Origin: Pseudaminobacter salicylatoxidans
GTDB lineage: Bacteria > Pseudomonadota > Alphaproteobacteria > Rhizobiales > Rhizobiaceae
NCBI RefSeq assembly: GCF_003148475.1
Contig: NZ_QGGG01000001.1
Span: 1 to 64,000 of the forward strand
Length of the DNA: 64,000 bases
Direction: 5' to 3'
Shown: positions 1 to 64,000 of the stretch, one piece after another
Layout: the number at the start of each line of letters is the position of its first letter
How positions within the stretch are numbered: the first letter of the stretch is position 1
Notes under the pieces: model-generated
The model's input: only the letters and a program-made list of their open reading frames with translations
Told to the model about the DNA's origin: nothing
Databases searched by the model: none
Made by a program: the position numbers and the translations under genes

Positions 1-101
1 AGAAGATGCTCGCCGGGAATGCCGATCTTGCCGCCAACCTCCTGGATCGGCCGCTTCCTGGCCCCCCGCGCGATCTCGATGTCACTCTTGAATTCGGACA
101 T
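1..101 (-). CDS. fhs: Formate--tetrahydrofolate ligase, N-terminal fragment
   Basis: Only the first 33 codons lie in the window; the gene runs off its left edge. Read on the minus strand, the start is ATG at 101, with GGGAAGG as ribosome binding site. The visible N-terminus ([13 protein letters not shown]..., then [17 protein letters not shown]) matches the typical opening of formate--THF ligase, including the KSDIEIA motif. The enzyme makes 10-formyl-THF from formate, ATP and THF in the cytosol. It starts 51 bases downstream of folD on the same strand, so the two are probably co-transcribed as a one-carbon unit. Identity rests on the N-terminus and the neighbour only. Confidence 0.8.
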
Positions 102-152
102 GGAATTCCTTCCCTCGGTTGGTTTTCTGGTGGCCGGCATCAAGCCTGGAAT

Positions 153-1046
153 TCAGAAATGGGGCGGTGCTCGGTTGGCTGAGCGGCAGGCCGACACCAG
201 CGTGTTGGCCATAAGCAGGGCGATCGTCATCGGGCCGACGCCGCCGGGCACAGGTGTTATGGCCCGCGCATTCTCGACCGCTTCCGCAAATGCCACGTCG
301 CCGACGAGCTTCGATTTGCCCGACGCGGCTTCTCCGATGCGGTTGATGCCGACATCTATGACGACGGCACCGGGTTTGATCCAGTCGCGCCGGATCATTT
401 CGGGGCGACCGACCGCAGCGATGAGAATGTCCGCACGCCGACAGATATCTGGCAGGTCGTTGGTGCGGCTATGCGCGACGGTTACGGTCGCATTGGCATT
501 GAGCAGAAGATTGGCCATGGGCTTGCCGACGATGTTGGAGCGGCCAACCACAACCGCATTCAGGCCGGACAGATCGCGCCCCAGAACGTATTCGATGAGC
601 AGCATGGAGCCGGCCGGTGTGCATGGCACGAACGCGGTATCCAGCTCGCCGGTGCCGAGCTTGCCCACATTCGTGAAATGGAAGCCGTCGACGTCTTTTT
701 CCGGTGCGATCGCCTGGATGATTTTACCGGGATCGATATGAGCAGGCAAGGGAAGCTGTACCAGGATGCCATGGATGTCGGGATCAGCATTCAGCTTGCC
801 AATGAGAATAAGAAGGTCCCTCTCCGACGTCTCTGCGGCCAATGCGTGCTCTGTCGAGCTGAAGCCACATTCCCGAGCCTTCCTGCCTTTGGAGGCAACA
901 TAAACCTGGCTGGCCGCGTCATTGCCAACGATGACGACTGCAATTCCCGGGATCAGGCCAGAAGCAAGCGTCAGTTCCTCTGCCGCTGCCTTGACCTTCG
1001 ACACGACATCCGCGGCCGCAGACTTGCCGTCGATTATCGTTGCCAT
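153..1046 (-). CDS. folD: Bifunctional methylene-THF dehydrogenase / methenyl-THF cyclohydrolase
   Basis: This cytosolic enzyme interconverts 5,10-methylene-THF and 10-formyl-THF, using NADP. The 297-residue protein has the full family length and all hallmark motifs: YVASKGRKA (Tyr49, catalytic Lys53), VQLPLP (96-101), PEKDVDG (115-121), PCTPAG (141-146), the Rossmann motif [11 protein letters not shown] (166-176) and the C-terminal [11 protein letters not shown]. The ATG at 1046 follows a strong GGGAGGAG site. It is followed on the same strand by fhs, consistent with C1 oxidation or formate assimilation through THF. Nothing appears degraded. Confidence 0.97.
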
Positions 1047-1696
1047 CGGCCTACTCCTCCCTGCAGGACCACGCGGTGGATTTGCCCTGTGGTTTCGCTA
1101 TCTCATTCCTAGCGAACAAGCCATACGAGAGTCAACTGTAATTCAATAAATATTCATATAGAGAAACAGTCGGCGACGATTGCCACGAAATCCGCGATCT
1201 GGTGTGGCGCCCTGCGCGCGGGTTCGAATGTTCCGATCGTCACCAGTGGGCGCCATCGATCGCATTGTCGGTCTCGAACTCGGAGCCGGCGATCTGTTGA
1301 TCAGGGACATAAGAAAGAACCCCGACACAGACGCCAACCGGCAAAGTGCTTCCAGTCGGGGCGTAGGCGTGTCGTCTTACATGCCGCGTTCGTTGAGAGC
1401 CATGCCATGGATTGGCAGGCGCCCGCCACTTCAACGTCCCGATTGGGATTGCGTACGCACAGATTTGCAGTGCGGTCGTAGAGCGCGATCAATTGTTCAT
1501 TGATTTCCCTTGCGTCGGAAAATGCTTGACCTCTGCCCCGGTCGGCTGGCTAAAACCGGGGATCACTAGGCCGGACACTTGCCACCTGGCCAACCTGCGC
1601 TCTCAATCGCCGCACGACCAGTCTGCCAGACCGTGGTTGGCCCGTTTCATGCGTCTCGGCAAGCTGCGCCAGCACAGCCCCTCACGTGATCTATAA
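1047..1696. other. Intergenic stretch without a recognisable gene
   Basis: These 650 bases hold no open frame I can assign. The first 100 bases after folD are AT-richer and presumably carry the folD promoter (minus strand). On the minus strand, an open frame around 1301-1540 reads a plausible helical peptide (...AREINEQLIALYDRTANL...). It has no credible start or ribosome binding site, and the frame beside it breaks, so it may be the remnant of a decayed gene. I could not name the parent family. Confidence 0.4.
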
Positions 1697-3907
1697 TTAG
1701 TCGACCAGATAAATCGGACTCGACCAGGCACGGTGGCAATCTTCCTGCGTCACCCTGACATAGACGGGAAGGTCTCCGCTCTCATGCGAAACCATGTGCG
1801 AAAACGCGGCATGCGATGGAGCGTATTGCTCGGGCAGCCAAAATGCGCACAGTCTTCGATCCAGCCCGCCGGCCTCGAAACAAGCAGGATCCTCTCCGAG
1901 GGCTGCCAGATCGACTGTTGCCTTGATTATGTCGGTTTCCACTGAAATCCGGCCATTGGCGGGCTGCGCAAGCTCCAGGTCGATGCCGGCCATGTTGCCC
2001 GTCGTGACAGAACGCCAGGAAAGTCCGCTTCCGGGAGATATCTTATTCAGGGTGTGTTCGGGGTTGAGGAAATTGACCGGACTAGCAGTCTCGAAGCGAT
2101 TGCCTTCGATGTGAAGTTCGCCGTTCCAGTATGTCTCCCGACCGCGACCACGATACTCGGCCCCTTCCCACCGAATGGCCAGGCGGCGTCTTGTCCCGAC
2201 CTGTCCGGCGCGGAAAGTCTGCACCAGTCTTGCGCCGTGGAAGACATCGACCTGCTGGATCGGTGCTGTTCCGACAGTGCTCACCTCAAGGCGCATGGGC
2301 TGACCTCGCGGCCGGACGATATCGCCCATCATCGCGCTTGGCGTCGAAATGCCGGCTTCCACCTCGACCGGGCTTTCGAACTGCCCGCGTACGTCCAGAT
2401 AGATGCGGACACCCGTAGTGCCGTAATGATGACGACACCGTAGCGCTTCGAACAGCGCGTCCCGCGTCAGTTCAGGCATGAGATAGCAGGTTAGCCCGCC
2501 GATCGCGCCAAATGAGGAAGCGCCCGGAGAGGTTGCGCCGAGCCGCCCCTTGTGATCGTCGCTGTGGCAGATAACGCCGACCCGGAATCCTTGTGAGAAT
2601 GCCTCATGCAGCAGCCACTCGAAGGTGCCCCAGCTCGAATGTATTTCCACGGCCGTTTCCAGCCGTGCATCATGAGCGTAGGTGATATCGGCATAGCGAC
2701 CGCCGACATGAGCGATCACCACGGCGTCTTCGTCTGCGAGCGCTGCGAACAGATCGCGGGCCGTGGGCCGCGCGTCGGTCGAGACCTCAGTTTCCGACAG
2801 CAGTACATGCGAAGAACGATGGATTGGCCTGCCTTCGTAGCGGTAGAAGACATTGCGGTCGCCGCCAAGCCCGGTATTGCCGGACCATTCATAGCCGGGC
2901 ACGGCGAGGAATTTTCCGGGAACCTCGAAGTCCCGCGTCGTTCGGTTGATCCGGTCCCAGTATGCATCGCTGATCTGGAAGTCGTTGGCCTGATGCCCGG
3001 CGATGTCGATCAGCGCGAGATCGCGGGCAAATGCGAAATAGTTCTCGATCGAACCAGCCCCGACGGTTTCGCCGCTTTGACCGTGCAGGTCGCCCCAATA
3101 CCGCCGCAAATCCGGACGCTGGCCGACACGCATCGGGTTGGCGCGACAGCCAATTTGTCGCCCGGTGTCCAGTACATCGATCACGATGTCGCCAACGCCC
3201 TCGAACGAAAGCGGTTCGATTGTGTGGACGATCGACGTCCCGGCCAGATCCACGACCTCTGGCAGGCCGGTGACTTGTTGCTGGCAACGAAGATGCAGGC
3301 GCGTTGGTCCCGGAATCGTCGGATTGCCCCAGCGGTCCTCGGCAAGAACAGCCAGTCGGAAGTTTTCGCCGGATAGGGCTGAAGACGGTACGATCGCCTT
3401 CCAATGGGCCGGCGCACCAGCGACGATCTCCAAGGTTGGAGCGCCGGAAATCTCGGCGAATTCGTATGTGGCGAAAGCATCGACGAAGACCATCAACGGA
3501 AAGCGGCGCTCGGCATTACTCTGCATCCGAATACCGGGGGCTCCATATCGACGATCACCCATCCGAACGGTGATGGTGTCGCCTTCACGAAGGAAGCCGC
3601 GCACGACGCGCACGATTAATGTGTTCGTCCAGGGACGGATGTTGGCGCGATCGAAACGACATTCGAGTACGGCCCCGTTGCTGGCTTCAGCCGTCGTATA
3701 GCCGCTGGCGATGGGGTTGCTGAACTGTGGTTTCTCCATGTCGGAAGCCGTGCGCCAGCTGATCTTGACCATGCCGCTGTCATCGACGCCAAAGGTGCCG
3801 GCCCGATAGGTCAACACGAGTTCGGCGCGCTCCCCCGCGACAAGAGGGTCGGATTGTTGAAGCGTTGCGGAGCCCATTTGCTCGGACAGATAGGTTGAGA
3901 ACGGCAC
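1697..3907 (-). CDS. DUF3604 family protein (PHP-like putative metal-dependent hydrolase)
   Basis: The predicted product is 736 residues. The N-terminal ~260 residues look like beta-rich domains. A DUF3604 core follows: YWGDLHGQSGET near 270, PGYEWSGNTGLGGDRNVFYR near 340, and CHSDDHKGRLG near 447-457. The His/Asp residues resemble PHP-type metal ligands; substrates of the family are poorly known. No signal peptide is evident. I choose GTG at 3907 because AGAGGTG lies 7 bases before it. The frame stays open to a GTG at 3979, which lacks such a site and would add 24 Arg-rich residues. The gene diverges from the GntR gene and shares its promoter region, so it is probably co-regulated with the ABC importer and peptidase across the divide. 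Confidence 0.85.
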   Translation of the reverse strand: MPFSTYLSEQMGSATLQQSDPLVAGERAELVLTYRAGTFGVDDSGMVKISWRTASDMEKPQFSNPIASGYTTAEASNGAVLECRFDRANIRPWTNTLIVRVVRGFLREGDTITVRMGDRRYGAPGIRMQSNAERRFPLMVFVDAFATYEFAEISGAPTLEIVAGAPAHWKAIVPSSALSGENFRLAVLAEDRWGNPTIPGPTRLHLRCQQQVTGLPEVVDLAGTSIVHTIEPLSFEGVGDIVIDVLDTGRQIGCRANPMRVGQRPDLRRYWGDLHGQSGETVGAGSIENYFAFARDLALIDIAGHQANDFQISDAYWDRINRTTRDFEVPGKFLAVPGYEWSGNTGLGGDRNVFYRYEGRPIHRSSHVLLSETEVSTDARPTARDLFAALADEDAVVIAHVGGRYADITYAHDARLETAVEIHSSWGTFEWLLHEAFSQGFRVGVICHSDDHKGRLGATSPGASSFGAIGGLTCYLMPELTRDALFEALRCRHHYGTTGVRIYLDVRGQFESPVEVEAGISTPSAMMGDIVRPRGQPMRLEVSTVGTAPIQQVDVFHGARLVQTFRAGQVGTRRRLAIRWEGAEYRGRGRETYWNGELHIEGNRFETASPVNFLNPEHTLNKISPGSGLSWRSVTTGNMAGIDLELAQPANGRISVETDIIKATVDLAALGEDPACFEAGGLDRRLCAFWLPEQYAPSHAAFSHMVSHESGDLPVYVRVTQEDCHRAWSSPIYLVD

Positions 3908-3979
3908 TTTAAAACACCTCTTTGGCGACGTGGTTGCACCATTGATGCCTGTTGAGCGTCTGTAGCGTGTAAAAGCCAC

Positions 3980-4010
3980 TTGATTAAGACGATGTAAGAC
4001 GTATTATACA
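3980..4010. promoter_or_regulatory. Divergent promoter with candidate GntR operator
   Basis: Between the DUF3604 and GntR genes, TGTA-N10-TACA (3993-4010) forms a short dyad. It overlaps promoter-like hexamers for both directions. On the minus strand a perfect TATAAT lies at 4003-4008. On the plus strand TTGATT (3980-3985) and TATTAT (4002-4007) are 16 bases apart. A GntR dimer bound here would cover both -10 elements. TGTA/TACA half-sites resemble those of HutC-type GntR regulators. The dyad is short, so this is a candidate only. Confidence 0.4.
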
Positions 4011-4033
4011 CGGCGTAAACGGGAAGCAAGACA

Positions 4034-4834
4034 TTGGGACCCTCACAGATCGAGTTTTTGACCGAGCTGGACCGCGAAAGCCCGTCACCCCTCTATCAGC
4101 AATTGGCCGCTCTGATTGAGGCCGAGATCAAGGGAGGTCGGTTGCGTGCGGGGGATCGACTGGAGCCGGAGCCTGCGATTTCCGACCGCTTCAAGGTCAG
4201 CCGAGTCACCGTGCGTCTGGCCATCGGTGAATTGGTGCAGCGCGGCCTGTTGCTGCGCAAGCAAGGGAAGGGCACATTCGTCCTTCAGCCGGCCGTTCGC
4301 CATGACCTGCGCCGCTCGCATGGCTTGCTGGATTCTCTCTTCGCCCAGTCGGAAAAGGCGCGCGTCGAACTGGTGCGGTATGAGCTTGATGTTCCGCCCG
4401 TCGCGGTGCGCCGAGCAATGGGTCTGGAGGAGGGCGAAGTGGCGCTGGCCCTCACCCGGCTCTATTATATGGACACCAAGCCTGTCGGTTTGGGTGAGGA
4501 CTGGTTGATTGCCGGGGCAGCCATGGTGCCGCGCTCTACCGCGAATCTCATTTCGACCGAGAACATCCTGCGGCAGATCGGTGTGGCGCTGGCCTATTCA
4601 GAAACCTCGATCGTGGCCGAGGCCGCAACCGCGGCGTTACGCAAGCATCTCAAGGTTCCCGCGCGCGCACCGGTGATGGTGCTGAAACGTTCCGCTTATG
4701 GCGAAGACGGCAAGATCAAGGAGATCGGCCGCCTTTCGTTCTGCACCGAACGCTATGAATTCTTCTTTTCGACACGTCAGCAGGAAGCCGACACCAGTCC
4801 GCTCATCATCCGCAGTGTGGTGGAAAGCCAGTGA
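4034..4834 (+). CDS. GntR family transcriptional regulator (HutC/UTRA type)
   Basis: This 266-residue regulator has an N-terminal winged helix (residues about 15-80: SPLYQQLAALIEAEI, then AGDRLEPEPAISDRFKVSRVTVRLAI and the wing KQGKGTFV). A C-terminal UTRA-like effector domain (about 100-250) carries the typical MGLEEGEVALALTRLYY segment. The start is TTG at 4034 behind a weak GGGAAG; no closer ATG keeps the full helix. It lies upstream of, and overlaps by 4 bases (GTGA), a GTG that could begin the substrate-binding gene, so translational coupling is possible. By position it likely senses the transported ligand and controls both divergent units. Confidence 0.92.
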   Translation: MGPSQIEFLTELDRESPSPLYQQLAALIEAEIKGGRLRAGDRLEPEPAISDRFKVSRVTVRLAIGELVQRGLLLRKQGKGTFVLQPAVRHDLRRSHGLLDSLFAQSEKARVELVRYELDVPPVAVRRAMGLEEGEVALALTRLYYMDTKPVGLGEDWLIAGAAMVPRSTANLISTENILRQIGVALAYSETSIVAEAATAALRKHLKVPARAPVMVLKRSAYGEDGKIKEIGRLSFCTERYEFFFSTRQQEADTSPLIIRSVVESQ

Positions 4835-4878
4835 GCAAGAGAAATAGATCGCCGAAGCCGCGAACCAGGGGGAGTTTT

Positions 4879-5928
4879 ATGAAGCACAGATTCGTATCGC
4901 CGGTCTTCGGCCTGAAAATTTGCGGGCTGCTCGCTAGCCTGTTCGTGTCGCTTGGTCCGGTCGTCGCTCATGCACAATCCGAGCCTGTCGCCGTGCGTTT
5001 CACCGTACAGCCGCGCACTCTCGTTACGACCCTGGTGGAAGTCGCCGTCGAACAGGGCTTCTTCAAAGAAGAGGGCATAGAACCTGAAATGGTAACCGTG
5101 GCCAATGGCCCGGCGGCGGTCACAGCCCTGGCCTCTGGAGCGGTCGATGTCGCCACGAACGCACCAGAGGTTTTCGTGGCGCTTGCGAGCAAGGGACACT
5201 CCCTCAAGCTGATCGCGGGCGGTGCCAAGCAACTCGGTATGCTCATCGCGCGGCCGGGATTCGAGTTTCCAAAGGATTTTCCGGATTCTGTCGCATCGCT
5301 CAAAGGCAAGAAGATCGGTGTCACCGCACTCAGTTCCGCCACGCAATATCTGACCATCATGATGTTGGAGAAGGCAGGGCTCGGGGCCTCCGATGTCGAG
5401 TTCGTGGCCGTCGGTCCGACGCCGTCCCAGGCGCTGGCCAATCATGTGATCGACGTGGCCTTCGTTACCGGCCCTGATGTCGTCGTCAGCCAGTCGCTTG
5501 GCGCCAAGGTAATGGTTGATCTGCATTCACCCGACAAATGCCCTTCGCAACTGGACGTGTGCGGTATAGGTCAGGTCGGCATGTGGGCGACGGGAAGCTG
5601 GATCGAGTCAAATACGGCTATTGTCGACAAGATACGTCGAGCGATCGCCAAGGCGGACGTGTTTCTTCACGACCCGGCCAACGCCGAAAAGGCCCGCGAG
5701 GTCATACTCGTTCAAATTCCGGCCGACAGTTCGGACGAAATGAAGAAAGACTATGAAAACTACGCCCTTCCCCTGTTGAGCGCAGCTTTCGCGCCCGAAG
5801 ACCTCGCGCGCTGGATCGAGGTCGACACCAGTGCCGGTGTGATCTCGAATCCGCTGGATGTCGCAACGGTTTACGCCGAAGGCACGCCGGCTAACGAAGA
5901 CATGGTGCGGGAGCTTGCGTCCGAATGA
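4879..5928 (+). CDS. ABC transporter substrate-binding protein (NitT/TauT/SsuA-THI5 type)
   Basis: A periplasmic binding protein of the NMT1/THI5-like group, 349 residues. I start it at ATG 4879, because GGGGGAG precedes it and this yields a clean Sec signal peptide with predicted cleavage after AHA (residue 32 or so). An in-frame GTG at 4831 overlaps the GntR stop but would add 16 charged residues before the signal. The mature part begins VAVRFTVQPRTLVTTLVEVA, and a segment EEGIEPEMVTVANGPAAVTALASGAVDVA is typical of sulfonate, nitrate or pyrimidine-precursor binding proteins. The ligand cannot be read from the sequence. The ATPase gene overlaps its stop by 4 bases (ATGA). Confidence 0.9.
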   Translation: MKHRFVSPVFGLKICGLLASLFVSLGPVVAHAQSEPVAVRFTVQPRTLVTTLVEVAVEQGFFKEEGIEPEMVTVANGPAAVTALASGAVDVATNAPEVFVALASKGHSLKLIAGGAKQLGMLIARPGFEFPKDFPDSVASLKGKKIGVTALSSATQYLTIMMLEKAGLGASDVEFVAVGPTPSQALANHVIDVAFVTGPDVVVSQSLGAKVMVDLHSPDKCPSQLDVCGIGQVGMWATGSWIESNTAIVDKIRRAIAKADVFLHDPANAEKAREVILVQIPADSSDEMKKDYENYALPLLSAAFAPEDLARWIEVDTSAGVISNPLDVATVYAEGTPANEDMVRELASE

Positions 5929-6737
5929 ATGCAATGACAATTCCCACGGATTTCAGAGGCAACAAGGGCACGATGCCTCCAGCCATATTGGCCGAGCAGG
6001 TCAGTCTGCGCGTGGGAGGGGCAAAGGACATTCTCGCCGGCATCGATCTTGCCGTGCGCGATGGAGAATTCGTTGCGATCGTGGGGCCAAGCGGCTGTGG
6101 CAAGACCACCTTTCTCAATATGGTGGCAGGGCTCCAGCCATTCACCTCCGGCCGTCTTACTGTTGCGGGTAGTTCACCAAAGGCTGGTCGGCGTGACTCG
6201 GCCTATGCACTTGCCCGCGACGCGTTGCTGCCATGGCGCGACGCGCTCGGCAACGTCGAACTCGCGCTTCAGGTGAGAGGGGTTGACAAAGACGAACGCC
6301 GCAGGAAGGCGACCGAGGCCCTGGCCAAAGTGGGGCTGGCCGATGCGTTGCACCGGCATCCCGCGCAGCTTTCGCAAGGTATGCGACAGCGGGTGGCGTT
6401 GGCGCGCACCCTGGTTACCGAGCCACGTTTCCTGATCCTCGATGAGCCGTTCGCCGCCCTCGACGCTCAGACCCGCATCCGCATGCAGGAGCTTTTGCTG
6501 TCGCTGCTCAAGCAGTTTTCCGGCACGATGCTCATAGTCACGCACGACATAGCCGAAGCGATCACCCTGGCCGACCGCGTCGTGGTGTTCGGTCCCCGGC
6601 CGTCACGGGTTACCGCGATCTACGAAGTCGGTCTGGGGGCTCGCGAGCGCAATATTGGCGAATTGCGTGCAGATCCCCAGTTCAGCCGCCTGTTCGAGGC
6701 GATTTGGAACGACATCGAGAAGGATTTCGAGCTGTGA
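5925..6737 (+). CDS. ABC transporter ATP-binding protein (NitT/TauT type)
   Basis: This is the cytoplasmic ATPase subunit of the importer, 270 residues. It has Walker A GPSGCGKT (54-61), signature LSQGMRQRVALARTL (LSQGM replaces the commoner LSGGM, as in many SsuB/TauB proteins), Walker B FLILDEPFAALD and the switch His in VTHDIAEA. A Q-loop equivalent is not obvious: the segment reads YALARDALLPWRDALGNV, with Ala-Arg where Gln is usual, though PW is conserved. It is translationally coupled at both ends (ATGA with the binding protein, GTGA with the permease), so 4879-9495 is very likely one transcript. Confidence 0.93.
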   Translation: MNAMTIPTDFRGNKGTMPPAILAEQVSLRVGGAKDILAGIDLAVRDGEFVAIVGPSGCGKTTFLNMVAGLQPFTSGRLTVAGSSPKAGRRDSAYALARDALLPWRDALGNVELALQVRGVDKDERRRKATEALAKVGLADALHRHPAQLSQGMRQRVALARTLVTEPRFLILDEPFAALDAQTRIRMQELLLSLLKQFSGTMLIVTHDIAEAITLADRVVVFGPRPSRVTAIYEVGLGARERNIGELRADPQFSRLFEAIWNDIEKDFEL

Positions 6738-7567
6738 GCACCAGCTTCACCAATACCGAACCCGGTTTTCGTTCCATGTCCGGCATGCAACGGAGAAGCG
6801 CCGCTCGTATCTGGATCATCCGGGTGCTTCTCGTCGGCCTGTTCGCGGGTGCCTGGAAGCTCGCGAGTGTGCTCGGCTTCTTTAATCCCATCTTCATCGG
6901 TACGCCGGAAGGGACGTTTCAAGCCTTCTTCGACCAACTTCACGGGCCGTCCAATGTCTGGAAGGACATCTGGTATACATCTGTCGAAACGATCATCGGC
7001 TTCGTCATCGGTTCGGGCGCGGGAATCCTTGCGGGCGTCATCCTGTTTCGTTCGGCGGCCCTGCGGGAAGCGGTAGCTCCATTGGTGGTGGCGGCCAACA
7101 GTCTGCCACGTGTCGCGCTCGCGCCGCTGTTCGTGCTTTGGTTCGGCCTCGGCATTGCCGGCAAGGTGGCCCTGATTGTCAGTCTGGTGTTCTTCGTGAT
7201 GCTGACGACGACGCTTGCCGGCCTCACCCAGCCCAACCGCGATCACGAATTCCTTGCTCGCAGCATAGGCGCAGACAAGCGCCAGCATATCCTCTATTTC
7301 ATCTTTCCGGCTGCGGTGCCGACCATCGTCGCGGGCCTTGAACTGTCGCTTACCTATAGTTTCCTAGGCGCCGTGGCTGGGGAGATCGTCGGCGGCTCCT
7401 TCGGCGTTGGAGTGAGGTTGACCGCGCTTGCCAATGCCTTCGAGATCAACCGCTTCATGGCCCTTCTCGTACTGCTGGTCATCATCGCCACGATCGCCGT
7501 CCAGATCATGCGCTATTTCACGGCGGGCCTCACCCGCTGGCATGCGGCAGAGCGCGGTAACGGTTAA
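6734..7567 (+). CDS. ABC transporter permease (NitT/TauT type)
   Basis: An inner-membrane permease of about 277 residues with roughly six hydrophobic segments and a BPD_transp_1 domain. The EAA-like loop reads EFLARSIGADKRQHILYFIFPAAVPTI. I choose GTG at 6734 because it overlaps the ATPase stop by 4 bases and follows AGAAGGA. The frame is open 30 bases further upstream, but that would overlap the ATPase much more. It pairs with the upstream ATPase and binding protein to complete the importer. The next gene, an S9 peptidase, begins 14 bases later on the same strand. Confidence 0.92.
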   Translation: MSTSFTNTEPGFRSMSGMQRRSAARIWIIRVLLVGLFAGAWKLASVLGFFNPIFIGTPEGTFQAFFDQLHGPSNVWKDIWYTSVETIIGFVIGSGAGILAGVILFRSAALREAVAPLVVAANSLPRVALAPLFVLWFGLGIAGKVALIVSLVFFVMLTTTLAGLTQPNRDHEFLARSIGADKRQHILYFIFPAAVPTIVAGLELSLTYSFLGAVAGEIVGGSFGVGVRLTALANAFEINRFMALLVLLVIIATIAVQIMRYFTAGLTRWHAAERGNG

Positions 7568-7581
7568 GGTAGGCTGCAGCC

Positions 7582-9495
7582 ATGAAGCCAGAAGATATCC
7601 ATCTCATCCGGACGCCGGCCTCTCCAGTCGTTGCGCCCGACGAGGAGCGTGTCGCCTTCGTCGTTAGCGAGGTTGATGCCGACTCATACCGGTCGTCGAT
7701 CCATGTCGTTGCGGTGGAGGGAGGGCAACCGCCTGTCCGTCTGACCGAAGGGCCACGCGACATTGCGCCAGCCTGGTCCCCGGACGGGCGATGGCTGGCG
7801 TTCCTGCGGGCCGAGGCTGGATTGCCGCATCAACTGATGGTGATGCCGGCGCACGGCGGCCCTGCGCGGCGCCTGACGGAGCACAGGCTCGGCGTCGGCT
7901 CTCCCGTTAGCGCGCGCCACGCGCGCGCCATGGCCGCGCCCGTCTGGTCGCCGGACAGCACCAGGATCGCATATGTTGCGCGTGTGGCGACCGAGGGCCG
8001 GTCCGGCGAAACCCTGAGGCGCATCACCCAGCTCCGTTACCGGGTGGACGAGCTGGGTTATGTTCACGACCGCCGCTCGCAGGTCTTCGTCGTCGGCATC
8101 GACGATGCGAAGCCCCGCATGTTGACCGACGGCAGGTGGGATCATTGGGACATATCCTGGCACCCCGATGGCACGTGTCTTCTGGCTGCTAGCGCACGTC
8201 ATGAAGATCACGACCTTGACGAAGCAAACGACATAGTGCTCGTGGGTCTCGATGGCCGCGAAAAGGTGCTGACCGATCAGTCCACGACGGTCAACCTGCC
8301 GACGTTCGCGCCCGATGGCGAGCGCATCTTCTTCATGGGTATCGGGCCTCTTGGCGCGGACCGCAACGACGCGCGGGGTCGCAATCTCGGCTTGTGGTCC
8401 GTTCCCATCGCCGGAGGTTCGCCGCATCGTTTGACCGATGCCGAATCCGTGGATCTGGACGATGGCCGGACGCGGCCGCTGCGAATCGACACGCAAGGCG
8501 TGCTGGGCGGGCGTCTGGAGCGCGGCGCAGTGCTATTGAGCCGGATTGGGCTCGACGGCAAGTCGCGCGACCTGATCGCCGGCAGGCGGCAGGTACTGGA
8601 CTATGATCAGCAAGGCAGGACCATTGCGGCCGTCGTCGCCGACGAGGCGAGCGCCGGTGAGGTCGTCGCGCTGCGTGACGACCATGAATTGGTGCTGACC
8701 CGCCTCGGGCAAGACCTCGCCGGCAAAGGCCTGCGTCCTATGCACGAGATTACGGCGCTGGCGCCGGACGGCTATCCTGTTCATGGTTGGCTCACCTTGC
8801 CGGAAGGCGAGGGACCGCATCCGTTACTCGTTTACATCCATGGCGGCCCGGATTTGCAATTTGGTTACAGCCTGAGCGATGAAATACAAGTCTACGCCGA
8901 TGCGGGCCTGGCGGTTCTCGTCGCCAATCCACGCGGCTCGGCCGGCTATGGTGAAAGACATGCGCGGATCGTGCGGGGCAACTTCGGCACACTCGACGCA
9001 GACGACATCGTCGCATTGCATGAAGCAGCCTGCACGCGCACTGATATCGACGGCTCGCGCTCCGGCGTGATGGGCGGGTCCTATGGCGGCTTCATGACGG
9101 CCTGGCTGGCCGCACATCAAGGCAAGCGTTTCCGGGCGGCATTGTGCGAGCGCGGCGTCTATGCTTGGGCGAGCATGATGGGCACCGCGGACATCTCGGT
9201 CGCAACCAAGAGTATGATAGGCGACAAGCTGGAGAATTGGCTCGTCCAGTCGCCGATCAGTCATGTTGACCAAATCGACATTCCGTTGATGATCATGCAC
9301 TGGGAAGATGATCGCCGCGTCCCATTCGAGCAGGCGCAGCAACTGTTCGCGGCCCTGCGCAGTCGGAAAAAGCCAGTCGAGTTCGTGGTTTTTCCCGGCG
9401 GAAGCCATAACTCGTTCCGTCACGGCCCTCCAGCCGAAAGAATGGAGCGCTTCGAAACAATCCTGGATTGGTTCAATCGTCATTTAGGGGCGTAG
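7582..9495 (+). CDS. S9 family serine peptidase (acylaminoacyl / prolyl-oligopeptidase type)
   Basis: A 637-residue alpha/beta-hydrolase peptidase with an N-terminal beta-propeller (WD40-like repeats with SPDG/SPDS motifs through about residue 380) and a C-terminal catalytic domain. The triad is visible: Ser500 in GGSYGG, Asp576 or 577 in HWEDDRRVP and His609 in PGGSHNS. No signal peptide is present, so it is likely cytosolic. S9 enzymes release N-terminal residues or dipeptides from short peptides. As the last gene of the ABC operon (14-base gap), it suggests that the imported ligand is a peptide-like or amide compound hydrolysed inside the cell. The exact specificity is not visible. Confidence 0.93.
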   Translation: MKPEDIHLIRTPASPVVAPDEERVAFVVSEVDADSYRSSIHVVAVEGGQPPVRLTEGPRDIAPAWSPDGRWLAFLRAEAGLPHQLMVMPAHGGPARRLTEHRLGVGSPVSARHARAMAAPVWSPDSTRIAYVARVATEGRSGETLRRITQLRYRVDELGYVHDRRSQVFVVGIDDAKPRMLTDGRWDHWDISWHPDGTCLLAASARHEDHDLDEANDIVLVGLDGREKVLTDQSTTVNLPTFAPDGERIFFMGIGPLGADRNDARGRNLGLWSVPIAGGSPHRLTDAESVDLDDGRTRPLRIDTQGVLGGRLERGAVLLSRIGLDGKSRDLIAGRRQVLDYDQQGRTIAAVVADEASAGEVVALRDDHELVLTRLGQDLAGKGLRPMHEITALAPDGYPVHGWLTLPEGEGPHPLLVYIHGGPDLQFGYSLSDEIQVYADAGLAVLVANPRGSAGYGERHARIVRGNFGTLDADDIVALHEAACTRTDIDGSRSGVMGGSYGGFMTAWLAAHQGKRFRAALCERGVYAWASMMGTADISVATKSMIGDKLENWLVQSPISHVDQIDIPLMIMHWEDDRRVPFEQAQQLFAALRSRKKPVEFVVFPGGSHNSFRHGPPAERMERFETILDWFNRHLGA

Positions 9496-9997
9496 TCTGG
9501 CGTACACATCTGTTCCGCTATCCTCATAGTTCATGGGGTGCAGAGCCAATGTGCGTTGGTGTGCGTCTATGGTGTGGTGCAAGTTGCGCTTGACCTGATC
9601 TCGCTTACCTTCCCCCGTTACCTTTGCTCGTTAAGGAATAGAAGAACTGCGTTCCTTGCGCTATTTGCTGATGATCAGTTGTTTGATCATGCATGCCGCA
9701 TGCGAGGACGCTGAACCGGACGCCTTCGCACATGCCGACGGCAATGTCGCTGCTGACGATGGAATAGTGCTCTGCCCCGACCATCCGTAGGTTTGGAGGA
9801 GGGGCGGCGAGAACCTCCAGGGTTGGTATTTTCAGCATCGATCATATGGCTGGCTGCGTCGCGACCATCGACATAGGCATGCTGGAGCTATGAACTCGAC
9901 CAAACCAAACTGGGTCGTGGATCGCAGGTGCGTCGCATATGCCGCTTTCTGCGCGGAGCGCGATTTAAAAAAATCGCATAGCAATAGAAGACAATTG
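9496..9997. other. Intergenic stretch, possible gene remnant
   Basis: About 500 bases separate the S9 peptidase from the amine-oxidase pseudogene. A 77-codon minus-strand frame (9605-9838, MLKIPTLEVLAAPPPNLRM...) is open but matches no family I know and lacks a convincing ribosome binding site. The right-hand part (about 9960-9995) is AT-rich and probably carries the promoter of the next gene. No repeat ends or transposase fragments were seen. Confidence 0.35.
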
Positions 9998-11352
9998 ATG
10001 TATGACCCATTTGTCCACCCTTTTCCAGATTGCACTCAGCCCGATCCAGATTCCTACTGGCTGAAGGTCAGTAATGAGGTGCCGGATGATGATGGTCCGA
10101 TCGCCGGGGATTTGAGCGTCGATGTCGCGATCATAGGCAGAGGGTATACGGGCCTGTCGGCAGCGTTAGCGCTTGCCGAGGGTCACGGCATCAAGGCGAC
10201 CGTACTGGAGGCTCGGTCTTCCACATGGGGGTGCAGCGGCCGGAACGGAAGCTTTGCCGGCATCTCCGGTGGCCGCGTTCCGTGGTCGAGTCTGGTCAAG
10301 ACCTATGGGCCGGATACCGCCCGAGCGTATTTTCACGAGCTGAAGCAGGGCCTTGAGACGGTCCGCGGCCTGATCTCCAGGGGTGGGATAGCCTGCGACA
10401 AGCAGCCGACGGGGTCTACAAGGTGGCGACCTTCGGCGCTCATGCCAGCGCGCTCCGGCGGGAGGAGGGACTTTACAACGATATTCTCGGCTATCCGGCC
10501 CGATACGTCGATGCCGGCGGCCTGCATGGCGTCCATGAAGGTCCTGAAAGCCATGGCGCGCTTTACCTGCCCGATGGCTTCTCGCTGAACCCGCTGAAAT
10601 TGGCACGCGGCCTCCACCGCATGGCTCGCAGTTACGGCGCCCGGATTCACACCAATTCGCCCGTCGCGGACTGGGTGCGCGAGGGCGATAAGCACCGTCT
10701 CGTGAAGCCGGCGGGGATTGTTCGGGCCAAGCGCGTTATCGTGGCGACCAACGGATATACGTCGTCGCGCCTGCACGCGCGCCTTGCTGCGCGGGTCCTG
10801 CCTGTTCACTCCCAGATCATCGTGACCGCTCCGATGAGCCATGCGCAGGTGCAGCCAAGTCTTCCGTCGGAAAAGTGCATGTTCGATACACGCGGTCTGC
10901 TCTTTTACTATCGCCGGCTGCCTGACAGTCGAATGTTGTTCGGTGGGCGGAGCGCCGTCTCCGGCGCCGATGCTGCCGCGCCCCGTCACCGCCAGTATCT
11001 CTACGACGCCATGATCCGCAAGTTTCCTGCCCTTGCCGGAATTGGCGTGGAGCACTGGTGGGGCGGTTGGGTCGCCGTCTCCCGCAATTCTCTTCCGTTC
11101 TGCTACAGGGTTCCGGGGCTGGGCGACGTGTTCACGGCGGGTGGCTACGCAGGGAGCGGTGTTGCTTTCTCCATCCATCTGGGCACGAAGCTCGCGCTGA
11201 TGGTGGCCGGTCGTCCGTTCGAGACGGGCGCTGCGTTCCTCACGCGCGAGCCCGAGCGCTACCCCTTCGCCTCGTTCATCCGGCTGGGGCAGTGGATGGC
11301 GTATCGTTGGCTACATGCCAAAGACGCCCGCGATGCACGCAGGGCAGGGTAA
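9998..11352 (+). pseudogene. FAD-dependent oxidoreductase (DAO family, PuuB-like), frameshifted
   Basis: Two overlapping frames together encode one DAO-fold flavoprotein. The first begins at ATG 9998 (behind AGAAG) and holds the N-terminal YWLKVSNEVPDDD segment and FAD-binding DVAIIGRGYTGLSAALALAE. It runs to GGIACDKQ near 10405, where the frame must shift by one base to continue as ADGVYKVATFGAH. The second frame runs to 11352 and holds the substrate domain and the GYAGSGVAFSIHLGTKLA motif. A single lost G around 10403-10406 explains the break. The family oxidises amines such as gamma-glutamylputrescine or imino acids. Either the gene is recently inactivated or the read has an error: both halves are otherwise well preserved. 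Confidence 0.85.
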
Positions 11353-11501
11353 ATTCATGGCACGATCTTATTCTCGCAAGATGCTCGCAAATCGACGCCC
11401 GGCAGTATGCCGTGCCCGTTGCCGAACCGGCATGGCGGAGTGGCTGCGGGAGGGAAGTGGTAATATGACTTAGGCCCCTCCAACTTTCTCGAGCGTATAC
11501 C

Positions 11502-11750
11502 ATGACAGAAGCTGAAGACTCGCCCCTTTATGTCACAGCCCTTGCCAAAGGCCTTTCCGTTCTGACGGCGTTCGGGCCTTTCCGGCCCGCCATGAACCTC
11601 CTAGAGTTGGCGGATGCGACCGACTTGAACAAGAGCACGATCCAGCGCTGCGTGTTCACGCTGGAGGCGATGGGCTACCTCGCCCGCGACAACGGCAATC
11701 ACGAAAGTTTCTTCATCGATGGCGAGTGGGTTTGGCCGGTCGGCGGCTGA
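11502..11750 (+). pseudogene. Truncated IclR family regulator (DNA-binding half only)
   Basis: The 82-codon frame encodes the IclR N-terminal winged helix: YVTALAKGLSVLTAFGP, NLLELADATDLNKSTIQRC and LEAMGYLARDNG. IclR proteins are normally about 250-280 residues. Here the wing ends in NHESFFIDGEWVWPVGG and a stop, and I find no effector domain in any frame before the next gene. This looks like a 3' deletion rather than a point mutation. Its position between a frameshifted oxidase and a glutamate-synthase-like gene suggests a once-regulated catabolic unit in decay. Confidence 0.75.
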
Positions 11751-11886
11751 CATCGACAAGGCCGCCTTCGAGTCAGGTTCAGGCGCCATGCGGCACATTC
11801 GCCGCTGGCCTTCCGCCAGGCAATGCACTAACAGTCCTGACCGGATCGCAACGAACCCTCCCTGCCTGTGATCGGTGGTGACAACG

Positions 11887-13569
11887 ATGGTCATATATCA
11901 GCGCTTCATCGTGTTTACCTGTGTCGTGCTCATCACGCTTTTCGCGGGTTTCGGCGCATGGCGCTACAGTGTCTGGTTTCTGCCGATTGCGGCAGTTTCC
12001 GGAGTACTGACTGTTCTCGGTGTATGCGATCTTCTTCAGCGCAGACATTCGATCTTGCGCAACTATCCGATCATCGGTCATCTGCGCTTCATCGTGGAGA
12101 GCTTTCGCCCGGAGATACGCCAATATCTCATCGAGGGTGATCGCGATGCGGAGCCCTTCAGCCGCCAGGATCGTGGGCTTGTCTACCAGCGGGCGAAGGG
12201 CGTCGAGGACAAGCGGCCGTTCGGAACAATCGAGAACGTCTATGGTTCCGGCTACGCATGGCTGACCCATTCCGCCACGCCTGTTGTCATACGGGATACG
12301 GATTTCCGGGTGCGCATAGGCGGCTCTGCCTGCAGGCAGCCCTATGAGGCCAGCCTCTACAATATTTCGGCCATGAGCTTTGGGTCCCTGTCCGCGAATG
12401 CCATTCGCGCGCTGAATACCGGCGCGAGGAAAGGCAATTTTGCCCATGATACGGGTGAAGGTGGCATAAGCCACTATCATCGACAGGGCGGGGGAGACCT
12501 GATCTATCAGGTTGCATCCGGCTATTTCGGCTGTCGCAATGATGACGGCAGCTTCTCGCCGGAGAAATTTGCAGAGCTCGCCGCCGATCCCCAGATCAAG
12601 ATGATCGAGGTGAAATTGAGCCAGGGCGCGAAGCCAGGGCACGGCGGCATGCTGCCTGCGTCGAAGATTTCTCCCGAGATTGCCCATGCACGCGGCATTC
12701 CCATGGGTGTGGATTGTGTGTCTCCTGCCGCGCACAGCACATTCGCGACCCCGATAGGCCTGATGGAGTTCATCGGCCAGTTGCGTGAGCTGTCCGGCGG
12801 CAAACCCGTCGGCTTCAAGCTCTGCATTGGTCATCGCCGCGAATTCATGAGTATGGTCAAGGCAATGCTGAAGACGGGCATTGTTCCCGACTTCATCGTC
12901 GTCGACGGGGCGGAAGGCGGAACGGGAGCGGCACCCGTCGAATTCGCCAACCGTGTCGGCATGCCGATGCTGGAGGGCCTGACCTTTGTTCACAATGCGC
13001 TGCGTGGCGCGGGTATCCGTCATGAAGTCAGGATCGGCGCGGCCGGCAAGATTATCTCCGCGTTTGATATCGCGAGGACCCTGGCTCTGGGCGCTGACTG
13101 GTGCAATGCCGCGCGCGGCTTCATGTTTGCCATCGGGTGCATCCAGGCGCAGTCATGTCATACCAACAGATGCCCGGTCGGGATCGCGACTCAGGAACCG
13201 GCGCGTCAGCGTGCCATCGATGTCAACGACAAGAGCGAGCGCGTGGCGCGGTTCCATCGCAACACGATGAGGGCGCTGGGCGAGATCGCCGGGGCAGCCG
13301 GACTGAGCGACCCCCGCGATTTCATGCCGTATCACTTCATGTTCCGACAGAAGGATAACGAGTTTCTCGACGGGAACGAGGCCTATCCTTACCTGCCCGA
13401 GGGCTTTCTCGTTTCAGGCGAGGAGGAAATCCCGGAGCTTGCCGACTGGTACAGCCGGTGGGATCGCGCCACCGCCGAGAGCTTTGCCCCGCCGGAAATT
13501 CCGCACGGACCATTCATGCGCCGAAATGCAAGGCAGATCCGGGACGCCGGCCGCTCGCTCACGGCCTGA
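11887..13569 (+). CDS. Membrane-anchored FMN-binding glutamate synthase family protein
   Basis: A protein of about 560 residues. Two hydrophobic N-terminal segments (VFTCVVLITLFAGF and WFLPIAAVSGVLTVLG) precede a GltB-like FMN barrel. Barrel motifs include YNISAMSFGSLSANAIRALN, GEGGISHYH, KPGHGGMLPASKIS and VDGAEGGTGAAPVEF. A 3Fe-4S signature C-x5-C-x4-C (CIQAQSCHTNRC) follows. There is no N-terminal glutaminase domain, so it is not a complete GOGAT; related archaeal-type and GlxD-like proteins handle glutamate or methylated amino acids. I prefer ATG 11887 behind GGTGG; a GTG at 11875 is also in frame. It appears intact despite damaged neighbours. Confidence 0.9.
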   Translation: MVIYQRFIVFTCVVLITLFAGFGAWRYSVWFLPIAAVSGVLTVLGVCDLLQRRHSILRNYPIIGHLRFIVESFRPEIRQYLIEGDRDAEPFSRQDRGLVYQRAKGVEDKRPFGTIENVYGSGYAWLTHSATPVVIRDTDFRVRIGGSACRQPYEASLYNISAMSFGSLSANAIRALNTGARKGNFAHDTGEGGISHYHRQGGGDLIYQVASGYFGCRNDDGSFSPEKFAELAADPQIKMIEVKLSQGAKPGHGGMLPASKISPEIAHARGIPMGVDCVSPAAHSTFATPIGLMEFIGQLRELSGGKPVGFKLCIGHRREFMSMVKAMLKTGIVPDFIVVDGAEGGTGAAPVEFANRVGMPMLEGLTFVHNALRGAGIRHEVRIGAAGKIISAFDIARTLALGADWCNAARGFMFAIGCIQAQSCHTNRCPVGIATQEPARQRAIDVNDKSERVARFHRNTMRALGEIAGAAGLSDPRDFMPYHFMFRQKDNEFLDGNEAYPYLPEGFLVSGEEEIPELADWYSRWDRATAESFAPPEIPHGPFMRRNARQIRDAGRSLTA

Positions 13570-13694
13570 TGCCGGCGGAAAACGACGCTCGACATTGATC
13601 TGAACGCCGTCCGCCCGACCGAACGCGCTGCACTGTTTCTGCGGGCGCAGCGACGCGTGCGGTATTCCGGTGTGGGCGGTTGCGACCCTTGCCG

Positions 13695-14738
13695 TCAGAG
13701 ACGTCCGAGCGCCTTTTCGGTCCTGGCGTCGAAGAGATAGAGGCTGCCGGGCGTGGCGTGGCAAGCGAGGCTCGAGCCCGTCGCCGGGATCAGTCTGGCC
13801 GGAGCGGTCGCGATGACCGGCGTGCCGGCAACGTCGAGATGCACCAGCGTCTCCGATCCGAGCGGCTCGACGGCCGTGACCGTGCCTTCGAGATGCAGGC
13901 CGCCATCCACCTTATCGGTGCCGGTCTGCGTGACGAGGTCGTGCGGGCGGACGCCGATGAGGATGTCGCCATCGGCGGCTGGCGCGACGCCCGCGCCATT
14001 CCTGCGGCCCTTGAGCAGGTTCATCGAGGGGCTGCCGATGAAGCGGGCGGTGAATACATCCACCGGGCTTTCGTAAAGCTCGGTCGGCGTGCCGACCTGC
14101 AGGATGTTGCCGTCCTTCATCACCACGATGCGGTCGGCCATGGTCATGGCCTCGACCTGGTCATGGGTGACGTAGACGGTGGTGGTCTTCAGCCGCTGGT
14201 GCAGCCGCTTGATCTCGATGCGCATCTGCGCCCGCAACTGCGCGTCGAGGTTGGAAAGCGGCTCGTCGAACAGGAAGGCGGAGGGGTTGCGCACCATGGC
14301 GCGCCCGATCGCCACACGCTGGCGCTGGCCGCCGGAAAGGGCCGCCGGCCGGCGCTCCAGATAGGCTTCCAGGCCGAGGATGCGCGCCACCTCGTCGATG
14401 CGCGCATTCTTCTCCGCTCTGGCGATCTTGGAGGTGTAAAGGCCGAAGCCGATGTTCTGGCGGACCGTCATATGCGGGTAGATCGCATAGTTCTGGAACA
14501 CCATGGCGATGTTGCGCTGCTTGGGCTCGCGCTCGTTCACCATGTCGCCGCCGATCTTCAGCGCGCCGCCGGAAATGTCCTCCAGACCCGCGATCATGCG
14601 CAGCGTGGTGGATTTTCCGCAACCCGAAGGTCCGACAAAGACGACAAATTCGCCATCGGCGATAGAGAGGTCGATGCCGCGCACCGCCTCGACCTTGCCG
14701 TAGCGCTTGACCAGCTTTTCAAGTTCGATGGTTGCCAT
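13695..14738 (-). CDS. Sugar-type ABC transporter ATP-binding protein (UgpC/MalK-like)
   Basis: This is the 347-residue ATPase subunit of a CUT1-type importer. It has Walker A GPSGCGKST (36-44), Q-loop MVFQNYAIYPHM, signature LSGGQRQRVAIGRAM, Walker B AFLFDEPLSNLD and switch VTHDQVEAMTMADR. A C-terminal TOBE regulatory domain (about 240-347) includes ILIGVRPHDL. The ATG at 14738 overlaps the last base of the lyase stop codon (TGATG), showing translational coupling. It is the last gene of the minus-strand operon that starts with the binding protein at 19320. The substrate is unknown; CUT1 systems usually import di- or oligosaccharides or glycosides. Confidence 0.95.
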   Translation of the reverse strand: MATIELEKLVKRYGKVEAVRGIDLSIADGEFVVFVGPSGCGKSTTLRMIAGLEDISGGALKIGGDMVNEREPKQRNIAMVFQNYAIYPHMTVRQNIGFGLYTSKIARAEKNARIDEVARILGLEAYLERRPAALSGGQRQRVAIGRAMVRNPSAFLFDEPLSNLDAQLRAQMRIEIKRLHQRLKTTTVYVTHDQVEAMTMADRIVVMKDGNILQVGTPTELYESPVDVFTARFIGSPSMNLLKGRRNGAGVAPAADGDILIGVRPHDLVTQTGTDKVDGGLHLEGTVTAVEPLGSETLVHLDVAGTPVIATAPARLIPATGSSLACHATPGSLYLFDARTEKALGRL

Positions 14739-16252
14739 CAGGACGCCTCTACCAGGGCCTTGAATTTTTCGTTGAGCTCGCGCGCCGCCGCCGCCTCGCG
14801 CGCGGCTTTGCCTTCTGCCGCCTTGTCGAAGGCAGCCGCCTTGTCGCGATAGGCGGCAAGTGCGGCGGCCATCGGCGCAGGCGCGGGACCGCCGAAGCGG
14901 TTGCGCACGGCGATGAAATGCGCCGGCGAAACGATCTCCTCGAAGGTGTCGCGGCCGAAGGAGGGCTCGCGGCCCGTCGACTGCCGGAAGGCGGCAAGGA
15001 AGGGCTCGTAGCCGTCCTTCTCCAACCCGCCGCCCGCGGCGACGACAGCCTTGGCGACGGTCGCGGCAATCTCGTGTGCCTCGCGGAAGGAAAGCCCCTC
15101 GCGCCGCACCAAAGAATCCGCAAGCTCGGTGATGGTGATGCAGGAACGACGGATGTTTTCTGCCACGCGGGCCGGGTCGATGCGGATCGCGGCGACGAAG
15201 GCGGCCAGAAGGTCGAGCACGCGGCCGGCGGCGACGAAGGCCTCGTAGCCCATCGCCTGCGTCTCGCCCTCGCTGTCGTTCATGTCGGTGAAGGGCGTGT
15301 TGTGCATTACGCCGAGCACGGTGCGGGCGCGGCCCATGGTCTGGCTGGCCAGCAGTCGCATATGCTCGATGGGCACCGGATTGCGCTTCTGCGGCATGAT
15401 CGAGGAGATCTGCACGAAGGCGTTCGGCACATAGATCTGGCCGACCTCGAAGGCGGTCCAGAACTGGAAATCCTGGATGAGACGGCCCAGATGCACGAAC
15501 ATCAGCTCGATGGCCGAATAGGTGGAGGTGACGTAATCGACCGCCGCGATACAGCTGTAGGAATTGCGCAGCGGCGCGGCAAAGCCGAGCAGATGCGCCA
15601 CGCGCTGGCGGTCGATCGGGAAACCCGACGTGGTGATGGCGGCGGCCCCCATGGGCGACAGGTTCACGATCTCGCGCGCCTCGGCGAAGCGCTCGATATC
15701 GCGGATCAGCACCTCGATGGCAGCGGAAAGATAATGGCCGAAGGTGGTGGGCTGCGCCGGCTGGCCGTGCGTATAGGCCACCACCAGCGTGTCCTTCTCG
15801 CGCTCGGCGGCGTCGATCAGGGCGGCGAGCAGATGCCGGGCCTTGATCATCAGCGCGTCGATGCGGTGCTTCAAGCCGAGCTTGAACAGCGTGTGGTCGA
15901 TGTCGTTGCGCGAGCGCGCTGTGTGCAGGCGACCGGCGATATCCGGCCCGAGACGCGCCTTCAGCTCCTTCTCGATGAGAAAGAAATAATCCTCGACCTC
16001 GCCGGTGTAGACCAGCGTGGAGGGATCGACCTCGCGGTCGATGGCTTCGAGCGCGGAGGCGATTGCCCCGGCCTGTTTGGCGTCGAGAATGCCCGTCTCG
16101 ACCAACATCACCAGATGTGCGCGGTCGATGCTGCGGAAGCCCTCGACATGATGGCTCTTTGCGCCGTCGAACAGCGGCCGCAGCACTGTTTCCTTGTAGA
16201 CGGGATCGGGAAAGACGCTGCGGTCGGTGAGCCTCGGGTTTGGTTCTGACAT
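14738..16252 (-). CDS. Argininosuccinate-lyase-like protein (fumarase/aspartase superfamily)
   Basis: A 504-residue superfamily lyase with the conserved TARSRND (111-117), catalytic-region TH (161-162) and signature SSIMPQKRNP (283-292). These enzymes cleave C-N or C-O bonds by beta-elimination, usually releasing fumarate. The N-terminus lacks the WGGRF opening of biosynthetic ArgH, and an Ala/Lys-rich tail makes it about 40 residues longer. It sits between permease and ATPase genes of a sugar-type importer, so a catabolic role on the imported ligand is likelier than arginine synthesis. An N-(dicarboxyethyl) amine such as an opine- or EDDS-like compound would fit the chemistry, but that is inference. 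Confidence 0.88.
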   Translation of the reverse strand: MSEPNPRLTDRSVFPDPVYKETVLRPLFDGAKSHHVEGFRSIDRAHLVMLVETGILDAKQAGAIASALEAIDREVDPSTLVYTGEVEDYFFLIEKELKARLGPDIAGRLHTARSRNDIDHTLFKLGLKHRIDALMIKARHLLAALIDAAEREKDTLVVAYTHGQPAQPTTFGHYLSAAIEVLIRDIERFAEAREIVNLSPMGAAAITTSGFPIDRQRVAHLLGFAAPLRNSYSCIAAVDYVTSTYSAIELMFVHLGRLIQDFQFWTAFEVGQIYVPNAFVQISSIMPQKRNPVPIEHMRLLASQTMGRARTVLGVMHNTPFTDMNDSEGETQAMGYEAFVAAGRVLDLLAAFVAAIRIDPARVAENIRRSCITITELADSLVRREGLSFREAHEIAATVAKAVVAAGGGLEKDGYEPFLAAFRQSTGREPSFGRDTFEEIVSPAHFIAVRNRFGGPAPAPMAAALAAYRDKAAAFDKAAEGKAAREAAAARELNEKFKALVEAS

Positions 16253-16255
16253 TTT

Positions 16256-17116
16256 CTATCCCTTGAGCCCGGCCAGCATGACGCCGCGGACGATGTAGCG
16301 CTGGAGGACGATGAAGACGAGGAGCGTCGGCAGAGTGGCGATGGCCGCGCCCGTCATGATCATCTCCCACTGGATGGACTGCTCCACGGCGAAGCTCGAG
16401 AGACCGACCGGCAGCGTATAGAGCTCGCGGCTGGTGGTGACGATGAGCGGCCAGAAGAAGGCGGTCCAGTTGCCGAGAAAGGTGAAGATGGCGAGCGCCG
16501 AGAGCGCCGGCGTGACCAGCGGCAGCGCCACCTTCCACCAGATCTGGAATTCGTTGAGGCCGTCGACGCGCGCGGCTTCGAGGAAGTCGTTGGGCACGCC
16601 CTCGAAGAACTGCTTCATGAGGAAGGTGCCGAATGCGGTCATCATGCCGGGGAACATGATGCCCCAGTAGCTGTCCAGCCAGCCGAGCTTGCTCGACATG
16701 AGATACCACGGGATGACCAGCATCTCGGTCGGGATCATCAGCGTCGAGAGGATGGCAAGGAAGATGAAGTAGCGGCCGCGGAACTCGAACTTGGCGAGCG
16801 TGTAGCCGACGAGGCTGTCGAAGAACACGTTGGACGCCGTGACAGCGACCGCCACGATCATCGAATTCATGAACCAGCGCACGAAGCGCCCGTCGGCAAG
16901 GATGGCGATGTAGTTGTTGAGCGTCGGCGCGGCCGGGATGAGGCGCAGGTCGTAGACCTGGCCTGCCGTCTTCAGCGATGTGGAAAACATGAAGGCCAGC
17001 GGCGTGACCATGACGAGGCCGCCCATGAACAGCAGCGTCCACGCAAGGATGCGGCCGGGACGGATATTGGCGTGCGAGAGCGCCGGCCCGCCGGATGTCT
17101 GCGTCACGGCGCTCAT
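16256..17116 (-). CDS. Sugar-type ABC transporter permease (MalG-like)
   Basis: An inner-membrane permease of 286 residues with about six membrane segments. The EAA loop EAARVDGLNEFQIWWKVALPLVTPAL, just after FLMKQFFEGVPNDFL, is typical of the MalG/AraQ group. The ATG at 17116 overlaps the stop of the upstream permease by 4 bases. The stop at 16256-16258 is only 3 bases before the lyase start. It forms a heterodimeric channel with the product of 17113-18057. Confidence 0.94.
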   Translation of the reverse strand: MSAVTQTSGGPALSHANIRPGRILAWTLLFMGGLVMVTPLAFMFSTSLKTAGQVYDLRLIPAAPTLNNYIAILADGRFVRWFMNSMIVAVAVTASNVFFDSLVGYTLAKFEFRGRYFIFLAILSTLMIPTEMLVIPWYLMSSKLGWLDSYWGIMFPGMMTAFGTFLMKQFFEGVPNDFLEAARVDGLNEFQIWWKVALPLVTPALSALAIFTFLGNWTAFFWPLIVTTSRELYTLPVGLSSFAVEQSIQWEMIMTGAAIATLPTLLVFIVLQRYIVRGVMLAGLKG

Positions 17117-18057
17117 TTCTTTTCCCTCAATATCCAGAGCTGCAACAGCGACACCACGAGCAGAATGGTGAACAGCACCACCGTTTGCGCCGCCGCATAG
17201 CCCATCGCGTAGGAAGAGAAGGCGGTCTGGTAGATCATCAGCACCAGCGGCTTGGTCGAGCCCAGCGGTCCGCCGGGGTCGTTGGTGGTCATGTTGTAGA
17301 CCTGGTCGAAGATGCGCAGGAAGCCGATGGAGGAGAACACCACGAGAAACACCGTGGTGGGCTTCAACAGCGGCAGCGTGATTTTGCGCAGGATCGCCCA
17401 TTCGCCGAGACCGTCGATGCGCGCGGCCTCGTAGAAGGTGTTGGGGATCGCCCTTAGCCCCGCCATGAAGATGATGATCTGGAAGCCGAGCCCCGCCCAG
17501 ATGGCGGTGACCATGATGGACGGCAGCGCCTGATCCACCGAGCGGATGAAGGGGTGCTGGGGGATGCCGAGCGTGCCCAGCACATTGTTTATCACGCCGA
17601 TCGGCGCGGGCTGGTAGAACCAACGCCACACCCAGGCCATGGCGGCGGCCGTGGTGAGATAGGGCAGGAAATAGAGCCCGCGGATCAGCCCGTGCAGGAA
17701 CCGCACGCGATCGAGATGATAGGCAATGACGAAGGAGAGCAGCAGGCTGATCGGCGTGCCGATGACGAGATAGGCGAAGGTGTTCTTGAACACCTTCCAG
17801 AACTGCGGATCGGCGAACAGTTTTTGGTAGTTCGCAAAACCGATGAACTGCGGCGGCTTGAGCAGGTCCCAGTTGGTGAGCGACAGCCAGAACGCCTCGA
17901 TCGTCGGATAGAAGCGGATCACCGAATAGAACAGGATCGGCAGGGCGAGGAAGCTCCACACCCACACCAACCGCTTCGCCCGCATGGAGCGGCGATCCCA
18001 GAAAGAACCGCCGGGGCCGCTTGAAGCCGCCCGCCCTTCAGCCGTCGTCGCCGACAT
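17113..18057 (-). CDS. Sugar-type ABC transporter permease (MalF/UgpA-like)
   Basis: A 314-residue inner-membrane permease with six predicted segments, starting VWSFLALPILFYSVI. It has the EAA loop FYEAARIDGLGEWAILRKITLPLL and the CUT1-typical TNWDLLKPPQFIGFANYQKLF segment. The first ~25 residues are a Gly/Ser-rich cytoplasmic tail. It begins 12 bases after the binding-protein stop and overlaps the next permease by 4 bases (ATGA), so it is part of one transcript with 13695-19320. Confidence 0.94.
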   Translation of the reverse strand: MSATTAEGRAASSGPGGSFWDRRSMRAKRLVWVWSFLALPILFYSVIRFYPTIEAFWLSLTNWDLLKPPQFIGFANYQKLFADPQFWKVFKNTFAYLVIGTPISLLLSFVIAYHLDRVRFLHGLIRGLYFLPYLTTAAAMAWVWRWFYQPAPIGVINNVLGTLGIPQHPFIRSVDQALPSIMVTAIWAGLGFQIIIFMAGLRAIPNTFYEAARIDGLGEWAILRKITLPLLKPTTVFLVVFSSIGFLRIFDQVYNMTTNDPGGPLGSTKPLVLMIYQTAFSSYAMGYAAAQTVVLFTILLVVSLLQLWILREKK

Positions 18058-18069
18058 CTACGTGCTGCC

Positions 18070-19320
18070 TTACGGCTTCGCGGCGTCGATAATGGCCTGC
18101 TCGGCCTCGGCGGCCTGCGCCAGCGAATCCTTCACCGACTGGCCTTCCAACAGGATGCGGTTGGTCATGTCGATGGTGTTCTGACGCTGGGCGACCTCGT
18201 CCACGAACATGGTGGTGTGTGCGTATTCCAGCCCCTTGAGGAACGGCCCGTAGATCGGGTCGGCCAGATTGGCGTCGGTCATGGCGGCCGTGCGGCGCGC
18301 CGGCAACTCGCCCACTTCCTTCAGCCAGATGTCCATCGCCTCGGGCGAAGAGATGTAGGCCAGGAACTTCTTGGCGGCTTCCAGCTTCTCGCCTTCGGTC
18401 TTGGCGCTGATGCCGTTGGCGAAATAGCTGGCATAGTTGGAGCGCACGCCCTCGGCATTGGCCGGCAGCTCGGTCACGCCCCATTCGAAGCCCTCGATGG
18501 ACTTGAAGGCGCCGAGACGAAAGGTGCCGTCGATGGTCATGCCGGCCATGCCGGCGCGGAACGCGGCTTGGCCCTCGTCCATGAAGCCGGCCTGGCCGAT
18601 CTTCTTTTCCGTCTGAAGGTCGGTGTAGAACTTGAGCGCCTTTTCGCCGGCCTCGTCGTTATAGATCACCTTGCGGTCGCCGTCCGTGTAAGGCTCGCCG
18701 CCGAACTGGCGGATCAGCACCTCGCGCCACCACTGATGATCCTGGCCCCCCATGTCGAGGGTGGAACCGGCGACGACGAGATTGCCGCTGGCGTCATGCC
18801 TGGCGATCTTCTCGGCCGCCGCAACGAACTCGTCCAGCGTCTTGGGCGGGTTGTTCGGGTCGAGGCCGGCTTCAGTGAACAGCTTCTTGTTGTAGAACAG
18901 GGCAAGCGAGCGCACGGCGGTCGGCAGGCCGTAATAGTCGTCGCCGCGCTTCATGGCGCTGATGATCGGGAAGAACTCGCTTTCGATCTTGTCGTGGGGG
19001 AAGGCATCGGTCGGCAGAGGCTGCAGGATGCCGCCGGCCGCGAACTTGTCGAGCCAGCCGTAGAAGAGCTGCATGACGTCCGGACCCTGGCCACCCATCT
19101 TCGCCGCGATCACGCGGGTCTGGTAGTCGGCATAGGGAAAGGTCGTCTGCTTGACCGTGATGTCGAGATTGGCCTTCTCGAAATTCTCGATCAGCTTGTC
19201 CATCGCCTTGACGCGGGTGTCGAAGACATACTGCCAGTATTCGATCTCGACGGCCTGGGCCGCGTTAAGCGCCATGGTGCTGAAACCCGCCAGCAGACCG
19301 GCAAACAAAATCTTGCGCAT
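18070..19320 (-). CDS. Sugar-type ABC transporter substrate-binding protein
   Basis: A periplasmic binding protein of 416 residues, first gene of the operon. The N-terminus is a Sec signal peptide ending near AAQA-VEIEYW. Family features of extracellular solute-binding protein 1 include EIEYWQYVFDTRVKAMDKLI, GGQGPDVMQLFYGWL, YYGLPTAVRSLALFYNKKLF and AAKKFLAYISSPEAMDIW. Many aromatic residues line the likely cleft, as expected for a carbohydrate or glycoside ligand, but the ligand cannot be named. It diverges from the ROK gene across a 268-base promoter region. Confidence 0.94.
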   Translation of the reverse strand: MRKILFAGLLAGFSTMALNAAQAVEIEYWQYVFDTRVKAMDKLIENFEKANLDITVKQTTFPYADYQTRVIAAKMGGQGPDVMQLFYGWLDKFAAGGILQPLPTDAFPHDKIESEFFPIISAMKRGDDYYGLPTAVRSLALFYNKKLFTEAGLDPNNPPKTLDEFVAAAEKIARHDASGNLVVAGSTLDMGGQDHQWWREVLIRQFGGEPYTDGDRKVIYNDEAGEKALKFYTDLQTEKKIGQAGFMDEGQAAFRAGMAGMTIDGTFRLGAFKSIEGFEWGVTELPANAEGVRSNYASYFANGISAKTEGEKLEAAKKFLAYISSPEAMDIWLKEVGELPARRTAAMTDANLADPIYGPFLKGLEYAHTTMFVDEVAQRQNTIDMTNRILLEGQSVKDSLAQAAEAEQAIIDAAKP

Positions 19321-19506
19321 ATCAACCTCCAGCTCGCCTCACCGGGGTCCTCCCGCGTGCCGGCATATCCATCCCCTCGGCCCGGCATCGCCCGATGCAA
19401 AGCCCGGCCATCACATCCTCAGGCTGGCCACCTGTGCGGACCATACCTTGCGGCCGGCAAAAAGAGCCAGCTCGCATTCCGCTTACGGTTTCCTGCGGCA
19501 CGCCTT

Positions 19507-19538
19507 TTGTCAATAAGATAATTTACTTGAATTAATCT
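19507..19538. promoter_or_regulatory. Divergent promoter with candidate ROK operator
   Basis: A 23-base imperfect dyad at 19516-19538 has outer arms AGAT/ATCT and inner AA..TT/AA..A symmetry, resembling the AT-rich dyads of XylR/NagC-type ROK repressors. For the ROK gene (plus strand), TTGTCA (19507-19512) and ATTAAT (19531-19536) are 18 bases apart with the dyad over the -10. On the minus strand a perfect TTGACA lies at 19508-19513, facing the importer operon, though its -10 is poor. The site could control both directions. Confidence 0.45.
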
Positions 19539-19588
19539 GTTGTGGATGGCGTCATTGCCGCGTTATCAATCTTGCGGAGCAGGGCAGG

Positions 19589-20821
19589 ATGACCGGAACA
19601 ATGTTTCAATCCGGCGGCACGCATCAGGTCACTCTGGGCAAGAACCCGGAGCGCACCCGCGATCACAACCGCCGGGTCGTTCTGGATGCCGTGCGCCAGC
19701 ACGGCTCGCTGGGCCGCATGCAGATCGCGCGGTTGACGCAGCTTACCGCTCAGGCAATCGCCAATATCGTGGACGAACTCGTTGGCGAGAACCTGCTGAT
19801 GGAGATGGGGCGCCTGCGCTCCGGCCGCGGTCAGCCGCCGATTCAGTTCGCGGTCAACCCCGACGGCGCCATGACCATGGGCGTCGAGATTGCGGCCGAC
19901 CACATGGTCACGACGGTGCTCGACCTTGCCGGCCATCCGCGCTCGCGGCAAATCGCGGCCGTGCGCGACGCGAGCCCCGGGCAGGTCGTCGCGCATCTGC
20001 GTACGAAACTGGAGGCCGTCCGGTCGGCCTTCCGGTCGCCGTTGCTCGGCCTCGGCGTTGTCATGCCCGGCCCCTTCGAGATCGAGGGCATGACCTCGGT
20101 CGGTCCCACCACCCTGCCCGGCTGGGCCGGGATTGATGTCGCGGCTTTCATCGGCGACGCGTGCGGCGAGCCGGTCATCGTGGAGAACGATGCGACCGCC
20201 GCCGCCGTGGGCGAGCGCCTGTTCGGCGCAGGGCGTTCGATCTCCAGCTTCGCCATGATCTACTTCGGCGCGGGCGTCGGCATGGGCATGATTCAGGACG
20301 GCGCGCCCTTTCGCGGTGCCTTCGGCAATGCCGGCGAGATCGGCCATGTCGTGGTCGTGCCGAACGGCAAGGCCTGCGCTTGCGGCCAACACGGCTGCCT
20401 TGAGCGCTATGCCTCGCTGCATGCCTTGCAGGAGCGGCTGGCCGAGGCCGGCATGAGGCCCGCCGACTTCGTCGGGCTTGCGCAACTCCATTCCGAACGC
20501 CACCCGATCCTGCTGGACTGGATGGAGGAGACCGCGACGCGGCTCGCCCCTATGATCGGCATGGTCGAGAACATCATCGATCCCGAAACGGTCGTGCTCG
20601 GCGGCACGCTGCCGGACGCTGTCATCGACGAGATCATCGCGCGCATGGGGCAGTTGCCCATCTCGGTCGCCAGCCGCCGCGCGCGCTCGTTGCCGCGCGT
20701 GCTGCGCGGTCAGACCGGGCAATATACGGCCGCACTCGGGGCCGCCGCGCTGCCGCTTTTCGAAATCACCACACCGAAACTGGAAACATCGGCCGCCGCG
20801 CCTGCAGAGCTCGAAGGCTGA
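19589..20821 (+). CDS. ROK family transcriptional regulator
   Basis: A 410-residue repressor-type ROK protein. An N-terminal winged helix (about 22-85: NRRVVLDAVRQHGSLGRMQIARLTQLTAQAIANIV) precedes a sugar-kinase-like domain. The catalytic-site Asp201 is kept in ENDATAAAVGE, and the zinc motif is complete: His253, Cys263, Cys265, Cys270 (GHVVV...CACGQHGC). ROK regulators bind sugars or amino sugars. It is divergent from the CUT1 importer and 13 bases upstream of the PIG-L gene, so it probably controls import and processing of one glycan-derived ligand. The ATG at 19589 is preceded by GCAGG. Confidence 0.94.
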   Translation: MTGTMFQSGGTHQVTLGKNPERTRDHNRRVVLDAVRQHGSLGRMQIARLTQLTAQAIANIVDELVGENLLMEMGRLRSGRGQPPIQFAVNPDGAMTMGVEIAADHMVTTVLDLAGHPRSRQIAAVRDASPGQVVAHLRTKLEAVRSAFRSPLLGLGVVMPGPFEIEGMTSVGPTTLPGWAGIDVAAFIGDACGEPVIVENDATAAAVGERLFGAGRSISSFAMIYFGAGVGMGMIQDGAPFRGAFGNAGEIGHVVVVPNGKACACGQHGCLERYASLHALQERLAEAGMRPADFVGLAQLHSERHPILLDWMEETATRLAPMIGMVENIIDPETVVLGGTLPDAVIDEIIARMGQLPISVASRRARSLPRVLRGQTGQYTAALGAAALPLFEITTPKLETSAAAPAELEG

Positions 20822-20834
20822 GGGAGGACAAACC

Positions 20835-23240
20835 ATGCTCACCGCACGCGAACGCATCGAACGGCAGAAGGCAAACCCGGCACTGCTGCGGCTTCACCGT
20901 GCGCTGAGCCGGCTGAAATCCACCGTCACCATGATGAACACCGGCGCGCACCCCGATGACGAGCAGAGCGGGCTGCTCGCCTATCTGCGGCTGGGGCTGG
21001 GCATGCGTGTCATCGTCGCCTGCTCCACGCGCGGTGAAGGCGGGCAGAATTCGCTGGGGCCCGAGCGCCTCGGCGCGCTCGGCATGCTGCGGACGCGCGA
21101 GATGGAAGAAGCCGCCCGCGCGCTCGACGCCGACGTGGTCTGGCTGGGCCACGGCCCGGACGATCCGGTGCATGATTTCGGCTTCTCCAAGGACGGCGAC
21201 GGCACTTTCGACCGCTGGGGCGAGGAACGTATCGTGGAACGGCTCGTGCGCGCCTATCGCAGCGAGAGGCCGGACATCGTCGTGCCGACCTTTCTCGACG
21301 TTCCCGGCCAGCATGGCCACCATCGCGCGATGACGCGCGCTGCCGAAGCCGCGATCCGGCTGGCCGCCGATCCGAACGCCTTTCCCGAGCATTTCGCCGA
21401 AGGGCTCACGTCCTGGCAGGTCGCCAAATATTATCTGCCGGCATGGTCGGGTGGCGGCGACACCTATGACGACGAGGTTCCGCCGCCGGACGCGACCGTG
21501 GTGGTGGAAGCGCTGGAGCGCGAGCCGGCGACCGGTGCCGAATATGACCGCATCGGCGAATGGTCGCGCTACTACCACGCCTCACAGGGTATGGGGCACT
21601 GGCGCGAAACCGCCAGGTCGCGCTGGCCGCTGCATCTGCTGATCGCGGCTGGTGAAGCGGGGCCGGAAAGCTCTGTCCTCGACGATCTGCCCGCCTCGCT
21701 GGGCGCGCTGGCGGCGTCGCCCGAGTTTCCCGCGCCGGCCGCGCAGGCGCTTGCTGCCGCTGACGAAGCCATCGGCAAGGCCATCGCTGCTTTCCCGGCG
21801 CGCGATGCAATCATCGGCCATCTTCTTGAAGCCGTTCGCCATCTCGGCGAGGCGCGTGCCCAAATACCGGCATCCTTCACCGCGCTTCACAGTCACAGGC
21901 TGGAGCGCAAGGCGAAAGAAATCGACGCCGCCCTGATTGAAGCCGCCGGCATTTTCGAGCGCGCGGCGCTGTCACCGGCCGCGTTGGCGCCGGGCAAGGC
22001 CGCGACCCTTGCCATCGAGCTCGCGCATAACGGCGCGCGTCCTGCGATGCGCATCAAGCCTGTCCTGCCGCGAGGGGTTGCGGCTGAGGCTGGCGCAAGC
22101 ACCGGCAGCAAGCGCAGCTTTGCGATCACCGCTTCCGGCGACGCGCCCTATTCGCCGCTCTATCCCGCCGCATGGTGGGCGCTTGGCGGCAATGGAGAAG
22201 CGCATGTCGCGCTGGAGGCGGATTTCGGCAACCACACCGCGCATGCGATTTTCGATCTCGAGGAGCCTTTCGCCGTCCAGCCTGCGCACTCGGTCGCGAT
22301 GGAGCCCGAAGCGCTGATCGTGCCCGTCGACGGCTCGCGCCGCGTCTGGCCCATCAGCCCGCGCGTGAGTGGTTCCGACGCAGCGGTTTCCCTTGTCACC
22401 GATGGCGGCTGGACGCTGGCTGGCACTCCCGAAAGCCCGCTGCTACGCGCGCCCGAGACACTTGTGGCAGGGCTGACGACCGTTACCCCGCACGTGGACG
22501 GCAGGGAAGCGTTCCGGCTTACGCCCATCGCCTATCCGCATGTAGGCCGCGTCATCCATCGGCAGCCCGAGGCGCTGCGTGTGCTGACGCTCGACCTCAA
22601 GCTGCCGCATGGCACACGCATCGGTTATGTCGGCGGCGGGGCCGACAGGGTGGGCCTGTGGCTTTCCAGAATGGGGCTCGACGTCACCGAGCTCGATGCG
22701 CGGGAGCTTGCAGGCGACCTGTCGCAATACACTACCATCGTCGTCGGCATCTTTGCCTTCGGCCTGCGCAAGGACCTTGCCGCAGCCACGCAAAGGCTGC
22801 ACCGGTTCGTCGAGGATGGCGGGCATCTGGTGACGCTCTACCACCGCCCGAGCGACGGCTGGAACCCGCTGGCGACGCCGCCTCGACGCCTGGAGATCGG
22901 TTCGCCCTCGCTGCGCTGGCGCGTCACCGACCGGGACGCTGAAGTCACCGTTCTCGAGCCGGAGCACATGCTGCTTAACGGGCCCAACAGGATCACCGCC
23001 GAGGACTGGACCGGCTGGGACAAGGAGCGCGGCCTCTATTTCGTGTCGCGCTGGGATGAAGCCTACACGCCGCTATTGTCCATGCACGACGCCAATGAGC
23101 AGCCGCTTACTGGCGCGCTTGTTTCGGCGGCGATAGGCGCCGGCCGCCATACGCACACCAGCCTGGTGCTGCACCATCAGATGGATCGGCTGGTGCCGGG
23201 CGCGTTCCGCCTGATAGCCAATCTCGTCCAGCCTGCGTGA
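20835..23240 (+). CDS. Large PIG-L (LmbE-like) family N-acetyl hydrolase
   Basis: An 801-residue protein with an N-terminal PIG-L deacetylase domain (about 30-280). Zinc residues are visible in AHPDDE (38-43) and the downstream QHGHH (159-163). The family removes acetyl groups from N-acetylglucosaminyl compounds. Residues about 290-590 look like beta-sandwich domains. Residues about 590-690 (GTRIGYVGGGADRVGLWL, then GGHLVTLYHRP) resemble a class I glutamine-amidotransferase or ThuA-like fold. No clear signal peptide is present. The start follows GGGAGGA. It is co-oriented with ROK and EamA genes and faces a CUT1 importer, suggesting cytosolic deacetylation of an imported amino-sugar conjugate. 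Confidence 0.9.
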   Translation: MLTARERIERQKANPALLRLHRALSRLKSTVTMMNTGAHPDDEQSGLLAYLRLGLGMRVIVACSTRGEGGQNSLGPERLGALGMLRTREMEEAARALDADVVWLGHGPDDPVHDFGFSKDGDGTFDRWGEERIVERLVRAYRSERPDIVVPTFLDVPGQHGHHRAMTRAAEAAIRLAADPNAFPEHFAEGLTSWQVAKYYLPAWSGGGDTYDDEVPPPDATVVVEALEREPATGAEYDRIGEWSRYYHASQGMGHWRETARSRWPLHLLIAAGEAGPESSVLDDLPASLGALAASPEFPAPAAQALAAADEAIGKAIAAFPARDAIIGHLLEAVRHLGEARAQIPASFTALHSHRLERKAKEIDAALIEAAGIFERAALSPAALAPGKAATLAIELAHNGARPAMRIKPVLPRGVAAEAGASTGSKRSFAITASGDAPYSPLYPAAWWALGGNGEAHVALEADFGNHTAHAIFDLEEPFAVQPAHSVAMEPEALIVPVDGSRRVWPISPRVSGSDAAVSLVTDGGWTLAGTPESPLLRAPETLVAGLTTVTPHVDGREAFRLTPIAYPHVGRVIHRQPEALRVLTLDLKLPHGTRIGYVGGGADRVGLWLSRMGLDVTELDARELAGDLSQYTTIVVGIFAFGLRKDLAAATQRLHRFVEDGGHLVTLYHRPSDGWNPLATPPRRLEIGSPSLRWRVTDRDAEVTVLEPEHMLLNGPNRITAEDWTGWDKERGLYFVSRWDEAYTPLLSMHDANEQPLTGALVSAAIGAGRHTHTSLVLHHQMDRLVPGAFRLIANLVQPA

Positions 23241-23247
23241 CGGAAAA

Positions 23248-24198
23248 ATGACCGGGCAGGCGGAACAGGCAACGCGCAGGGCGAACCGTGAGGGGGTCGC
23301 CTGGGTGCTGGCCGACATGGTGCTCGTGTCGGGCGGCATGACGGCGCTCGTCAAGGCGCAGGGCGTGGTCTATCCGGCGTTCCAGCTCGTCTTCATCCGC
23401 GCGCTGATCGGCCTCCTGTTCATCCTGCCGCTGATCTGGCGGCACCGTCATCACATCCGCAACACGCGCCACCCCTGGCGCAACATTTCGCGCATAAGCT
23501 GCAATGCGATCGCGCTGACCAGCCAGTTCCTGGCCTATACGCTGCTGCCGCTGGCGACCGTGAACGCGTTGAGTTTTTCGCGGCCATTGGTGACGATGGC
23601 GATGGCCGCCGTCTTCCTCGGCGAGCGAATCAGCCGACTACGCTGGGCGGGTGCGGGCGTCGCCTTCTGCGGCGTTCTGGTCATGCTGGCGCCCGGTGGC
23701 GTGGACTGGAATGTCGGGCTGCTGGCTGTTGCCGGCACCGTCATCTTCGGCTCGCTGGCGATCATCCAGACGCGCATGCTGCGCGAGGAGAACACCACTG
23801 TGATGATGGTGTTCTATACGGTCGGCCTCGTGGTTCTCACCGCCATTCCGGCAATCTACACCTGGCATCCGGTGAAGGCGGCCGACTGGGTTCCGCTGCT
23901 CGGCATTGGGCTACTGGCGCAGGCCGGGCAATATTGCTTCCTGCGCGCCTACCGGCTGGCCGATGCCAGCGTGCTGGCGCCCATCGGCTATCTGTCGATC
24001 GTGGTGACGGCCATTGCAGGATACATCTTCTTCGGCGAGATCCCCGGAGCACGGGTGATTTTCGGCGCCATCGTGGTTCTCGTCGCACTCCAGACCGCCG
24101 CCTATATCGAACACCGGAAAAAAACTTGGCATCGAGGCCGCTTGATGCCGGAGGCGGGATCGGCTAGGGAGGCTGCGTCGGTTTCCGCAAGGAAGTAA
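23248..24198 (+). CDS. EamA/DMT family transporter
   Basis: A 316-residue inner-membrane protein with about ten hydrophobic segments in two EamA repeats (about 20-150 and 165-290). Typical motifs are FIRALIGLLFILPLIW, SFSRPLVTMAMAAVFLGERIS and PIGYLSIVVTAIAGYIFFGE. Members export or exchange metabolites such as amino acids and nucleotide derivatives. It starts 8 bases after the PIG-L stop, so it is probably in the ROK operon and may remove a by-product. Its last ~25 bases overlap the 5' side of the following cobalamin riboswitch. Confidence 0.9.
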   Translation: MTGQAEQATRRANREGVAWVLADMVLVSGGMTALVKAQGVVYPAFQLVFIRALIGLLFILPLIWRHRHHIRNTRHPWRNISRISCNAIALTSQFLAYTLLPLATVNALSFSRPLVTMAMAAVFLGERISRLRWAGAGVAFCGVLVMLAPGGVDWNVGLLAVAGTVIFGSLAIIQTRMLREENTTVMMVFYTVGLVVLTAIPAIYTWHPVKAADWVPLLGIGLLAQAGQYCFLRAYRLADASVLAPIGYLSIVVTAIAGYIFFGEIPGARVIFGAIVVLVALQTAAYIEHRKKTWHRGRLMPEAGSAREAASVSARK

Positions 24199-24352
24199 CA
24201 GGGAATTCGGCGCTGCCTTTCGGGGCGGCGAAACGAAACTGCCCCCGCAACTGTAGGCGGCCAGTCCCTTCTCGAGCAATGCCACTGGGCGCACCGCGTC
24301 CGGGAAGGTCGAGAGGGACAGTGACCCGTCAGTCAGGAGACCTACCGACACC
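24174..24352 (+). promoter_or_regulatory. Cobalamin (adenosylcobalamin) riboswitch
   Basis: All conserved elements of the B12 aptamer are readable in order: AACAGGGAA (about 24198), GAAACTGCCCCCGCAACTGTA (24235-24255), GCCACTGGG (about 24281), CCGGGAAGG (24300-24308) and the B12 box AGTCAGGAGACCT (24331-24343). GTCGG (24177-24181) can pair with CCGAC (24345-24349) as P1. It precedes a BtuFCD-like importer, the expected target, and should switch the operon off when cobalamin is plentiful. Unusually, the 5' P1 strand lies inside the end of the EamA coding sequence. Confidence 0.93.
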
Positions 24353-24516
24353 CGTAAACTGAACGCGCCGGGCGGGGTGTCCGGGGAGGTCTTGATGATG
24401 TCAGCCATAGCCTGGAATGCAGCGTCAGCGCGTCCATGTGGGCGTGTGGTCGATCATTGCCGTCCCGATCCGAACTGCTCGCGCCCGGCAAGCAACAGAT
24501 CGGAGACCCTTGCGTC
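24353..24516 (+). other. Riboswitch expression platform / 5' leader
   Basis: This 164-base leader separates the B12 aptamer from the btuF-like start. It contains GC-rich segments able to form hairpins (e.g. CGCCGGGCGGGGTGTCCGG near 24368) but no clear terminator with a U run, so control may be by sequestration of the ribosome binding site (GGAGA at about 24502) instead. No credible coding frame is seen. Confidence 0.4.
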
Positions 24517-25533
24517 ATGACAATCAAGCATATGGCATTCACTGCCGCCAGCCTCGCCTTCCTGACGGTCGCCGCCGCCGCCGCGCCCACCACCTATCCC
24601 CTGAATGTCCAGAATTGCGGCGAGACCATCACCTTCCAGCAGACACCGGCAACCACGGTGACAGTCGGCCAGGCAGCCACCGAGGTTCTTTATTCGCTCG
24701 GCCTCGGTGACAAGGTCACCGGCACCTCGGTCTGGTTCAATGAAGTGCTGCCCGAGTTCAAGGATATCAATGATCGCGTCGAGCGGCTGGCCGACAACGA
24801 TCCGAGCTTCGAGAGCGTGGTGGCGAAGAAGCCGGGCCTCGTGGCCGTGCAATATGTCTGGCATGTCGGGCCGGAAGGCATCGTGGCCACCCGCGAGCAG
24901 TTCCACGATATCGGCGTTCCCACTTATGTACTTCCGGCCGATTGCGTGGCCAAGGACAATACGGTCGGGGTTGATGGTACCCGCAGCGAGATGTTCTCGA
25001 CCGCGACCATCTATCAGGGCATCGAGGAACTGGCGGCGATCTTCGACGTGCAGGACAAGGGCGAAGAACTGGTCGCTGCGCTGAAAGCTCGCGAGGCGGC
25101 GTCCATCGAGCAGGCTAAAGCTCTCGACCTCAAGGACGCTTCGGCCGTGTTCTGGTTCTCCAGCGCCGAAATGGACATCGACCCCTATGTTGCCGGGCGC
25201 AAGGGAGCACCGGCCTATATGATGGACAAGCTCGGGGTCAGGAATGTCGTGGAGTCCGACGAGGAATGGCCGGTGGTCGGCTGGGAGACGATTGCCAAGG
25301 CAAATCCGACCATGATCGTCATCGCCCGGATGGATCGCCGCCGCTTCCCGGCCGACGACCATGAAAAGAAGCTTGAATTCCTGAAGACCGATCCTGTCGC
25401 CAGCCAGATGGAAGCAGTGAAGAACAACCGCGTCGTCGTCATGGACGCCCATGCGATGGACGCGACGATCCGCACGATTTCCGGTATCGAAGTGCTGTCA
25501 CAGGCGCTCAGGGACTTCGGGCTGGCCAAGTGA
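24517..25533 (+). CDS. Cobalamin-type ABC transporter substrate-binding protein (BtuF/FecB family)
   Basis: A periplasmic class III (BtuF/FecB fold) binding protein of 338 residues. I start it at ATG 24517, giving a Sec signal peptide ending around AAAAA-PTTYP; the frame is open further up but would cross the leader. Motifs include VGQAATEVLYSLGLGDKVTGTSVWF and VVAKKPGLVAVQYVWHVG. The upstream B12 riboswitch makes a corrinoid the most likely ligand, though related proteins bind siderophores or haem. The permease gene overlaps its stop (GTGA). Confidence 0.9.
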   Translation: MTIKHMAFTAASLAFLTVAAAAAPTTYPLNVQNCGETITFQQTPATTVTVGQAATEVLYSLGLGDKVTGTSVWFNEVLPEFKDINDRVERLADNDPSFESVVAKKPGLVAVQYVWHVGPEGIVATREQFHDIGVPTYVLPADCVAKDNTVGVDGTRSEMFSTATIYQGIEELAAIFDVQDKGEELVAALKAREAASIEQAKALDLKDASAVFWFSSAEMDIDPYVAGRKGAPAYMMDKLGVRNVVESDEEWPVVGWETIAKANPTMIVIARMDRRRFPADDHEKKLEFLKTDPVASQMEAVKNNRVVVMDAHAMDATIRTISGIEVLSQALRDFGLAK

Positions 25534-26582
25534 GTCTGGCCTTGTCCCAACAGGCATATGTCTCCCGGCTCGGCCGGGGGGCATTGGGCTTCGCAGCGCT
25601 TGCCGCCGCGGTCTTGGCGGGAACCTGCATAGGCGAAACGCCCATTCCGGTTCTGGTGGTGCTGCAGACCCTGGCCAACAAGATTCTGGGCGCGGCATAT
25701 GTGCTCGATCCGATCGATATGGGCATCATCTGGAACTACCGTCTGCCACGCGCCATCGTCGCCGCCTGCTGCGGGTCGGGGCTGGCGATCTCGGGCATGG
25801 TGCTGCAATCGCTGCTGCGCAATGCGCTGGCTGATCCCTATCTTCTGGGCATTTCCGCCGGCGCTTCCACGGGGGCGGTGGCAGTAACCGTCGCCGGGTT
25901 GGGCGCAGGCGCGGTGTCGATGTCGCTCGGGGCTTTCGGCGGCGCTGTTGCGGCTTTCCTGCTGGTGGCGATACTGGCGCGGGCGGCCGGCGGCGGCGTT
26001 ACGCTTCACGGCACCGGACAGATCGTGCTGGCGGGCATTGCCGGCTCGCAGCTCTTCAACGCGCTCACATCCTTCATCATCACCAAATCGGCCAATGCCG
26101 AGCAGGCGCGTGGCATCATGTTCTGGCTGCTCGGCAATCTGAGCGGCGCGCGCTGGCCGGATGTGTGGCTGGCGGTGCCGGTCGCGTTGCTCGGCCTTGC
26201 GGCCTGCGTCTGGTTTGCCCGTGCGCTGGACGCCTTTGCATTCGGAGCGGAAGCGGCAGCGTCGCTGGGCGTGCCTGTGCGCAGCGTTCAGGTCGTGCTC
26301 ATCGGCCTTACCGCGCTGGTGACGGCCGTGATGGTCTCCATCGTCGGTTCGATCGGCTTCGTCGGTCTGGTCATTCCGCATGCGGCGCGTTTCATCGTCG
26401 GCGTGCGACACGGCAGGCTCGGTCCGGCGACGGCGCTCATTGGGGCGGCATTTCTCATTGCGGCCGATGTCCTTTCTCGCACGATCATTCCGGGGCAGGT
26501 CCTGCCCATCGGCGTCATCACCGCGCTGGTCGGCGCCCCGGCATTCGCGCTGATCCTTGTCCGTGGGCGGCGCGCACGATGA
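25530..26582 (+). CDS. Cobalamin-type ABC transporter permease (BtuC/FecCD family)
   Basis: A 350-residue inner-membrane permease with about ten hydrophobic segments. FecCD motifs are IIWNYRLPRAIVAACCGSGLAISGMVLQ, ALADPYLLGISAGAS and SIGFVGLVIPHAARF. GTG at 25530 overlaps the binding-protein stop, and the stop overlaps the ATPase ATG, so translation of the three genes is coupled. Its placement under the B12 riboswitch supports corrinoid uptake. Confidence 0.94.
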   Translation: MSLALSQQAYVSRLGRGALGFAALAAAVLAGTCIGETPIPVLVVLQTLANKILGAAYVLDPIDMGIIWNYRLPRAIVAACCGSGLAISGMVLQSLLRNALADPYLLGISAGASTGAVAVTVAGLGAGAVSMSLGAFGGAVAAFLLVAILARAAGGGVTLHGTGQIVLAGIAGSQLFNALTSFIITKSANAEQARGIMFWLLGNLSGARWPDVWLAVPVALLGLAACVWFARALDAFAFGAEAAASLGVPVRSVQVVLIGLTALVTAVMVSIVGSIGFVGLVIPHAARFIVGVRHGRLGPATALIGAAFLIAADVLSRTIIPGQVLPIGVITALVGAPAFALILVRGRRAR

Positions 26583-27343
26583 TCCTCGAGGCAAGAAATC
26601 TCTGCTGGTCCGCGCGTGGCAGGCCGATCCTGGCCGGAGTGGATTTAAGCGTCAGCGAAGGTGAGACGTTGGGGCTGGTCGGCCCGAACGGCTCGGGCAA
26701 ATCCACCCTCATGCAGCTTCTTGCAGGCATTCGCGAGCCGTCCTCGGGTGAAGTGCGGGTGAAGGGCCGCCGCCTTGCCGAAATGCCGAGACGGCAGGCT
26801 GCCCAGATGATCGCGTTCCTGGAACAGCAGGCCGAGACCACGGAAGCCATCACCGTGCGCGATGCGGTCGAGTTGGGCCGCACGCCATGGCTGACGCCGC
26901 TGCAACCTTGGTCGGCGGAGGACGACCGCATCGTCGCGCGGGCGCTTGCGGATGCCGACATGGAAGGTTTCGAGCGGCGTTCCTGGTCCACGCTCTCGGG
27001 TGGAGAAAGGCAGCGCGTGCATCTGGCTCGAGCGCTGGCGCAATGCCCGCAAATTCTGCTTCTGGACGAGCCGACAAACCATCTCGACATCCAGCACCAG
27101 CTTTCGATCCTCGGGCTCGTGGCCAGGCTCCCGGTGACGGCGGTGATTGCGCTGCACGATCTCAACCAGGCGCTCGCATGCGACCGCGTCGGCGTGCTTT
27201 CCAGTGGCCGCCTGGTGGCGCTCGGCACGCCGGAGGAAGTGCTGACGATCGAGCGCGTCCATGCCGTCTTCGGCGTGCGCGTCAGCATCGTCAGCGACCC
27301 CTGCGATGGCACACGCCTGTTCAGGTTCCGCCCTCTCGCGTGA
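26579..27343 (+). CDS. Cobalamin-type ABC transporter ATP-binding protein (BtuD/FecE family)
   Basis: A 254-residue ATPase with Walker A GPNGSGKS (35-42), Q-loop region MIAFLEQQAETTEAI, signature LSGGERQRVHLARAL, Walker B ILLLDEPTNHLD and switch LHDLNQALA. It completes a BtuFCD-like importer with the two preceding genes and overlaps the permease stop by 4 bases. A pseudoazurin gene follows after 10 bases without any visible terminator. Confidence 0.94.
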   Translation: MILEARNLCWSARGRPILAGVDLSVSEGETLGLVGPNGSGKSTLMQLLAGIREPSSGEVRVKGRRLAEMPRRQAAQMIAFLEQQAETTEAITVRDAVELGRTPWLTPLQPWSAEDDRIVARALADADMEGFERRSWSTLSGGERQRVHLARALAQCPQILLLDEPTNHLDIQHQLSILGLVARLPVTAVIALHDLNQALACDRVGVLSSGRLVALGTPEEVLTIERVHAVFGVRVSIVSDPCDGTRLFRFRPLA

Positions 27344-27353
27344 AAGGAATAAT

Positions 27354-27791
27354 ATGCGCAGCTTTCTTCTTGGGATGACCATTATACTTGCCACCGCCTC
27401 GGGTGCGCAGGCGGAAATGCATGAGGTCAGGATGCTCAATCGCGGTGCGTCCGGCCCGATGGTGTATGAACCGGATTTCCTCCAGATCGCGCCGGGCGAT
27501 ACGGTGAAATTCCTGGCGACGGCGAACGGCCACAACGCTGCCACGATCGAGGGGATGGTGCCGGCCGGCCATTCCGGCTTCAAGGGCGGCATCAATGAGG
27601 AGATCGAGGTTACACTCGATCGGGAGGGGTTTTACGGCATCAAATGCTCGCCGCATATTGGCATGGGCATGGTGATGGTCGTTCGCGTCGGCGATGTGCC
27701 GCTTCCCGAGGAATTTCCGGTTGCGGACGTACCGGCCCGCGCCGGCAAACGCTTCGGCGAGATACTGTCCCGCAACGGTTTCGCCCGCTGA
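27354..27791 (+). CDS. Pseudoazurin (type 1 blue copper protein)
   Basis: A periplasmic electron carrier of 145 residues. The start at ATG 27354 follows AAGGA and gives a Sec signal peptide ending ASGAQA (20). All four type 1 copper ligands are present with pseudoazurin spacing: His60, Cys98, His101 and Met106. It normally donates electrons to copper nitrite reductase or nitrous oxide reductase. No denitrification gene is nearby. It begins 10 bases after the BtuD-like stop, so it may be read from the riboswitch-controlled transcript. Confidence 0.95.
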   Translation: MRSFLLGMTIILATASGAQAEMHEVRMLNRGASGPMVYEPDFLQIAPGDTVKFLATANGHNAATIEGMVPAGHSGFKGGINEEIEVTLDREGFYGIKCSPHIGMGMVMVVRVGDVPLPEEFPVADVPARAGKRFGEILSRNGFAR

Positions 27792-27805
27792 CGCCGGATC
27801 AGCGG
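27785..27805. terminator. Hairpin between convergent genes
   Basis: CCGCTGA and TCAGCGG form a perfect 7-bp stem around a 7-base loop exactly between the convergent pseudoazurin and LysE genes. The stem contains both stop codons. There is no U run, so factor-independent termination is uncertain. Confidence 0.35.
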
Positions 27806-28422
27806 CTCATCGTGGTCAGCACTGCGCCCACGCCAACGAATACGCCGCCGGTTGCTCTGTTGAACCAGCGCCCATGTCTGGCAAGCCAGGGCGCAATCTG
27901 CTGAGCCGTTCGCGCCAGCATCAGTTCATAGAGGATTTCTACGAGAATGAAGGTTCCGCCGAACAGGACGAGCTGCTCCAGATAGGACATGCCGGGAACC
28001 ATGAATTGCGGCAGGAAGGCCGCAAAGAAGATCAGCCCTTTCGGATTGGTGACCGCCACCAGGAATCCCTGGCTGAAAAGCTGAATCGGGCCCGCTTCCG
28101 GCATTTCCCGCTCACGGGATGCGGCGGCAAGCGCCGGGGCAGGCGCTCGCCAGACCCGGATGCCAAGATAGACGAGGTAGGCCGCGCCGATCCATTTCAT
28201 GACCGTGAATGCCTGTTCGGAAGCCGCAAGGAGTGCTCCTAGTCCCGCAAGCGAGGCTGCGATGAGCACGAAGAAGCCGAGCGCGCCGCCCAATATGGTG
28301 AAGACGGTCGCGCGGAAGCCGAAACAGGCCCCGTGCGTCAGCGACAACAGCCCATTCGGACCGGGCGTCAGCGACAGTCCGATGGCGGCGAGAAGATAGA
28401 TCGTCCAGACATGCATGTTCAT
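27799..28422 (-). CDS. LysE/RhtB family amino-acid exporter
   Basis: A 207-residue inner-membrane protein with five to six hydrophobic segments. It has the family N-terminal motif LTPGPNGLLSLTHGACFGFRAT, the EQAFTVMKWIGAAYLVYLGIRVW segment and the second-half motif FLVAVTNPKGLIFFAAFLPQF. It exports amino acids or homoserine lactone-like solutes; specificity is not visible. It stands alone, convergent with pseudoazurin. Confidence 0.93.
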   Translation of the reverse strand: MNMHVWTIYLLAAIGLSLTPGPNGLLSLTHGACFGFRATVFTILGGALGFFVLIAASLAGLGALLAASEQAFTVMKWIGAAYLVYLGIRVWRAPAPALAAASREREMPEAGPIQLFSQGFLVAVTNPKGLIFFAAFLPQFMVPGMSYLEQLVLFGGTFILVEILYELMLARTAQQIAPWLARHGRWFNRATGGVFVGVGAVLTTMSR

Positions 28423-28763
28423 GCGTCGCAGCTAACACGAAGCGATCCCCATGGCTAATCTTTCCGGTAGGCTTCCGGTCAAAAATGTCGCTTTTGGTGA
28501 TCCGCCGCGGATTGGATTGTCGCGTAGCACGCGGCTTAGGGCATCGTTATGATTTCGGCGTCATAACACGCCTTATGGGACCGGTCCCCGGCGCAGGAAC
28601 CACGGTCTCTCATGCGCTTCCGGGAGACAGTTTTGCTTAGCAAAGGCAAGCTAGACGAATGTGGAACGGTTCGCGGCCATGCGGCATATGCCGCTGGCGC
28701 GAAAGCGGCTGCATCGTTGCACCTGCGCGCTCACGCGAACGGTCCGCATTGGGGAAAGGGGAC
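28423..28763. promoter_or_regulatory. Intergenic region with inverted repeats upstream of the polymerase-like gene
   Basis: No gene is seen in these ~340 bases between the divergent LysE and O-antigen-ligase-like genes. Three symmetric elements are visible: GTTATGA/TCATAAC arms (28546-28567, 8-base spacer), TTTGC-TTA-GCAAA (about 28632-28644) and a perfect 14-base palindrome GCGGCATATGCCGC (28681-28694). They are candidate regulator sites for the downstream gene; no regulator gene adjoins. Confidence 0.35.
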
Positions 28764-30086
28764 ATGCCGATGAGTACGGTCCTCCGTCCCGCACATGATG
28801 CGAAACTGCCTGTCCTCTCTCAAGAAGCCCTCGGCCAGATATCGACCATCATTGCTGCGCTGCTTCTGACGGTCCTGCTCATTTCTTTCCGGCCGTTCCA
28901 GCCGGTTCAGCCCGAATTGCCGGGCGGAGGTGGCGACATCGTCAACCAGCTCGGCTTCGGGATGGTCGGCGTGGCGGCTCTGTGTTCGCTGCTGATGCTG
29001 ACGGATCGGCGTATCACGCTGGCACTGCTCAGCCCCTGGTGGCTGCTGCTTTTCGGCTTTCTCGGCCTGTCAGTGCTCAACACGCCCGTGCCATCGGACA
29101 CGATGCGCAGCGCGGCGTTCTCCATCATCGGGATCATGACCGTCGGCGCGGTGCTGGCCCTGCCGCGCGACGCGGACGCCTTTTCGCGCGTGCTGGCATT
29201 CGCAGGTTTAGCCGTGCTCGGCCTTTCCTATCTCGGACTGGTTGCGTTGCCCGCCAAGGCGATCCATCAGGCAGGCGAGGTGGAGTGGCAGCACGCCGGC
29301 CTTTGGCGGGGCGTGTTCACGCACAAGAACATTGCCGGCCCGGTGATGGCCAACCTGTCTTTCGCAGGAATTTACCTCTGGCGTCGCGGCTGGCGCACCT
29401 CTGGCGGGGTGATATATGTTCTGGCGATCGTTTTCGTGCTGAATTCGGGGTCTAAGACAGCCGCCGCCACGGTTGCCGTCGCTACTTTCCTTGTTATGTT
29501 TCCGGGGCTTTTCGGCCTGCGTTTCCTTACCCCCCTGCTGTTTCTGGCGTCGTTGTGCCTGATAGCTGTGGCAACCCTGGGCACAGTATTCATAGAGCCG
29601 GTCAGGCAACTGGCCCAATTGTTGCCTGACCCGACCTATACCGGCCGCACCTCGATATGGGCATTCGCCGGAGAGATGATCGCGAAGCGGCCATGGACAG
29701 GCTATGGCTTCGAGAATTTCTGGGGCACCGGACTGGTGCTCAATTCCGATGTGTATTTCGATCAGGATTGGGACATACGCGGAGTCGTGCATAGCCATGA
29801 CAGCTATCTGGACCTTGCGCTTACCATGGGACTGCCGGCACTGATGATTGCCGTCATCACATTCGCGCTGGTGCCCGCACGAGACTATATGCGGGTGCGG
29901 TCCTGTCGCGAGGATGTGCTGCTGGCGGATTTCTTCATGATGATCATTGTGTTCACCATGTTCAATGCGTTTTTGGAGAGCTTTTTCTTTCGCCGCGTAG
30001 ATCCGGTGTGGATGCTGTTCGCCCTGGCATTGCTCGGGCTGAGGCTGGCGGCCCGCTTCCCCATAAGCTCTCGCGGCGCGAAGTAA
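28764..30086 (+). CDS. O-antigen ligase / ExoQ-like polysaccharide polymerase family protein
   Basis: A 440-residue membrane protein with ten or more hydrophobic segments and the Wzy_C domain (about 210-380). Family motifs are GLWRGVFTHKNIAGPV, SKTAAATV, LLPDPTYTGRTSIW and the periplasmic loop GYGFENFWG...VHSHDSYLDLAL, with the conserved His. ATG 28764 follows GGGGAAAGGGG. ExoQ proteins polymerise acidic exopolysaccharide repeats in the inner membrane, but no other polysaccharide genes lie nearby, so the partner system is unknown. Confidence 0.88.
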   Translation: MPMSTVLRPAHDAKLPVLSQEALGQISTIIAALLLTVLLISFRPFQPVQPELPGGGGDIVNQLGFGMVGVAALCSLLMLTDRRITLALLSPWWLLLFGFLGLSVLNTPVPSDTMRSAAFSIIGIMTVGAVLALPRDADAFSRVLAFAGLAVLGLSYLGLVALPAKAIHQAGEVEWQHAGLWRGVFTHKNIAGPVMANLSFAGIYLWRRGWRTSGGVIYVLAIVFVLNSGSKTAAATVAVATFLVMFPGLFGLRFLTPLLFLASLCLIAVATLGTVFIEPVRQLAQLLPDPTYTGRTSIWAFAGEMIAKRPWTGYGFENFWGTGLVLNSDVYFDQDWDIRGVVHSHDSYLDLALTMGLPALMIAVITFALVPARDYMRVRSCREDVLLADFFMMIIVFTMFNAFLESFFFRRVDPVWMLFALALLGLRLAARFPISSRGAK

Positions 30087-30111
30087 ATCCGCGCCGCCGA
30101 CCCGTCCGCTC

Positions 30112-30597
30112 TCAGACGGCTGCCGCGTTTCGCTCGGGATCGACGAAGGTCAGTGTCAGCCAGCGGGCGGTGAGTGCCGGCTTTACCGAATTTTCGATCT
30201 CGATCGTCACGTCATGCGTGATCTGGATCCAGCCGGAGGGGCGGATTTTCACGTCGGCCAGGACGAAACGGGTGCGGATGCGCGAGCCGGTTTTCACCGG
30301 GGTCACGAATTTCACGCTTTCGAAGCCGTGATTGATGCCCATGTCGCCGCCTTCGATCCTCGGGATCGTTTCATAAGTCATGGCCGACAGGAGCGACAGC
30401 GTGAGGAAACCATGCGCGATGGTGCCGCCGAAAGGCGTTTCGGCTGCCGCGCGCTCGGGGTCGCAATGAATGAACTGGTGATCGTCGGTCGCGTCGGCGA
30501 ACTGGTCGATCATCGTCTGGGTGACCGTGCGCCAGGGTGAGACGCCGACTTCGGTGCCGACGCCGGAGAGGAGCTGGTCAGTGGTAATCGCTTTCAA
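30112..30597 (-). CDS. MaoC-like (R)-specific enoyl-CoA hydratase / NodN family protein
   Basis: A 161-residue hotdog-fold protein. It has the hydratase-2 motif DHQFIHCDPERAAAETPFGGTIAHGFLTLSLL with Asp/His, plus GINHGFESVKFVTPVKTGSRI. I prefer TTG at 30597 because AGAAGG lies 9 bases upstream and homologous proteins begin at about this point; GTG at 30645 is also in frame. Members hydrate enoyl-CoA or act in fatty-acid or nodulation metabolism; the specific role is unknown. It ends 25 bases from the convergent polymerase gene. Confidence 0.9.
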   Translation of the reverse strand: MKAITTDQLLSGVGTEVGVSPWRTVTQTMIDQFADATDDHQFIHCDPERAAAETPFGGTIAHGFLTLSLLSAMTYETIPRIEGGDMGINHGFESVKFVTPVKTGSRIRTRFVLADVKIRPSGWIQITHDVTIEIENSVKPALTARWLTLTFVDPERNAAAV

Positions 30598-30746
30598 CGG
30601 AAGGTCGCCTTCTGAACGTATTCTGCAGGGATCGGTGTGCGTCACAGGCCGGCCGTGGCCGCAGACCGTCCATACAGCTTCGCACCGGCAATGTCATCGG
30701 CAAGCAGCCTGGCTGCGAGCCGGGCGGCGGAAAGACCGGAGGCCGG

Positions 30747-33700
30747 CTACTCGGCCGGCTCCGCATTGCTGTAGGCGGCTTCCTGCAACTCGCGCTTCAG
30801 GCGGGATTGTTCCTCGACTTTCGGGGTGATGAAGCGGCCGAGTAGCAGATAGGCGACCGGGGTCAGGAACAGAGTCGAAGCGGTTGCAAGGCCGAGGCCG
30901 CCGACGATGACCCACCCCAGGGCGATGCGTGCTTCCGCGCCCGCGCCCGAAGCGAGCACCAGCGGCAGACCGCCGAGCACAGTACAGATCATGGTCATCA
31001 GCACAGGGCGCAGGCGGATATTGGCTGCCTGCTCGATCGCCTCGCGCACGCCGAGGCCCCGGTCGCGGAGCTGGTTGGCGAATTCCACGATGAGAATGCC
31101 GTTCTTGGCCATGATGCCCACCAGCATCACCAGCCCGATCTGGCTGTAGGCGTTGAGGCTGGTGCCGGTAATGAGCAGCGCGAACACCGCGCAGGCCAGC
31201 CCCAGCGGGACCGTGGCCATGATGATGGCGGCGCTGACGAAACTTTCGAACTGTGCGGCAAGCACCAGCAGGATGATGATGAGTGCGAAGCCGAACACGA
31301 GCAGCATGCCGCTGTTGTTTTCGCCCAGCGTTGCGGCCTCGGCCAGCGGGATAATGCGGTTGCCGGGCTGCATGAACGGCGCGGCGATTTCCTGCGCGCG
31401 CTTCAGCGCGTCACCCAGGGCAAAGTCCGAGCGCAGGTTGGATGTGATCGCGACGGAACGCATCTGTTGCTCGCGCGACAGCGATGGCGGAACCGCACGC
31501 TCCGTCAGCGTTGCAATGGTCGACATCGGCACATAGCGGCCGTCGCCGGTGCGCATATAGATGTTTTCGAGGTCGGTGGGATCGTTGATCGGATTGGTGG
31601 TCGATACCAGCTTCACATCGAAACTGCGGTCGTCGATGAACACCTTGCCGACCTTGTTGCCGTCGAGCACGGCCTGGATGGCTTCCGACAGTCCGGTGAT
31701 GTTTACGCCGAGGTCGGAGGCGCGCTCGCGGTCGACTTCCACGGAAAGCTGCGGCTGTGTGGCGTCGCTGGAAAGGCGCGGCTGCTGGAAGCGCGGGTCC
31801 TTTTCCATCTCGGCGAGGATCTTGTTGGCGGTGTCGCCAAGCTGGGCATAGTTGTTGCCGACGATAGCAAACTGCAGCCCGTTGCCCGCGCCGCGGATGC
31901 CGAGGCTGTTGGGTGCGATCGGGAAGGCGCGCACGCCCGGAACCTTGGTCAGCAGCCCACTGATCTGGTCTACGATCTCTCGCTGGCTGCGCTCGCGCTT
32001 TTCCCACGGCGCCAGCGAGATGACCATGAAGCCGGTGTTGAAGGAGCCATTCTGGCCGGCGCTGGCGAAGGTACCCTCGATCTCGCCGGAATCGCGCAAT
32101 GGCTGCAGCAGTTGCTCGACCTTGCTGATCTGCGCCGTGGTGTAGTCGAGGCTCACGCCCTGCGGCGCCTGCAGTCTGAGCAGCACCACCGAGCGGTCTT
32201 CCGAAGGCGTCAGTTCCTGCCGGATCAGGCCGAAGGCGCCATAGGCGGTGGCCGCGAACACAACCGAAAACAGCACCACGACCAGCGGCGCGTTGAGGCA
32301 GGCGCGCAGGCAGCGGCGATAGACACCGGCCAACGCGCCGCCGACGCGGCCCATTATGCCGGTATGCTCATGCTCGGTATGGCCAGCCAGCATGCGCGAA
32401 GCCAGCATCGGGCACAGCGACAGCGCCACGAGCGCCGACAGCGACACGGCGATGGCGAGCACGAAACCGAACTCACGAAACAGTCCGCCGGTCTGGCCGG
32501 GCAGGAAGGATAGCGGGACGAATACCGCCACGAGCGTCGCGGTGGTGGCGACCACGGCGAAAAACACTTCCTGCGTGCCGAGCACGGCGGCCGCGCGCGG
32601 ACCCATGCCCTCGTTGCGCCGGCGCACGATGTTTTCCAAGACCACGATGGCGTCGTCGACGACAAGGCCGGTCGCCAGCACAAGTGCTAGCAGGGTGAGG
32701 ATGTTGATCGAGAAGCCGGCGAGATAGATCGCTGCGATGGTGCCGATCAGCGCCACCGGCATGGCCAGGCCCGGAATGAGCGTAGCGCGCCAGTCGAGGA
32801 GGAACATGTAGATGATCAGCAGAACGATCGACACCGACAGCATCAGCGCGATCTCCACCTCATGAACGGCGCCCTTCACGAAGGTCGCGTCGTCGCTGGT
32901 GACGCGGATGTTCATGCCCGCAGGCAGCGTCTTCTGGATATTTTCGGCGGCGGCGCGCACCCCGTCGGAAATGTCGAGCGTGTTGGACTGGGCCGCGCGG
33001 ATGATGCCGAGCCCGATACCGGTCTTGCCATCCGAACGCAGCGAGGAAGCGCCGATATCGGGGCCCATCGTCACGCTCGCCACATCGCCCAGCCGGGTGT
33101 TGGGGGCGATGATGATGCTTTCGAAAGCCTCCGGCGTAGTCACCTGCGCGGTCGTTCGCACGATGATGCTTTGGGCGCTGGTGCTCATCGCGCCAGAAGG
33201 CGAATCCAGGCCGATATTGGCGAGCGAATTGCGGATGTCACCAATCGTCAGGCCGATGCTGGCAAGTCGGGTCTGGTTGACGTCGATGCGGAAGATCTTG
33301 TCGCGATCACCATAGACCTGCACGTCGGCCACGCCGGGCACCGCCGACAGGGCGTCCACGATCTGGTCTTCCACCAGCACCGTCATGTCTTCCACCGACA
33401 TGGTGTCGGAGGTGACGGCAAGGCGCATGACCGCGTCGGAATTGGCGTCGGCCTTGACGATGCGCGGCGGGTCGGCGTCCTCGGGCAACTGGTTGGTGAC
33501 GCGGCCGACAGCGTCGCGCATGTCGGAAGCGGCCGCGTTCAGGTCCACGCCATCGCCGAATTCGACGGTGACGCGGCTGCGCCCATAGGATGAACTGGAC
33601 GAGATCGACTTGACGCCGGTCACGCGCGACACCGCGCCTTCCAGTGTGGCGGTCAGTTCGCGGTCGATGGTTTCGGCCGCCGCGCCATCATAATTGGTGG

Positions 33701-33872
33701 TGATGGTGATGACCGGTCGGTCGACGTCGGGAAGTTCGCGCACCTCCACGCCGAAGAAGGCCGCGATGCCGGCGACCGCGATCAGTGTATTGAGGACGAA
33801 GGCGAGAACCGGCCGGCGCACGAAAAGCGCTGTCGAGCCCTTGCCCTCGGCTTCTGAGTTGAGTTCGCTCAT
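30747..33872 (-). CDS. RND efflux transporter permease subunit (AcrB/MexF-like HAE1 family)
   Basis: A 1041-residue inner-membrane pump of normal family length. Visible features are the N-terminal FVRRPVLAFVLNTLIAVAGI segment, two large periplasmic loops, and the TM4 motif VLATGLVVDDAIVVLENIVRRR, which carries the paired Asp residues of the proton relay. The second-half GIMAKNGILIVEFANQLRD is also present. It exports toxic or amphipathic compounds in a tripartite complex. The adaptor gene lies 14 bases upstream on the same strand. No outer-membrane TolC partner is adjacent. Confidence 0.96.
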   Translation of the reverse strand: MSELNSEAEGKGSTALFVRRPVLAFVLNTLIAVAGIAAFFGVEVRELPDVDRPVITITTNYDGAAAETIDRELTATLEGAVSRVTGVKSISSSSSYGRSRVTVEFGDGVDLNAAASDMRDAVGRVTNQLPEDADPPRIVKADANSDAVMRLAVTSDTMSVEDMTVLVEDQIVDALSAVPGVADVQVYGDRDKIFRIDVNQTRLASIGLTIGDIRNSLANIGLDSPSGAMSTSAQSIIVRTTAQVTTPEAFESIIIAPNTRLGDVASVTMGPDIGASSLRSDGKTGIGLGIIRAAQSNTLDISDGVRAAAENIQKTLPAGMNIRVTSDDATFVKGAVHEVEIALMLSVSIVLLIIYMFLLDWRATLIPGLAMPVALIGTIAAIYLAGFSINILTLLALVLATGLVVDDAIVVLENIVRRRNEGMGPRAAAVLGTQEVFFAVVATTATLVAVFVPLSFLPGQTGGLFREFGFVLAIAVSLSALVALSLCPMLASRMLAGHTEHEHTGIMGRVGGALAGVYRRCLRACLNAPLVVVLFSVVFAATAYGAFGLIRQELTPSEDRSVVLLRLQAPQGVSLDYTTAQISKVEQLLQPLRDSGEIEGTFASAGQNGSFNTGFMVISLAPWEKRERSQREIVDQISGLLTKVPGVRAFPIAPNSLGIRGAGNGLQFAIVGNNYAQLGDTANKILAEMEKDPRFQQPRLSSDATQPQLSVEVDRERASDLGVNITGLSEAIQAVLDGNKVGKVFIDDRSFDVKLVSTTNPINDPTDLENIYMRTGDGRYVPMSTIATLTERAVPPSLSREQQMRSVAITSNLRSDFALGDALKRAQEIAAPFMQPGNRIIPLAEAATLGENNSGMLLVFGFALIIILLVLAAQFESFVSAAIIMATVPLGLACAVFALLITGTSLNAYSQIGLVMLVGIMAKNGILIVEFANQLRDRGLGVREAIEQAANIRLRPVLMTMICTVLGGLPLVLASGAGAEARIALGWVIVGGLGLATASTLFLTPVAYLLLGRFITPKVEEQSRLKRELQEAAYSNAEPAE

Positions 33873-33886
33873 GCCAGGCGCTCCGC

Positions 33887-35050
33887 TCAGGAACCGCTGC
33901 CGGCGGTGGACGCGGGTACGGCAGGGGTCGCGTCGCGCGCACTGGCGACCAGAACATCGGCCCCTTCGCGCACCACATGGATGCCTTCGGTGACGACCTG
34001 TTCGCCGGGGGCGATATCGCCGTCCACAAGCACCATTTCCGAATTGCGCTGAACGATGGTGACGGGCATGCGATGCGCCTTGCCGTCACGAATGGCCCAC
34101 ACGAAGGCGCCGTCCGTACCCCATTGGACCGCAAGCGGATTGACGGAAGGATAGGTGTCGCCGGGGAACGTCATGACGACCTGGAACGACATGCCGGCGC
34201 GCAGCTTGTCGTCGACATTGTCGATGCGGGCCTGCACGCGTAGCGTGCGGCTCTTCTCGTCGAGGCGGTTGTCCATGGCGCTGACGTCGCCGCGGAAGGA
34301 TTGGCCAGGTTGTGCCACCAGCGAGGCGGTCAGCGGTGCGCCAATCTTGATGGCACTGGCGAAACGCTCCGGCACCCAGAAATCGATGACGATGGAGGAG
34401 CGGTCGTCGATGGTGGCGATCGTGGTCTGCGAAGTTACGTAATTGCCCGCCTCGATGGGCAGGATGCCGATGACACCGGTGATCGGCGCGATGATGGAAC
34501 GGCGCTCAAGCTTCACTTCGGCGTCGCGCTCGGCGAGTTTCGCGTTGCGTAGTGCAACGTCGGCGTCGGCAAGCTGCACGGCGCTGGCGGCATTGGACTT
34601 GCTCAGCGACTGGGTCCGTTCGTACTTGGCCTGCGCGTCGGTTACCGCAATTTTTGCGCGCTCGAGCGCGATCTGCTCGGCCTCCGAATCCAGGCGCGCA
34701 ATGACGGTACCGGCCTTCACCAGCATGCCGGAAGTCACCAGCACTTCGGTCATGCGGCCGGAATCATAAGGCGTGACGGCCACTGTGGCATTGGCGCGGC
34801 CGGTGCCGATAGCCTGCAGCCTGTCATTGATCGTGGCGGGATTGACGATGGCGGTCACCACGGCGGTCTGCAATCCGGCGCGCGCTGCCGTGCGGTTCTC
34901 CTGCCTGGCCGGAACCGCGGCGTTGGCCCACTCCGTCTCTATGCCCCAGCGTGCCAGTACCTCCGGCGCTCCGGGAAAGAAGCGCACCCAGGCGGCCGCC
35001 GCGACGGCGAGCACGACAAGGGCAACAATGATTTGTTTCCAGGCAGCCAT
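33887..35050 (-). CDS. RND efflux periplasmic adaptor subunit (membrane fusion protein)
   Basis: A 387-residue adaptor with an N-terminal membrane anchor (WKQIIVALVVLAVAAAAW), barrel-sandwich segments (GMLVKAGTVIARLD, RRSIIAPITGVIGILPIEAGNYVT) and an alpha-helical hairpin (QIALERAKIAVTDAQAKYERTQ). I start it at ATG 35050 behind GGAG; a GTG six bases earlier is possible. It links the RND pump to an outer-membrane channel. No regulator adjoins: the next gene upstream is an RpiR regulator on the same strand that belongs to the TRAP cluster. Confidence 0.94.
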   Translation of the reverse strand: MAAWKQIIVALVVLAVAAAAWVRFFPGAPEVLARWGIETEWANAAVPARQENRTAARAGLQTAVVTAIVNPATINDRLQAIGTGRANATVAVTPYDSGRMTEVLVTSGMLVKAGTVIARLDSEAEQIALERAKIAVTDAQAKYERTQSLSKSNAASAVQLADADVALRNAKLAERDAEVKLERRSIIAPITGVIGILPIEAGNYVTSQTTIATIDDRSSIVIDFWVPERFASAIKIGAPLTASLVAQPGQSFRGDVSAMDNRLDEKSRTLRVQARIDNVDDKLRAGMSFQVVMTFPGDTYPSVNPLAVQWGTDGAFVWAIRDGKAHRMPVTIVQRNSEMVLVDGDIAPGEQVVTEGIHVVREGADVLVASARDATPAVPASTAGSGS

Positions 35051-35281
35051 CGGCACTCCGGGTCATTCACACAGGGTTGTCTTACGCGTCTGCCCGGCTT
35101 TGACGCGACGTAAAAGCCCAAGCTCCATTCTAAGCGCAAGACACCCGAAAGTCAGTAAGCTTGCTTTATGACGATTCGCTGACCGTTTCGCACCTTAAAT
35201 ATCTGTAATTATCGCCGGCCGCGTCTGTTAACGATTTGAAAAGGAATGGTTTTGGTGAGGCGCGGCCGAGGGTGGACGCTG

Positions 35282-36109
35282 CTACCGCAGTTCCTCCATC
35301 TCATGGATGCGTCGCGCACTTTCGGCTTCCAGTGCACGTGTCAACTCGCCAATCAGCGTTTCGGCGACGACGAAAAGGGCGGCCGAGGAGTCCCAGGAAG
35401 AGGGGACAGCCGTGCGCCCGGCGATCACATGACGGGCAAAACGCGCGATTGGCGACAGCCATTGATCGGTGAAGAGCACGATTTCCACGCCACGCGCATG
35501 GGCCTTTTCGGCAAGGCGGATGAGGCTGTCCTGATAGCGGCGTATGTCGAAGATCAGAAGCACGTCGCGCTTGCCCATATCGATCAGCCGGTCGCGCCAG
35601 GTGCTTTCCTGTCCGGTGAGGTGGAAGACATTGGGGCGCACGATGGTGAGGTGAGCGCCCATATACTGGGCGATTGGATCGGTGAAACGCCCGCCGATCA
35701 GGAAAATCTTGGCGCGGGGGGCGGCGAGCCGCGCAACGATGTCGGCCATCTGCTTTTCCGACACATGGCGGAAGGTGGCATGGATGTTTTCCAGTGTCGC
35801 TTCCAGCACCGGAGAGGTCTTGCCCCGGTCGGGGGAGGGCTCGGCAACGGTCCGGGTAAGCGGCGATTGCAATTGCGCGGCCAGTTCCTCCTGAAGGGCA
35901 GCCTGAAACTCCGGATAGTTGCCGAATCCGAGGCGCGCCACGAAGCGCAATATGGTCGGCGAGCTGACACCGGCCTGCTGCGAGAAGTCCGCGACTGTCT
36001 TCAGGCCGATCAGCGGATAATTGGCGACGAGCGTCTGCGCGGCACGGCGCTCGCCTGCCGGCATGGCGTCGATCCGTTCCGCGATCAGCTCTGCGATGCT
36101 CGATGCCAT
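35282..36109 (-). CDS. MurR/RpiR family transcriptional regulator
   Basis: A 275-residue regulator with an RpiR helix-turn-helix (about 1-75: MPAGERRAAQTLVANYPLIGLKTVADFS, then AGVSSPTILRFVARLGFGNYPEFQ) and a C-terminal SIS domain (about 115-250: IFLIGGRFTDPIAQYM, DVLLIFDIRRYQDSLIRLA). ATG 36109 sits 4 bases after GGGAGG; the frame is open to 36157 but without such a site. It is divergent from the TRAP and gamma-glutamyl cluster and is its likely regulator. SIS domains usually sense phosphosugars, but several RpiR proteins respond to amines or acids. Confidence 0.93.
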   Translation of the reverse strand: MASSIAELIAERIDAMPAGERRAAQTLVANYPLIGLKTVADFSQQAGVSSPTILRFVARLGFGNYPEFQAALQEELAAQLQSPLTRTVAEPSPDRGKTSPVLEATLENIHATFRHVSEKQMADIVARLAAPRAKIFLIGGRFTDPIAQYMGAHLTIVRPNVFHLTGQESTWRDRLIDMGKRDVLLIFDIRRYQDSLIRLAEKAHARGVEIVLFTDQWLSPIARFARHVIAGRTAVPSSWDSSAALFVVAETLIGELTRALEAESARRIHEMEELR

Positions 36110-36150
36110 GATGCCTCCCACCTTTCGGCCGTGCCCGCGCACAAACACAT

Positions 36151-36179
36151 TTGACAAAGTTTCCGAATGTGTATGAAAT
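36151..36179 (+). promoter_or_regulatory. Promoter of the TRAP/gamma-glutamyl cluster with candidate RpiR operator
   Basis: TTGACA (36151-36156, perfect consensus) and TGAAAT (36174-36179) are 17 bases apart, about 70 bases before the amidohydrolase start. The spacer and -10 contain an inverted repeat TTTC-N11-GAAA (36160-36178), a plausible binding site for the divergently encoded RpiR protein. The half-sites are short, so the operator is tentative. Confidence 0.5.
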
Positions 36180-36248
36180 CATCCACAAGGACGCAAAGAA
36201 ATAAAATTCGTAACATACGGTACGGCGTTCGCGAGGGGAATTCGAGCA

Positions 36249-37052
36249 ATGGGAACTGCTCAACCCGCAGTGCAGGAGGCACCCGCACCCGTTCGCATCA
36301 GCAGGCGGGCTGGTTCCAGCCCTTATGTGCTGGTCTGCGATCATGCGTCGAATTTCATACCCGGCCAGTTCGGCACGCTCGGCCTCGCGCAAGCGGAACT
36401 GACACGCCACATCGCTTGGGATCCAGGCGCGCTGCCGGTGGCGCGGTTGATGGCTCAGGCGCTCGATGCAACGCTGGTGGAATCCTGCATTTCGCGGCTG
36501 ATCATCGACTGCAACCGTCCGCTCGACGCGCCCGATCTGATCTCACCCGTCAGCGAGACGACGGCGGTGCCCGGAAACGCCGGTCTGTCGGAAGCCGCGC
36601 GGCAGGAACGCATCGCGCTTTCGTGGCAGCCGTTCCACGGAGCAATCGACGAGGTTGTGGCGCAAAGGCTGGCGGAGGGGCGCGAGACGCGGCTGGTTTC
36701 GGTCCATTCCTTCACGCGCGTCTACAGAAGCATCGAGCGGCCCTGGCACATCGGTGTCATCCATGACGAGGACGCGCGGCTGGCCGCGCCGATAATCTCG
36801 GCGCTGGGCGGTGTCGTCGGGCTGGAGGTCGGGGTCAATCAACCCTATTCGCCGGCGGACCGGGTCTATTACACGCTGGAGCGGCATGGCCGCGCGCGCG
36901 GGCTGGCCTGCGCCATGATTGAAATCCGGAACGACGAAATCGCCGATGAAGCTTCCCAGCACAAATGGGCAGAGCTGTTGTCGATGATCCTTGCCGGCGT
37001 GAAGCTGTCACCGGACGCCCTTCCCGCCACAACCACGAGGCAGGCACGATGA
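36249..37052 (+). CDS. N-formylglutamate amidohydrolase family protein
   Basis: A 267-residue cytosolic zinc hydrolase family member. It has YVLVCDHASNFIP near residue 25 (metal His), LIIDCNRPLDAPDLI, LVSVHSFTRVYRSIERPWHIGVIHDEDARL and MIEIRNDEI near the C-terminus. Classical members (HutG) free glutamate from N-formylglutamate. No hut genes lie here; it heads a cluster with a glutamine-synthetase-like ligase and two alcohol/aldehyde oxidoreductases. Release of glutamate from another glutamyl amide is therefore a plausible alternative role. Its stop overlaps the TRAP small-subunit ATG. Confidence 0.9.
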   Translation: MGTAQPAVQEAPAPVRISRRAGSSPYVLVCDHASNFIPGQFGTLGLAQAELTRHIAWDPGALPVARLMAQALDATLVESCISRLIIDCNRPLDAPDLISPVSETTAVPGNAGLSEAARQERIALSWQPFHGAIDEVVAQRLAEGRETRLVSVHSFTRVYRSIERPWHIGVIHDEDARLAAPIISALGGVVGLEVGVNQPYSPADRVYYTLERHGRARGLACAMIEIRNDEIADEASQHKWAELLSMILAGVKLSPDALPATTTRQAR

Positions 37053-37603
37053 GCGCAGCGACGGAAAGAGAGGCCGTGCAAAGGAGCCGGCTGGGCGCGG
37101 CGGTCAGCCTGTATGTCCGCTATGTCGAAGCGGTGAGTCGCTGGGTCGGACGCTTCGCCATGTATCTGATTTTCCCGATGGGCGCGATCCTGCTCTATTC
37201 GACTGTGATGCGCGTGATCTTCGGCTATCCGATCAACTGGATCATGGAGATGTCGCAGTTCATGCTGTCGGCCTATTATCTGCTGGGCGGCGCCTATTCC
37301 ATGCAGCTCGGCGCGCATGTGCGCATGGATCTTTTCTACAGCATGATGTCGCCGCGCCGCCGTGCCATCACGGATTCCTTTACCGTTCTGGTCGTGATCT
37401 TCTATCTCGTGGTCCTGTTCCGGGCCGGCGTTTCCTCGACGGAATACTCAATCACCTACAGCCAGAAGAACTACACCGCCTGGGCCCCGCTGCTCTGGCC
37501 GATCAAGGCCATCATGACATTCGGCATCTTCCTGATGCTGCTGCAAACCATCGCCACCTTCTTCCGGAACGTGGCCGAAGCACGTGGGAAGTCGCTGGCA
37601 TGA
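37049..37603 (+). CDS. TRAP transporter small permease subunit (DctQ-like)
   Basis: A 184-residue membrane protein with four hydrophobic segments (FAMYLIFPMGAILLYSTVM, WIMEMSQFMLSAYYLLGGAY, ITDSFTVLVVIFYLVVLF, IMTFGIFLMLLQTIATFF). These match the DctQ fold, including the conserved W-x-x-E. It overlaps the preceding amidohydrolase and the following DctM gene, 4 bases each (ATGA), so translation is coupled. It pairs with the large subunit to drive sodium- or proton-coupled import. Confidence 0.94.
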   Translation: MSAATEREAVQRSRLGAAVSLYVRYVEAVSRWVGRFAMYLIFPMGAILLYSTVMRVIFGYPINWIMEMSQFMLSAYYLLGGAYSMQLGAHVRMDLFYSMMSPRRRAITDSFTVLVVIFYLVVLFRAGVSSTEYSITYSQKNYTAWAPLLWPIKAIMTFGIFLMLLQTIATFFRNVAEARGKSLA

Positions 37604-38928
37604 GCTCGGAATTCATCACCATCTTCATGTTTGCGTCGATGCTGATCCTGATGGCCACCGGTCAGTGGGTATTCGGCGTGATCGGTGCGGTCGGCGCGGC
37701 CGCGGCGCTGTGGCTGTGGGGCAACGGCGCGGCCGAGATGCCCTTCAACGCGGCCTTCCAGGTGCTCAACTGGTATCCGCTGATCACCGTGCCGTTCTTC
37801 GTCTTCATGGGCTACATGCTGTCGGAATCCGGTATCGCGAACAATCTCTACCGCATGTTCCATGTCTGGTTCGGGTCGGTGCGCGGCGGTCTTGCGCTCG
37901 GCACCATGGGCCTCATGATCATCATCTCGATGGTCAACGGCCTGTCGGTGGCGGGCATGGCCATCGGCGCCACGGTGGCGCTGCCGGAACTGCTGCGGCG
38001 CGGTTATGATAAGGTGATGATCACTGGCGTCATCCAAGGCGGATCGTCGCTCGGCATAATGGGGCCACCCAGCGTGGTGCTGATCCTTTATGCCATGATC
38101 GCGCGCCAGCCGGTGCTGCAATTGTGGCTGGCCGGTATCGGCCCCTTCATCCTGATGGCGATCATCTTCACGCTCTATATCTATCTGCGCTGCCGCTTCC
38201 AGCCGGAAATGGGCCCGGCCTTGCCCGCCGCGGAACGCGAAGAGATCACGACGCGCGAAAAGCTGGTGCTGCTGCGCGCCGGGCTGCTGCCCTTCGGCCT
38301 GTTCGCCGCGATCATGGGCCTTTTTCTGTCCGGCACCACCAGCCTGGTGGAAACCTCGATGGTGGGTGCGCTGCTGGCGCTGCTGGCGGCGTGGTTCACT
38401 GGCAGGCTCAATCGTGGCGTGATCGAGGAAACGACGCGCAACACGCTCGCCGTCTCGGCCATGTTCCTGTGGATCATCCTCGGCGCACTCTGCTTCAGCG
38501 CGGTCTATGACGGGCTGGGCGCGATCAAGGCGATTGAGAACCTGCTTCTCCACACATTTGATCTCAGCCCGTGGGGCGTTTTGGCGATGATGCTGCTTTC
38601 CTTCATCATCCTGGGGATGTTCCTGGATGACACCGCCATGCTCGTCATCGTTGCGCCGCTCTACATCCCGTTGGTCAAGACGCTTGGCTTCGATCTGATC
38701 TGGTTCGGAATTCTCTACACGATCACTTGCCAGATCGCCTACATCGTCCCGCCCTTCGGTTACAATCTGTTCCTGATGCGCGCCATGGCGCCGCCGGAAA
38801 TCACCATCGTCGATATCTACCGCTCGATCGTTCCGTTCTTCTTCATGATGGTTCTGACCATGATCATCATCATGATCTTTCCGGACATCGCGATGTGGCT
38901 GCCCGACGTCTACATGGGCAAACGGTGA
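37600..38928 (+). CDS. TRAP transporter large permease subunit (DctM-like)
   Basis: A 442-residue inner-membrane protein with about twelve hydrophobic segments. Family motifs include VPFFVFMGYMLSESGIA, MIIISMVNGLSVAGMAIGATVALPELLRRGY, GGSSLGIMGPPSVVLILYAMI, LGMFLDDTAMLVIVAPLYIPLV and IAYIVPPFGYNLFLMRA. It is the transport subunit of the importer encoded with DctQ (overlap of 4 bases) and the binding protein at 39044. Confidence 0.95.
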   Translation: MSSEFITIFMFASMLILMATGQWVFGVIGAVGAAAALWLWGNGAAEMPFNAAFQVLNWYPLITVPFFVFMGYMLSESGIANNLYRMFHVWFGSVRGGLALGTMGLMIIISMVNGLSVAGMAIGATVALPELLRRGYDKVMITGVIQGGSSLGIMGPPSVVLILYAMIARQPVLQLWLAGIGPFILMAIIFTLYIYLRCRFQPEMGPALPAAEREEITTREKLVLLRAGLLPFGLFAAIMGLFLSGTTSLVETSMVGALLALLAAWFTGRLNRGVIEETTRNTLAVSAMFLWIILGALCFSAVYDGLGAIKAIENLLLHTFDLSPWGVLAMMLLSFIILGMFLDDTAMLVIVAPLYIPLVKTLGFDLIWFGILYTITCQIAYIVPPFGYNLFLMRAMAPPEITIVDIYRSIVPFFFMMVLTMIIIMIFPDIAMWLPDVYMGKR

Positions 38929-39043
38929 GGTGTAGCCGGGAAATATTCATTGAGACTGCCGGAAGAAAAGCGCGGGGGAACGCAAGGAGCTTCAAGCCAC
39001 CGCGCGGATGGGAATTGACTGTTTCGTTAACGGGAGGAATGAA

Positions 39044-40108
39044 ATGTCTGACAAAACCATCAGCAAGCGTGATTTCCTGCGTAAATCGATCCTGACAGGT
39101 GCCGGTGCCGTAGGTGCGACCACGCTCGCCGCACCCTACGTCAAGGCGCAGGCGCCGATCAAATGGCGGCTGCAGACCTATGCCGGCCCCGCGCTGGCAG
39201 AGCATGTGTGCAAGCCGGCCATCGATGCCTTCAACAAGGCCGCCAATGGCGAGATGGTGATCGAGATGTACACGTCCGACCAGCTCGTGCCGCAGGGCGA
39301 GCTGTTTCGCGCAGTGCAGGCTGGCACGCTCGATGCCGCGCAAAGCGATGACGATTCCATGGCCTCGCCAGTCGATGTGGCCGTGTTCGGAGCATATTTC
39401 CCGTTTGCCTCGCGCTACAGTCTCGACGTGCCTGTGCTGTGGAATTGGTACGGGCTGAAGGAAATCTGGGAGGAAGCCTATGGCGAAGTTCCCGGCGTGA
39501 CCTGGCTTTCGGCCGGCGCCTGGGATCCCTGCAACTTCGCCACCACCAAGCCGATCCGCTCGGTGGCGGACCTGAAGGGGCTGCGCGTCTTCACCTTCCC
39601 CACCGGCGGCCAGTTCATCCAGCGCCTCGGCGTCGTGCCTGTCACGCTGCCGTGGGAGGATATCGAGGTGGCGCTGCAGACAGGCGAACTCGACGGCATC
39701 GCCTGGTGCGGCGCGACCGAGACCTACACGGTGGGCTGGGCCAACGTGACCAAATACTACCTCACCAACAACATCTCGGGCGCCTGGTCGGGATCGTTCT
39801 TCGCCAATACCGATAAATGGAACGAGGTTCCTGAACATCTCAAGGCGCTGTTCCATCTGGCGATGGACAGCTCGCATTACTATCGCCAGCATTGGTACTG
39901 GTGGGGCGAGGCGCACTACCGCACCACCGGCGGCAAACTGGAACTGACGACCATTCCGGAAAACGAGTGGAAGGAAGTCGAAGACATGGCGCAGACCTTC
40001 TGGGACGAGGTTGCGGCCAAGAGCCCGCGCAACGCCAAGGTGGTCGAGATCCTCAAGAAGTATCAGGAAACGATGCGCATGGCCGGCGCGCCCTATCGCT
40101 ACGGCTGA
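39044..40108 (+). CDS. TRAP transporter substrate-binding protein (DctP family)
   Basis: A 354-residue periplasmic binding protein. ATG 39044 follows GGGAGG. The signal region SKRDFLRKSILTGAGAVG is Tat-like but has Lys-Arg in place of the twin Arg, followed by APYVKAQA. DctP features include KWRLQTYAGPALAEHV, LVPQGELFRAVQAGTLDAAQ, SVADLKGLRVFTFPTGGQFI and the W-rich segment around WSGSFFANTDKW. The ligand is not visible; TRAP ligands are mostly carboxylates, but amines and amino-acid derivatives occur. A hairpin follows the stop. Confidence 0.93.
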   Translation: MSDKTISKRDFLRKSILTGAGAVGATTLAAPYVKAQAPIKWRLQTYAGPALAEHVCKPAIDAFNKAANGEMVIEMYTSDQLVPQGELFRAVQAGTLDAAQSDDDSMASPVDVAVFGAYFPFASRYSLDVPVLWNWYGLKEIWEEAYGEVPGVTWLSAGAWDPCNFATTKPIRSVADLKGLRVFTFPTGGQFIQRLGVVPVTLPWEDIEVALQTGELDGIAWCGATETYTVGWANVTKYYLTNNISGAWSGSFFANTDKWNEVPEHLKALFHLAMDSSHYYRQHWYWWGEAHYRTTGGKLELTTIPENEWKEVEDMAQTFWDEVAAKSPRNAKVVEILKKYQETMRMAGAPYRYG

Positions 40109-40134
40109 ACGGTGCCGGACTGACGAAGCCATCG

Positions 40135-40159
40135 ACCCGGCCGCATCAGGCGGCCGGGT
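40135..40159 (+). terminator. Intercistronic hairpin after dctP-like gene
   Basis: ACCCGGCCGC and GCGGCCGGGT form a perfect 10-bp GC-rich stem with a 5-base loop, 26 bases after the binding-protein stop. Only a weak TT follows. It may attenuate read-through or stabilise the upstream message, giving more binding protein than downstream enzymes. Confidence 0.5.
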
Positions 40160-40221
40160 TCATCCATTGAAACATGAATCGTCGAAACATGTGTGCGGCC
40201 GCGCTTGCGGCGGAGAAGAGA

Positions 40222-41592
40222 ATGGCCGGAAATCTTTCATTCGAGCAGTTGAAGAAGGCGGTTGCGGGCGACGAGATCGACACGGTTCTCGCCTGTGCCG
40301 TCGACATGCAGGGCCGTCTCATCGGCAAGCGTTTCCTGGCCAGGTATTTCGTCGAATCCGCGCATGACGAGACGCATGGCTGCAACTACCTGCTGGCCGA
40401 CGACATCGATATGGAGCCGGTGCCCGGCTACAAGGCAGCAAGCTGGTCGAAGGGCTATGGCGACTTCGTCATGAAGCCGGACCTTGCCACGCTGCGCCAT
40501 GTGCCGTGGCTGGAGAAGACAGCGCTGGTTTTGTGCGATGTGCTCGACCATCACGACCACGCCGATCTGCCGCATTCGCCGCGTGCTATCCTGCGGCGAC
40601 AGGTGAAGCGGCTGCAGGAGCGTGGCTACCTCGCATATTTCGCTTCCGAACTGGAATTCTACCTGTTCAGCGAAACCTATGACAGCGCACGCGCCAAGCA
40701 CTGGCAGGGCCTCAGCACGGCTTCGCCTTATATCGGTGACTACCTGATCGGCATTACCACCAAGGAAGAGCCCTATATGCGCAAGCTGCGCAACGATATG
40801 GAGGCGGCGGGTATCCCGATCGAGAACTCCAAGGGCGAGTGGGGGCCGGGGCAGGAGGAAATCAACGTCCGCTATGCCGAAGCGCTTGAAATGGCCGACC
40901 GCCATGTCGTCCTGAAGAACGGCGCCAAGGAGATCGCCGACTGCATGGGCTGCGCGGTGAGTTTCATGGCCAAGTACAATTATGGGCTCGCCGGAAATTC
41001 CAGCCATGTCCACAATTCGTTGTGGAGCGCGGATGGCGGGACGCCTCTGTTCTTCGACAAGGATGGCGAGTACGGCATGACCCGGCTCGGCCACCAATGG
41101 GCGGCGGGCCAGCTCAAATATGCCAAGGAATTCACATGGTTCCTGGCGCCCTATGTCAACTCCTACAAGCGCTTTCAGGCAGGCACGTTCGCGCCGACCA
41201 AGATCATGTGGAGCGAGGACAACCGCACGGCAGGGTTCCGGCTCTGCGGCATGGGCACCAAAGGCGTGCGCATGGAGTGCCGCATCGGTGGCGCCGACCT
41301 CAACCCCTACCTGGCCTTTGCCGCGCTGATCGCGGCCGGTCTTGCCGGAATCGACGAGAGGCTGGAGCTGCAAAAACCCTTCGTCGGCGACGCCTATCAG
41401 GCGGCGGAACTGCCGGAAATTCCCAAGACATTGCGCGGCGCCATCGAAACGCTGGAGAAATCGACCATGCTGCGCGAGGCCTTCGGCGAGGATGTTATCG
41501 ACCACTATTTGCACACCGCGCGATGGGAGCAACTGGAATACGACCGCCGCATCACCGACTGGGAACTGCACCGGGGCTTCGAGCGATATTGA
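40222..41592 (+). CDS. Glutamine synthetase family protein (gamma-glutamylamine ligase-like)
   Basis: A 456-residue GS-fold ligase. ATG 40222 follows GGAG; a 16-residue longer form from 40174 is possible. Motifs are ASELEFYLF (metal Glu), GPGQEEINVRYAEALEMADRH, NSSHVHNSLW (ATP/metal His), RFQAGTFAPTKIMWSEDNRTAGFRL and ECRIGGADLNPYLAFA. The divergence from GlnA and the neighbours place it with enzymes that join glutamate to amines (PuuA, IpuC, GlnA4-like). The adjacent alcohol and aldehyde dehydrogenases suggest an amino alcohol rather than a diamine as acceptor. Histidine-rich or lengthy insertions are absent. Confidence 0.92.
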   Translation: MAGNLSFEQLKKAVAGDEIDTVLACAVDMQGRLIGKRFLARYFVESAHDETHGCNYLLADDIDMEPVPGYKAASWSKGYGDFVMKPDLATLRHVPWLEKTALVLCDVLDHHDHADLPHSPRAILRRQVKRLQERGYLAYFASELEFYLFSETYDSARAKHWQGLSTASPYIGDYLIGITTKEEPYMRKLRNDMEAAGIPIENSKGEWGPGQEEINVRYAEALEMADRHVVLKNGAKEIADCMGCAVSFMAKYNYGLAGNSSHVHNSLWSADGGTPLFFDKDGEYGMTRLGHQWAAGQLKYAKEFTWFLAPYVNSYKRFQAGTFAPTKIMWSEDNRTAGFRLCGMGTKGVRMECRIGGADLNPYLAFAALIAAGLAGIDERLELQKPFVGDAYQAAELPEIPKTLRGAIETLEKSTMLREAFGEDVIDHYLHTARWEQLEYDRRITDWELHRGFERY

Positions 41593-41648
41593 GGCCGTGT
41601 TGAAATCCATTCCGATTTTCGCATTCCGCATGAAGAAGGACTGAAACC

Positions 41649-43037
<1,389 letters not shown>

Positions 43038-43172
43038 TTCGCGGCACAAATCATGTCTTCGACCTCCCACTCCGTCTCGCTGCGCTCGACACCTCTCTCC
43101 CGATCGAAGGGGGGAGGAAACACTGGCGAAGCGGGAACGGAGTAGGGGTGCTTCAATTTTCGGAAAGCAAAA

Positions 43173-44345
43173 ATGACCAAACTCGTTTCCAAATGGAATT
43201 TCCCCACCACCGTGCGTTTCGGCGCTGGCCGCATCAAGGAACTGCCGGATGCGCTGGGGGCTACCGGCATCAGGAAGCCGCTGTTCGTTACCGATCCGGG
43301 CCTCGCCAGGCTGCCGGTCGTGGCCAGGACGCTGAAGATTCTCGAAGATGCCAAGGTCCCCTACGGTGTCTTCTCCGATGTGAAGCCGAACCCGGTCGAG
43401 TCCAACCTCACCGCCGGCATCGCCGCTTTCAGGAAGGGCAAGCATGACGGCGTCGTCGCTTTCGGTGGCGGTTCAGCGCTCGATCTCGGCAAGCTGATCG
43501 CTTTCCAGGCCGCCCAGACGCGCCCGATCTGGGATTTCGAGGACATCGGCGACTGGTGGACGCGTGCCGACGGCGACAAGATCGCACCGATCATCGCCGT
43601 GCCAACCACTGCAGGCACCGGGTCGGAAGTCGGCCGTGCGGGTGTGCTGACCAATGAGGAGACGCATACCAAGAAGGTTATTTTCCATCCGAAGATCCTT
43701 CCGGCCATCGTCATCGCCGACCCCGAGCTGACCACCGGCATGCCGCCTTTCATCACCGCCGGCACCGGTATGGATGCGCTGGCCCATTGCCTGGAAGCCT
43801 ATTGCGCACCCGGCTACCACCCGATGGCCGATGGCATTGCGGTTGAAGGTATCCGGCTCGTGTTCGAAAACCTGCCCAAGGCTTATGCCAACGGTAAGGA
43901 CCTTACCGCGCGCGCCAACATGATGAGTGCGGCCGCCATGGGCGCCACCGCCTTCCAGAAGGGGCTGGGCGCCATCCATTCGCTGTCGCACCCGATCGGC
44001 GCGCTCTACGACACGCATCACGGCATGACCAATGCCGTCTTCATGCCTTATGTGCTGGCCTTCAACCGTGACGCCATTGAGGACCGCATCGCGCGGCTCA
44101 CCGGCTACCTCGGCATGAAGGGCGGCTTTGACGGCTTCTCCAGGGCGGTGCTGAAGCTGCGCAAGGAACTCAAGGTACCCCACACTCTGCCGGGTCTGAT
44201 CAAGGGGCTAGACATGGACAAGAAGCGCAAGACTCTGATCGCCGACATGGCGGTGGTCGACCCGACCGCCGGCGGCAATCCGGTCAAGCTCACCAGGAAG
44301 AGCGCGCTGATGCTGCTCGACAACGCCATCGAGGGTGCGCTGTGA
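43173..44345 (+). CDS. Iron-containing alcohol dehydrogenase
   Basis: A 390-residue group III alcohol dehydrogenase. It has the NAD motif GGGS (98-101), PTTAGTGSEVGRAGVLTN and metal ligands Asp201, His205, His269 and His283 with FucO-like spacing. It oxidises a primary or secondary alcohol with NAD. It follows the aldehyde dehydrogenase on the same strand. A short GC-poor gap with a possible remnant (about 43040-43150) separates them. In the cluster it would supply the aldehyde to the aldehyde dehydrogenase. Confidence 0.95.
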   Translation: MTKLVSKWNFPTTVRFGAGRIKELPDALGATGIRKPLFVTDPGLARLPVVARTLKILEDAKVPYGVFSDVKPNPVESNLTAGIAAFRKGKHDGVVAFGGGSALDLGKLIAFQAAQTRPIWDFEDIGDWWTRADGDKIAPIIAVPTTAGTGSEVGRAGVLTNEETHTKKVIFHPKILPAIVIADPELTTGMPPFITAGTGMDALAHCLEAYCAPGYHPMADGIAVEGIRLVFENLPKAYANGKDLTARANMMSAAAMGATAFQKGLGAIHSLSHPIGALYDTHHGMTNAVFMPYVLAFNRDAIEDRIARLTGYLGMKGGFDGFSRAVLKLRKELKVPHTLPGLIKGLDMDKKRKTLIADMAVVDPTAGGNPVKLTRKSALMLLDNAIEGAL

Positions 44346-44568
44346 GCGCGTTTTAAAGCGGCTTGAGAAACAGAAACGAAAGGTTATGTCGCCAAACCGA
44401 AATATCTCGCGGGAAAACGAATGTTGGAGATTGCCAGATTGCCGGAAAAGTAGTTAAGTTTTGGATTGCGGGACGGGGTCGGGAGGCGCCTCTTTTCACA
44501 TGACTGTCACTGAGTATCGGTAACCGCATCGCAGGCGCCGGGAAGGCGCCAGTTCAACGGAGAGAGAA

Positions 44569-45675
44569 ATGTTCAAGTTCGCGGGGAAAATCCTGTCCCT
44601 CACGGCCGCGGCGCTGCTGACCACGACGGCCATCGGCTCGGCGCAGTCGATGGATGAACTGGTCGCGGCCGCCAAGGCCGAAGGGCAACTGACGACCATC
44701 GCGCTGCCGCATGACTGGTGCGGCTATGGCGACGTGATCGCCGGCTTCAAGGCGAAATATCCCGAGATCACCATCAACGAACTCAACCCTGACGCCGGTT
44801 CGAGCGACGAGGTCGAGGCGATCAAGGCCAACAAGGACAACAAGGGCCCGCAGGCGCCCGACGTGGTCGATGTTGGCCTGTCCTATGGCCCGCAGATGAA
44901 GGCCGAAGGCCTGATTCAACCTTACAAGGTCTCCACCTGGGATTCTATTCCCGACAATGCCAAGGATGCCGAAGGCTACTGGTATGGCGATTATTACGGC
45001 GTTCTGGCTTTCCAGGTGAACAAGGACCTGGTGCCGAATCCGCCGGAAGACTGGGCTGACCTGCTGAAGGACGAATATAAGAACGCCGTGTCGCTGGCCG
45101 GCGATCCGCGCGCTTCCGCGCAGGCGATCATGAGCGTCTATGCCGCGGGTCTCGCCAATGGCGCCGAGGGCGGCGAAGCCGCGGCCAAGGCCGGCCTCGA
45201 TTTCTTCAGGGAACTGAACGCCAAGGGCAACTTCGTTCCGGTCATCGGCAAGACGGCGACGCTGGCGCAGGGTCAGACGCCGATCCTGATCTGGTGGGAT
45301 TACAATGCGCTTTCTGGCCGCGACACGCTGAACGGCAACCCGCCGGTCGACGTTGTCGTGCCGAAGTCGGGTGTCGTCGCCGGTGTCTACGTGCAGGCCA
45401 TCAGTGCCTATGCGCCGCATCCGAATGCCGCCAAGCTGTGGATGGAATATCTCTACTCCGACGAAGGCCAGCTCGCCTGGCTGAAGGGCTATTGCCACCC
45501 GGTGCGCTTCAACGACCTTGCCAGGCAGGGCAAGATTCCGCAGGAAATGCTGGACAAGCTGCCGCCGGCGGCGGCCTATGAGAAGGCGGTGTTCCCGACC
45601 CTCGAAGAGCAGTCCGCTTCGAAGGACGTCATCACCAAGCAGTGGGACAGTGTCGTCGGCGCCAATGTTCAGTAA
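44569..45675 (+). CDS. ABC transporter substrate-binding protein (polyamine/iron type, PotD/AfuA-like)
   Basis: A 368-residue periplasmic binding protein with a Sec signal peptide ending near AIGSAQS. It has the SBP_bac family pattern: LVAAAKAEGQLTTIALPHDW, PQAPDVVDVGLSYGPQMKAEG, YYGVLAFQVNKDL, GQTPILIWWDYNALSG and YLYSDEGQLAWLKGYCHPVRF. ATG 44569 follows GGAGAGAG. It heads a four-gene importer (44569-48520). It is separated from the alcohol dehydrogenase by 223 bases and could have its own promoter. The ligand is unknown; context suggests a small amine or amino acid derivative. Confidence 0.92.
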   Translation: MFKFAGKILSLTAAALLTTTAIGSAQSMDELVAAAKAEGQLTTIALPHDWCGYGDVIAGFKAKYPEITINELNPDAGSSDEVEAIKANKDNKGPQAPDVVDVGLSYGPQMKAEGLIQPYKVSTWDSIPDNAKDAEGYWYGDYYGVLAFQVNKDLVPNPPEDWADLLKDEYKNAVSLAGDPRASAQAIMSVYAAGLANGAEGGEAAAKAGLDFFRELNAKGNFVPVIGKTATLAQGQTPILIWWDYNALSGRDTLNGNPPVDVVVPKSGVVAGVYVQAISAYAPHPNAAKLWMEYLYSDEGQLAWLKGYCHPVRFNDLARQGKIPQEMLDKLPPAAAYEKAVFPTLEEQSASKDVITKQWDSVVGANVQ

Positions 45676-45735
45676 GCTATGAGACGGCCGGGCGGCCTTG
45701 GAGCCGCCTGGCCAACCATTCGGAATTCCTTCTTT

Positions 45736-46650
45736 ATGACTGACGTCACCGTCTCCGATCCCGCCGTGGCCCGGCAATCGCTACCGCCGGCAAGGACGGC
45801 GAGGATGCGGTTGCCGTTGCAATGGCTGGGCGTCGCGCCCTTCTTCATCTTCGCGCTGATGTTCCTGATCCTGCCGGCCTTCTATCTGGTCGTCGGGGCG
45901 TTCCAGAACGCGCAGGGCGAGTTCACTTTCGACAATATTATCGGGTTGTTCCAACCGTCGATTATTGCGGCTTACTGGATTTCCATCCGCATCAGCCTGG
46001 CTTCGGCGCTCATCGGCGCGCTGGCCGGCCTGGCCATAGCGATTGCCGTGGTGCGCGGCGGCCTGCCGCGCTGGGTCCGCTCCACGACGATGACGTTCTC
46101 GGGCGTGGCTTCCAATTTCGCCGGCGTGCCGCTGGCCTTCGCGTTCCTCGCCACGCTCGGCCGGCTCGGTCTCGTCACCATCTTCCTGCGTGACTGGTTC
46201 GGCGTGAACATCTATGCGCTCGGCTTCAACATCCTGTCCTTCTGGGGCCTGACGCTGACCTATCTGTTTTTCCAGATCCCGCTGATGGTGGTCATCATCA
46301 CGCCGGCCATCGACGGCTTGAAGAAGGAGTGGGGCGAAGCGGCCGCCACGCTCGGCGCCACGCAGTTCCAGTATTGGCGCTGGGTGGCCATCCCGGTGCT
46401 GTGGCCGAGCTTCCTGGGCACTGTCATTCTGCTGTTCGCCAATTCCTTCGGCGCCATCGCCACGGCCTATGCGTTGACCGGCTCGTCGCTCAACATCGTG
46501 CCGATCCTGCTCTATGCGCAGATTCGCGGCGACGTGCTGCAGGACCCGCATCTGGGCTATGCGCTCGCCTTCGGCATGATCGTTGTCACGGGGCTCGCCA
46601 ACATCTTCTACATCTGGTTCCGCATCCGTAGCGAGAGGTGGCTGAGATGA
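45736..46650 (+). CDS. ABC transporter permease (PotB/PhnU-like)
   Basis: A 304-residue inner-membrane permease with six predicted segments and the EAA loop EWGEAAATLGATQFQYWRWVAIPVLWPSFL. I start it at ATG 45736, which gives a short cytoplasmic tail; an in-frame upstream start at 45679 would overlap the leader. The stop overlaps the next permease start by 4 bases. It belongs to the 44569-48520 importer. Confidence 0.93.
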   Translation: MTDVTVSDPAVARQSLPPARTARMRLPLQWLGVAPFFIFALMFLILPAFYLVVGAFQNAQGEFTFDNIIGLFQPSIIAAYWISIRISLASALIGALAGLAIAIAVVRGGLPRWVRSTTMTFSGVASNFAGVPLAFAFLATLGRLGLVTIFLRDWFGVNIYALGFNILSFWGLTLTYLFFQIPLMVVIITPAIDGLKKEWGEAAATLGATQFQYWRWVAIPVLWPSFLGTVILLFANSFGAIATAYALTGSSLNIVPILLYAQIRGDVLQDPHLGYALAFGMIVVTGLANIFYIWFRIRSERWLR

Positions 46651-47438
46651 AGCGCAGCCGCATCTGGTCCTGGGTCACTTTCGCGCTCGGTGCCGCATAT
46701 TTCTTCATTCCGCTGATTGCGACGGTCGAGTTCTCACTGCGCATGCGCCGGGGTGAGTATTCGCTCGACGCCTATCGCGTGGTGCTGGCCGATCCGCGCT
46801 TTCAGCAGACGTTTCTTTATTCGACCGTGGTCGCCGTCTTCACCATCCTCATCGGCGTGCTGCTGGTGGTGCCGACAGCCTACTGGATACGCCTGCGCAT
46901 GCCACGCATCCGGCCGGTGGTGGAGTTCATCACGCTGCTGCCGCTCATCATCCCGGCGATCGTCATCGTCTTCGGCTATATCCGCATGTACGGCTCGTCG
47001 TCGCCGCTGCCGTTCCTGGCGACCAATCGCGGGGCGGACGCGCTTCTGATGATCGGCTATGCCACGCTGGCGCTGCCTTATATGTACCGCGCCGTCGATA
47101 CGGGGCTGCGCACCATCGACGTGCGCACGCTGACGGAGGCCGCGCAAATCCATGGCGCGGGCTGGACGACCATCATTGCCCGCATCATCCTTCCCAATGT
47201 GCTGATTGCCGTGCTGTCGGGCGCTTTCCTCACCTTCGCCATCGTCATCGGCGAATTCACCATGGCGAGCCTGCTCAACCGCCCGGCCTTCGGGCCGTAT
47301 CTGCAGAACATCGGCGCCAACCGCGCCTATGAGCCGGCGGCGCTGGCGGTCATCGCTTTCGCGATCACCTGGGGCTGCATGTCGGTGATCCAGGTGCTAT
47401 CGCGCTTCGCGCCGAAATCGGCCAACAACACGAACTGA
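46647..47438 (+). CDS. ABC transporter permease (PotC/PhnV-like)
   Basis: A 263-residue inner-membrane permease with six segments. The EAA loop reads LTEAAQIHGAGWTTIIARIILPNVL, preceded by YMYRAVDTGLRTIDVRT. ATG 46647 overlaps the upstream stop (ATGA). It pairs with the preceding permease to form the heterodimeric channel and lies 14 bases before the ATPase gene. Confidence 0.93.
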   Translation: MKRSRIWSWVTFALGAAYFFIPLIATVEFSLRMRRGEYSLDAYRVVLADPRFQQTFLYSTVVAVFTILIGVLLVVPTAYWIRLRMPRIRPVVEFITLLPLIIPAIVIVFGYIRMYGSSSPLPFLATNRGADALLMIGYATLALPYMYRAVDTGLRTIDVRTLTEAAQIHGAGWTTIIARIILPNVLIAVLSGAFLTFAIVIGEFTMASLLNRPAFGPYLQNIGANRAYEPAALAVIAFAITWGCMSVIQVLSRFAPKSANNTN

Positions 47439-47452
47439 ACCGGAAGAACCCG

Positions 47453-48520
47453 ATGTCCGAAACCTTTCTCAGTATCCAGGGTGTCCGCAAGGCGTTCGGT
47501 GCCACCACCGTGGTCAAGGATTTCATACTCGATGTGGCGCGCGGCGAGTTCGTCTCCTTCCTCGGCCCCTCGGGTTGCGGCAAGACGACGATGCTGCGCA
47601 TGGTCGCCGGCTTCGAGGAACCCTCGGCCGGCAGCATCATGATCGGCGGCAGGGACGTCACCAACCTGAAGCCCAACCAGCGCAATATCGGCATGGTGTT
47701 TCAGGCCTATGCGCTGTTCCCGAACCTGACGGTGGCGCAGAACATCGCCTTCGGCCTCAAGGTCGCGGGCGTTTCCAGGGCAGAAAGCGATGAGCGCGTG
47801 CGCGAGATGCTCGCCATCATCAAGCTGGAAGGCTTCGAGGGACGCTATCCCTACCAGCTCTCCGGCGGCCAGCAGCAACGCGTGGCGCTTGCGCGCGCGC
47901 TGGCACCGCGGCCGAAACTGCTTTTGCTCGACGAGCCGCTGTCGGCGCTCGACGCCAAGGTGCGCGTGTCGCTGCGTGAGGAAATCCGGCTCATCCAGAA
48001 GAAACTCGACATCACCACCATTTTCGTCACGCATGATCAGGAAGAGGCGCTGTCCATGTCGGACCGCATTGTGGTGATGTATGACGGCCGCGCCGAGCAG
48101 GTTGGCACGCCGTTTGATATCTACAACCGCCCGGCGACCAGGTTCGTGGCCAATTTCGTCGGCACGCTCAACGTGCTCGACGGCACCGTGAAAGACCCGG
48201 CCAGGGCCGTCGTTCATGTCGATGGGCGCGAGATCACGCTCAGGAACGGCGCGCTCAATGGCACCAGGGCGGGCGATGCCCTGTCGCTGGCGCTGCGGCC
48301 GGAGGCGATCGTGCTGGGCAGGCAGGAGGGGCGCGACAGCAGCCTTGTCGGCGAAATCGCCGATGTCAGCTTCCTCGGCTCCGTCATTCGCGTGAAGGTT
48401 GGGGTCGGCAAGAGCGCCGTGTCGCTCGACACGTTCAACAATCCAGCGAGCCCGCCGCCGGTCATCGGCGAAAAGACCGAGATCAGCTTCTCCTCGGGCG
48501 ATCTGCTGGTGCTGCACTGA
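47453..48520 (+). CDS. ABC transporter ATP-binding protein (PotA-like)
   Basis: A 355-residue ATPase with Walker A GPSGCGKT (38-45), Q-loop MVFQAYALFPNL, signature LSGGQQQRVALARAL, Walker B LLLLDEPLSALD, switch VTHDQEEALSMSDR and a C-terminal TOBE domain (about 275-355, LALRPEAIVLG). It is the last gene of the importer with 44569-47438. No terminator with a T run is obvious downstream; the next gene is on the other strand. Confidence 0.95.
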   Translation: MSETFLSIQGVRKAFGATTVVKDFILDVARGEFVSFLGPSGCGKTTMLRMVAGFEEPSAGSIMIGGRDVTNLKPNQRNIGMVFQAYALFPNLTVAQNIAFGLKVAGVSRAESDERVREMLAIIKLEGFEGRYPYQLSGGQQQRVALARALAPRPKLLLLDEPLSALDAKVRVSLREEIRLIQKKLDITTIFVTHDQEEALSMSDRIVVMYDGRAEQVGTPFDIYNRPATRFVANFVGTLNVLDGTVKDPARAVVHVDGREITLRNGALNGTRAGDALSLALRPEAIVLGRQEGRDSSLVGEIADVSFLGSVIRVKVGVGKSAVSLDTFNNPASPPPVIGEKTEISFSSGDLLVLH

Positions 48521-48555
48521 AGATTGCGACGGTGGGTGCCCGGCGTCGCATAGTT

Positions 48556-48786
48556 CTAGAATTTGCCGTGACCGCCATGACCGCCGTGTTCGTGCCCGTG
48601 GCCAACATGGCCGGTATGGGCGAAGCCGAAGTGCTGGCGGAACCTGTCGTGGTCGCCGCCGCCGACGGACGGGCCATAGTCATAATTTCCCGGTGCCATC
48701 ATGCCGTAGAAGCCGCCTGTATCGGTGGTGCATCCGGATATGAGGGTCAGCAAGCCTAGTGATGCCGCTACAATCAAGGTACGCAT
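48556..48786 (-). CDS. Small His/Gly-rich lipoprotein
   Basis: A 76-residue predicted lipoprotein. ATG 48786 follows GGAGG at 9 bases. The signal peptide ends in the lipobox LISGC, with lipidated Cys19. Residues 45-76 are very rich in His and Gly (QHFGFAHTGHVGHGHEHGG), a composition typical of metal-binding tails. It stands alone between the ABC ATPase and the convergent end of the minus-strand operon. I recognise no named family; a metal-buffering or periplasmic role is only a guess from composition. Confidence 0.75.
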   Translation of the reverse strand: MRTLIVAASLGLLTLISGCTTDTGGFYGMMAPGNYDYGPSVGGGDHDRFRQHFGFAHTGHVGHGHEHGGHGGHGKF

Positions 48787-49010
48787 GGCCGTAACCTCCG
48801 TTTGCGGAATCCTGCGCCTGCACCGGAGGTTATGCCAGTAAACAGAAGTCACGTTCCGGAGACCGCTGCGCGACTGTTACGGCGCACGAGCGTGCGGCTG
48901 AATCGTGCTTGTTCCAACCGTATATGCACGCACCGGCAACCTTGGCTGCAGGCGCGTGCCCTGAAATCTTCCGGCACAGAAAAGCGTGACGGCAGTGTCC
49001 TCAAATACCC

Positions 49011-49580
49011 TCAGCGCCCGAGCGTGTAGAACTCGTCATTCGGGCGCATGGAGGTGACATTGGCGAGGCGGTTCGACATGCCGAAGAAGGCCGCGATCGC
49101 GGAGATGTCCCAGATGTCGTCTTCCGAAAAGCCGTGGCCTTTCAGCATGTCCATGTCCTCGTCGTCCACTTCGTAGGCCCGTGCGGACACCTTCATGGCA
49201 AAATCCAGCATCGCTTTCTGGCGCGGCGTGATATCGGCCTTGCGGTAGTTGATGGCGACCTGATCGGCAATCAGAGGGTCCTTGGCGCGGATGCGCAGGA
49301 TCGCGCCATGCGCCACCACGCAGTACTGGCACTGGTTGGCATTGCTCGTAGCCACCACGATCATTTCGCGCTCGGCCTTGGTCAGATTGCCCGGCTTGTC
49401 CATCAGCGCGTCGTGGTAGGCGAAGAAGGCACGGAACTCGTCCGGACGATGCGCCAGAACGAGGAAGACGTTGGGTATGAAGCCCGATTTTTCCTGCACG
49501 GCCAGAATGCGCTCGGCGATGTCCTTGGGCAGGTCCTCGATGCGCGGCACAGGAAAGCGGCTGATGGGATGAGTGGTCAT
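49011..49580 (-). CDS. Carboxymuconolactone decarboxylase / AhpD-like peroxidase-related protein
   Basis: A 189-residue alpha-helical protein with the AhpD-type redox motif C-x2-C-x3-H (NQCQYCVVAHG; Cys84, Cys87, His91). The family segment EFRAFFAYHDALMDKPGNLTKAEREMI and the C-terminal GFSEDDIWDISAIAAFFGMSNRLAN are also present. Members of the peroxidase-related (uncharacterised) subgroup may remove peroxides or support another enzyme. It is the last gene of the nine-gene operon, 22 bases after the molybdoenzyme, so it may protect that pathway. ATG 49580 follows GGAGGAAC. Confidence 0.92.
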   Translation of the reverse strand: MTTHPISRFPVPRIEDLPKDIAERILAVQEKSGFIPNVFLVLAHRPDEFRAFFAYHDALMDKPGNLTKAEREMIVVATSNANQCQYCVVAHGAILRIRAKDPLIADQVAINYRKADITPRQKAMLDFAMKVSARAYEVDDEDMDMLKGHGFSEDDIWDISAIAAFFGMSNRLANVTSMRPNDEFYTLGR

Positions 49581-49602
49581 ATTGTTCCTCCGGGTATCTG
49601 GA

Positions 49603-51915
49603 TCATGCATCCGCGAGTGCGGCGATGGTTCGTTGATAGTGGTCGATTGCGTGTGGCGCCAAGCCTTCATATGGCTCGATGCGCACCAGGCATGTATGCG
49701 CCGAGCATCCCTGGCCGAATTGCGAGGTCGGAACGTCAAGCGTCAGCACGTTGGGGTTTCCGGCAATCTCCAGGCCGCTGTTTCCGGTGGGCGTGAACCA
49801 GGCGCCTGTCGGCAGGATGGCAACGCCCTGGCGCACGGCGTCATCTACACTTGCTGCGGCAAGACAAGCACCGCGGGCATTCCAAAGGCGCACCGTGGCA
49901 CCGTCCGCGATGCCAAGTCTGGCTGCATCGACAGGATTGATGCGCACCTGTTCACGACCATTGCGCTTGTTCGCACGACTGGATGGCCCTGCTTCCAATT
50001 GGCTGTGCAAACGGCCGGATGGCTGATGGGAGACAAGATGAAATTCGTTGCCATCCGCTGCCTTGCCCAGCCATTCCGCCGGCTCGAGCCAGGCCGGATG
50101 CTCGGGGCAATCCGCGTACTGCAATTGCGCGAGCGTGTCGCTGCCCAGGACGATGAGGCCGCTTTCGGTGTTGAGCGGATGTGCTTGGGGATCTTGCCGG
50201 AACCCGGCAAGAAAAGTGTGGTTTTCGCGGACCGGAACCCTGGCATGACCCTGCTGCCAGAAGGCGTCGAATTCCGGCATTTCAAAGCCGAACCGTTCGC
50301 CGGCATCCCTGCGGGTCGCCTCGTAGAGATAGCGGATCCATGCCATTTCGTCACGGCCTTCGTTGAAAGCGTCGCCGATCCCGAGGTGCCTGGCGATACC
50401 GTTGAAGATTTCAAAGTCCGATCGTGCCTCGCCGAGAGGCTCTATCGCCTTGTGCATGGCCAGGATGTAGTCCGAGCGCTTGTTGCCAGCGAGGTCATTG
50501 CGCTCGATGGATGTCGAGGCGGGCAGCACGATGTCGGCGCGCTGGGCGGTCGGCGTCCACATCGGGTCCTGGACGATGATGGTTTCCGGCCGGGTCCATG
50601 CTTCGGCGAGCCGGTTGATGTCCTGATGATGATGGTAGGGATTGCCTCCTGCCCAATAGACCAGCCTGATATCAGGATATGCGCGGGTTTGTCCCTGATA
50701 GGTGAAAGTGTCGCCGGGATTGAGCAGCATATCGGTGACGCGCGCGACAGGGATGAAGCTGTCAAGCGACTTAAGCCCTTGCGATATCGCCGGTGATTTG
50801 CCGAGGCCGAAGGGAGCCCCTACACCGCCTAGCGAACCATAGCCAAAGCCCACGCCCCCGCCTGGAAGTCCGATCTGGCCTGCGACCGCCGCGAGCCCCA
50901 GTGCCGCCCAGAAGGGCTGTTCGCCATGATGCGCGCGCTGAAGGCTCCAACTTACCGTCAGCATGCTGCGCGTATCGACGAGCGCGGGAGCAAGTGCCCT
51001 GATATGTTCGGCATCGAGCCCCGTGATCTCCGCCGCCCATTGCGCATCCTTGCGAATGCCGTCGGCGGAACCATCCAGATAGGCGATGAAACGATCCGAT
51101 CCGCTGCAACAGCGTGCAAGGAAATCGCGGTCGTGACGGCCCGCCTTCACGAGCTCTCCGGCAAGACCCAGCATCAATGCGGTGTCGGTGTTGGGACGGA
51201 TGGGCCACCACTCGGCATTCATCCATTCGGGGAGATCATCGCGCAGTGGCGAGACGAGCAGCACCCTGATGCCCCGTTCAGCGATGCGTTCCAGATGTTT
51301 TTCCAGAGTATGCGAGCCGATGCCGCCGGCCTCGCTTTGCGCAGTGCGTGGAGAAAGCGCGCCAAAAACCACCAGCGTCTCGGTATTCTCGGCGATCGAG
51401 TCGAGCGTGTTGGCCTGACCGCTGCAAGCTTCGTCGCTGCCCAGGGTATGTCGCAGGATAACCGGACCGGCAGCTATGCTGTAAGTGTCGACATGGCCGG
51501 TAAAGCCGCCAACAAGGTTAAGCGTGCGCTTGAGAAGCGACGATGCGTGATGCAGTCGGCCGCAACTCGTCCAGCCATAGGAGCCGGCGAAGATTGAGGC
51601 ATTGCCGTAGTTTTGGCGAACGCGGTCAATCTCCCCCGCCACCAACTCCGTCGCCGTCTCCCAGCTTACGGGTATGAACTTGTCCTTGCCACGCAGATGC
51701 CCGCTGCCGCCGTCGCGATTTTCCAGCCAGCCGGCCCGAACCATCGGGCGCAGAACGCGGCGGCTGGGGTTCGACCACTCCCGGACCGAATGGATAATCG
51801 GTGACGGATTGGGGTCGTGCTCAAAAGGCTCGACACCGACAATCTCGCCGTTCTCGACGAGGAGTGTGTAAGCGCCCCAGTGACTGCAGTGCGGTACGCG
51901 CCTGATATTGCCCAT
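49603..51915 (-). CDS. Cytoplasmic molybdopterin oxidoreductase (BisC/TorA/DMSO reductase family)
   Basis: A 770-residue type III Mo-bisMGD enzyme. It lacks a Tat signal and an N-terminal Fe-S Cys motif, so it resembles cytoplasmic BisC. The Mo ligand is probably Ser117 in GSYGWTSCGRLHHA. Other cofactor motifs are YWAGGNPYHHHQDINRL, IVQDPMWTPTAQRADIVLPAST and SHQPSGRLHSQLE. The family reduces S- or N-oxides (biotin or methionine sulfoxide, TMAO). Here it lies between a ThDP-enzyme gene and an AhpD-like gene in a catabolic operon, so it may reduce an oxidised group in the imported substrate. Confidence 0.93.
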   Translation of the reverse strand: MGNIRRVPHCSHWGAYTLLVENGEIVGVEPFEHDPNPSPIIHSVREWSNPSRRVLRPMVRAGWLENRDGGSGHLRGKDKFIPVSWETATELVAGEIDRVRQNYGNASIFAGSYGWTSCGRLHHASSLLKRTLNLVGGFTGHVDTYSIAAGPVILRHTLGSDEACSGQANTLDSIAENTETLVVFGALSPRTAQSEAGGIGSHTLEKHLERIAERGIRVLLVSPLRDDLPEWMNAEWWPIRPNTDTALMLGLAGELVKAGRHDRDFLARCCSGSDRFIAYLDGSADGIRKDAQWAAEITGLDAEHIRALAPALVDTRSMLTVSWSLQRAHHGEQPFWAALGLAAVAGQIGLPGGGVGFGYGSLGGVGAPFGLGKSPAISQGLKSLDSFIPVARVTDMLLNPGDTFTYQGQTRAYPDIRLVYWAGGNPYHHHQDINRLAEAWTRPETIIVQDPMWTPTAQRADIVLPASTSIERNDLAGNKRSDYILAMHKAIEPLGEARSDFEIFNGIARHLGIGDAFNEGRDEMAWIRYLYEATRRDAGERFGFEMPEFDAFWQQGHARVPVRENHTFLAGFRQDPQAHPLNTESGLIVLGSDTLAQLQYADCPEHPAWLEPAEWLGKAADGNEFHLVSHQPSGRLHSQLEAGPSSRANKRNGREQVRINPVDAARLGIADGATVRLWNARGACLAAASVDDAVRQGVAILPTGAWFTPTGNSGLEIAGNPNVLTLDVPTSQFGQGCSAHTCLVRIEPYEGLAPHAIDHYQRTIAALADA

Positions 51916-51934
51916 CCGAGCTTTCCCAACCTCG

Positions 51935-53485
51935 TCAGATTATGGCTTCGATAAGAAACGGCCCGTTGCGGCCGCATGCCGAGCTCAGTATGTCTGCGAA
52001 ACGTTCTGCGGTCTCTGCCCGCGCGGCCTCAACACCCATGGCGTTGGCCATGCCAACCCAATCAAGCGCCGGATTGTCGAGATCGAGCATCTGGCGTGCA
52101 TTGGCTCCCGGCACTCCGGCACCGACATTCTTCAATTCGCCATGCAGGATGGCATAGCGACGATTGGCAAACACGATGGTCAGCGTGTTGGTCCGCTCGC
52201 GCGCCTGGGTCCATAGGCTTTGCACAGTATACATGCCGCTGCCGTCTGCCTGGAGGGAGATCACCTTGCGATCGGGGCAGGCGATGGCGGCACCGGTGGC
52301 CATTGGGAGGCCGATGCCGATGGCGCCGCCGGTCAGCTGCAGAAAGTCATGGGGCTCGGCGCCGTGCGTTTTGTGGAAAAAGTCGCGTCCGGAACTGACC
52401 GACTCGTCGCAGACGATTGCATTAGCGGGCATGTAGTGGGCAAGCGCAATGGCGATGGCCTCTGGCGTGAGCTTTCCTGCCGCTAGATCGGGCCGATGAC
52501 GGCTTGCGATCTCGATCGGCATGCCGTTATCGACGCCGAGGACATCCGCCAGCATGTCGACGGCGAGGGGCAGATCGTCATCTTCGGCGATCATGTCGAT
52601 CACCTTGCACGCGTCGGGCAGCATGCTGCTGGGTTTGCCGGGATAGGCGAAGAAGCCCACCGGTGCCTTGGCGCCAATCAGCACCACCTGCGCGGTTTCG
52701 GCAAAGCATGCCACTGCCTTGTCGATCACATAAGGTACGCGGTCGATCGGAACGCGGCCGGCGCCCCGTTGCAAGCGACCGTTCGATTGTTGCGCCATGA
52801 GCCTGGCGCCTGTCTTGCGGGCGATGCGGCCAAGCTTTTCAAGCTGCGTCTGGCGCAATGCGAGGCCGGTCACCAATATGGTCGTGTTTTGCCCGTTGCG
52901 CAGGGCATTGGCGGCCGCTTCGATGCGTTTCATGTCCGGAGCGGAGGCTGCAGACAGCGCTGCCTTGCGGGGCGTTTTTGCAGTGGTCTCGCTCCACGCG
53001 ACATCGGCTGGAAGGATCAGGGTCGAGATCCTGCCCTGCGGCGCGCGCGCTTCTCTGATGGCTGCCTCAGTGATCTGGCCGATTTCATCCGACGCAGCGG
53101 CGCGGCCGATCCAGTGTGACATCGGTCGCGCGAGCGACTCGATGTCGGAGGTCAGTGGCGCGTCATAGGGAAGGTGATGGGTCGCATGTTCGCCCACCAC
53201 ATTGATGACCGGCGTGCGGGCACGCTTGGCATTGTGCAGGTTGGCAAGTCCGTTCGCGAGCCCCGGTCCCAGATGCAGCAGGGTAGCAGCCGGCTTGTCC
53301 GCCATGCGGGCATAGCCGTCTGCCGCACCTGTCACCACACCTTCGAAAAGACCGAGAATGCAACGCATCCCGGGCTGGCGGTCGAGGGCGGCAACGAAAT
53401 GCATCTCCGATGTGCCAGGGTTGGCGAAGCATACGTCAATGTCATTTGCGAGGAGGGTTTCGCAAAGCAGGTCGGCACCGTTCAT
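51935..53485 (-). CDS. Thiamine-diphosphate enzyme (acetolactate synthase large-subunit-like)
   Basis: A 516-residue ThDP-dependent enzyme of the ALS/benzoylformate decarboxylase superfamily. It has the N-terminal FANPGTSEMHFVAALD, activating Glu48 in LGLFEGVVTGAADGYAR, GPGLANGLANLHNA and the C-terminal ThDP-Mg motif near 411, which reads QADGSGMYTVQSL...ANRRYA with Ala for the usual Gly of GDGS. It is shorter than IlvB (about 560-590), and no small-subunit gene is nearby, so it is probably catabolic: decarboxylation or carboligation of a 2-oxoacid, or cleavage of a 2-hydroxyacyl-CoA. Its start overlaps the kinase stop by 4 bases. Confidence 0.88.
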   Translation of the reverse strand: MNGADLLCETLLANDIDVCFANPGTSEMHFVAALDRQPGMRCILGLFEGVVTGAADGYARMADKPAATLLHLGPGLANGLANLHNAKRARTPVINVVGEHATHHLPYDAPLTSDIESLARPMSHWIGRAAASDEIGQITEAAIREARAPQGRISTLILPADVAWSETTAKTPRKAALSAASAPDMKRIEAAANALRNGQNTTILVTGLALRQTQLEKLGRIARKTGARLMAQQSNGRLQRGAGRVPIDRVPYVIDKAVACFAETAQVVLIGAKAPVGFFAYPGKPSSMLPDACKVIDMIAEDDDLPLAVDMLADVLGVDNGMPIEIASRHRPDLAAGKLTPEAIAIALAHYMPANAIVCDESVSSGRDFFHKTHGAEPHDFLQLTGGAIGIGLPMATGAAIACPDRKVISLQADGSGMYTVQSLWTQARERTNTLTIVFANRRYAILHGELKNVGAGVPGANARQMLDLDNPALDWVGMANAMGVEAARAETAERFADILSSACGRNGPFLIEAII

Positions 53486-54993
53486 GTCAGTCCAATCTCA
53501 GTCTTTGTCGCCTCGATCTCCGCCAATGCCTCCCAGTGCGGAAGAACCGCATCGATGAGGTGGACAAACAAGGCATATTTCCGCTCGGCGTAGTCTGCAA
53601 CCGGTCCCGCTTCCGGGTCGATCCGTTCGTCGTAGGCCCCCACCCAGGTGTTTGCCAAAGCTTCGCGCGACAGGCCGAAAAGGTGGAAAGCCGCAATCGC
53701 CCCGGCTCCCTTGAGCCCCGCCTGACCGTCGGTTGCGCGCAACACCGGGCTGCGGGTGGCCGTGGCAAGGAACTGGGCGAAGGCGCGATCGGCTGCCAGC
53801 CCGCCTCCAAGGGCAATGGATGCATGCCCACCCTGCATCATTTCATGACTGCGGCGCGCCACGAAAGCCAGTGCTTCGCGACCGGCCCAATCGATTTCGG
53901 CCGGTGTGGTCGCCGCGGTCAACCCGAAAAGGGCACCACGCGCATGCGGTGTGGTGTAGGGTGCGCGCTCACCGCTCGGTTCGAGGAAAGGCTGCAAGAC
54001 AAGACCCGAATAAGCGGGAGAAACGCCGTTTGACTGCGAGGTGCGTCCGGTGAGATGACGCAGATGCTCGAATAGCGATGCCCCGTTGAAGCTGGGGTGG
54101 AAGCTGACATATCCGTCGCCGAGTGCGAAAGGCTGGACCATTGCGCCCGCTGGACGCTCAAGCATTTGCCCGGGGTCGGCCATATGACGTCCGTGAATGG
54201 CGCTGGTGCCGAAGATAGAGCAACGCTCGATGCCTGGCACGAGGCCAAGACCAAGGCCGATCAAGGTGGATTGCACGTCACCGGGACCGAGCAAAACCGG
54301 CAGGCCGGCTGGCAAGCCCGTTGCCTTTGCCGCTTCCGTCGAAAGACCGGATCGGGTGGAGCCTATGGGAAGCATTTCGGGCAGCAGAGCAATACCCCTG
54401 GAAAGGCCCAGCGTGCTTTCCACGACGGGAGACGGCGAATGGCTGCGCCAATCTCCCCATGTCGGCAGCAGGGCGCTCGGCTCTGCCTTGAGTTCGCCGG
54501 TGAAGCAGAAGAAGAGCCATTCCTTCAGCCTCAGCGCAAAGCGTATCCGTTCAAACCTTTCCGGCTCGTTCCGGGCCAGCCACAGAAGCTGCATCGATTG
54601 GCTTGCCGCAGTAGGGCGAGAGAAGGTGACATCTTCTATGGGCTTGAAGGTTCCGCGCCGCGTATGTGCTGCGACCAAGTCCCGCGCGCGGCCGTCAAGC
54701 CAGGTGATGGCAAGTCCGGCTGGCCGCCTGTCTGCATCGAGCGGCCAGGTCCCATCTCCCTGTGCTGTGACGATCAGGCCGGCAGGTTTTCCTTCAACCT
54801 TCGCCGCGCATTCGGCCAGGACCCGGGCGGCATCATCCCTGCTGGCGTCCATGTCCTGCTCGACAAAACTTCCCGACCGCCGCAACGCGCTGTTCGGGCG
54901 CTGGGCAACGGCCAGAAAGCGGCCCTCCAGGTCGAAGGCCGCAGCCTTGACCGTAGTCGTGCCGGAATCGAGACAGAAAATCAGATCGGACAT
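53482..54993 (-). CDS. FGGY family carbohydrate kinase
   Basis: A 503-residue ATP-dependent sugar or polyol kinase. It has the N-terminal phosphate-1 motif FCLDSGTTTVKAAAFDLEG, a LIVTAQGDGTWPLD segment resembling the erythritol-kinase-like subgroup, the LPVLLGPGDVQSTLIGLGL motif and C-terminal IALGGGLAADRAFAQFLA. I start it at ATG 54993; the longer frame upstream runs antisense-like through the aldolase gene. It phosphorylates a ketose, polyol or related compound, probably feeding the class II aldolase encoded 10 bases upstream. The exact substrate is not visible. Confidence 0.92.
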   Translation of the reverse strand: MSDLIFCLDSGTTTVKAAAFDLEGRFLAVAQRPNSALRRSGSFVEQDMDASRDDAARVLAECAAKVEGKPAGLIVTAQGDGTWPLDADRRPAGLAITWLDGRARDLVAAHTRRGTFKPIEDVTFSRPTAASQSMQLLWLARNEPERFERIRFALRLKEWLFFCFTGELKAEPSALLPTWGDWRSHSPSPVVESTLGLSRGIALLPEMLPIGSTRSGLSTEAAKATGLPAGLPVLLGPGDVQSTLIGLGLGLVPGIERCSIFGTSAIHGRHMADPGQMLERPAGAMVQPFALGDGYVSFHPSFNGASLFEHLRHLTGRTSQSNGVSPAYSGLVLQPFLEPSGERAPYTTPHARGALFGLTAATTPAEIDWAGREALAFVARRSHEMMQGGHASIALGGGLAADRAFAQFLATATRSPVLRATDGQAGLKGAGAIAAFHLFGLSREALANTWVGAYDERIDPEAGPVADYAERKYALFVHLIDAVLPHWEALAEIEATKTEIGLT

Positions 54994-55003
54994 GGACGCT
55001 ATG

Positions 55004-55681
55004 TCACGATGCCTTGTGCAAGCCGGATATCGTCTTGGGGCTTTGCTGCCCGTAGGTTTTGAACTTTTCCAGCACCTCCGCCATTTCGGCATCCGAAAGG
55101 ACCGGCGGCTCGCCAAGCGGCAGGCACAGCATATATTGATGCGCCAGTTCTTCGACGGTGACGGCCAGCGCCAGCGCGCGGGGGATGGAAACATGCGCCG
55201 CGATCACCCCGTGATGGGCCATGAGGCAGGCACGCCGGCCTTCCAACGCGGTGACCACATTATCGGCAAGCTCCTGCGATCCGAAGACGGCATAGGGCGC
55301 GCAGCGGATCGTCGGGCCGCCGGCCGAGGCGATTGCGTAGTGGATGGCAGGAATTTCCTTGCCGAGGATCGCGACCGTGGTGGCAAAGGTGGAATGCGTG
55401 TGAACCACCGCGTTGAGATCGGGGCGGGCCTTCAGAATATCCCGGTGGAAGCGCCACTCGCTCGACGGTAGCACATCCCCGTCGAAAGTTGCATCCCAGC
55501 GCATGGCAACGACATGCTCGGGTGTCAGCTTGTCATAGGGTATGCCGGTGGGGGAAATCAGAAAGCCGTCGCCGTAACGGACACTTATATTACCCGCCGT
55601 TCCCTTGTTGATGCCCAGCCTGTTCATGCTGCGGCAGGCTTCGACCAGTTCGGTGCGCAGCACAAGTTCTTCATCATTCAT
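55004..55681 (-). CDS. Class II aldolase/adducin family protein (FucA-like)
   Basis: A 225-residue zinc aldolase or epimerase. It has NKGTAGNISVRYGDGFLISPTGIPYD (phosphate-binding loop) and Glu75, His94, His96 and His157, which align with FucA Glu73, His92, His94 and His155. The motifs are SSEWRFH, VVHTHSTFA and MAHHGVIA. Such enzymes cleave ketose-1-phosphates to DHAP and an aldehyde. With the neighbouring FGGY kinase it forms a phosphorylate-then-cleave pair. It starts 9 bases after the dehydrogenase stop, within the same operon. Confidence 0.93.
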   Translation of the reverse strand: MNDEELVLRTELVEACRSMNRLGINKGTAGNISVRYGDGFLISPTGIPYDKLTPEHVVAMRWDATFDGDVLPSSEWRFHRDILKARPDLNAVVHTHSTFATTVAILGKEIPAIHYAIASAGGPTIRCAPYAVFGSQELADNVVTALEGRRACLMAHHGVIAAHVSIPRALALAVTVEELAHQYMLCLPLGEPPVLSDAEMAEVLEKFKTYGQQSPKTISGLHKAS

Positions 55682-55690
55682 GATGTTGGC

Positions 55691-56752
55691 TCACTTTGTG
55701 GGATAGAGGGGAGCACGGCCTTCCAGGATTCGCCCGATATCTTCGGCGATCATGTCGGCTGCCTTGATGATGGAATAGCGCGAAGCGCCCGCAATATGCG
55801 GCGAGAGGGTCACGTTCGCCAGTTTGAGCAACGGCCAGTCCGCCGGCGGAGGCTCGGGATCGAACGTATCGAGTGCGGCGCCCCTTATGTGGCCGGAAAC
55901 CAGCGCGTCATAGAGCGCTGCGTAGTCGAGCACCTGCCCGCGCGTGGTGTTTACGATATAGGCCCCCGGCTTCATCGCCTCGATCTGGGCCCGGCCGATC
56001 ATGCCCTTCGTCTGCGGCGTAACGCGCGGGTGCAGCGTCACCACATCCGAATGGGCAAGCAGATCATCGAATGCAACTTTTTCGATTCCCGCCGCGCGAT
56101 CCTCGTCCGCCAGTTCCTTGAACGGGTCCGCCACGAGGATCTTGCAGCCGAACGGCTGGAGCAGCCGCGCCACGCGTGTACCGATGTCGCCGTAGCCGAC
56201 GATGCCGACAGTCAACTCACCCAGTTCGGGCCCGGTGTGATCGAAGTGATAAAATTCGCGGCGAAACTCGCCGCTCGCAACCGAAAGATGCCCACGGATA
56301 AGATTGCGCGTCTCCGCCAGCAGGGACGCGACGGTGAATTCCGCAACGGCCGAGGCATTACGGCCGGGCGTGTTGATCACGGTGATGCCGCGCGCCCGCG
56401 CAGCCGGCATCTCTATGTTCACCGGCCCGCCACGCGACACCGCTACGATCTTCAGCTTCGGCGCATGGTCGAAGCTTTTCGATGTGAGCGGCGCGAGATG
56501 GGTAATGAGGACATCAAGATCGGAAATGAAGTCGAAATAGTCCTCCGGCCTGCCGACGAATTCGGCGATCGGAAGTTCAGGATCATGCTTGGTGGACTGC
56601 ACCTTGAGTGGCCAGTCCAGTGTCATGTGGCGATAGGAAACCGATTGTCCGGCAAGACGTTTTGAAACCGCCCGCTCGAAGAAGTCGGGCTGCATGAAGC
56701 CGTCGCCGATGATGCCAACCGTCAGCGTCGTGGTCGTGCTCGCGTCGTCCAT
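55691..56752 (-). CDS. D-isomer-specific 2-hydroxyacid dehydrogenase
   Basis: A 353-residue NAD(P)-dependent oxidoreductase. ATG 56752 follows GGGAGG; a longer start at 56776 lacks one. It has a Rossmann motif GIVGYGDIGTRVA (about 184), the catalytic Arg in NTTRGQVLDY, Glu in DTFDPEPPP and His in LSPHIAGAS. It interconverts 2-hydroxy and 2-oxo acids. The N-terminal ~100 residues are unusual for SerA-type enzymes. In the operon it could supply or consume the 2-oxoacid used by the ThDP enzyme. Confidence 0.93.
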   Translation of the reverse strand: MDDASTTTTLTVGIIGDGFMQPDFFERAVSKRLAGQSVSYRHMTLDWPLKVQSTKHDPELPIAEFVGRPEDYFDFISDLDVLITHLAPLTSKSFDHAPKLKIVAVSRGGPVNIEMPAARARGITVINTPGRNASAVAEFTVASLLAETRNLIRGHLSVASGEFRREFYHFDHTGPELGELTVGIVGYGDIGTRVARLLQPFGCKILVADPFKELADEDRAAGIEKVAFDDLLAHSDVVTLHPRVTPQTKGMIGRAQIEAMKPGAYIVNTTRGQVLDYAALYDALVSGHIRGAALDTFDPEPPPADWPLLKLANVTLSPHIAGASRYSIIKAADMIAEDIGRILEGRAPLYPTK

Positions 56753-56772
56753 AATGTCCTCCCTGGCGATGG

Positions 56773-57987
56773 TCACGCCCGGCGTGTTTTCAGGGCGGGT
56801 TCTTCCAGTCCCGGCAGAACCGCGCCATAGGCTTCGGGCTCCGCCGCAATCTCTTCCAGAATTTCCCGTGTGTGTTCAGCAAATTGCGGCGGTTTGCGCG
56901 TATAACTCGCCGGTGTGCGCGACAGCTTGATGGGGCTTCCGGTGCCGCGATAGTTATCGATCTCAACGATCATCTCGCGGTGATGCGTATGTTCATCCGC
57001 GATAACCTGATCGATCGTGCGCACCGCCCCGCAAGGGACGCCCGCCTTGATCAGCCCATCGGCGAGCGTTTCGCACTCGTGATTGGCAAGCGCCTGTTCC
57101 AGTTCGACCTTGAGGGCGTCGCGATTGATGCTGCGTTCGGCATTGTCGGCAAAAAGCGGATTGCGAGGCAGTTCCGGCCGGCCGACCATGCGGCAAAGTA
57201 TTTCGAACTGACGGTTGTTGCCCACAGCAAGGAAGATCGGGTCCGTCTTTGTCGCAAACGTATCGTAGGGACAGATATTGGGGTGGGCGTTGCCCGATGG
57301 CTTCGCGACTTTGCCCGAGAGGTAGTAGTTCGGCAGGTGCGGATGAAGCAGGGAAACGCCGCAGTCGTAGAGGGCGGTTTCGATGAATTGCCCTTTGCCG
57401 CTCGACGCCCTCTCGTTGAGCGCCATCAGAATGCCGATCGCCGCGTTCAGGCCTGTCACCATGTCAACTACCGGTAGCCCTACGCGCAGCGGATCGCCGC
57501 CCAGTTCCCCATTGACGCTCATGATGCCGCAGGAAGCCTGAATGGCGGCATCGTAACCCGGCAATCCGCCCATTGGGCCATCGCTGCCGAAACCGGAGAT
57601 GCGACAATGGATGAGACGGGGAAAACGACGCTCCAGCTCGTCCCGCGTCAGGCCCCACCGCTCCAGCGTGCCGGTCTTGAAGTTTTCGATGAACACATCG
57701 GCATTTGCGAGCAGGCGCAGCAGCAATTCCTGCCCCGCTGGCTGGGACATGTCGAGTGCCATGCCGCGCTTGTTGCGGTTGAGGCCGAGGAAGTAGCTCG
57801 CCGTTCCGTCGAGAAAGGGCGGCCCCCAGCCACGAGTTTCGTCTCCCGCGGGCGGTTCGATCTTGATGACATCGGCGCCGTGGTCGGCCAGCACCTGACC
57901 GGCATAGGGACCGCCGAGCACGCGGCTGGCATCGATCACCCGGATATCGGCGAGAGAGCCCCGCGTCGTCATATCGTTTTGTTCCAT
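56773..57987 (-). CDS. CaiB/BaiF (class III) CoA-transferase
   Basis: A 404-residue family III CoA-transferase. It has the N-terminal DIRVIDASRVLGGPYAGQVLADHGADVIKIE, catalytic Asp146 in GLPGYDAAIQA (equivalent to formyl-CoA transferase Asp169), GKGQFIETALYDC and the C-terminal GVPCGAVRTIDQV. It moves CoA between carboxylic acids. It is encoded 20 bases upstream of the hydroxyacid dehydrogenase and downstream of a class I CoA-transferase pair, so two distinct CoA-transfer systems share one operon. Confidence 0.94.
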   Translation of the reverse strand: MEQNDMTTRGSLADIRVIDASRVLGGPYAGQVLADHGADVIKIEPPAGDETRGWGPPFLDGTASYFLGLNRNKRGMALDMSQPAGQELLLRLLANADVFIENFKTGTLERWGLTRDELERRFPRLIHCRISGFGSDGPMGGLPGYDAAIQASCGIMSVNGELGGDPLRVGLPVVDMVTGLNAAIGILMALNERASSGKGQFIETALYDCGVSLLHPHLPNYYLSGKVAKPSGNAHPNICPYDTFATKTDPIFLAVGNNRQFEILCRMVGRPELPRNPLFADNAERSINRDALKVELEQALANHECETLADGLIKAGVPCGAVRTIDQVIADEHTHHREMIVEIDNYRGTGSPIKLSRTPASYTRKPPQFAEHTREILEEIAAEPEAYGAVLPGLEEPALKTRRA

Positions 57988-57998
57988 ATCAGAAATTC

Positions 57999-58766
57999 CT
58001 AGGCGATCTCGGTGAGGCTCTGGCGCATCTGCGCCGCAAATTCCGGATAGGTCTCCGCGAGCTCATCGAGCACGCGGCCACGCAACAGGTCGAGTTCGTC
58101 CACATCGGGCGACGGCGTGACGCCCGGTTCCGCATCGTGCTCGAAGGTGAAGCCGGTCGCTTCGGCGATTTCGTCGAAACTGTGCCCGGGATGGATGCTG
58201 TCGAGACGAAAGCGGCCCTTCTGCCGATCAAAACGGAACAGGCCTTTGCCGGTGACGAGGGCGTACGGACCGCCAGTCCTGTAGACGCCTTCGTCACTGG
58301 TGCCGGGCGCGCTGATGAAGTCGACCTTCTCGACGAAGACGCGCGGTGTGTGTTCTTCTCGGAAAAGGATCACACGTGGCACCACGAAGTAGAGATAGGC
58401 GGAGCCGAACGAGCCAGGCCAACGGACGCTGGAACGCGGATAGTCACCGACGCCCACGAGGTTGATGTTGCCTTGCCCGTCGATCTGGCCGCCGCCCAGG
58501 AAGAAAGCGTCTATGCGGCCTTGACCTGCGCAATCGAAAAGCTCGGTCGAGCCGTTGGTGAAAAAGTTGTGCTCGACCGAACCGAGTATGGAGATTTTCA
58601 CTGGTGCCGCACCTGCCCGCTCCTTCAGCGCGCGCAGAAGCATGGCGCCAGCCGCCGGGATCGGCGAGGATGCGCCCACAGCCACATGGCGAACGCCATC
58701 CAGCAGGCGCGCGATTGTGCAGATCAGAATTTCCCGCGGCAGGGGCGGCTGGATCATGGACATCAT
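57999..58766 (-). CDS. Class I CoA-transferase, beta subunit (glutaconate/IpdB-like)
   Basis: A 255-residue family I subunit. It has the N-terminal CTIARLLDGVRHVAVGASSPIPAAGAMLL, KISILGSVEHNFFTNGSTELFD, LGGGQIDGQGNINLVGVGDY and the C-terminal LDSIHPGHSFDEIAEATGFTF, all typical of IpdB/GctB-like subunits. Two adjacent ATGs (58766, 58763) follow GGAGG; the first overlaps the alpha-subunit stop by 4 bases. It forms a heteromer with the product of 58763-59563. The acyl-CoA substrate is unknown. Confidence 0.92.
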   Translation of the reverse strand: MMSMIQPPLPREILICTIARLLDGVRHVAVGASSPIPAAGAMLLRALKERAGAAPVKISILGSVEHNFFTNGSTELFDCAGQGRIDAFFLGGGQIDGQGNINLVGVGDYPRSSVRWPGSFGSAYLYFVVPRVILFREEHTPRVFVEKVDFISAPGTSDEGVYRTGGPYALVTGKGLFRFDRQKGRFRLDSIHPGHSFDEIAEATGFTFEHDAEPGVTPSPDVDELDLLRGRVLDELAETYPEFAAQMRQSLTEIA

Positions 58767-59563
58767 GCGGCCTCCCCGAAACCGGCCATGTAGGCGGAAA
58801 ATCCCTGTGCGGTGCGAGCTTCCCGCGCATAGCGCATGAGTTCCTGCGTGTCGGCGGAATATTCTCCCCACAATCCGTATGGCCATGCGCCGCGTGTGAC
58901 CTGCGCCACCGCCGTCACGTAGAGAGAGGGCAGGGTGCCCGTTGCGGTTACTTCGTCGGAAAGAAGATTCTTGTCTACGATGCGCTCTGCCGTCACCAGG
59001 GTCACGGCAGAGGCATATGCCATGGCGGCAAGTTCGCGCCGGCGGCCGATCCAGACATTTCCGTGCCGATCGGCCATCGGGACGTGGAAGATCGCAACGT
59101 CCGGCCTGATTGCCGGGATGAGAACGATCGGATCGGACGCTTCCGCAAATGGATTGTCGACGGTCTTCCAGTCCTGGCGGTATCTCAACACGTCGCTGCC
59201 GATCAGTCCGCGCATGGGCATGAAAGGTACGCCCTTTTGCGCCGCCAGCAGGCCCGTATGAATAGCCGGGCATGTCGCGTCGCGCACGACGATCGAGCCT
59301 TCCTTGACGGCGCGATTGAAGCAGGGAGCGCCGCCAGCCTCACCGAGCGAGATGGCGCTCGTCTCCACCGAGCGCACAACGCCCGCGCCGACGAGCATGT
59401 CTACCTGCAAGCCCCCCGTTGGCACGCATACGACATCAAGGTCCGAGATGCCCCGCTCGATCAGCGGGTGAACCATGGCCATGGAGACGCCGGCATAATC
59501 GACTGGCAACGCCAGTCGCATGCCCGATTCCACAAGCCGCGCCAGGGATTGCAAATCCTCCAT
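58763..59563 (-). CDS. Class I CoA-transferase, alpha subunit (glutaconate/IpdA-like)
   Basis: A 266-residue family I subunit and first gene of the nine-gene operon. ATG 59563 sits 5 bases after GGGAGGTGG. A GTG at 59572 overlaps that site and is unlikely. Motifs are VHPLIERGISDLDVVCVPTGG, VETSAISLGEAGGAPCFNRAV, GVPFMPMRGLIGSDVLRY, VLIPAIRPDVAIFHVPMAD and GNVWIGRRRELAAMAYAS. It lies downstream of promoter and operator-like sequences shared with the divergent importer. Confidence 0.92.
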   Translation of the reverse strand: MEDLQSLARLVESGMRLALPVDYAGVSMAMVHPLIERGISDLDVVCVPTGGLQVDMLVGAGVVRSVETSAISLGEAGGAPCFNRAVKEGSIVVRDATCPAIHTGLLAAQKGVPFMPMRGLIGSDVLRYRQDWKTVDNPFAEASDPIVLIPAIRPDVAIFHVPMADRHGNVWIGRRRELAAMAYASAVTLVTAERIVDKNLLSDEVTATGTLPSLYVTAVAQVTRGAWPYGLWGEYSADTQELMRYAREARTAQGFSAYMAGFGEAA

Positions 59564-59620
59564 GAAATCCACCTCCCGAGGAAGCCGGCCCCATTCAGAA
59601 AAGAAGAGGCTTCCTTAATT

Positions 59621-59682
59621 GTTCCAAATTATAGAACATAATTCTAAGAAACAGAATACCCTTCATTCTCGCTTTGTGTCAA
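59621..59682 (-). promoter_or_regulatory. Promoter and two operators of the nine-gene operon
   Basis: On the minus strand TTGACA (59677-59682, perfect) and TATTCT (59653-59658) are 18 bases apart. The -10 overlaps palindrome ATTCTAAGAAACAGAAT (59641-59657), and 20 bases centre-to-centre downstream lies GTTCCAAATTATAGAAC (59621-59637). Both fit RTTCYA-N5-YAGAAY. The two-helical-turn spacing suits cooperative repressor dimers. Confidence 0.6.
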
Positions 59683-59773
59683 TCTTCCAGGAGGTGTGCG
59701 GCTGCGCCTGGAAAGCCGATTTCCTATCAAGGCGTTGATATTGCGTATAAATATCTTTGTCACTATGAACTTC

Positions 59774-59833
59774 TTGACAAGCGGCATGTCGCCCATGAAG
59801 ATAAATACGGAATAGCGTTCTATATGGTAGAAC
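59774..59833 (+). promoter_or_regulatory. Promoter and operator of the divergent importer operon
   Basis: TTGACA (59774-59779, perfect consensus) faces the importer, with candidate -10 boxes AAGATA (59798-59803, 18-base spacer) or GATAAA (59800-59805). Just downstream, GTTCTATATGGTAGAAC (59817-59833) has perfect 6-base arms around 5 bases and matches the two sites on the opposite operon. It ends 15 bases before the ATPase start codon. Confidence 0.6.
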
Positions 59834-59848
59834 GATTTGGGAGGAAGA

Positions 59849-61003
59849 ATGGCTGATATTCTGGCGATGCGTTCGGCACGGTGCGAAGGCACTGCTGACG
59901 AAGCGAAAGTGGGGGTGGCGTCGGCTGCCGCGCCCGGCATTGGCAGCAGCATCGCGATACGCAATGTCGTCAAGGCCTATGGCGGCTATCGCGCGGCCGA
60001 CGATATCAGTCTCGACATCAATCCCGGTGAATTCATCACCTTGCTGGGGCCGAGCGGCAGCGGCAAGACGACCTTGCTCAATCTCGTTGCCGGATTCCAG
60101 AAACCCAACGGTGGAGAAATTCTCGTCGACGGCAGGCCGATCCACAATGTGGCGCCGCATCGTCGCGGCTTTGGCATGGTGTTTCAGAGCTACGCGCTGT
60201 TTCCCAACATGACGGTCACCCAGAACGTCGCCTTCCCGCTGCGCATGGCGGGTGTCGATCGTGAAACGACAGAGCGGCGCGTGGCCGAAACGCTGGAAAT
60301 CATGCGTTTGTCCGAGCACGCCCGGAAGCTGCCTTCGCAGATGAGCGGTGGACAACAGCAGCGTGTCGCCATTGCGCGAGCCATCGTTCGCCGGCCGAAG
60401 GTGGTATTGATGGACGAGCCGTTGAGCGCTCTCGACCGCCGCCTGCGCGAGCAGATCCAGATCGAGATACGCGATTTGCATCAGACGCTGGGCAGCACCA
60501 TCCTTTTCGTCACGCACGACCAGGGTGAAGCGCTCACCATGAGCGACCGGATCGCGGTCCTGGACGCGGGCAAGATCGTTCAGGTGGCTGCACCCGTTGA
60601 AATTTACCGCCACCCGTCCACGCGTTTCGTCGCGGCCTTCGTTGGAGAATCCAACCTCATCGACGTCGAAATCTTACAGAAGCGCGGCACGACGATGACG
60701 TTGAGGAACCAGGCTGGCTATGTTTTCGATGCCGAGACGCGGAGCCCTGTCGAAGTAGGGCGTGCGACGGTCCTCGTTCGTCCCGAGCGCATCGCCATCA
60801 GCACGGCGGTCACGCCGAACGCGCTGCCCGTTACGGTTCGCTCGGCGATCTTCCTGGGCGAAATCCTGCGTATCGAAGCCGATACCGATCAGGGCGAGCG
60901 GCTTCTGGTCCGCTGCACGGACAGCGCGGAGCGCCCGCTGCCTTCACCCGGCGACCGGCTTTATGCCACCTGGCGGGCGGAAGACTGCTGGGTGCTGCCA
61001 TGA
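59849..61003 (+). CDS. ABC transporter ATP-binding protein (PotA-like)
   Basis: A 384-residue ATPase. ATG 59849 follows GGGAGGAAG. It has Walker A GPSGSGKTT (around 70), Q-loop MVFQSYALFPNM, signature MSGGQQQRVAIARAI, Walker B VVLMDEPLSALD, switch VTHDQGEALTMSDR and a C-terminal TOBE domain with VLVRPERIAIS. An N-terminal ~35-residue extension precedes the ABC domain. It is the first gene of a three-gene importer facing the nine-gene catabolic operon and overlaps the permease start by 4 bases. Confidence 0.94.
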   Translation: MADILAMRSARCEGTADEAKVGVASAAAPGIGSSIAIRNVVKAYGGYRAADDISLDINPGEFITLLGPSGSGKTTLLNLVAGFQKPNGGEILVDGRPIHNVAPHRRGFGMVFQSYALFPNMTVTQNVAFPLRMAGVDRETTERRVAETLEIMRLSEHARKLPSQMSGGQQQRVAIARAIVRRPKVVLMDEPLSALDRRLREQIQIEIRDLHQTLGSTILFVTHDQGEALTMSDRIAVLDAGKIVQVAAPVEIYRHPSTRFVAAFVGESNLIDVEILQKRGTTMTLRNQAGYVFDAETRSPVEVGRATVLVRPERIAISTAVTPNALPVTVRSAIFLGEILRIEADTDQGERLLVRCTDSAERPLPSPGDRLYATWRAEDCWVLP

Positions 61004-62790
61004 GCGTCACGAATATCCCGTTGGGAGGTGCGGACCGCCGGTCGTTCACACTGCCGGAACGGCTCAAGGATCCGGCATGGCTGCTTCTGCCTGCGGCTGC
61101 CTTTCTTGCCTTCATCTATCTGTTGCCGGTTATCGACCTGGTCCGCATCAGCCTGAGCGGACCGAGCTGGAGCGTCCATTTCGAGCGCGTCTTTGCAGTT
61201 CCGCTCTATTGGAATTCGCTCGTGCGAACCATGGAGATTTCCTTCATGGTGGCGCTGCTTTGCCTCTTCTTCGGCTATCCCACGGCGCTTCTCATCCACA
61301 AATCCAGCGGCTGGCGACAGATTGTCGTCGCGACGGCCGTGATCCTCCCCTATTTCATCGCCATACTGATCCGCACCTACTCCTGGATGGTGCTTCTGGG
61401 GCGTAACGGCCCGATCAACAAGCTCGCGGTCGCGCTCGGCATTTTCGATCAGCCCGCGCAACTCCTGTTCAACCGGAGTGCGGTCCTGCTTGGCATGACG
61501 GCTGTACTGTTGCCGCTGATGGTACTCAGCATCTATTCCAGCATCGCCCGTCAGGATCCAAGCTTCGTCAGGGCGGGGCAGGCAAGTGGAGCGGGGCCGC
61601 TGGCAGTGTTCTGGCGCGTGCTCCTGCCGCTCACAATGCCGGGCATGGGGGCAGGTTTCCTGCTGGTGTTTGTCACCGCGCTCGGCTTCTTCATCACGCC
61701 GACCTTGCTGGGCGGACCCGGCGACCAGATGTTTGCCATGCACATTACCCAGCAGGCCGATTTCGCGACCAGCGAAGGCTTTTTGCAGGCGCTTGCCGTC
61801 GTGCTTCTGGTCATCACTCTGATCGTCGTGGCGATTGCGGGTCGTTTCCTCGGCTTTGAATTCATCTGGGGTGGTGGCAAGCTTGTTGAGGCGAGTTCTC
61901 ACGCTTCGTCTCCCAGGAGCAGTCGGCGAGGCGGCACGCTTTCCGCAAAGCTTGCCGACTCGGTCGGTTGGCCGTTGCTCAGGCTGCTCAGCCGCATGCC
62001 GCTCGGCACCGGTACCTGGACCGTGCGCGTCCTGGGCGGGTTCGTTCTCCTGGCGCTGATGGCACCGATCGTGGTGGTCATGATCCTGTCCTTCAGCAAG
62101 GCCAGCTTCCTGACCTTCCCCCCGCCCGGCTTTTCCCTGCGCTGGTACGAGAAATTCTTCTCGGACAGTGAATGGATGACCGCTTTCACCAACTCATTCA
62201 CCATCGCCTTGTTGTCGGCTGTCATCGCGGTGACGCTCGGTGGCCTGGCAGCCCTCGGTATCGTGCGCAGTTCGATCAGGGGCAAGGCTGCGATCATGCT
62301 GCTCCTTGTCAGCCCGGTCATCGTTCCCCCTGTCGTGCTGGGCCTGTCGCTGTACAGTCTTTTCCTGCGTACCGATCTCGCCGGAACGATCAGCGGGCTT
62401 GCTGCGGCGCATGCAATCGGTGGCTTGCCGATCGTGGTGGTCATCATGGCGGCAAGCCTGCAAGGGGTGGATCGCCGCCTCGAACAGGCCGCGGCAGTGC
62501 ATGGCGCGTCTCCGCTCACCGTCTTCCGCACGGTAACGCTTCCGGCCGTGGCTCCGGGCATGGCCGCGGCCGCGTTCTTTGCCTTCCTGCATTCATTCGA
62601 TGAACTGGTGCTGTCGCTGTTCCTGTCGAGCGCGCAACTCAGGACGCTGCCGCTCCGGCTATGGGCTGATGTCAACTACCAGCTCAACCCGGTACTGGCG
62701 GTGGTTTCCACCCTCGAGGTGCTGCTTGTCGTCGGTGGCATCGCCCTTGCCCGGCCCGTATTGGCTGGCCGGACCAAACCCGCTGTGTAA
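61000..62790 (+). CDS. Fused ABC transporter permease (PotB-PotC-like, two domains)
   Basis: A 596-residue inner-membrane protein that joins two permease domains normally encoded by separate genes. Domain 1 (about 20-290) has the EAA-like loop FVRAGQASGAGPLAVFWRVLLPLTMPGM. A Ser/Arg-rich linker (about 295-325) follows. Domain 2 (about 335-590) has LEQAAAVHGASPLTVFRTVTLPAVAPGM. About twelve hydrophobic segments are predicted. It works with the ATPase that overlaps its start and the binding protein encoded 28 bases downstream. The fusion fixes a 1:1 channel. Confidence 0.93.
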   Translation: MSVTNIPLGGADRRSFTLPERLKDPAWLLLPAAAFLAFIYLLPVIDLVRISLSGPSWSVHFERVFAVPLYWNSLVRTMEISFMVALLCLFFGYPTALLIHKSSGWRQIVVATAVILPYFIAILIRTYSWMVLLGRNGPINKLAVALGIFDQPAQLLFNRSAVLLGMTAVLLPLMVLSIYSSIARQDPSFVRAGQASGAGPLAVFWRVLLPLTMPGMGAGFLLVFVTALGFFITPTLLGGPGDQMFAMHITQQADFATSEGFLQALAVVLLVITLIVVAIAGRFLGFEFIWGGGKLVEASSHASSPRSSRRGGTLSAKLADSVGWPLLRLLSRMPLGTGTWTVRVLGGFVLLALMAPIVVVMILSFSKASFLTFPPPGFSLRWYEKFFSDSEWMTAFTNSFTIALLSAVIAVTLGGLAALGIVRSSIRGKAAIMLLLVSPVIVPPVVLGLSLYSLFLRTDLAGTISGLAAAHAIGGLPIVVVIMAASLQGVDRRLEQAAAVHGASPLTVFRTVTLPAVAPGMAAAAFFAFLHSFDELVLSLFLSSAQLRTLPLRLWADVNYQLNPVLAVVSTLEVLLVVGGIALARPVLAGRTKPAV

Positions 62791-62818
62791 TACCTGATTT
62801 TTGTGGAGGAAATTCAAA

Positions 62819-63907
62819 ATGCGAAGGAAATTTCTGGAAAGACTGGCAGGAGGCGTTGCTGCGGCTGCGGTTTATTTCGCCGCTGCGCATGTTGCCGTAG
62901 CCCAGAGCAATGAAGTGATCATGCAGGATCCAGGCGGCGCCTATGGCGAAGCTCTGCGTGAGATCATGTACGATCCGTTCGAGAAGGAGACGGGAATCAA
63001 GGTCATTACCGTTCAGGAGGCTCGCAGCGGACCGCGTATCAAGGCGCAGGTCGATGCCGGAAAAACCGAATGGGACCTAACCTTCATCTTCGATCAGGAG
63101 ACGAAGCTGCTGGGGGATTGCTGCCTCGACAAGATCGATTACAGCAAGCTTTCCGAAAGCGCCCAGAAGACCCTGGCAACCATGCCGGATAACCTCAAGC
63201 GGCCCAATGGTGTCGCGCTCCAGGTCATTGGCGTTGCGCTGGCATACAACACGGAGAAATATTCGGGCGAGGTTCCGCAGAGCTGGGCGGATTTCTGGAA
63301 TGTCGAGAAGTTCCCTGGAACCCGCTGCCTTCCCGCCTGGCCGCGTTTCGTCTTCGAAGCCGCGCTGATGGCCGATGGCGTCAAGAAGGAAGACCTTTAT
63401 CCCATCGACATGGAACGCGCGCTCAAGAAGGTCGAGGAGATCAAGCCGCATGTCTCCAAATGGTGGACCACCGCCGCGCAGGCGCCACAGCTTCTCCTCG
63501 ACGGCGAGGCGGATATGTGTATGGCTTATGCCGGACGCATCAACAATCTCGTCGTGGTCGAAGGCGCGCCCGTCGACATGACCTGGAACGAAGGCTTCGT
63601 CTATTACGACTTTTTCTCGATCCCGAAGGGCGCTCCGCATTACGAAAATGCGCTGAAGCTCTTGGCCTGGCGGCTCGATGCCCAGCGTGCAGCCCAACTC
63701 ACGCAGGCTTATCCGGTCGCACTGCCATCGCCGCTGGTCTACGAGGCAGCGGACAAGGACATCAGCCGCCTTTGGGCGAACAATCCTGACAATATCGCCA
63801 AGGCCATTGAATGGAGCCCGGATTACTGGGGTGCGGCCTCTCCGGACGGACGCTCGACCAACGAGGAATATGGCCAGGAGAAGTTGAACGCGCTTCTCGC
63901 CAAATAA
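62819..63907 (+). CDS. ABC transporter substrate-binding protein (PotD-like)
   Basis: A 362-residue periplasmic protein. ATG 62819 follows GGAGGA; an in-frame TTG at 62801 overlaps that site and is unlikely. The Sec signal ends near HVAVAQS. Family features are VIMQDPGGAYGEALREIMYDPFEKETGIKV, TLATMPDNLKRPNGVALQVIG, SWADFWNVEKFPGTRCLP and DGEADMCMAYAGRI. Paired Cys residues (LLGDCCLDK) are notable. The ligand is not visible; related proteins bind polyamines, aminoethylphosphonate or small sugars. It is probably the uptake partner of the 49011-59563 operon. Confidence 0.92.
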   Translation: MRRKFLERLAGGVAAAAVYFAAAHVAVAQSNEVIMQDPGGAYGEALREIMYDPFEKETGIKVITVQEARSGPRIKAQVDAGKTEWDLTFIFDQETKLLGDCCLDKIDYSKLSESAQKTLATMPDNLKRPNGVALQVIGVALAYNTEKYSGEVPQSWADFWNVEKFPGTRCLPAWPRFVFEAALMADGVKKEDLYPIDMERALKKVEEIKPHVSKWWTTAAQAPQLLLDGEADMCMAYAGRINNLVVVEGAPVDMTWNEGFVYYDFFSIPKGAPHYENALKLLAWRLDAQRAAQLTQAYPVALPSPLVYEAADKDISRLWANNPDNIAKAIEWSPDYWGAASPDGRSTNEEYGQEKLNALLAK

Positions 63908-63920
63908 CGATTTGAAAAAC

Positions 63921-63946
63921 GGCCGCGCTGGTACACCAGCGCGGCC
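63921..63946 (+). terminator. Hairpin terminator after the importer operon
   Basis: GGCCGCGCTGGT and ACCAGCGCGGCC form a perfect GC-rich inverted repeat (12 bases each, 2-base centre), 14 bases after the binding-protein stop. The following CCATTACGTTTCG has only a weak T tract. It is the best terminator-like structure in the window. Confidence 0.7.
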
Positions 63947-64000
63947 CCATTACGTTTCGCTCAGTGGAACGACATTCGAAATTGCGATAAGAACCAGTTT

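Follow-up and report, generated by a model that had tools for sequence, protein, structure and literature searches.

We identified nine genes that occur in one and the same order in 14 distinct organisms, a conservation that is more than chance, and that occupy positions 49011–59563 of the stretch analysed here (the window; positions 1–64,000 of the forward strand of contig NZ_QGGG01000001.1, Pseudaminobacter salicylatoxidans, assembly GCF_003148475.1). We tentatively read them as an IclR-linked catabolic operon that, with its own PotD-type importer, would serve a carboxylated, polyol-like thioether or S-oxide compound. All nine open reading frames called are intact and lie on the minus strand. 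With the most likely starts, ctA and ctB overlap by 4 bases and ctB is followed by caiB after 11 bases; caiB and hadh overlap by 4 bases, or are 20 bases apart if an ATG start is used. Gaps of 9 (hadh–fucA) and 10 bases (fucA–fggy), a 4-base overlap between fggy and thdp, and gaps of 19 (thdp–bisC) and 22 bases (bisC–ahpD) complete the layout. The encoded proteins carry Pfam domains PF01144 (ctA and ctB), PF02515 (caiB), PF02826/PF00389 (hadh), PF00596 (fucA), PF00370/PF02782 (fggy), PF02776/PF02775 (thdp), PF00384/PF01568/PF18364 (bisC) and PF02627 (ahpD). The ORF calls and Pfam matches confirm the tight packing and the families described in an earlier note on this DNA, and its view of a single catabolic operon is supported. 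Its suggestion that the pathway was previously undescribed also stood, as no paper combining these families or describing the nine-gene set was found in the open-licence literature.

The identical nine-gene order was present in 15 of the 32 retrieved loci, a figure that is not a frequency because the loci were chosen for holding a homologue of a gene in the region; two of them (L057 and L088) are one contig, hence the 14 organisms. This is the conserved synteny that the earlier note had proposed looking for. The order is accompanied by an ABC importer and an IclR regulator, and in the contig studied here the unit extends to the divergent importer at 59837–63907 and to the IclR gene at contig positions 64001–64771, which begins one base beyond the window. 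A set of 397 genomes from the order contained the importer's binding protein in 11 cases (E ≤ 1e-100) and hadh at an identity of at least 78% in three, the window's own genome being included in both counts.

Comparison of the loci divides the operon into two modules: a core of ctA, ctB, bisC and ahpD, often with caiB, and a front end of dehydrogenase, kinase and FucA-type aldolase. The four core genes occur together in 26 of the 32 loci, including loci where kinase, aldolase and dehydrogenase are lost or replaced, and in two loci (L060 and L082) the core is kept without the front end. Gene by gene, caiB was present in 23, thdp in 20, hadh in 21 and ahpD in 26 of the 32 loci; these absences speak against a single fixed pathway, although some of the loci are clipped by contig or fetch ends. 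The front end comes in two types. An FGGY kinase is found in 22 of the 32 loci, accompanied by hadh in 21 and by the ThDP enzyme in 20 of these; a PfkB kinase with an SDR is found in eight others, and in five of these FucA belongs to a different clade of the tree. The two kits never occurred together within any retrieved stretch. In unannotated loci, where a dipeptide-scored caller was used, those ORFs that lay outside any family search were named by eye. The replacement of the front end as a unit favours oxidation followed by phosphorylation and then retro-aldol cleavage to DHAP, and thereby supports the phosphorylation and retro-aldol steps suggested earlier.

CtA (alpha subunit, 58763–59563, minus strand) and CtB (beta subunit, 57999–58766, minus strand) belong to the CoA-transferase fold family, with PF01144 scores of 41 and 44 bits against a gathering score of 23. 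The best PDB matches of CtA were IpdA (6coj and 6co6), AibA and GctA, and IpdAB, AibAB and glutaconate CoA-transferase are the closest solved relatives of the pair. IpdAB is a steroid ring hydrolase and AibAB a 3-methylglutaconyl-CoA decarboxylase; however, the similarity of CtAB to these two systems amounts to just 41–84 bits, and steroid and isovalerate genes are absent from the unit. The CtA motif D-x-T-C-P-A is invariant across 44 alignment rows (two of them identical to each other), and its cysteine occupies the alpha-subunit position that is glutamate in IpdA structure 6co6 and alanine in 6coj. In GctB the catalytic glutamate is Glu54 of the beta subunit (PMC5380842, in excerpt). Residues 13–74 of CtB contained no invariant or near-invariant glutamate among 17 aligned sequences, E12 and E75 lying outside the stretch expected for Glu54; the alignment with GctB and AibB is gappy here and does not fix the exact counterpart of Glu54. 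Likewise, the region of the AibAB beta-subunit cysteine (changed in 5n00–5n03) aligns unreliably with CtB. The beta-subunit catalytic glutamate is also absent in IpdAB. The label of class I CoA-transferase in the earlier note stands for the fold and is doubtful for the activity, because the catalytic glutamate is missing. With this glutamate absent and an invariant cysteine at the position of the IpdA glutamate, CtAB probably acts as a lyase or hydrolase instead of a CoA-transferase.

The first front-end enzyme, hadh (55691–56776, minus strand), is a D-isomer-specific 2-hydroxyacid dehydrogenase (PF02826, 186 bits) in which the motifs NTTRG, EPPP and SPHIAG are invariant across 21 rows; it retains the R/E/H residues that we take to be catalytic in its family. 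The substrate of such an enzyme would normally be a 2-hydroxyacid and not a polyol, an observation that stands against the proposed pathway. FucA (55004–55681, minus strand) is a class II aldolase of the L-fuculose-1-phosphate/ribulose-1-phosphate type that exceeds the PRK08087 subfamily cut-off (265.6 versus 264 bits) and falls below that of TIGR01086, the equivalog model of true L-fuculose-1-phosphate aldolase (248 versus 400 bits). Its motifs SSEWRFH, HTHS and HHG match those of E. coli FucA and are invariant in 25 rows. In a tree of 104 rows the 25 cluster aldolases form one clade (100/98, bootstrap not settled); as a long row carries the midpoint root, the tree does not fix the neighbour of this clade. 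The FGGY sugar kinase (53482–54993, minus strand; PF00370/PF02782) scored 116 bits against the XylB cut-off of 380 and 77 bits with its best PDB match, and a close characterised relative was not found among NCBIfam models and the PDB. The combination of an FGGY kinase with a FucA-motif aldolase recalls the L-fucose/D-ribulose pathway (FucK, FucA), but the operon kinase is far under the FucK and XylB cut-offs and the operon contains no sugar isomerase. Among twelve separate clusters (L171–L182), 11 show the same kinase–dehydrogenase partnership, with FGGY adjoining a hadh relative, and FucA is present in four; identities are 46–53% for hadh and 27–34% for FGGY. These clusters differ from the operon in having another importer and regulator, no match to ctA, ctB or caiB and, for BisC, a single match, the 30% molybdoenzyme of L182.

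BisC (49603–51915, minus strand), a cytoplasmic Mo-bisMGD enzyme of the S/N-oxide reductase family, reached 1019.8 bits with TIGR00509 (cut-off 1017.55) and was the sole gene above this cut-off in the genome. AhpD (49011–49580, minus strand) is a peroxidase-related protein of the AhpD/CMD fold with a CxxC (TIGR01926, 218.7 bits), its motif NQCQYCV.AH being invariant in 26 rows. A rhodanese gene accompanies 14 of the 32 loci; one locus (L092) carries a gene whose best match is methionine gamma-lyase, under model cut-offs, and another (L095) a weakly cysteine-dioxygenase-like cupin. In Diaphorobacter, annotated genes for cysteine dioxygenase and 3-sulfinopropanoyl-CoA desulfinase lie 5–6 kb from ctA-ctB-caiB, and sulfur genes occur in four of seven annotated clusters of BisC relatives at 48–50% identity. 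Only this circumstantial gene context makes an S-oxide the favoured substrate. A cluster on Marinovum pMaD5 (L188) also joins BisC (50%), an FGGY kinase (29%) and a class II aldolase (31%) with a dehydrogenase, transketolase subunits and an aldehyde dehydrogenase; it differs from the operon in its zinc dehydrogenase in place of hadh, its Tau-like importer and its lack of CoA genes.

BisC may instead be a repair enzyme, since a survey of 40 other BisC neighbourhoods in the class showed, for most of them, no shared probe gene and nothing that recurred. On such an account, BisC and AhpD would be a redox-repair add-on acting on free methionine or cofactor sulfoxide, and the pathway would degrade a sulfur-free hydroxylated acid or polyol. 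The survey covered 40 of 86 places listed, in stretches of up to 20 kb with the two best candidates per genome scored; no neighbourhood gave an MTA, transketolase, FGGY or FucA probe match at E ≤ 1e-25, and hits to a sulfur-type probe were confined to two (a flavin monooxygenase in L193 and a 34% gamma-lyase in L208). Three ahpD relatives (73–80%) lacking the other eight genes within the 20 kb retrieved point the same way. We nevertheless hold this account rather unlikely, given the joint retention of ctA, ctB, bisC and ahpD even where the front end has changed, and a locus (L217) in which bisC adjoins a ctA-ctB-caiB triple belonging to a more remote branch.

Less probable again is the methylthio-pentose-sulfoxide route put forward earlier, in which BisC would reduce a 5-methylsulfinyl pentitol or pentulose, dehydrogenase and kinase would yield 5-methylthioribulose-1-phosphate, and the aldolase would release DHAP and methylthioacetaldehyde, similar to the DHAP shunt. 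The chemistry of this shunt is already known, and 2-methylthioethanol is converted to 2-methylsulfinylethanol in air non-enzymatically (PMC10986504, in excerpt). The operon resembles the shunt (MtnN/MtnP, MtnK, MtnA, Ald2) in the succession of a kinase and a FucA-type aldolase whose products would be DHAP and an aldehyde, and presumably in a sulfur-bearing substrate. A Ponticoccus cluster combines a 48% BisC with mtnA, a purine-nucleoside phosphorylase, two transketolase-like subunits and a RuBisCO-like protein, and FucA relatives at 62–63% occur in Polaromonas, next to a gene annotated as methylthioinosine phosphorylase, and in Rhodoferax, next to a gene resembling it; both of these loci also have a protein read by eye as MtnA. 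However, the FucA tree gives these relatives no clear sister position, the operon lacks nucleosidase, phosphorylase, MtnK and MtnA and has instead an FGGY or PfkB kinase, a dehydrogenase, a CoA module, BisC and an importer of the polyamine/opine and not the nucleoside class, and MTA probes matched none of the 40 other BisC loci. The MtnA model TIGR00512 had no match in the window's genome (control positive in 9 of 14), which weakens the idea despite the hints from BisC and FucA relatives near MTA-type genes. MTA/methylthioribose salvage proper was not accepted on the same two grounds, the missing MtnA and the 0/40 result.

The importer consists of an ATPase (59837–61003), a fused permease (61000–62790) and a PotD-type solute-binding protein (62801–63907), all on the plus strand, with orthologues in 25, 27 and 27 of the 32 loci, respectively. 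The binding protein matched PDB 3rpw (621.8 bits), then 4i1d, then mannopine, agropine, GABA and polyamine binders; a literature search returned nothing relevant on the ligand of 3rpw. As amines and amino-acid conjugates are ligands of this importer class, and the TIGR00509 description names the BisC family for both S- and N-oxides, the same pathway logic could apply to an N-oxide or N-hydroxy compound. This appears improbable, since the accessory families present in at least three of the 32 loci include no amine-handling enzyme, against 14 loci with rhodanese. Uptake of an aromatic propenoid or opine-like conjugate, whose side chain the operon would serve, is very unlikely: p-coumarate stabilised R. 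palustris RPA4648, a binding protein in the spermine/putrescine COG (PMC3223731, in excerpt), and relatives of the window's binding protein bind mannopine and agropine, but the unit's families include no ring-cleavage or opine-cleavage enzyme.

CaiB (56773–57987, minus strand) is a family III CoA-transferase (PF02515, 416 bits; gathering score 23.3) whose closest NCBIfam model, succinate-glutarate CoA-transferase NF052585, gave 334 bits against a cut-off of 750. The ThDP enzyme (51935–53485, minus strand), a 2-oxoacid decarboxylase-like protein of the benzoylformate-decarboxylase branch, scored 751.6 bits with PRK07586 (cut-off 363), and all 47 of its PDB matches at E ≤ 1e-30 carry the name benzoylformate decarboxylase. 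This kinship led us to reject it as an oxalyl-CoA decarboxylase or 2-hydroxyacyl-CoA lyase, and makes scarcely credible the earlier idea that CaiB makes an acyl-CoA which the ThDP enzyme cleaves: CaiB does match oxalate/formyl-CoA transferase models, at 204–252 bits and far under their cut-offs of 442–522, but four of four ThDP relatives (49–60%) adjoin importer genes, two of them also an aminotransferase and an aldehyde dehydrogenase, and one locus (L093) keeps thdp without caiB. L092 encodes an E1/transketolase-like protein, perhaps a substitute for the ThDP step.

For the carboxylated, polyol-like thioether or S-oxide compound that we prefer, we infer the reactions, their order and the S-oxide itself from which genes are observed, how they are ordered and replaced, and which residues are conserved. 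The substrate would first be imported by the PotD-type importer; BisC would reduce the S-oxide, with AhpD keeping the thiol/redox side, and hadh (an SDR in other loci) would oxidise the part of the molecule that is a polyol or hydroxyacid. The FGGY or PfkB kinase would then phosphorylate the product to a ketose-1-phosphate, which the aldolase would cleave to DHAP and an aldehyde. The ThDP enzyme, joined where present by an aldehyde dehydrogenase and a GlcD-like oxidase, could turn the aldehyde or 2-oxo acid fragment into an acid, to be activated to a CoA ester by CaiB or an acyl-CoA synthetase and cleaved by CtAB as an IpdAB/AibAB-like lyase or hydrolase. An AcuI-like gene, present in seven of 32 loci (the single one scored reached 435.5 bits, equivalog cut-off 440), suggests an acrylyl-CoA intermediate. 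As a point against this scheme, AcuI, GlcD and aldehyde dehydrogenase gave no match above orthologue thresholds within window positions 40001–64000; a different aldehyde dehydrogenase lies at 41649–43037.

It is conceivable, if somewhat doubtful, that these loci represent a widespread undescribed alphaproteobacterial pathway for sulfoxide-polyol-acids, in which CtAB with its alpha-subunit cysteine is a new acyl-CoA lyase or hydrolase and the dehydrogenase–kinase–aldolase kits are interchangeable. The findings put in question the automatic names of several operon genes (CoA-transferase, acetolactate synthase, L-fuculose-phosphate aldolase), and step order and enzyme function can be tested concretely through the exchanged kits and the atypical CtAB. 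Nine enzymes with an importer and a regulator, conserved between rhizobia of the soil and Rhodobacterales of the sea, point to a compound that is common in the environment.

The nine minus-strand ORFs at 49011–59563 are genuine, and ORF calls and Pfam matches place them in the families described in the earlier note. With start codons picked by spacing, the paired CoA-transferase-fold genes ctA and ctB start at 59563 (ATG) and 58766, followed by the family III CoA-transferase gene caiB (57987), the D-2-hydroxyacid dehydrogenase gene hadh (56776, GTG, or 56752, ATG), the class II aldolase gene fucA (55681), the FGGY kinase gene fggy (54993), thdp for a ThDP enzyme (53485), the molybdoenzyme gene bisC (51915) and the AhpD-like ahpD (49580); all junctions are 4-base overlaps or gaps of at most 22 bases. 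The unit is larger than the nine genes originally proposed: a divergent ABC importer is encoded on the plus strand at 59837–63907, and an IclR gene occupies contig bases 64001–64771, just past the end of the window. Another catabolic-looking stretch (36249–48520, plus strand) contains ORFs named by eye as amidohydrolase-like, TRAP importer, glutamine-synthetase-like, aldehyde dehydrogenase, iron alcohol dehydrogenase and PotD-type ABC importer genes.

The full block, with gene order IclR-SBP-permease-ATPase / ctA-ctB-caiB-hadh-fucA-fggy-thdp-bisC-ahpD, was identified in five annotated regions, from Paracoccus denitrificans PD1222, P. methylovorus, Cereibacter sphaeroides KD131, Pseudosulfitobacter pseudonitzschiae and Sagittula sp. 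P11; it is followed by a rhodanese gene in four of the five and by an acyl-CoA synthetase gene in three. Among plasmids, tblastn with CtA returned 14 records at 60–80% identity and then only matches below 37% (best 40 of 235 rows), and a fucA scan of genome contigs gave 13 loci of at least 74% identity with all or part of the unit (best 80 of 581 loci). We compared 32 loci, i.e., the window and 31 picked for holding unit genes, using script-set identity thresholds. The full nine-gene set was present in 15, and the individual counts were ctA 30, ctB 30, bisC 29, iclR 29, importer permease 27, binding protein 27, ahpD 26, fucA 25, importer ATPase 25, caiB 23, fggy 22, hadh 21, thdp 20, rhodanese 14 and acyl-CoA synthetase 11. 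In L056 and L087 the sequence stops within bisC and thdp, at the end of a contig or of the fetched stretch, and the IclR gene of the window lies outside the given sequence. More broadly, ctA relatives (46–66% identity, leaving aside the window's own) occur in 70 of 385 class genomes and form a broad family sharing the Cys motif of CtA; in 15 such loci fetched, ctB always adjoins ctA, a CaiB of 54–58% is present in eight, and the remaining neighbours vary.

The modular make-up of the unit is apparent from loci that have only part of it. In Hoeflea olei (L092), only hadh-fucA-fggy of the nine genes are retained at orthologue level (BisC is at 43%), alongside aldehyde dehydrogenases, a GlcD-like oxidase and a TRAP importer, with an E1/transketolase-like protein encoded immediately after fggy. 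L085 combines a TRAP importer with hadh-fucA-fggy-bisC, the contig ending inside bisC. In L060, ctA-ctB-bisC-ahpD remain and are accompanied by an AcuI-like reductase; L082 has ctA-ctB-caiB and, about 6 kb away, bisC-ahpD, as well as genes for a TRAP importer and a flavin monooxygenase-like protein. The fetched stretches of L058, L089, L170 and L163–L167 contain no hadh, fggy or thdp; in their place, an SDR and a PfkB kinase are encoded at all eight loci, and the L163–L167 aldolase (52–53% identity) belongs to another clade of the aldolase tree. None of the 32 loci contains both kits. Because the two kits are exchanged as wholes, this pattern suggests that dehydrogenase, kinase and aldolase make up a single step series.

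Outside the unit, 12 loci were retrieved with hadh; in 11 of them a hadh relative (46–53%) adjoins an FGGY kinase (27–34%), and a FucA of 46–50% is present in four. Of the six loci shown in full, five have a GlpD-like gene. This gene context links hadh with the catabolism of polyols or ketoses, although the catalytic residues of hadh are of the 2-hydroxyacid dehydrogenase type. These loci (L171–L182), from genomes of the window's taxonomic order, represent a second unassigned cluster type; read by eye, the six shown in full encode an FGGY kinase and a hadh-like dehydrogenase together with a SorC-like regulator and an ABC importer that has two ATPases.

FucA retains the motifs of the E. coli enzyme and scores 1.6 bits above the PRK08087 cut-off; BisC, the sole such gene in the genome, scores 2.3 bits above that of TIGR00509. 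The kinase, CaiB and hadh reached no NCBIfam cut-off among the matches listed. The ThDP enzyme is placed with PRK07586, and its relatives of known structure are benzoylformate decarboxylases. CtA can be aligned to IpdA, AibA and GctA. The IpdA residue that is Glu in 6co6 and Ala in 6coj corresponds to a Cys in CtA, within a D-x-T-C-P-A motif invariant in 44 rows including 45–60% relatives. CtB shows no conserved glutamate in the stretch that corresponds to the catalytic glutamate of GctB. The CoA-transferase label given to this pair in the earlier note is therefore probably wrong as to function.

Signs pointing to sulfur include the rhodanese gene (14 of 32 loci), an L092 gene best matching methionine gamma-lyase below cut-offs, an L095 cupin resembling cysteine dioxygenase (23.1 bits against a Pfam cut-off of 23) and, in Diaphorobacter, annotated cysteine dioxygenase and 3-sulfinopropanoyl-CoA desulfinase genes 5–6 kb from caiB. 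Of seven annotated clusters of 48–50% BisC relatives, chosen by eye from the best 45 of 539 records, four carry sulfur genes: that of Ponticoccus has mtnA, a nucleoside phosphorylase, transketolase subunits and a RuBisCO-like gene, that of Salipiger MetC and a sulfurtransferase, that of Azospirillum a transsulfuration PLP enzyme and that of M. chubuense phosphosulfolactate synthase. R. rhizogenes is ambiguous (NtaA/DmoA monooxygenases); no clear sulfur genes accompany the kinase-dehydrogenase-aldolase-transketolase set of Marinovum, and none were visible by eye in Bosea. Evidence against sulfur comes from 40 BisC neighbourhoods of class genomes: MTA, transketolase, FGGY and FucA probes matched none, a sulfur-type probe matched two (L193, L208) and ctA-ctB-caiB was found in only one (L217). 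The sulfur reading is therefore circumstantial. On Ponticoccus alexandrii plasmid p-SCP4 (L190, 3608–13311), the BisC-family gene has mtnA on one side and genes for two transketolase-like subunits and a RuBisCO-like protein on the other, in what looks like a methylthioadenosine operon. The cluster on Marinovum algicola pMaD5 (L188, 3014–17662) looks like a counterpart of the window's set: it encodes a Tau-like ABC, both BisC and two transketolase subunits, an FGGY kinase, a zinc dehydrogenase and a class II aldolase.

We found no paper describing the combined gene set in the open-licence literature. Published work describes the DHAP shunt and the aldehyde it yields, together with the spontaneous conversion of 2-methylthioethanol to its sulfoxide in air (PMC10986504), 5-deoxyribose salvage by kinase, isomerase and aldolase (PMC6079011), and a binding-protein screen in R. 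palustris (PMC3223731). The unit is real and conserved and, within the searches made, has no assigned pathway. Our best reading, tentative and somewhat more doubtful than not, is a putative route for breakdown of a carboxylated polyol organosulfur S-oxide, in which DHAP-forming aldol cleavage would be combined with reactions of CoA esters; the case for the modules is stronger than that for sulfur.
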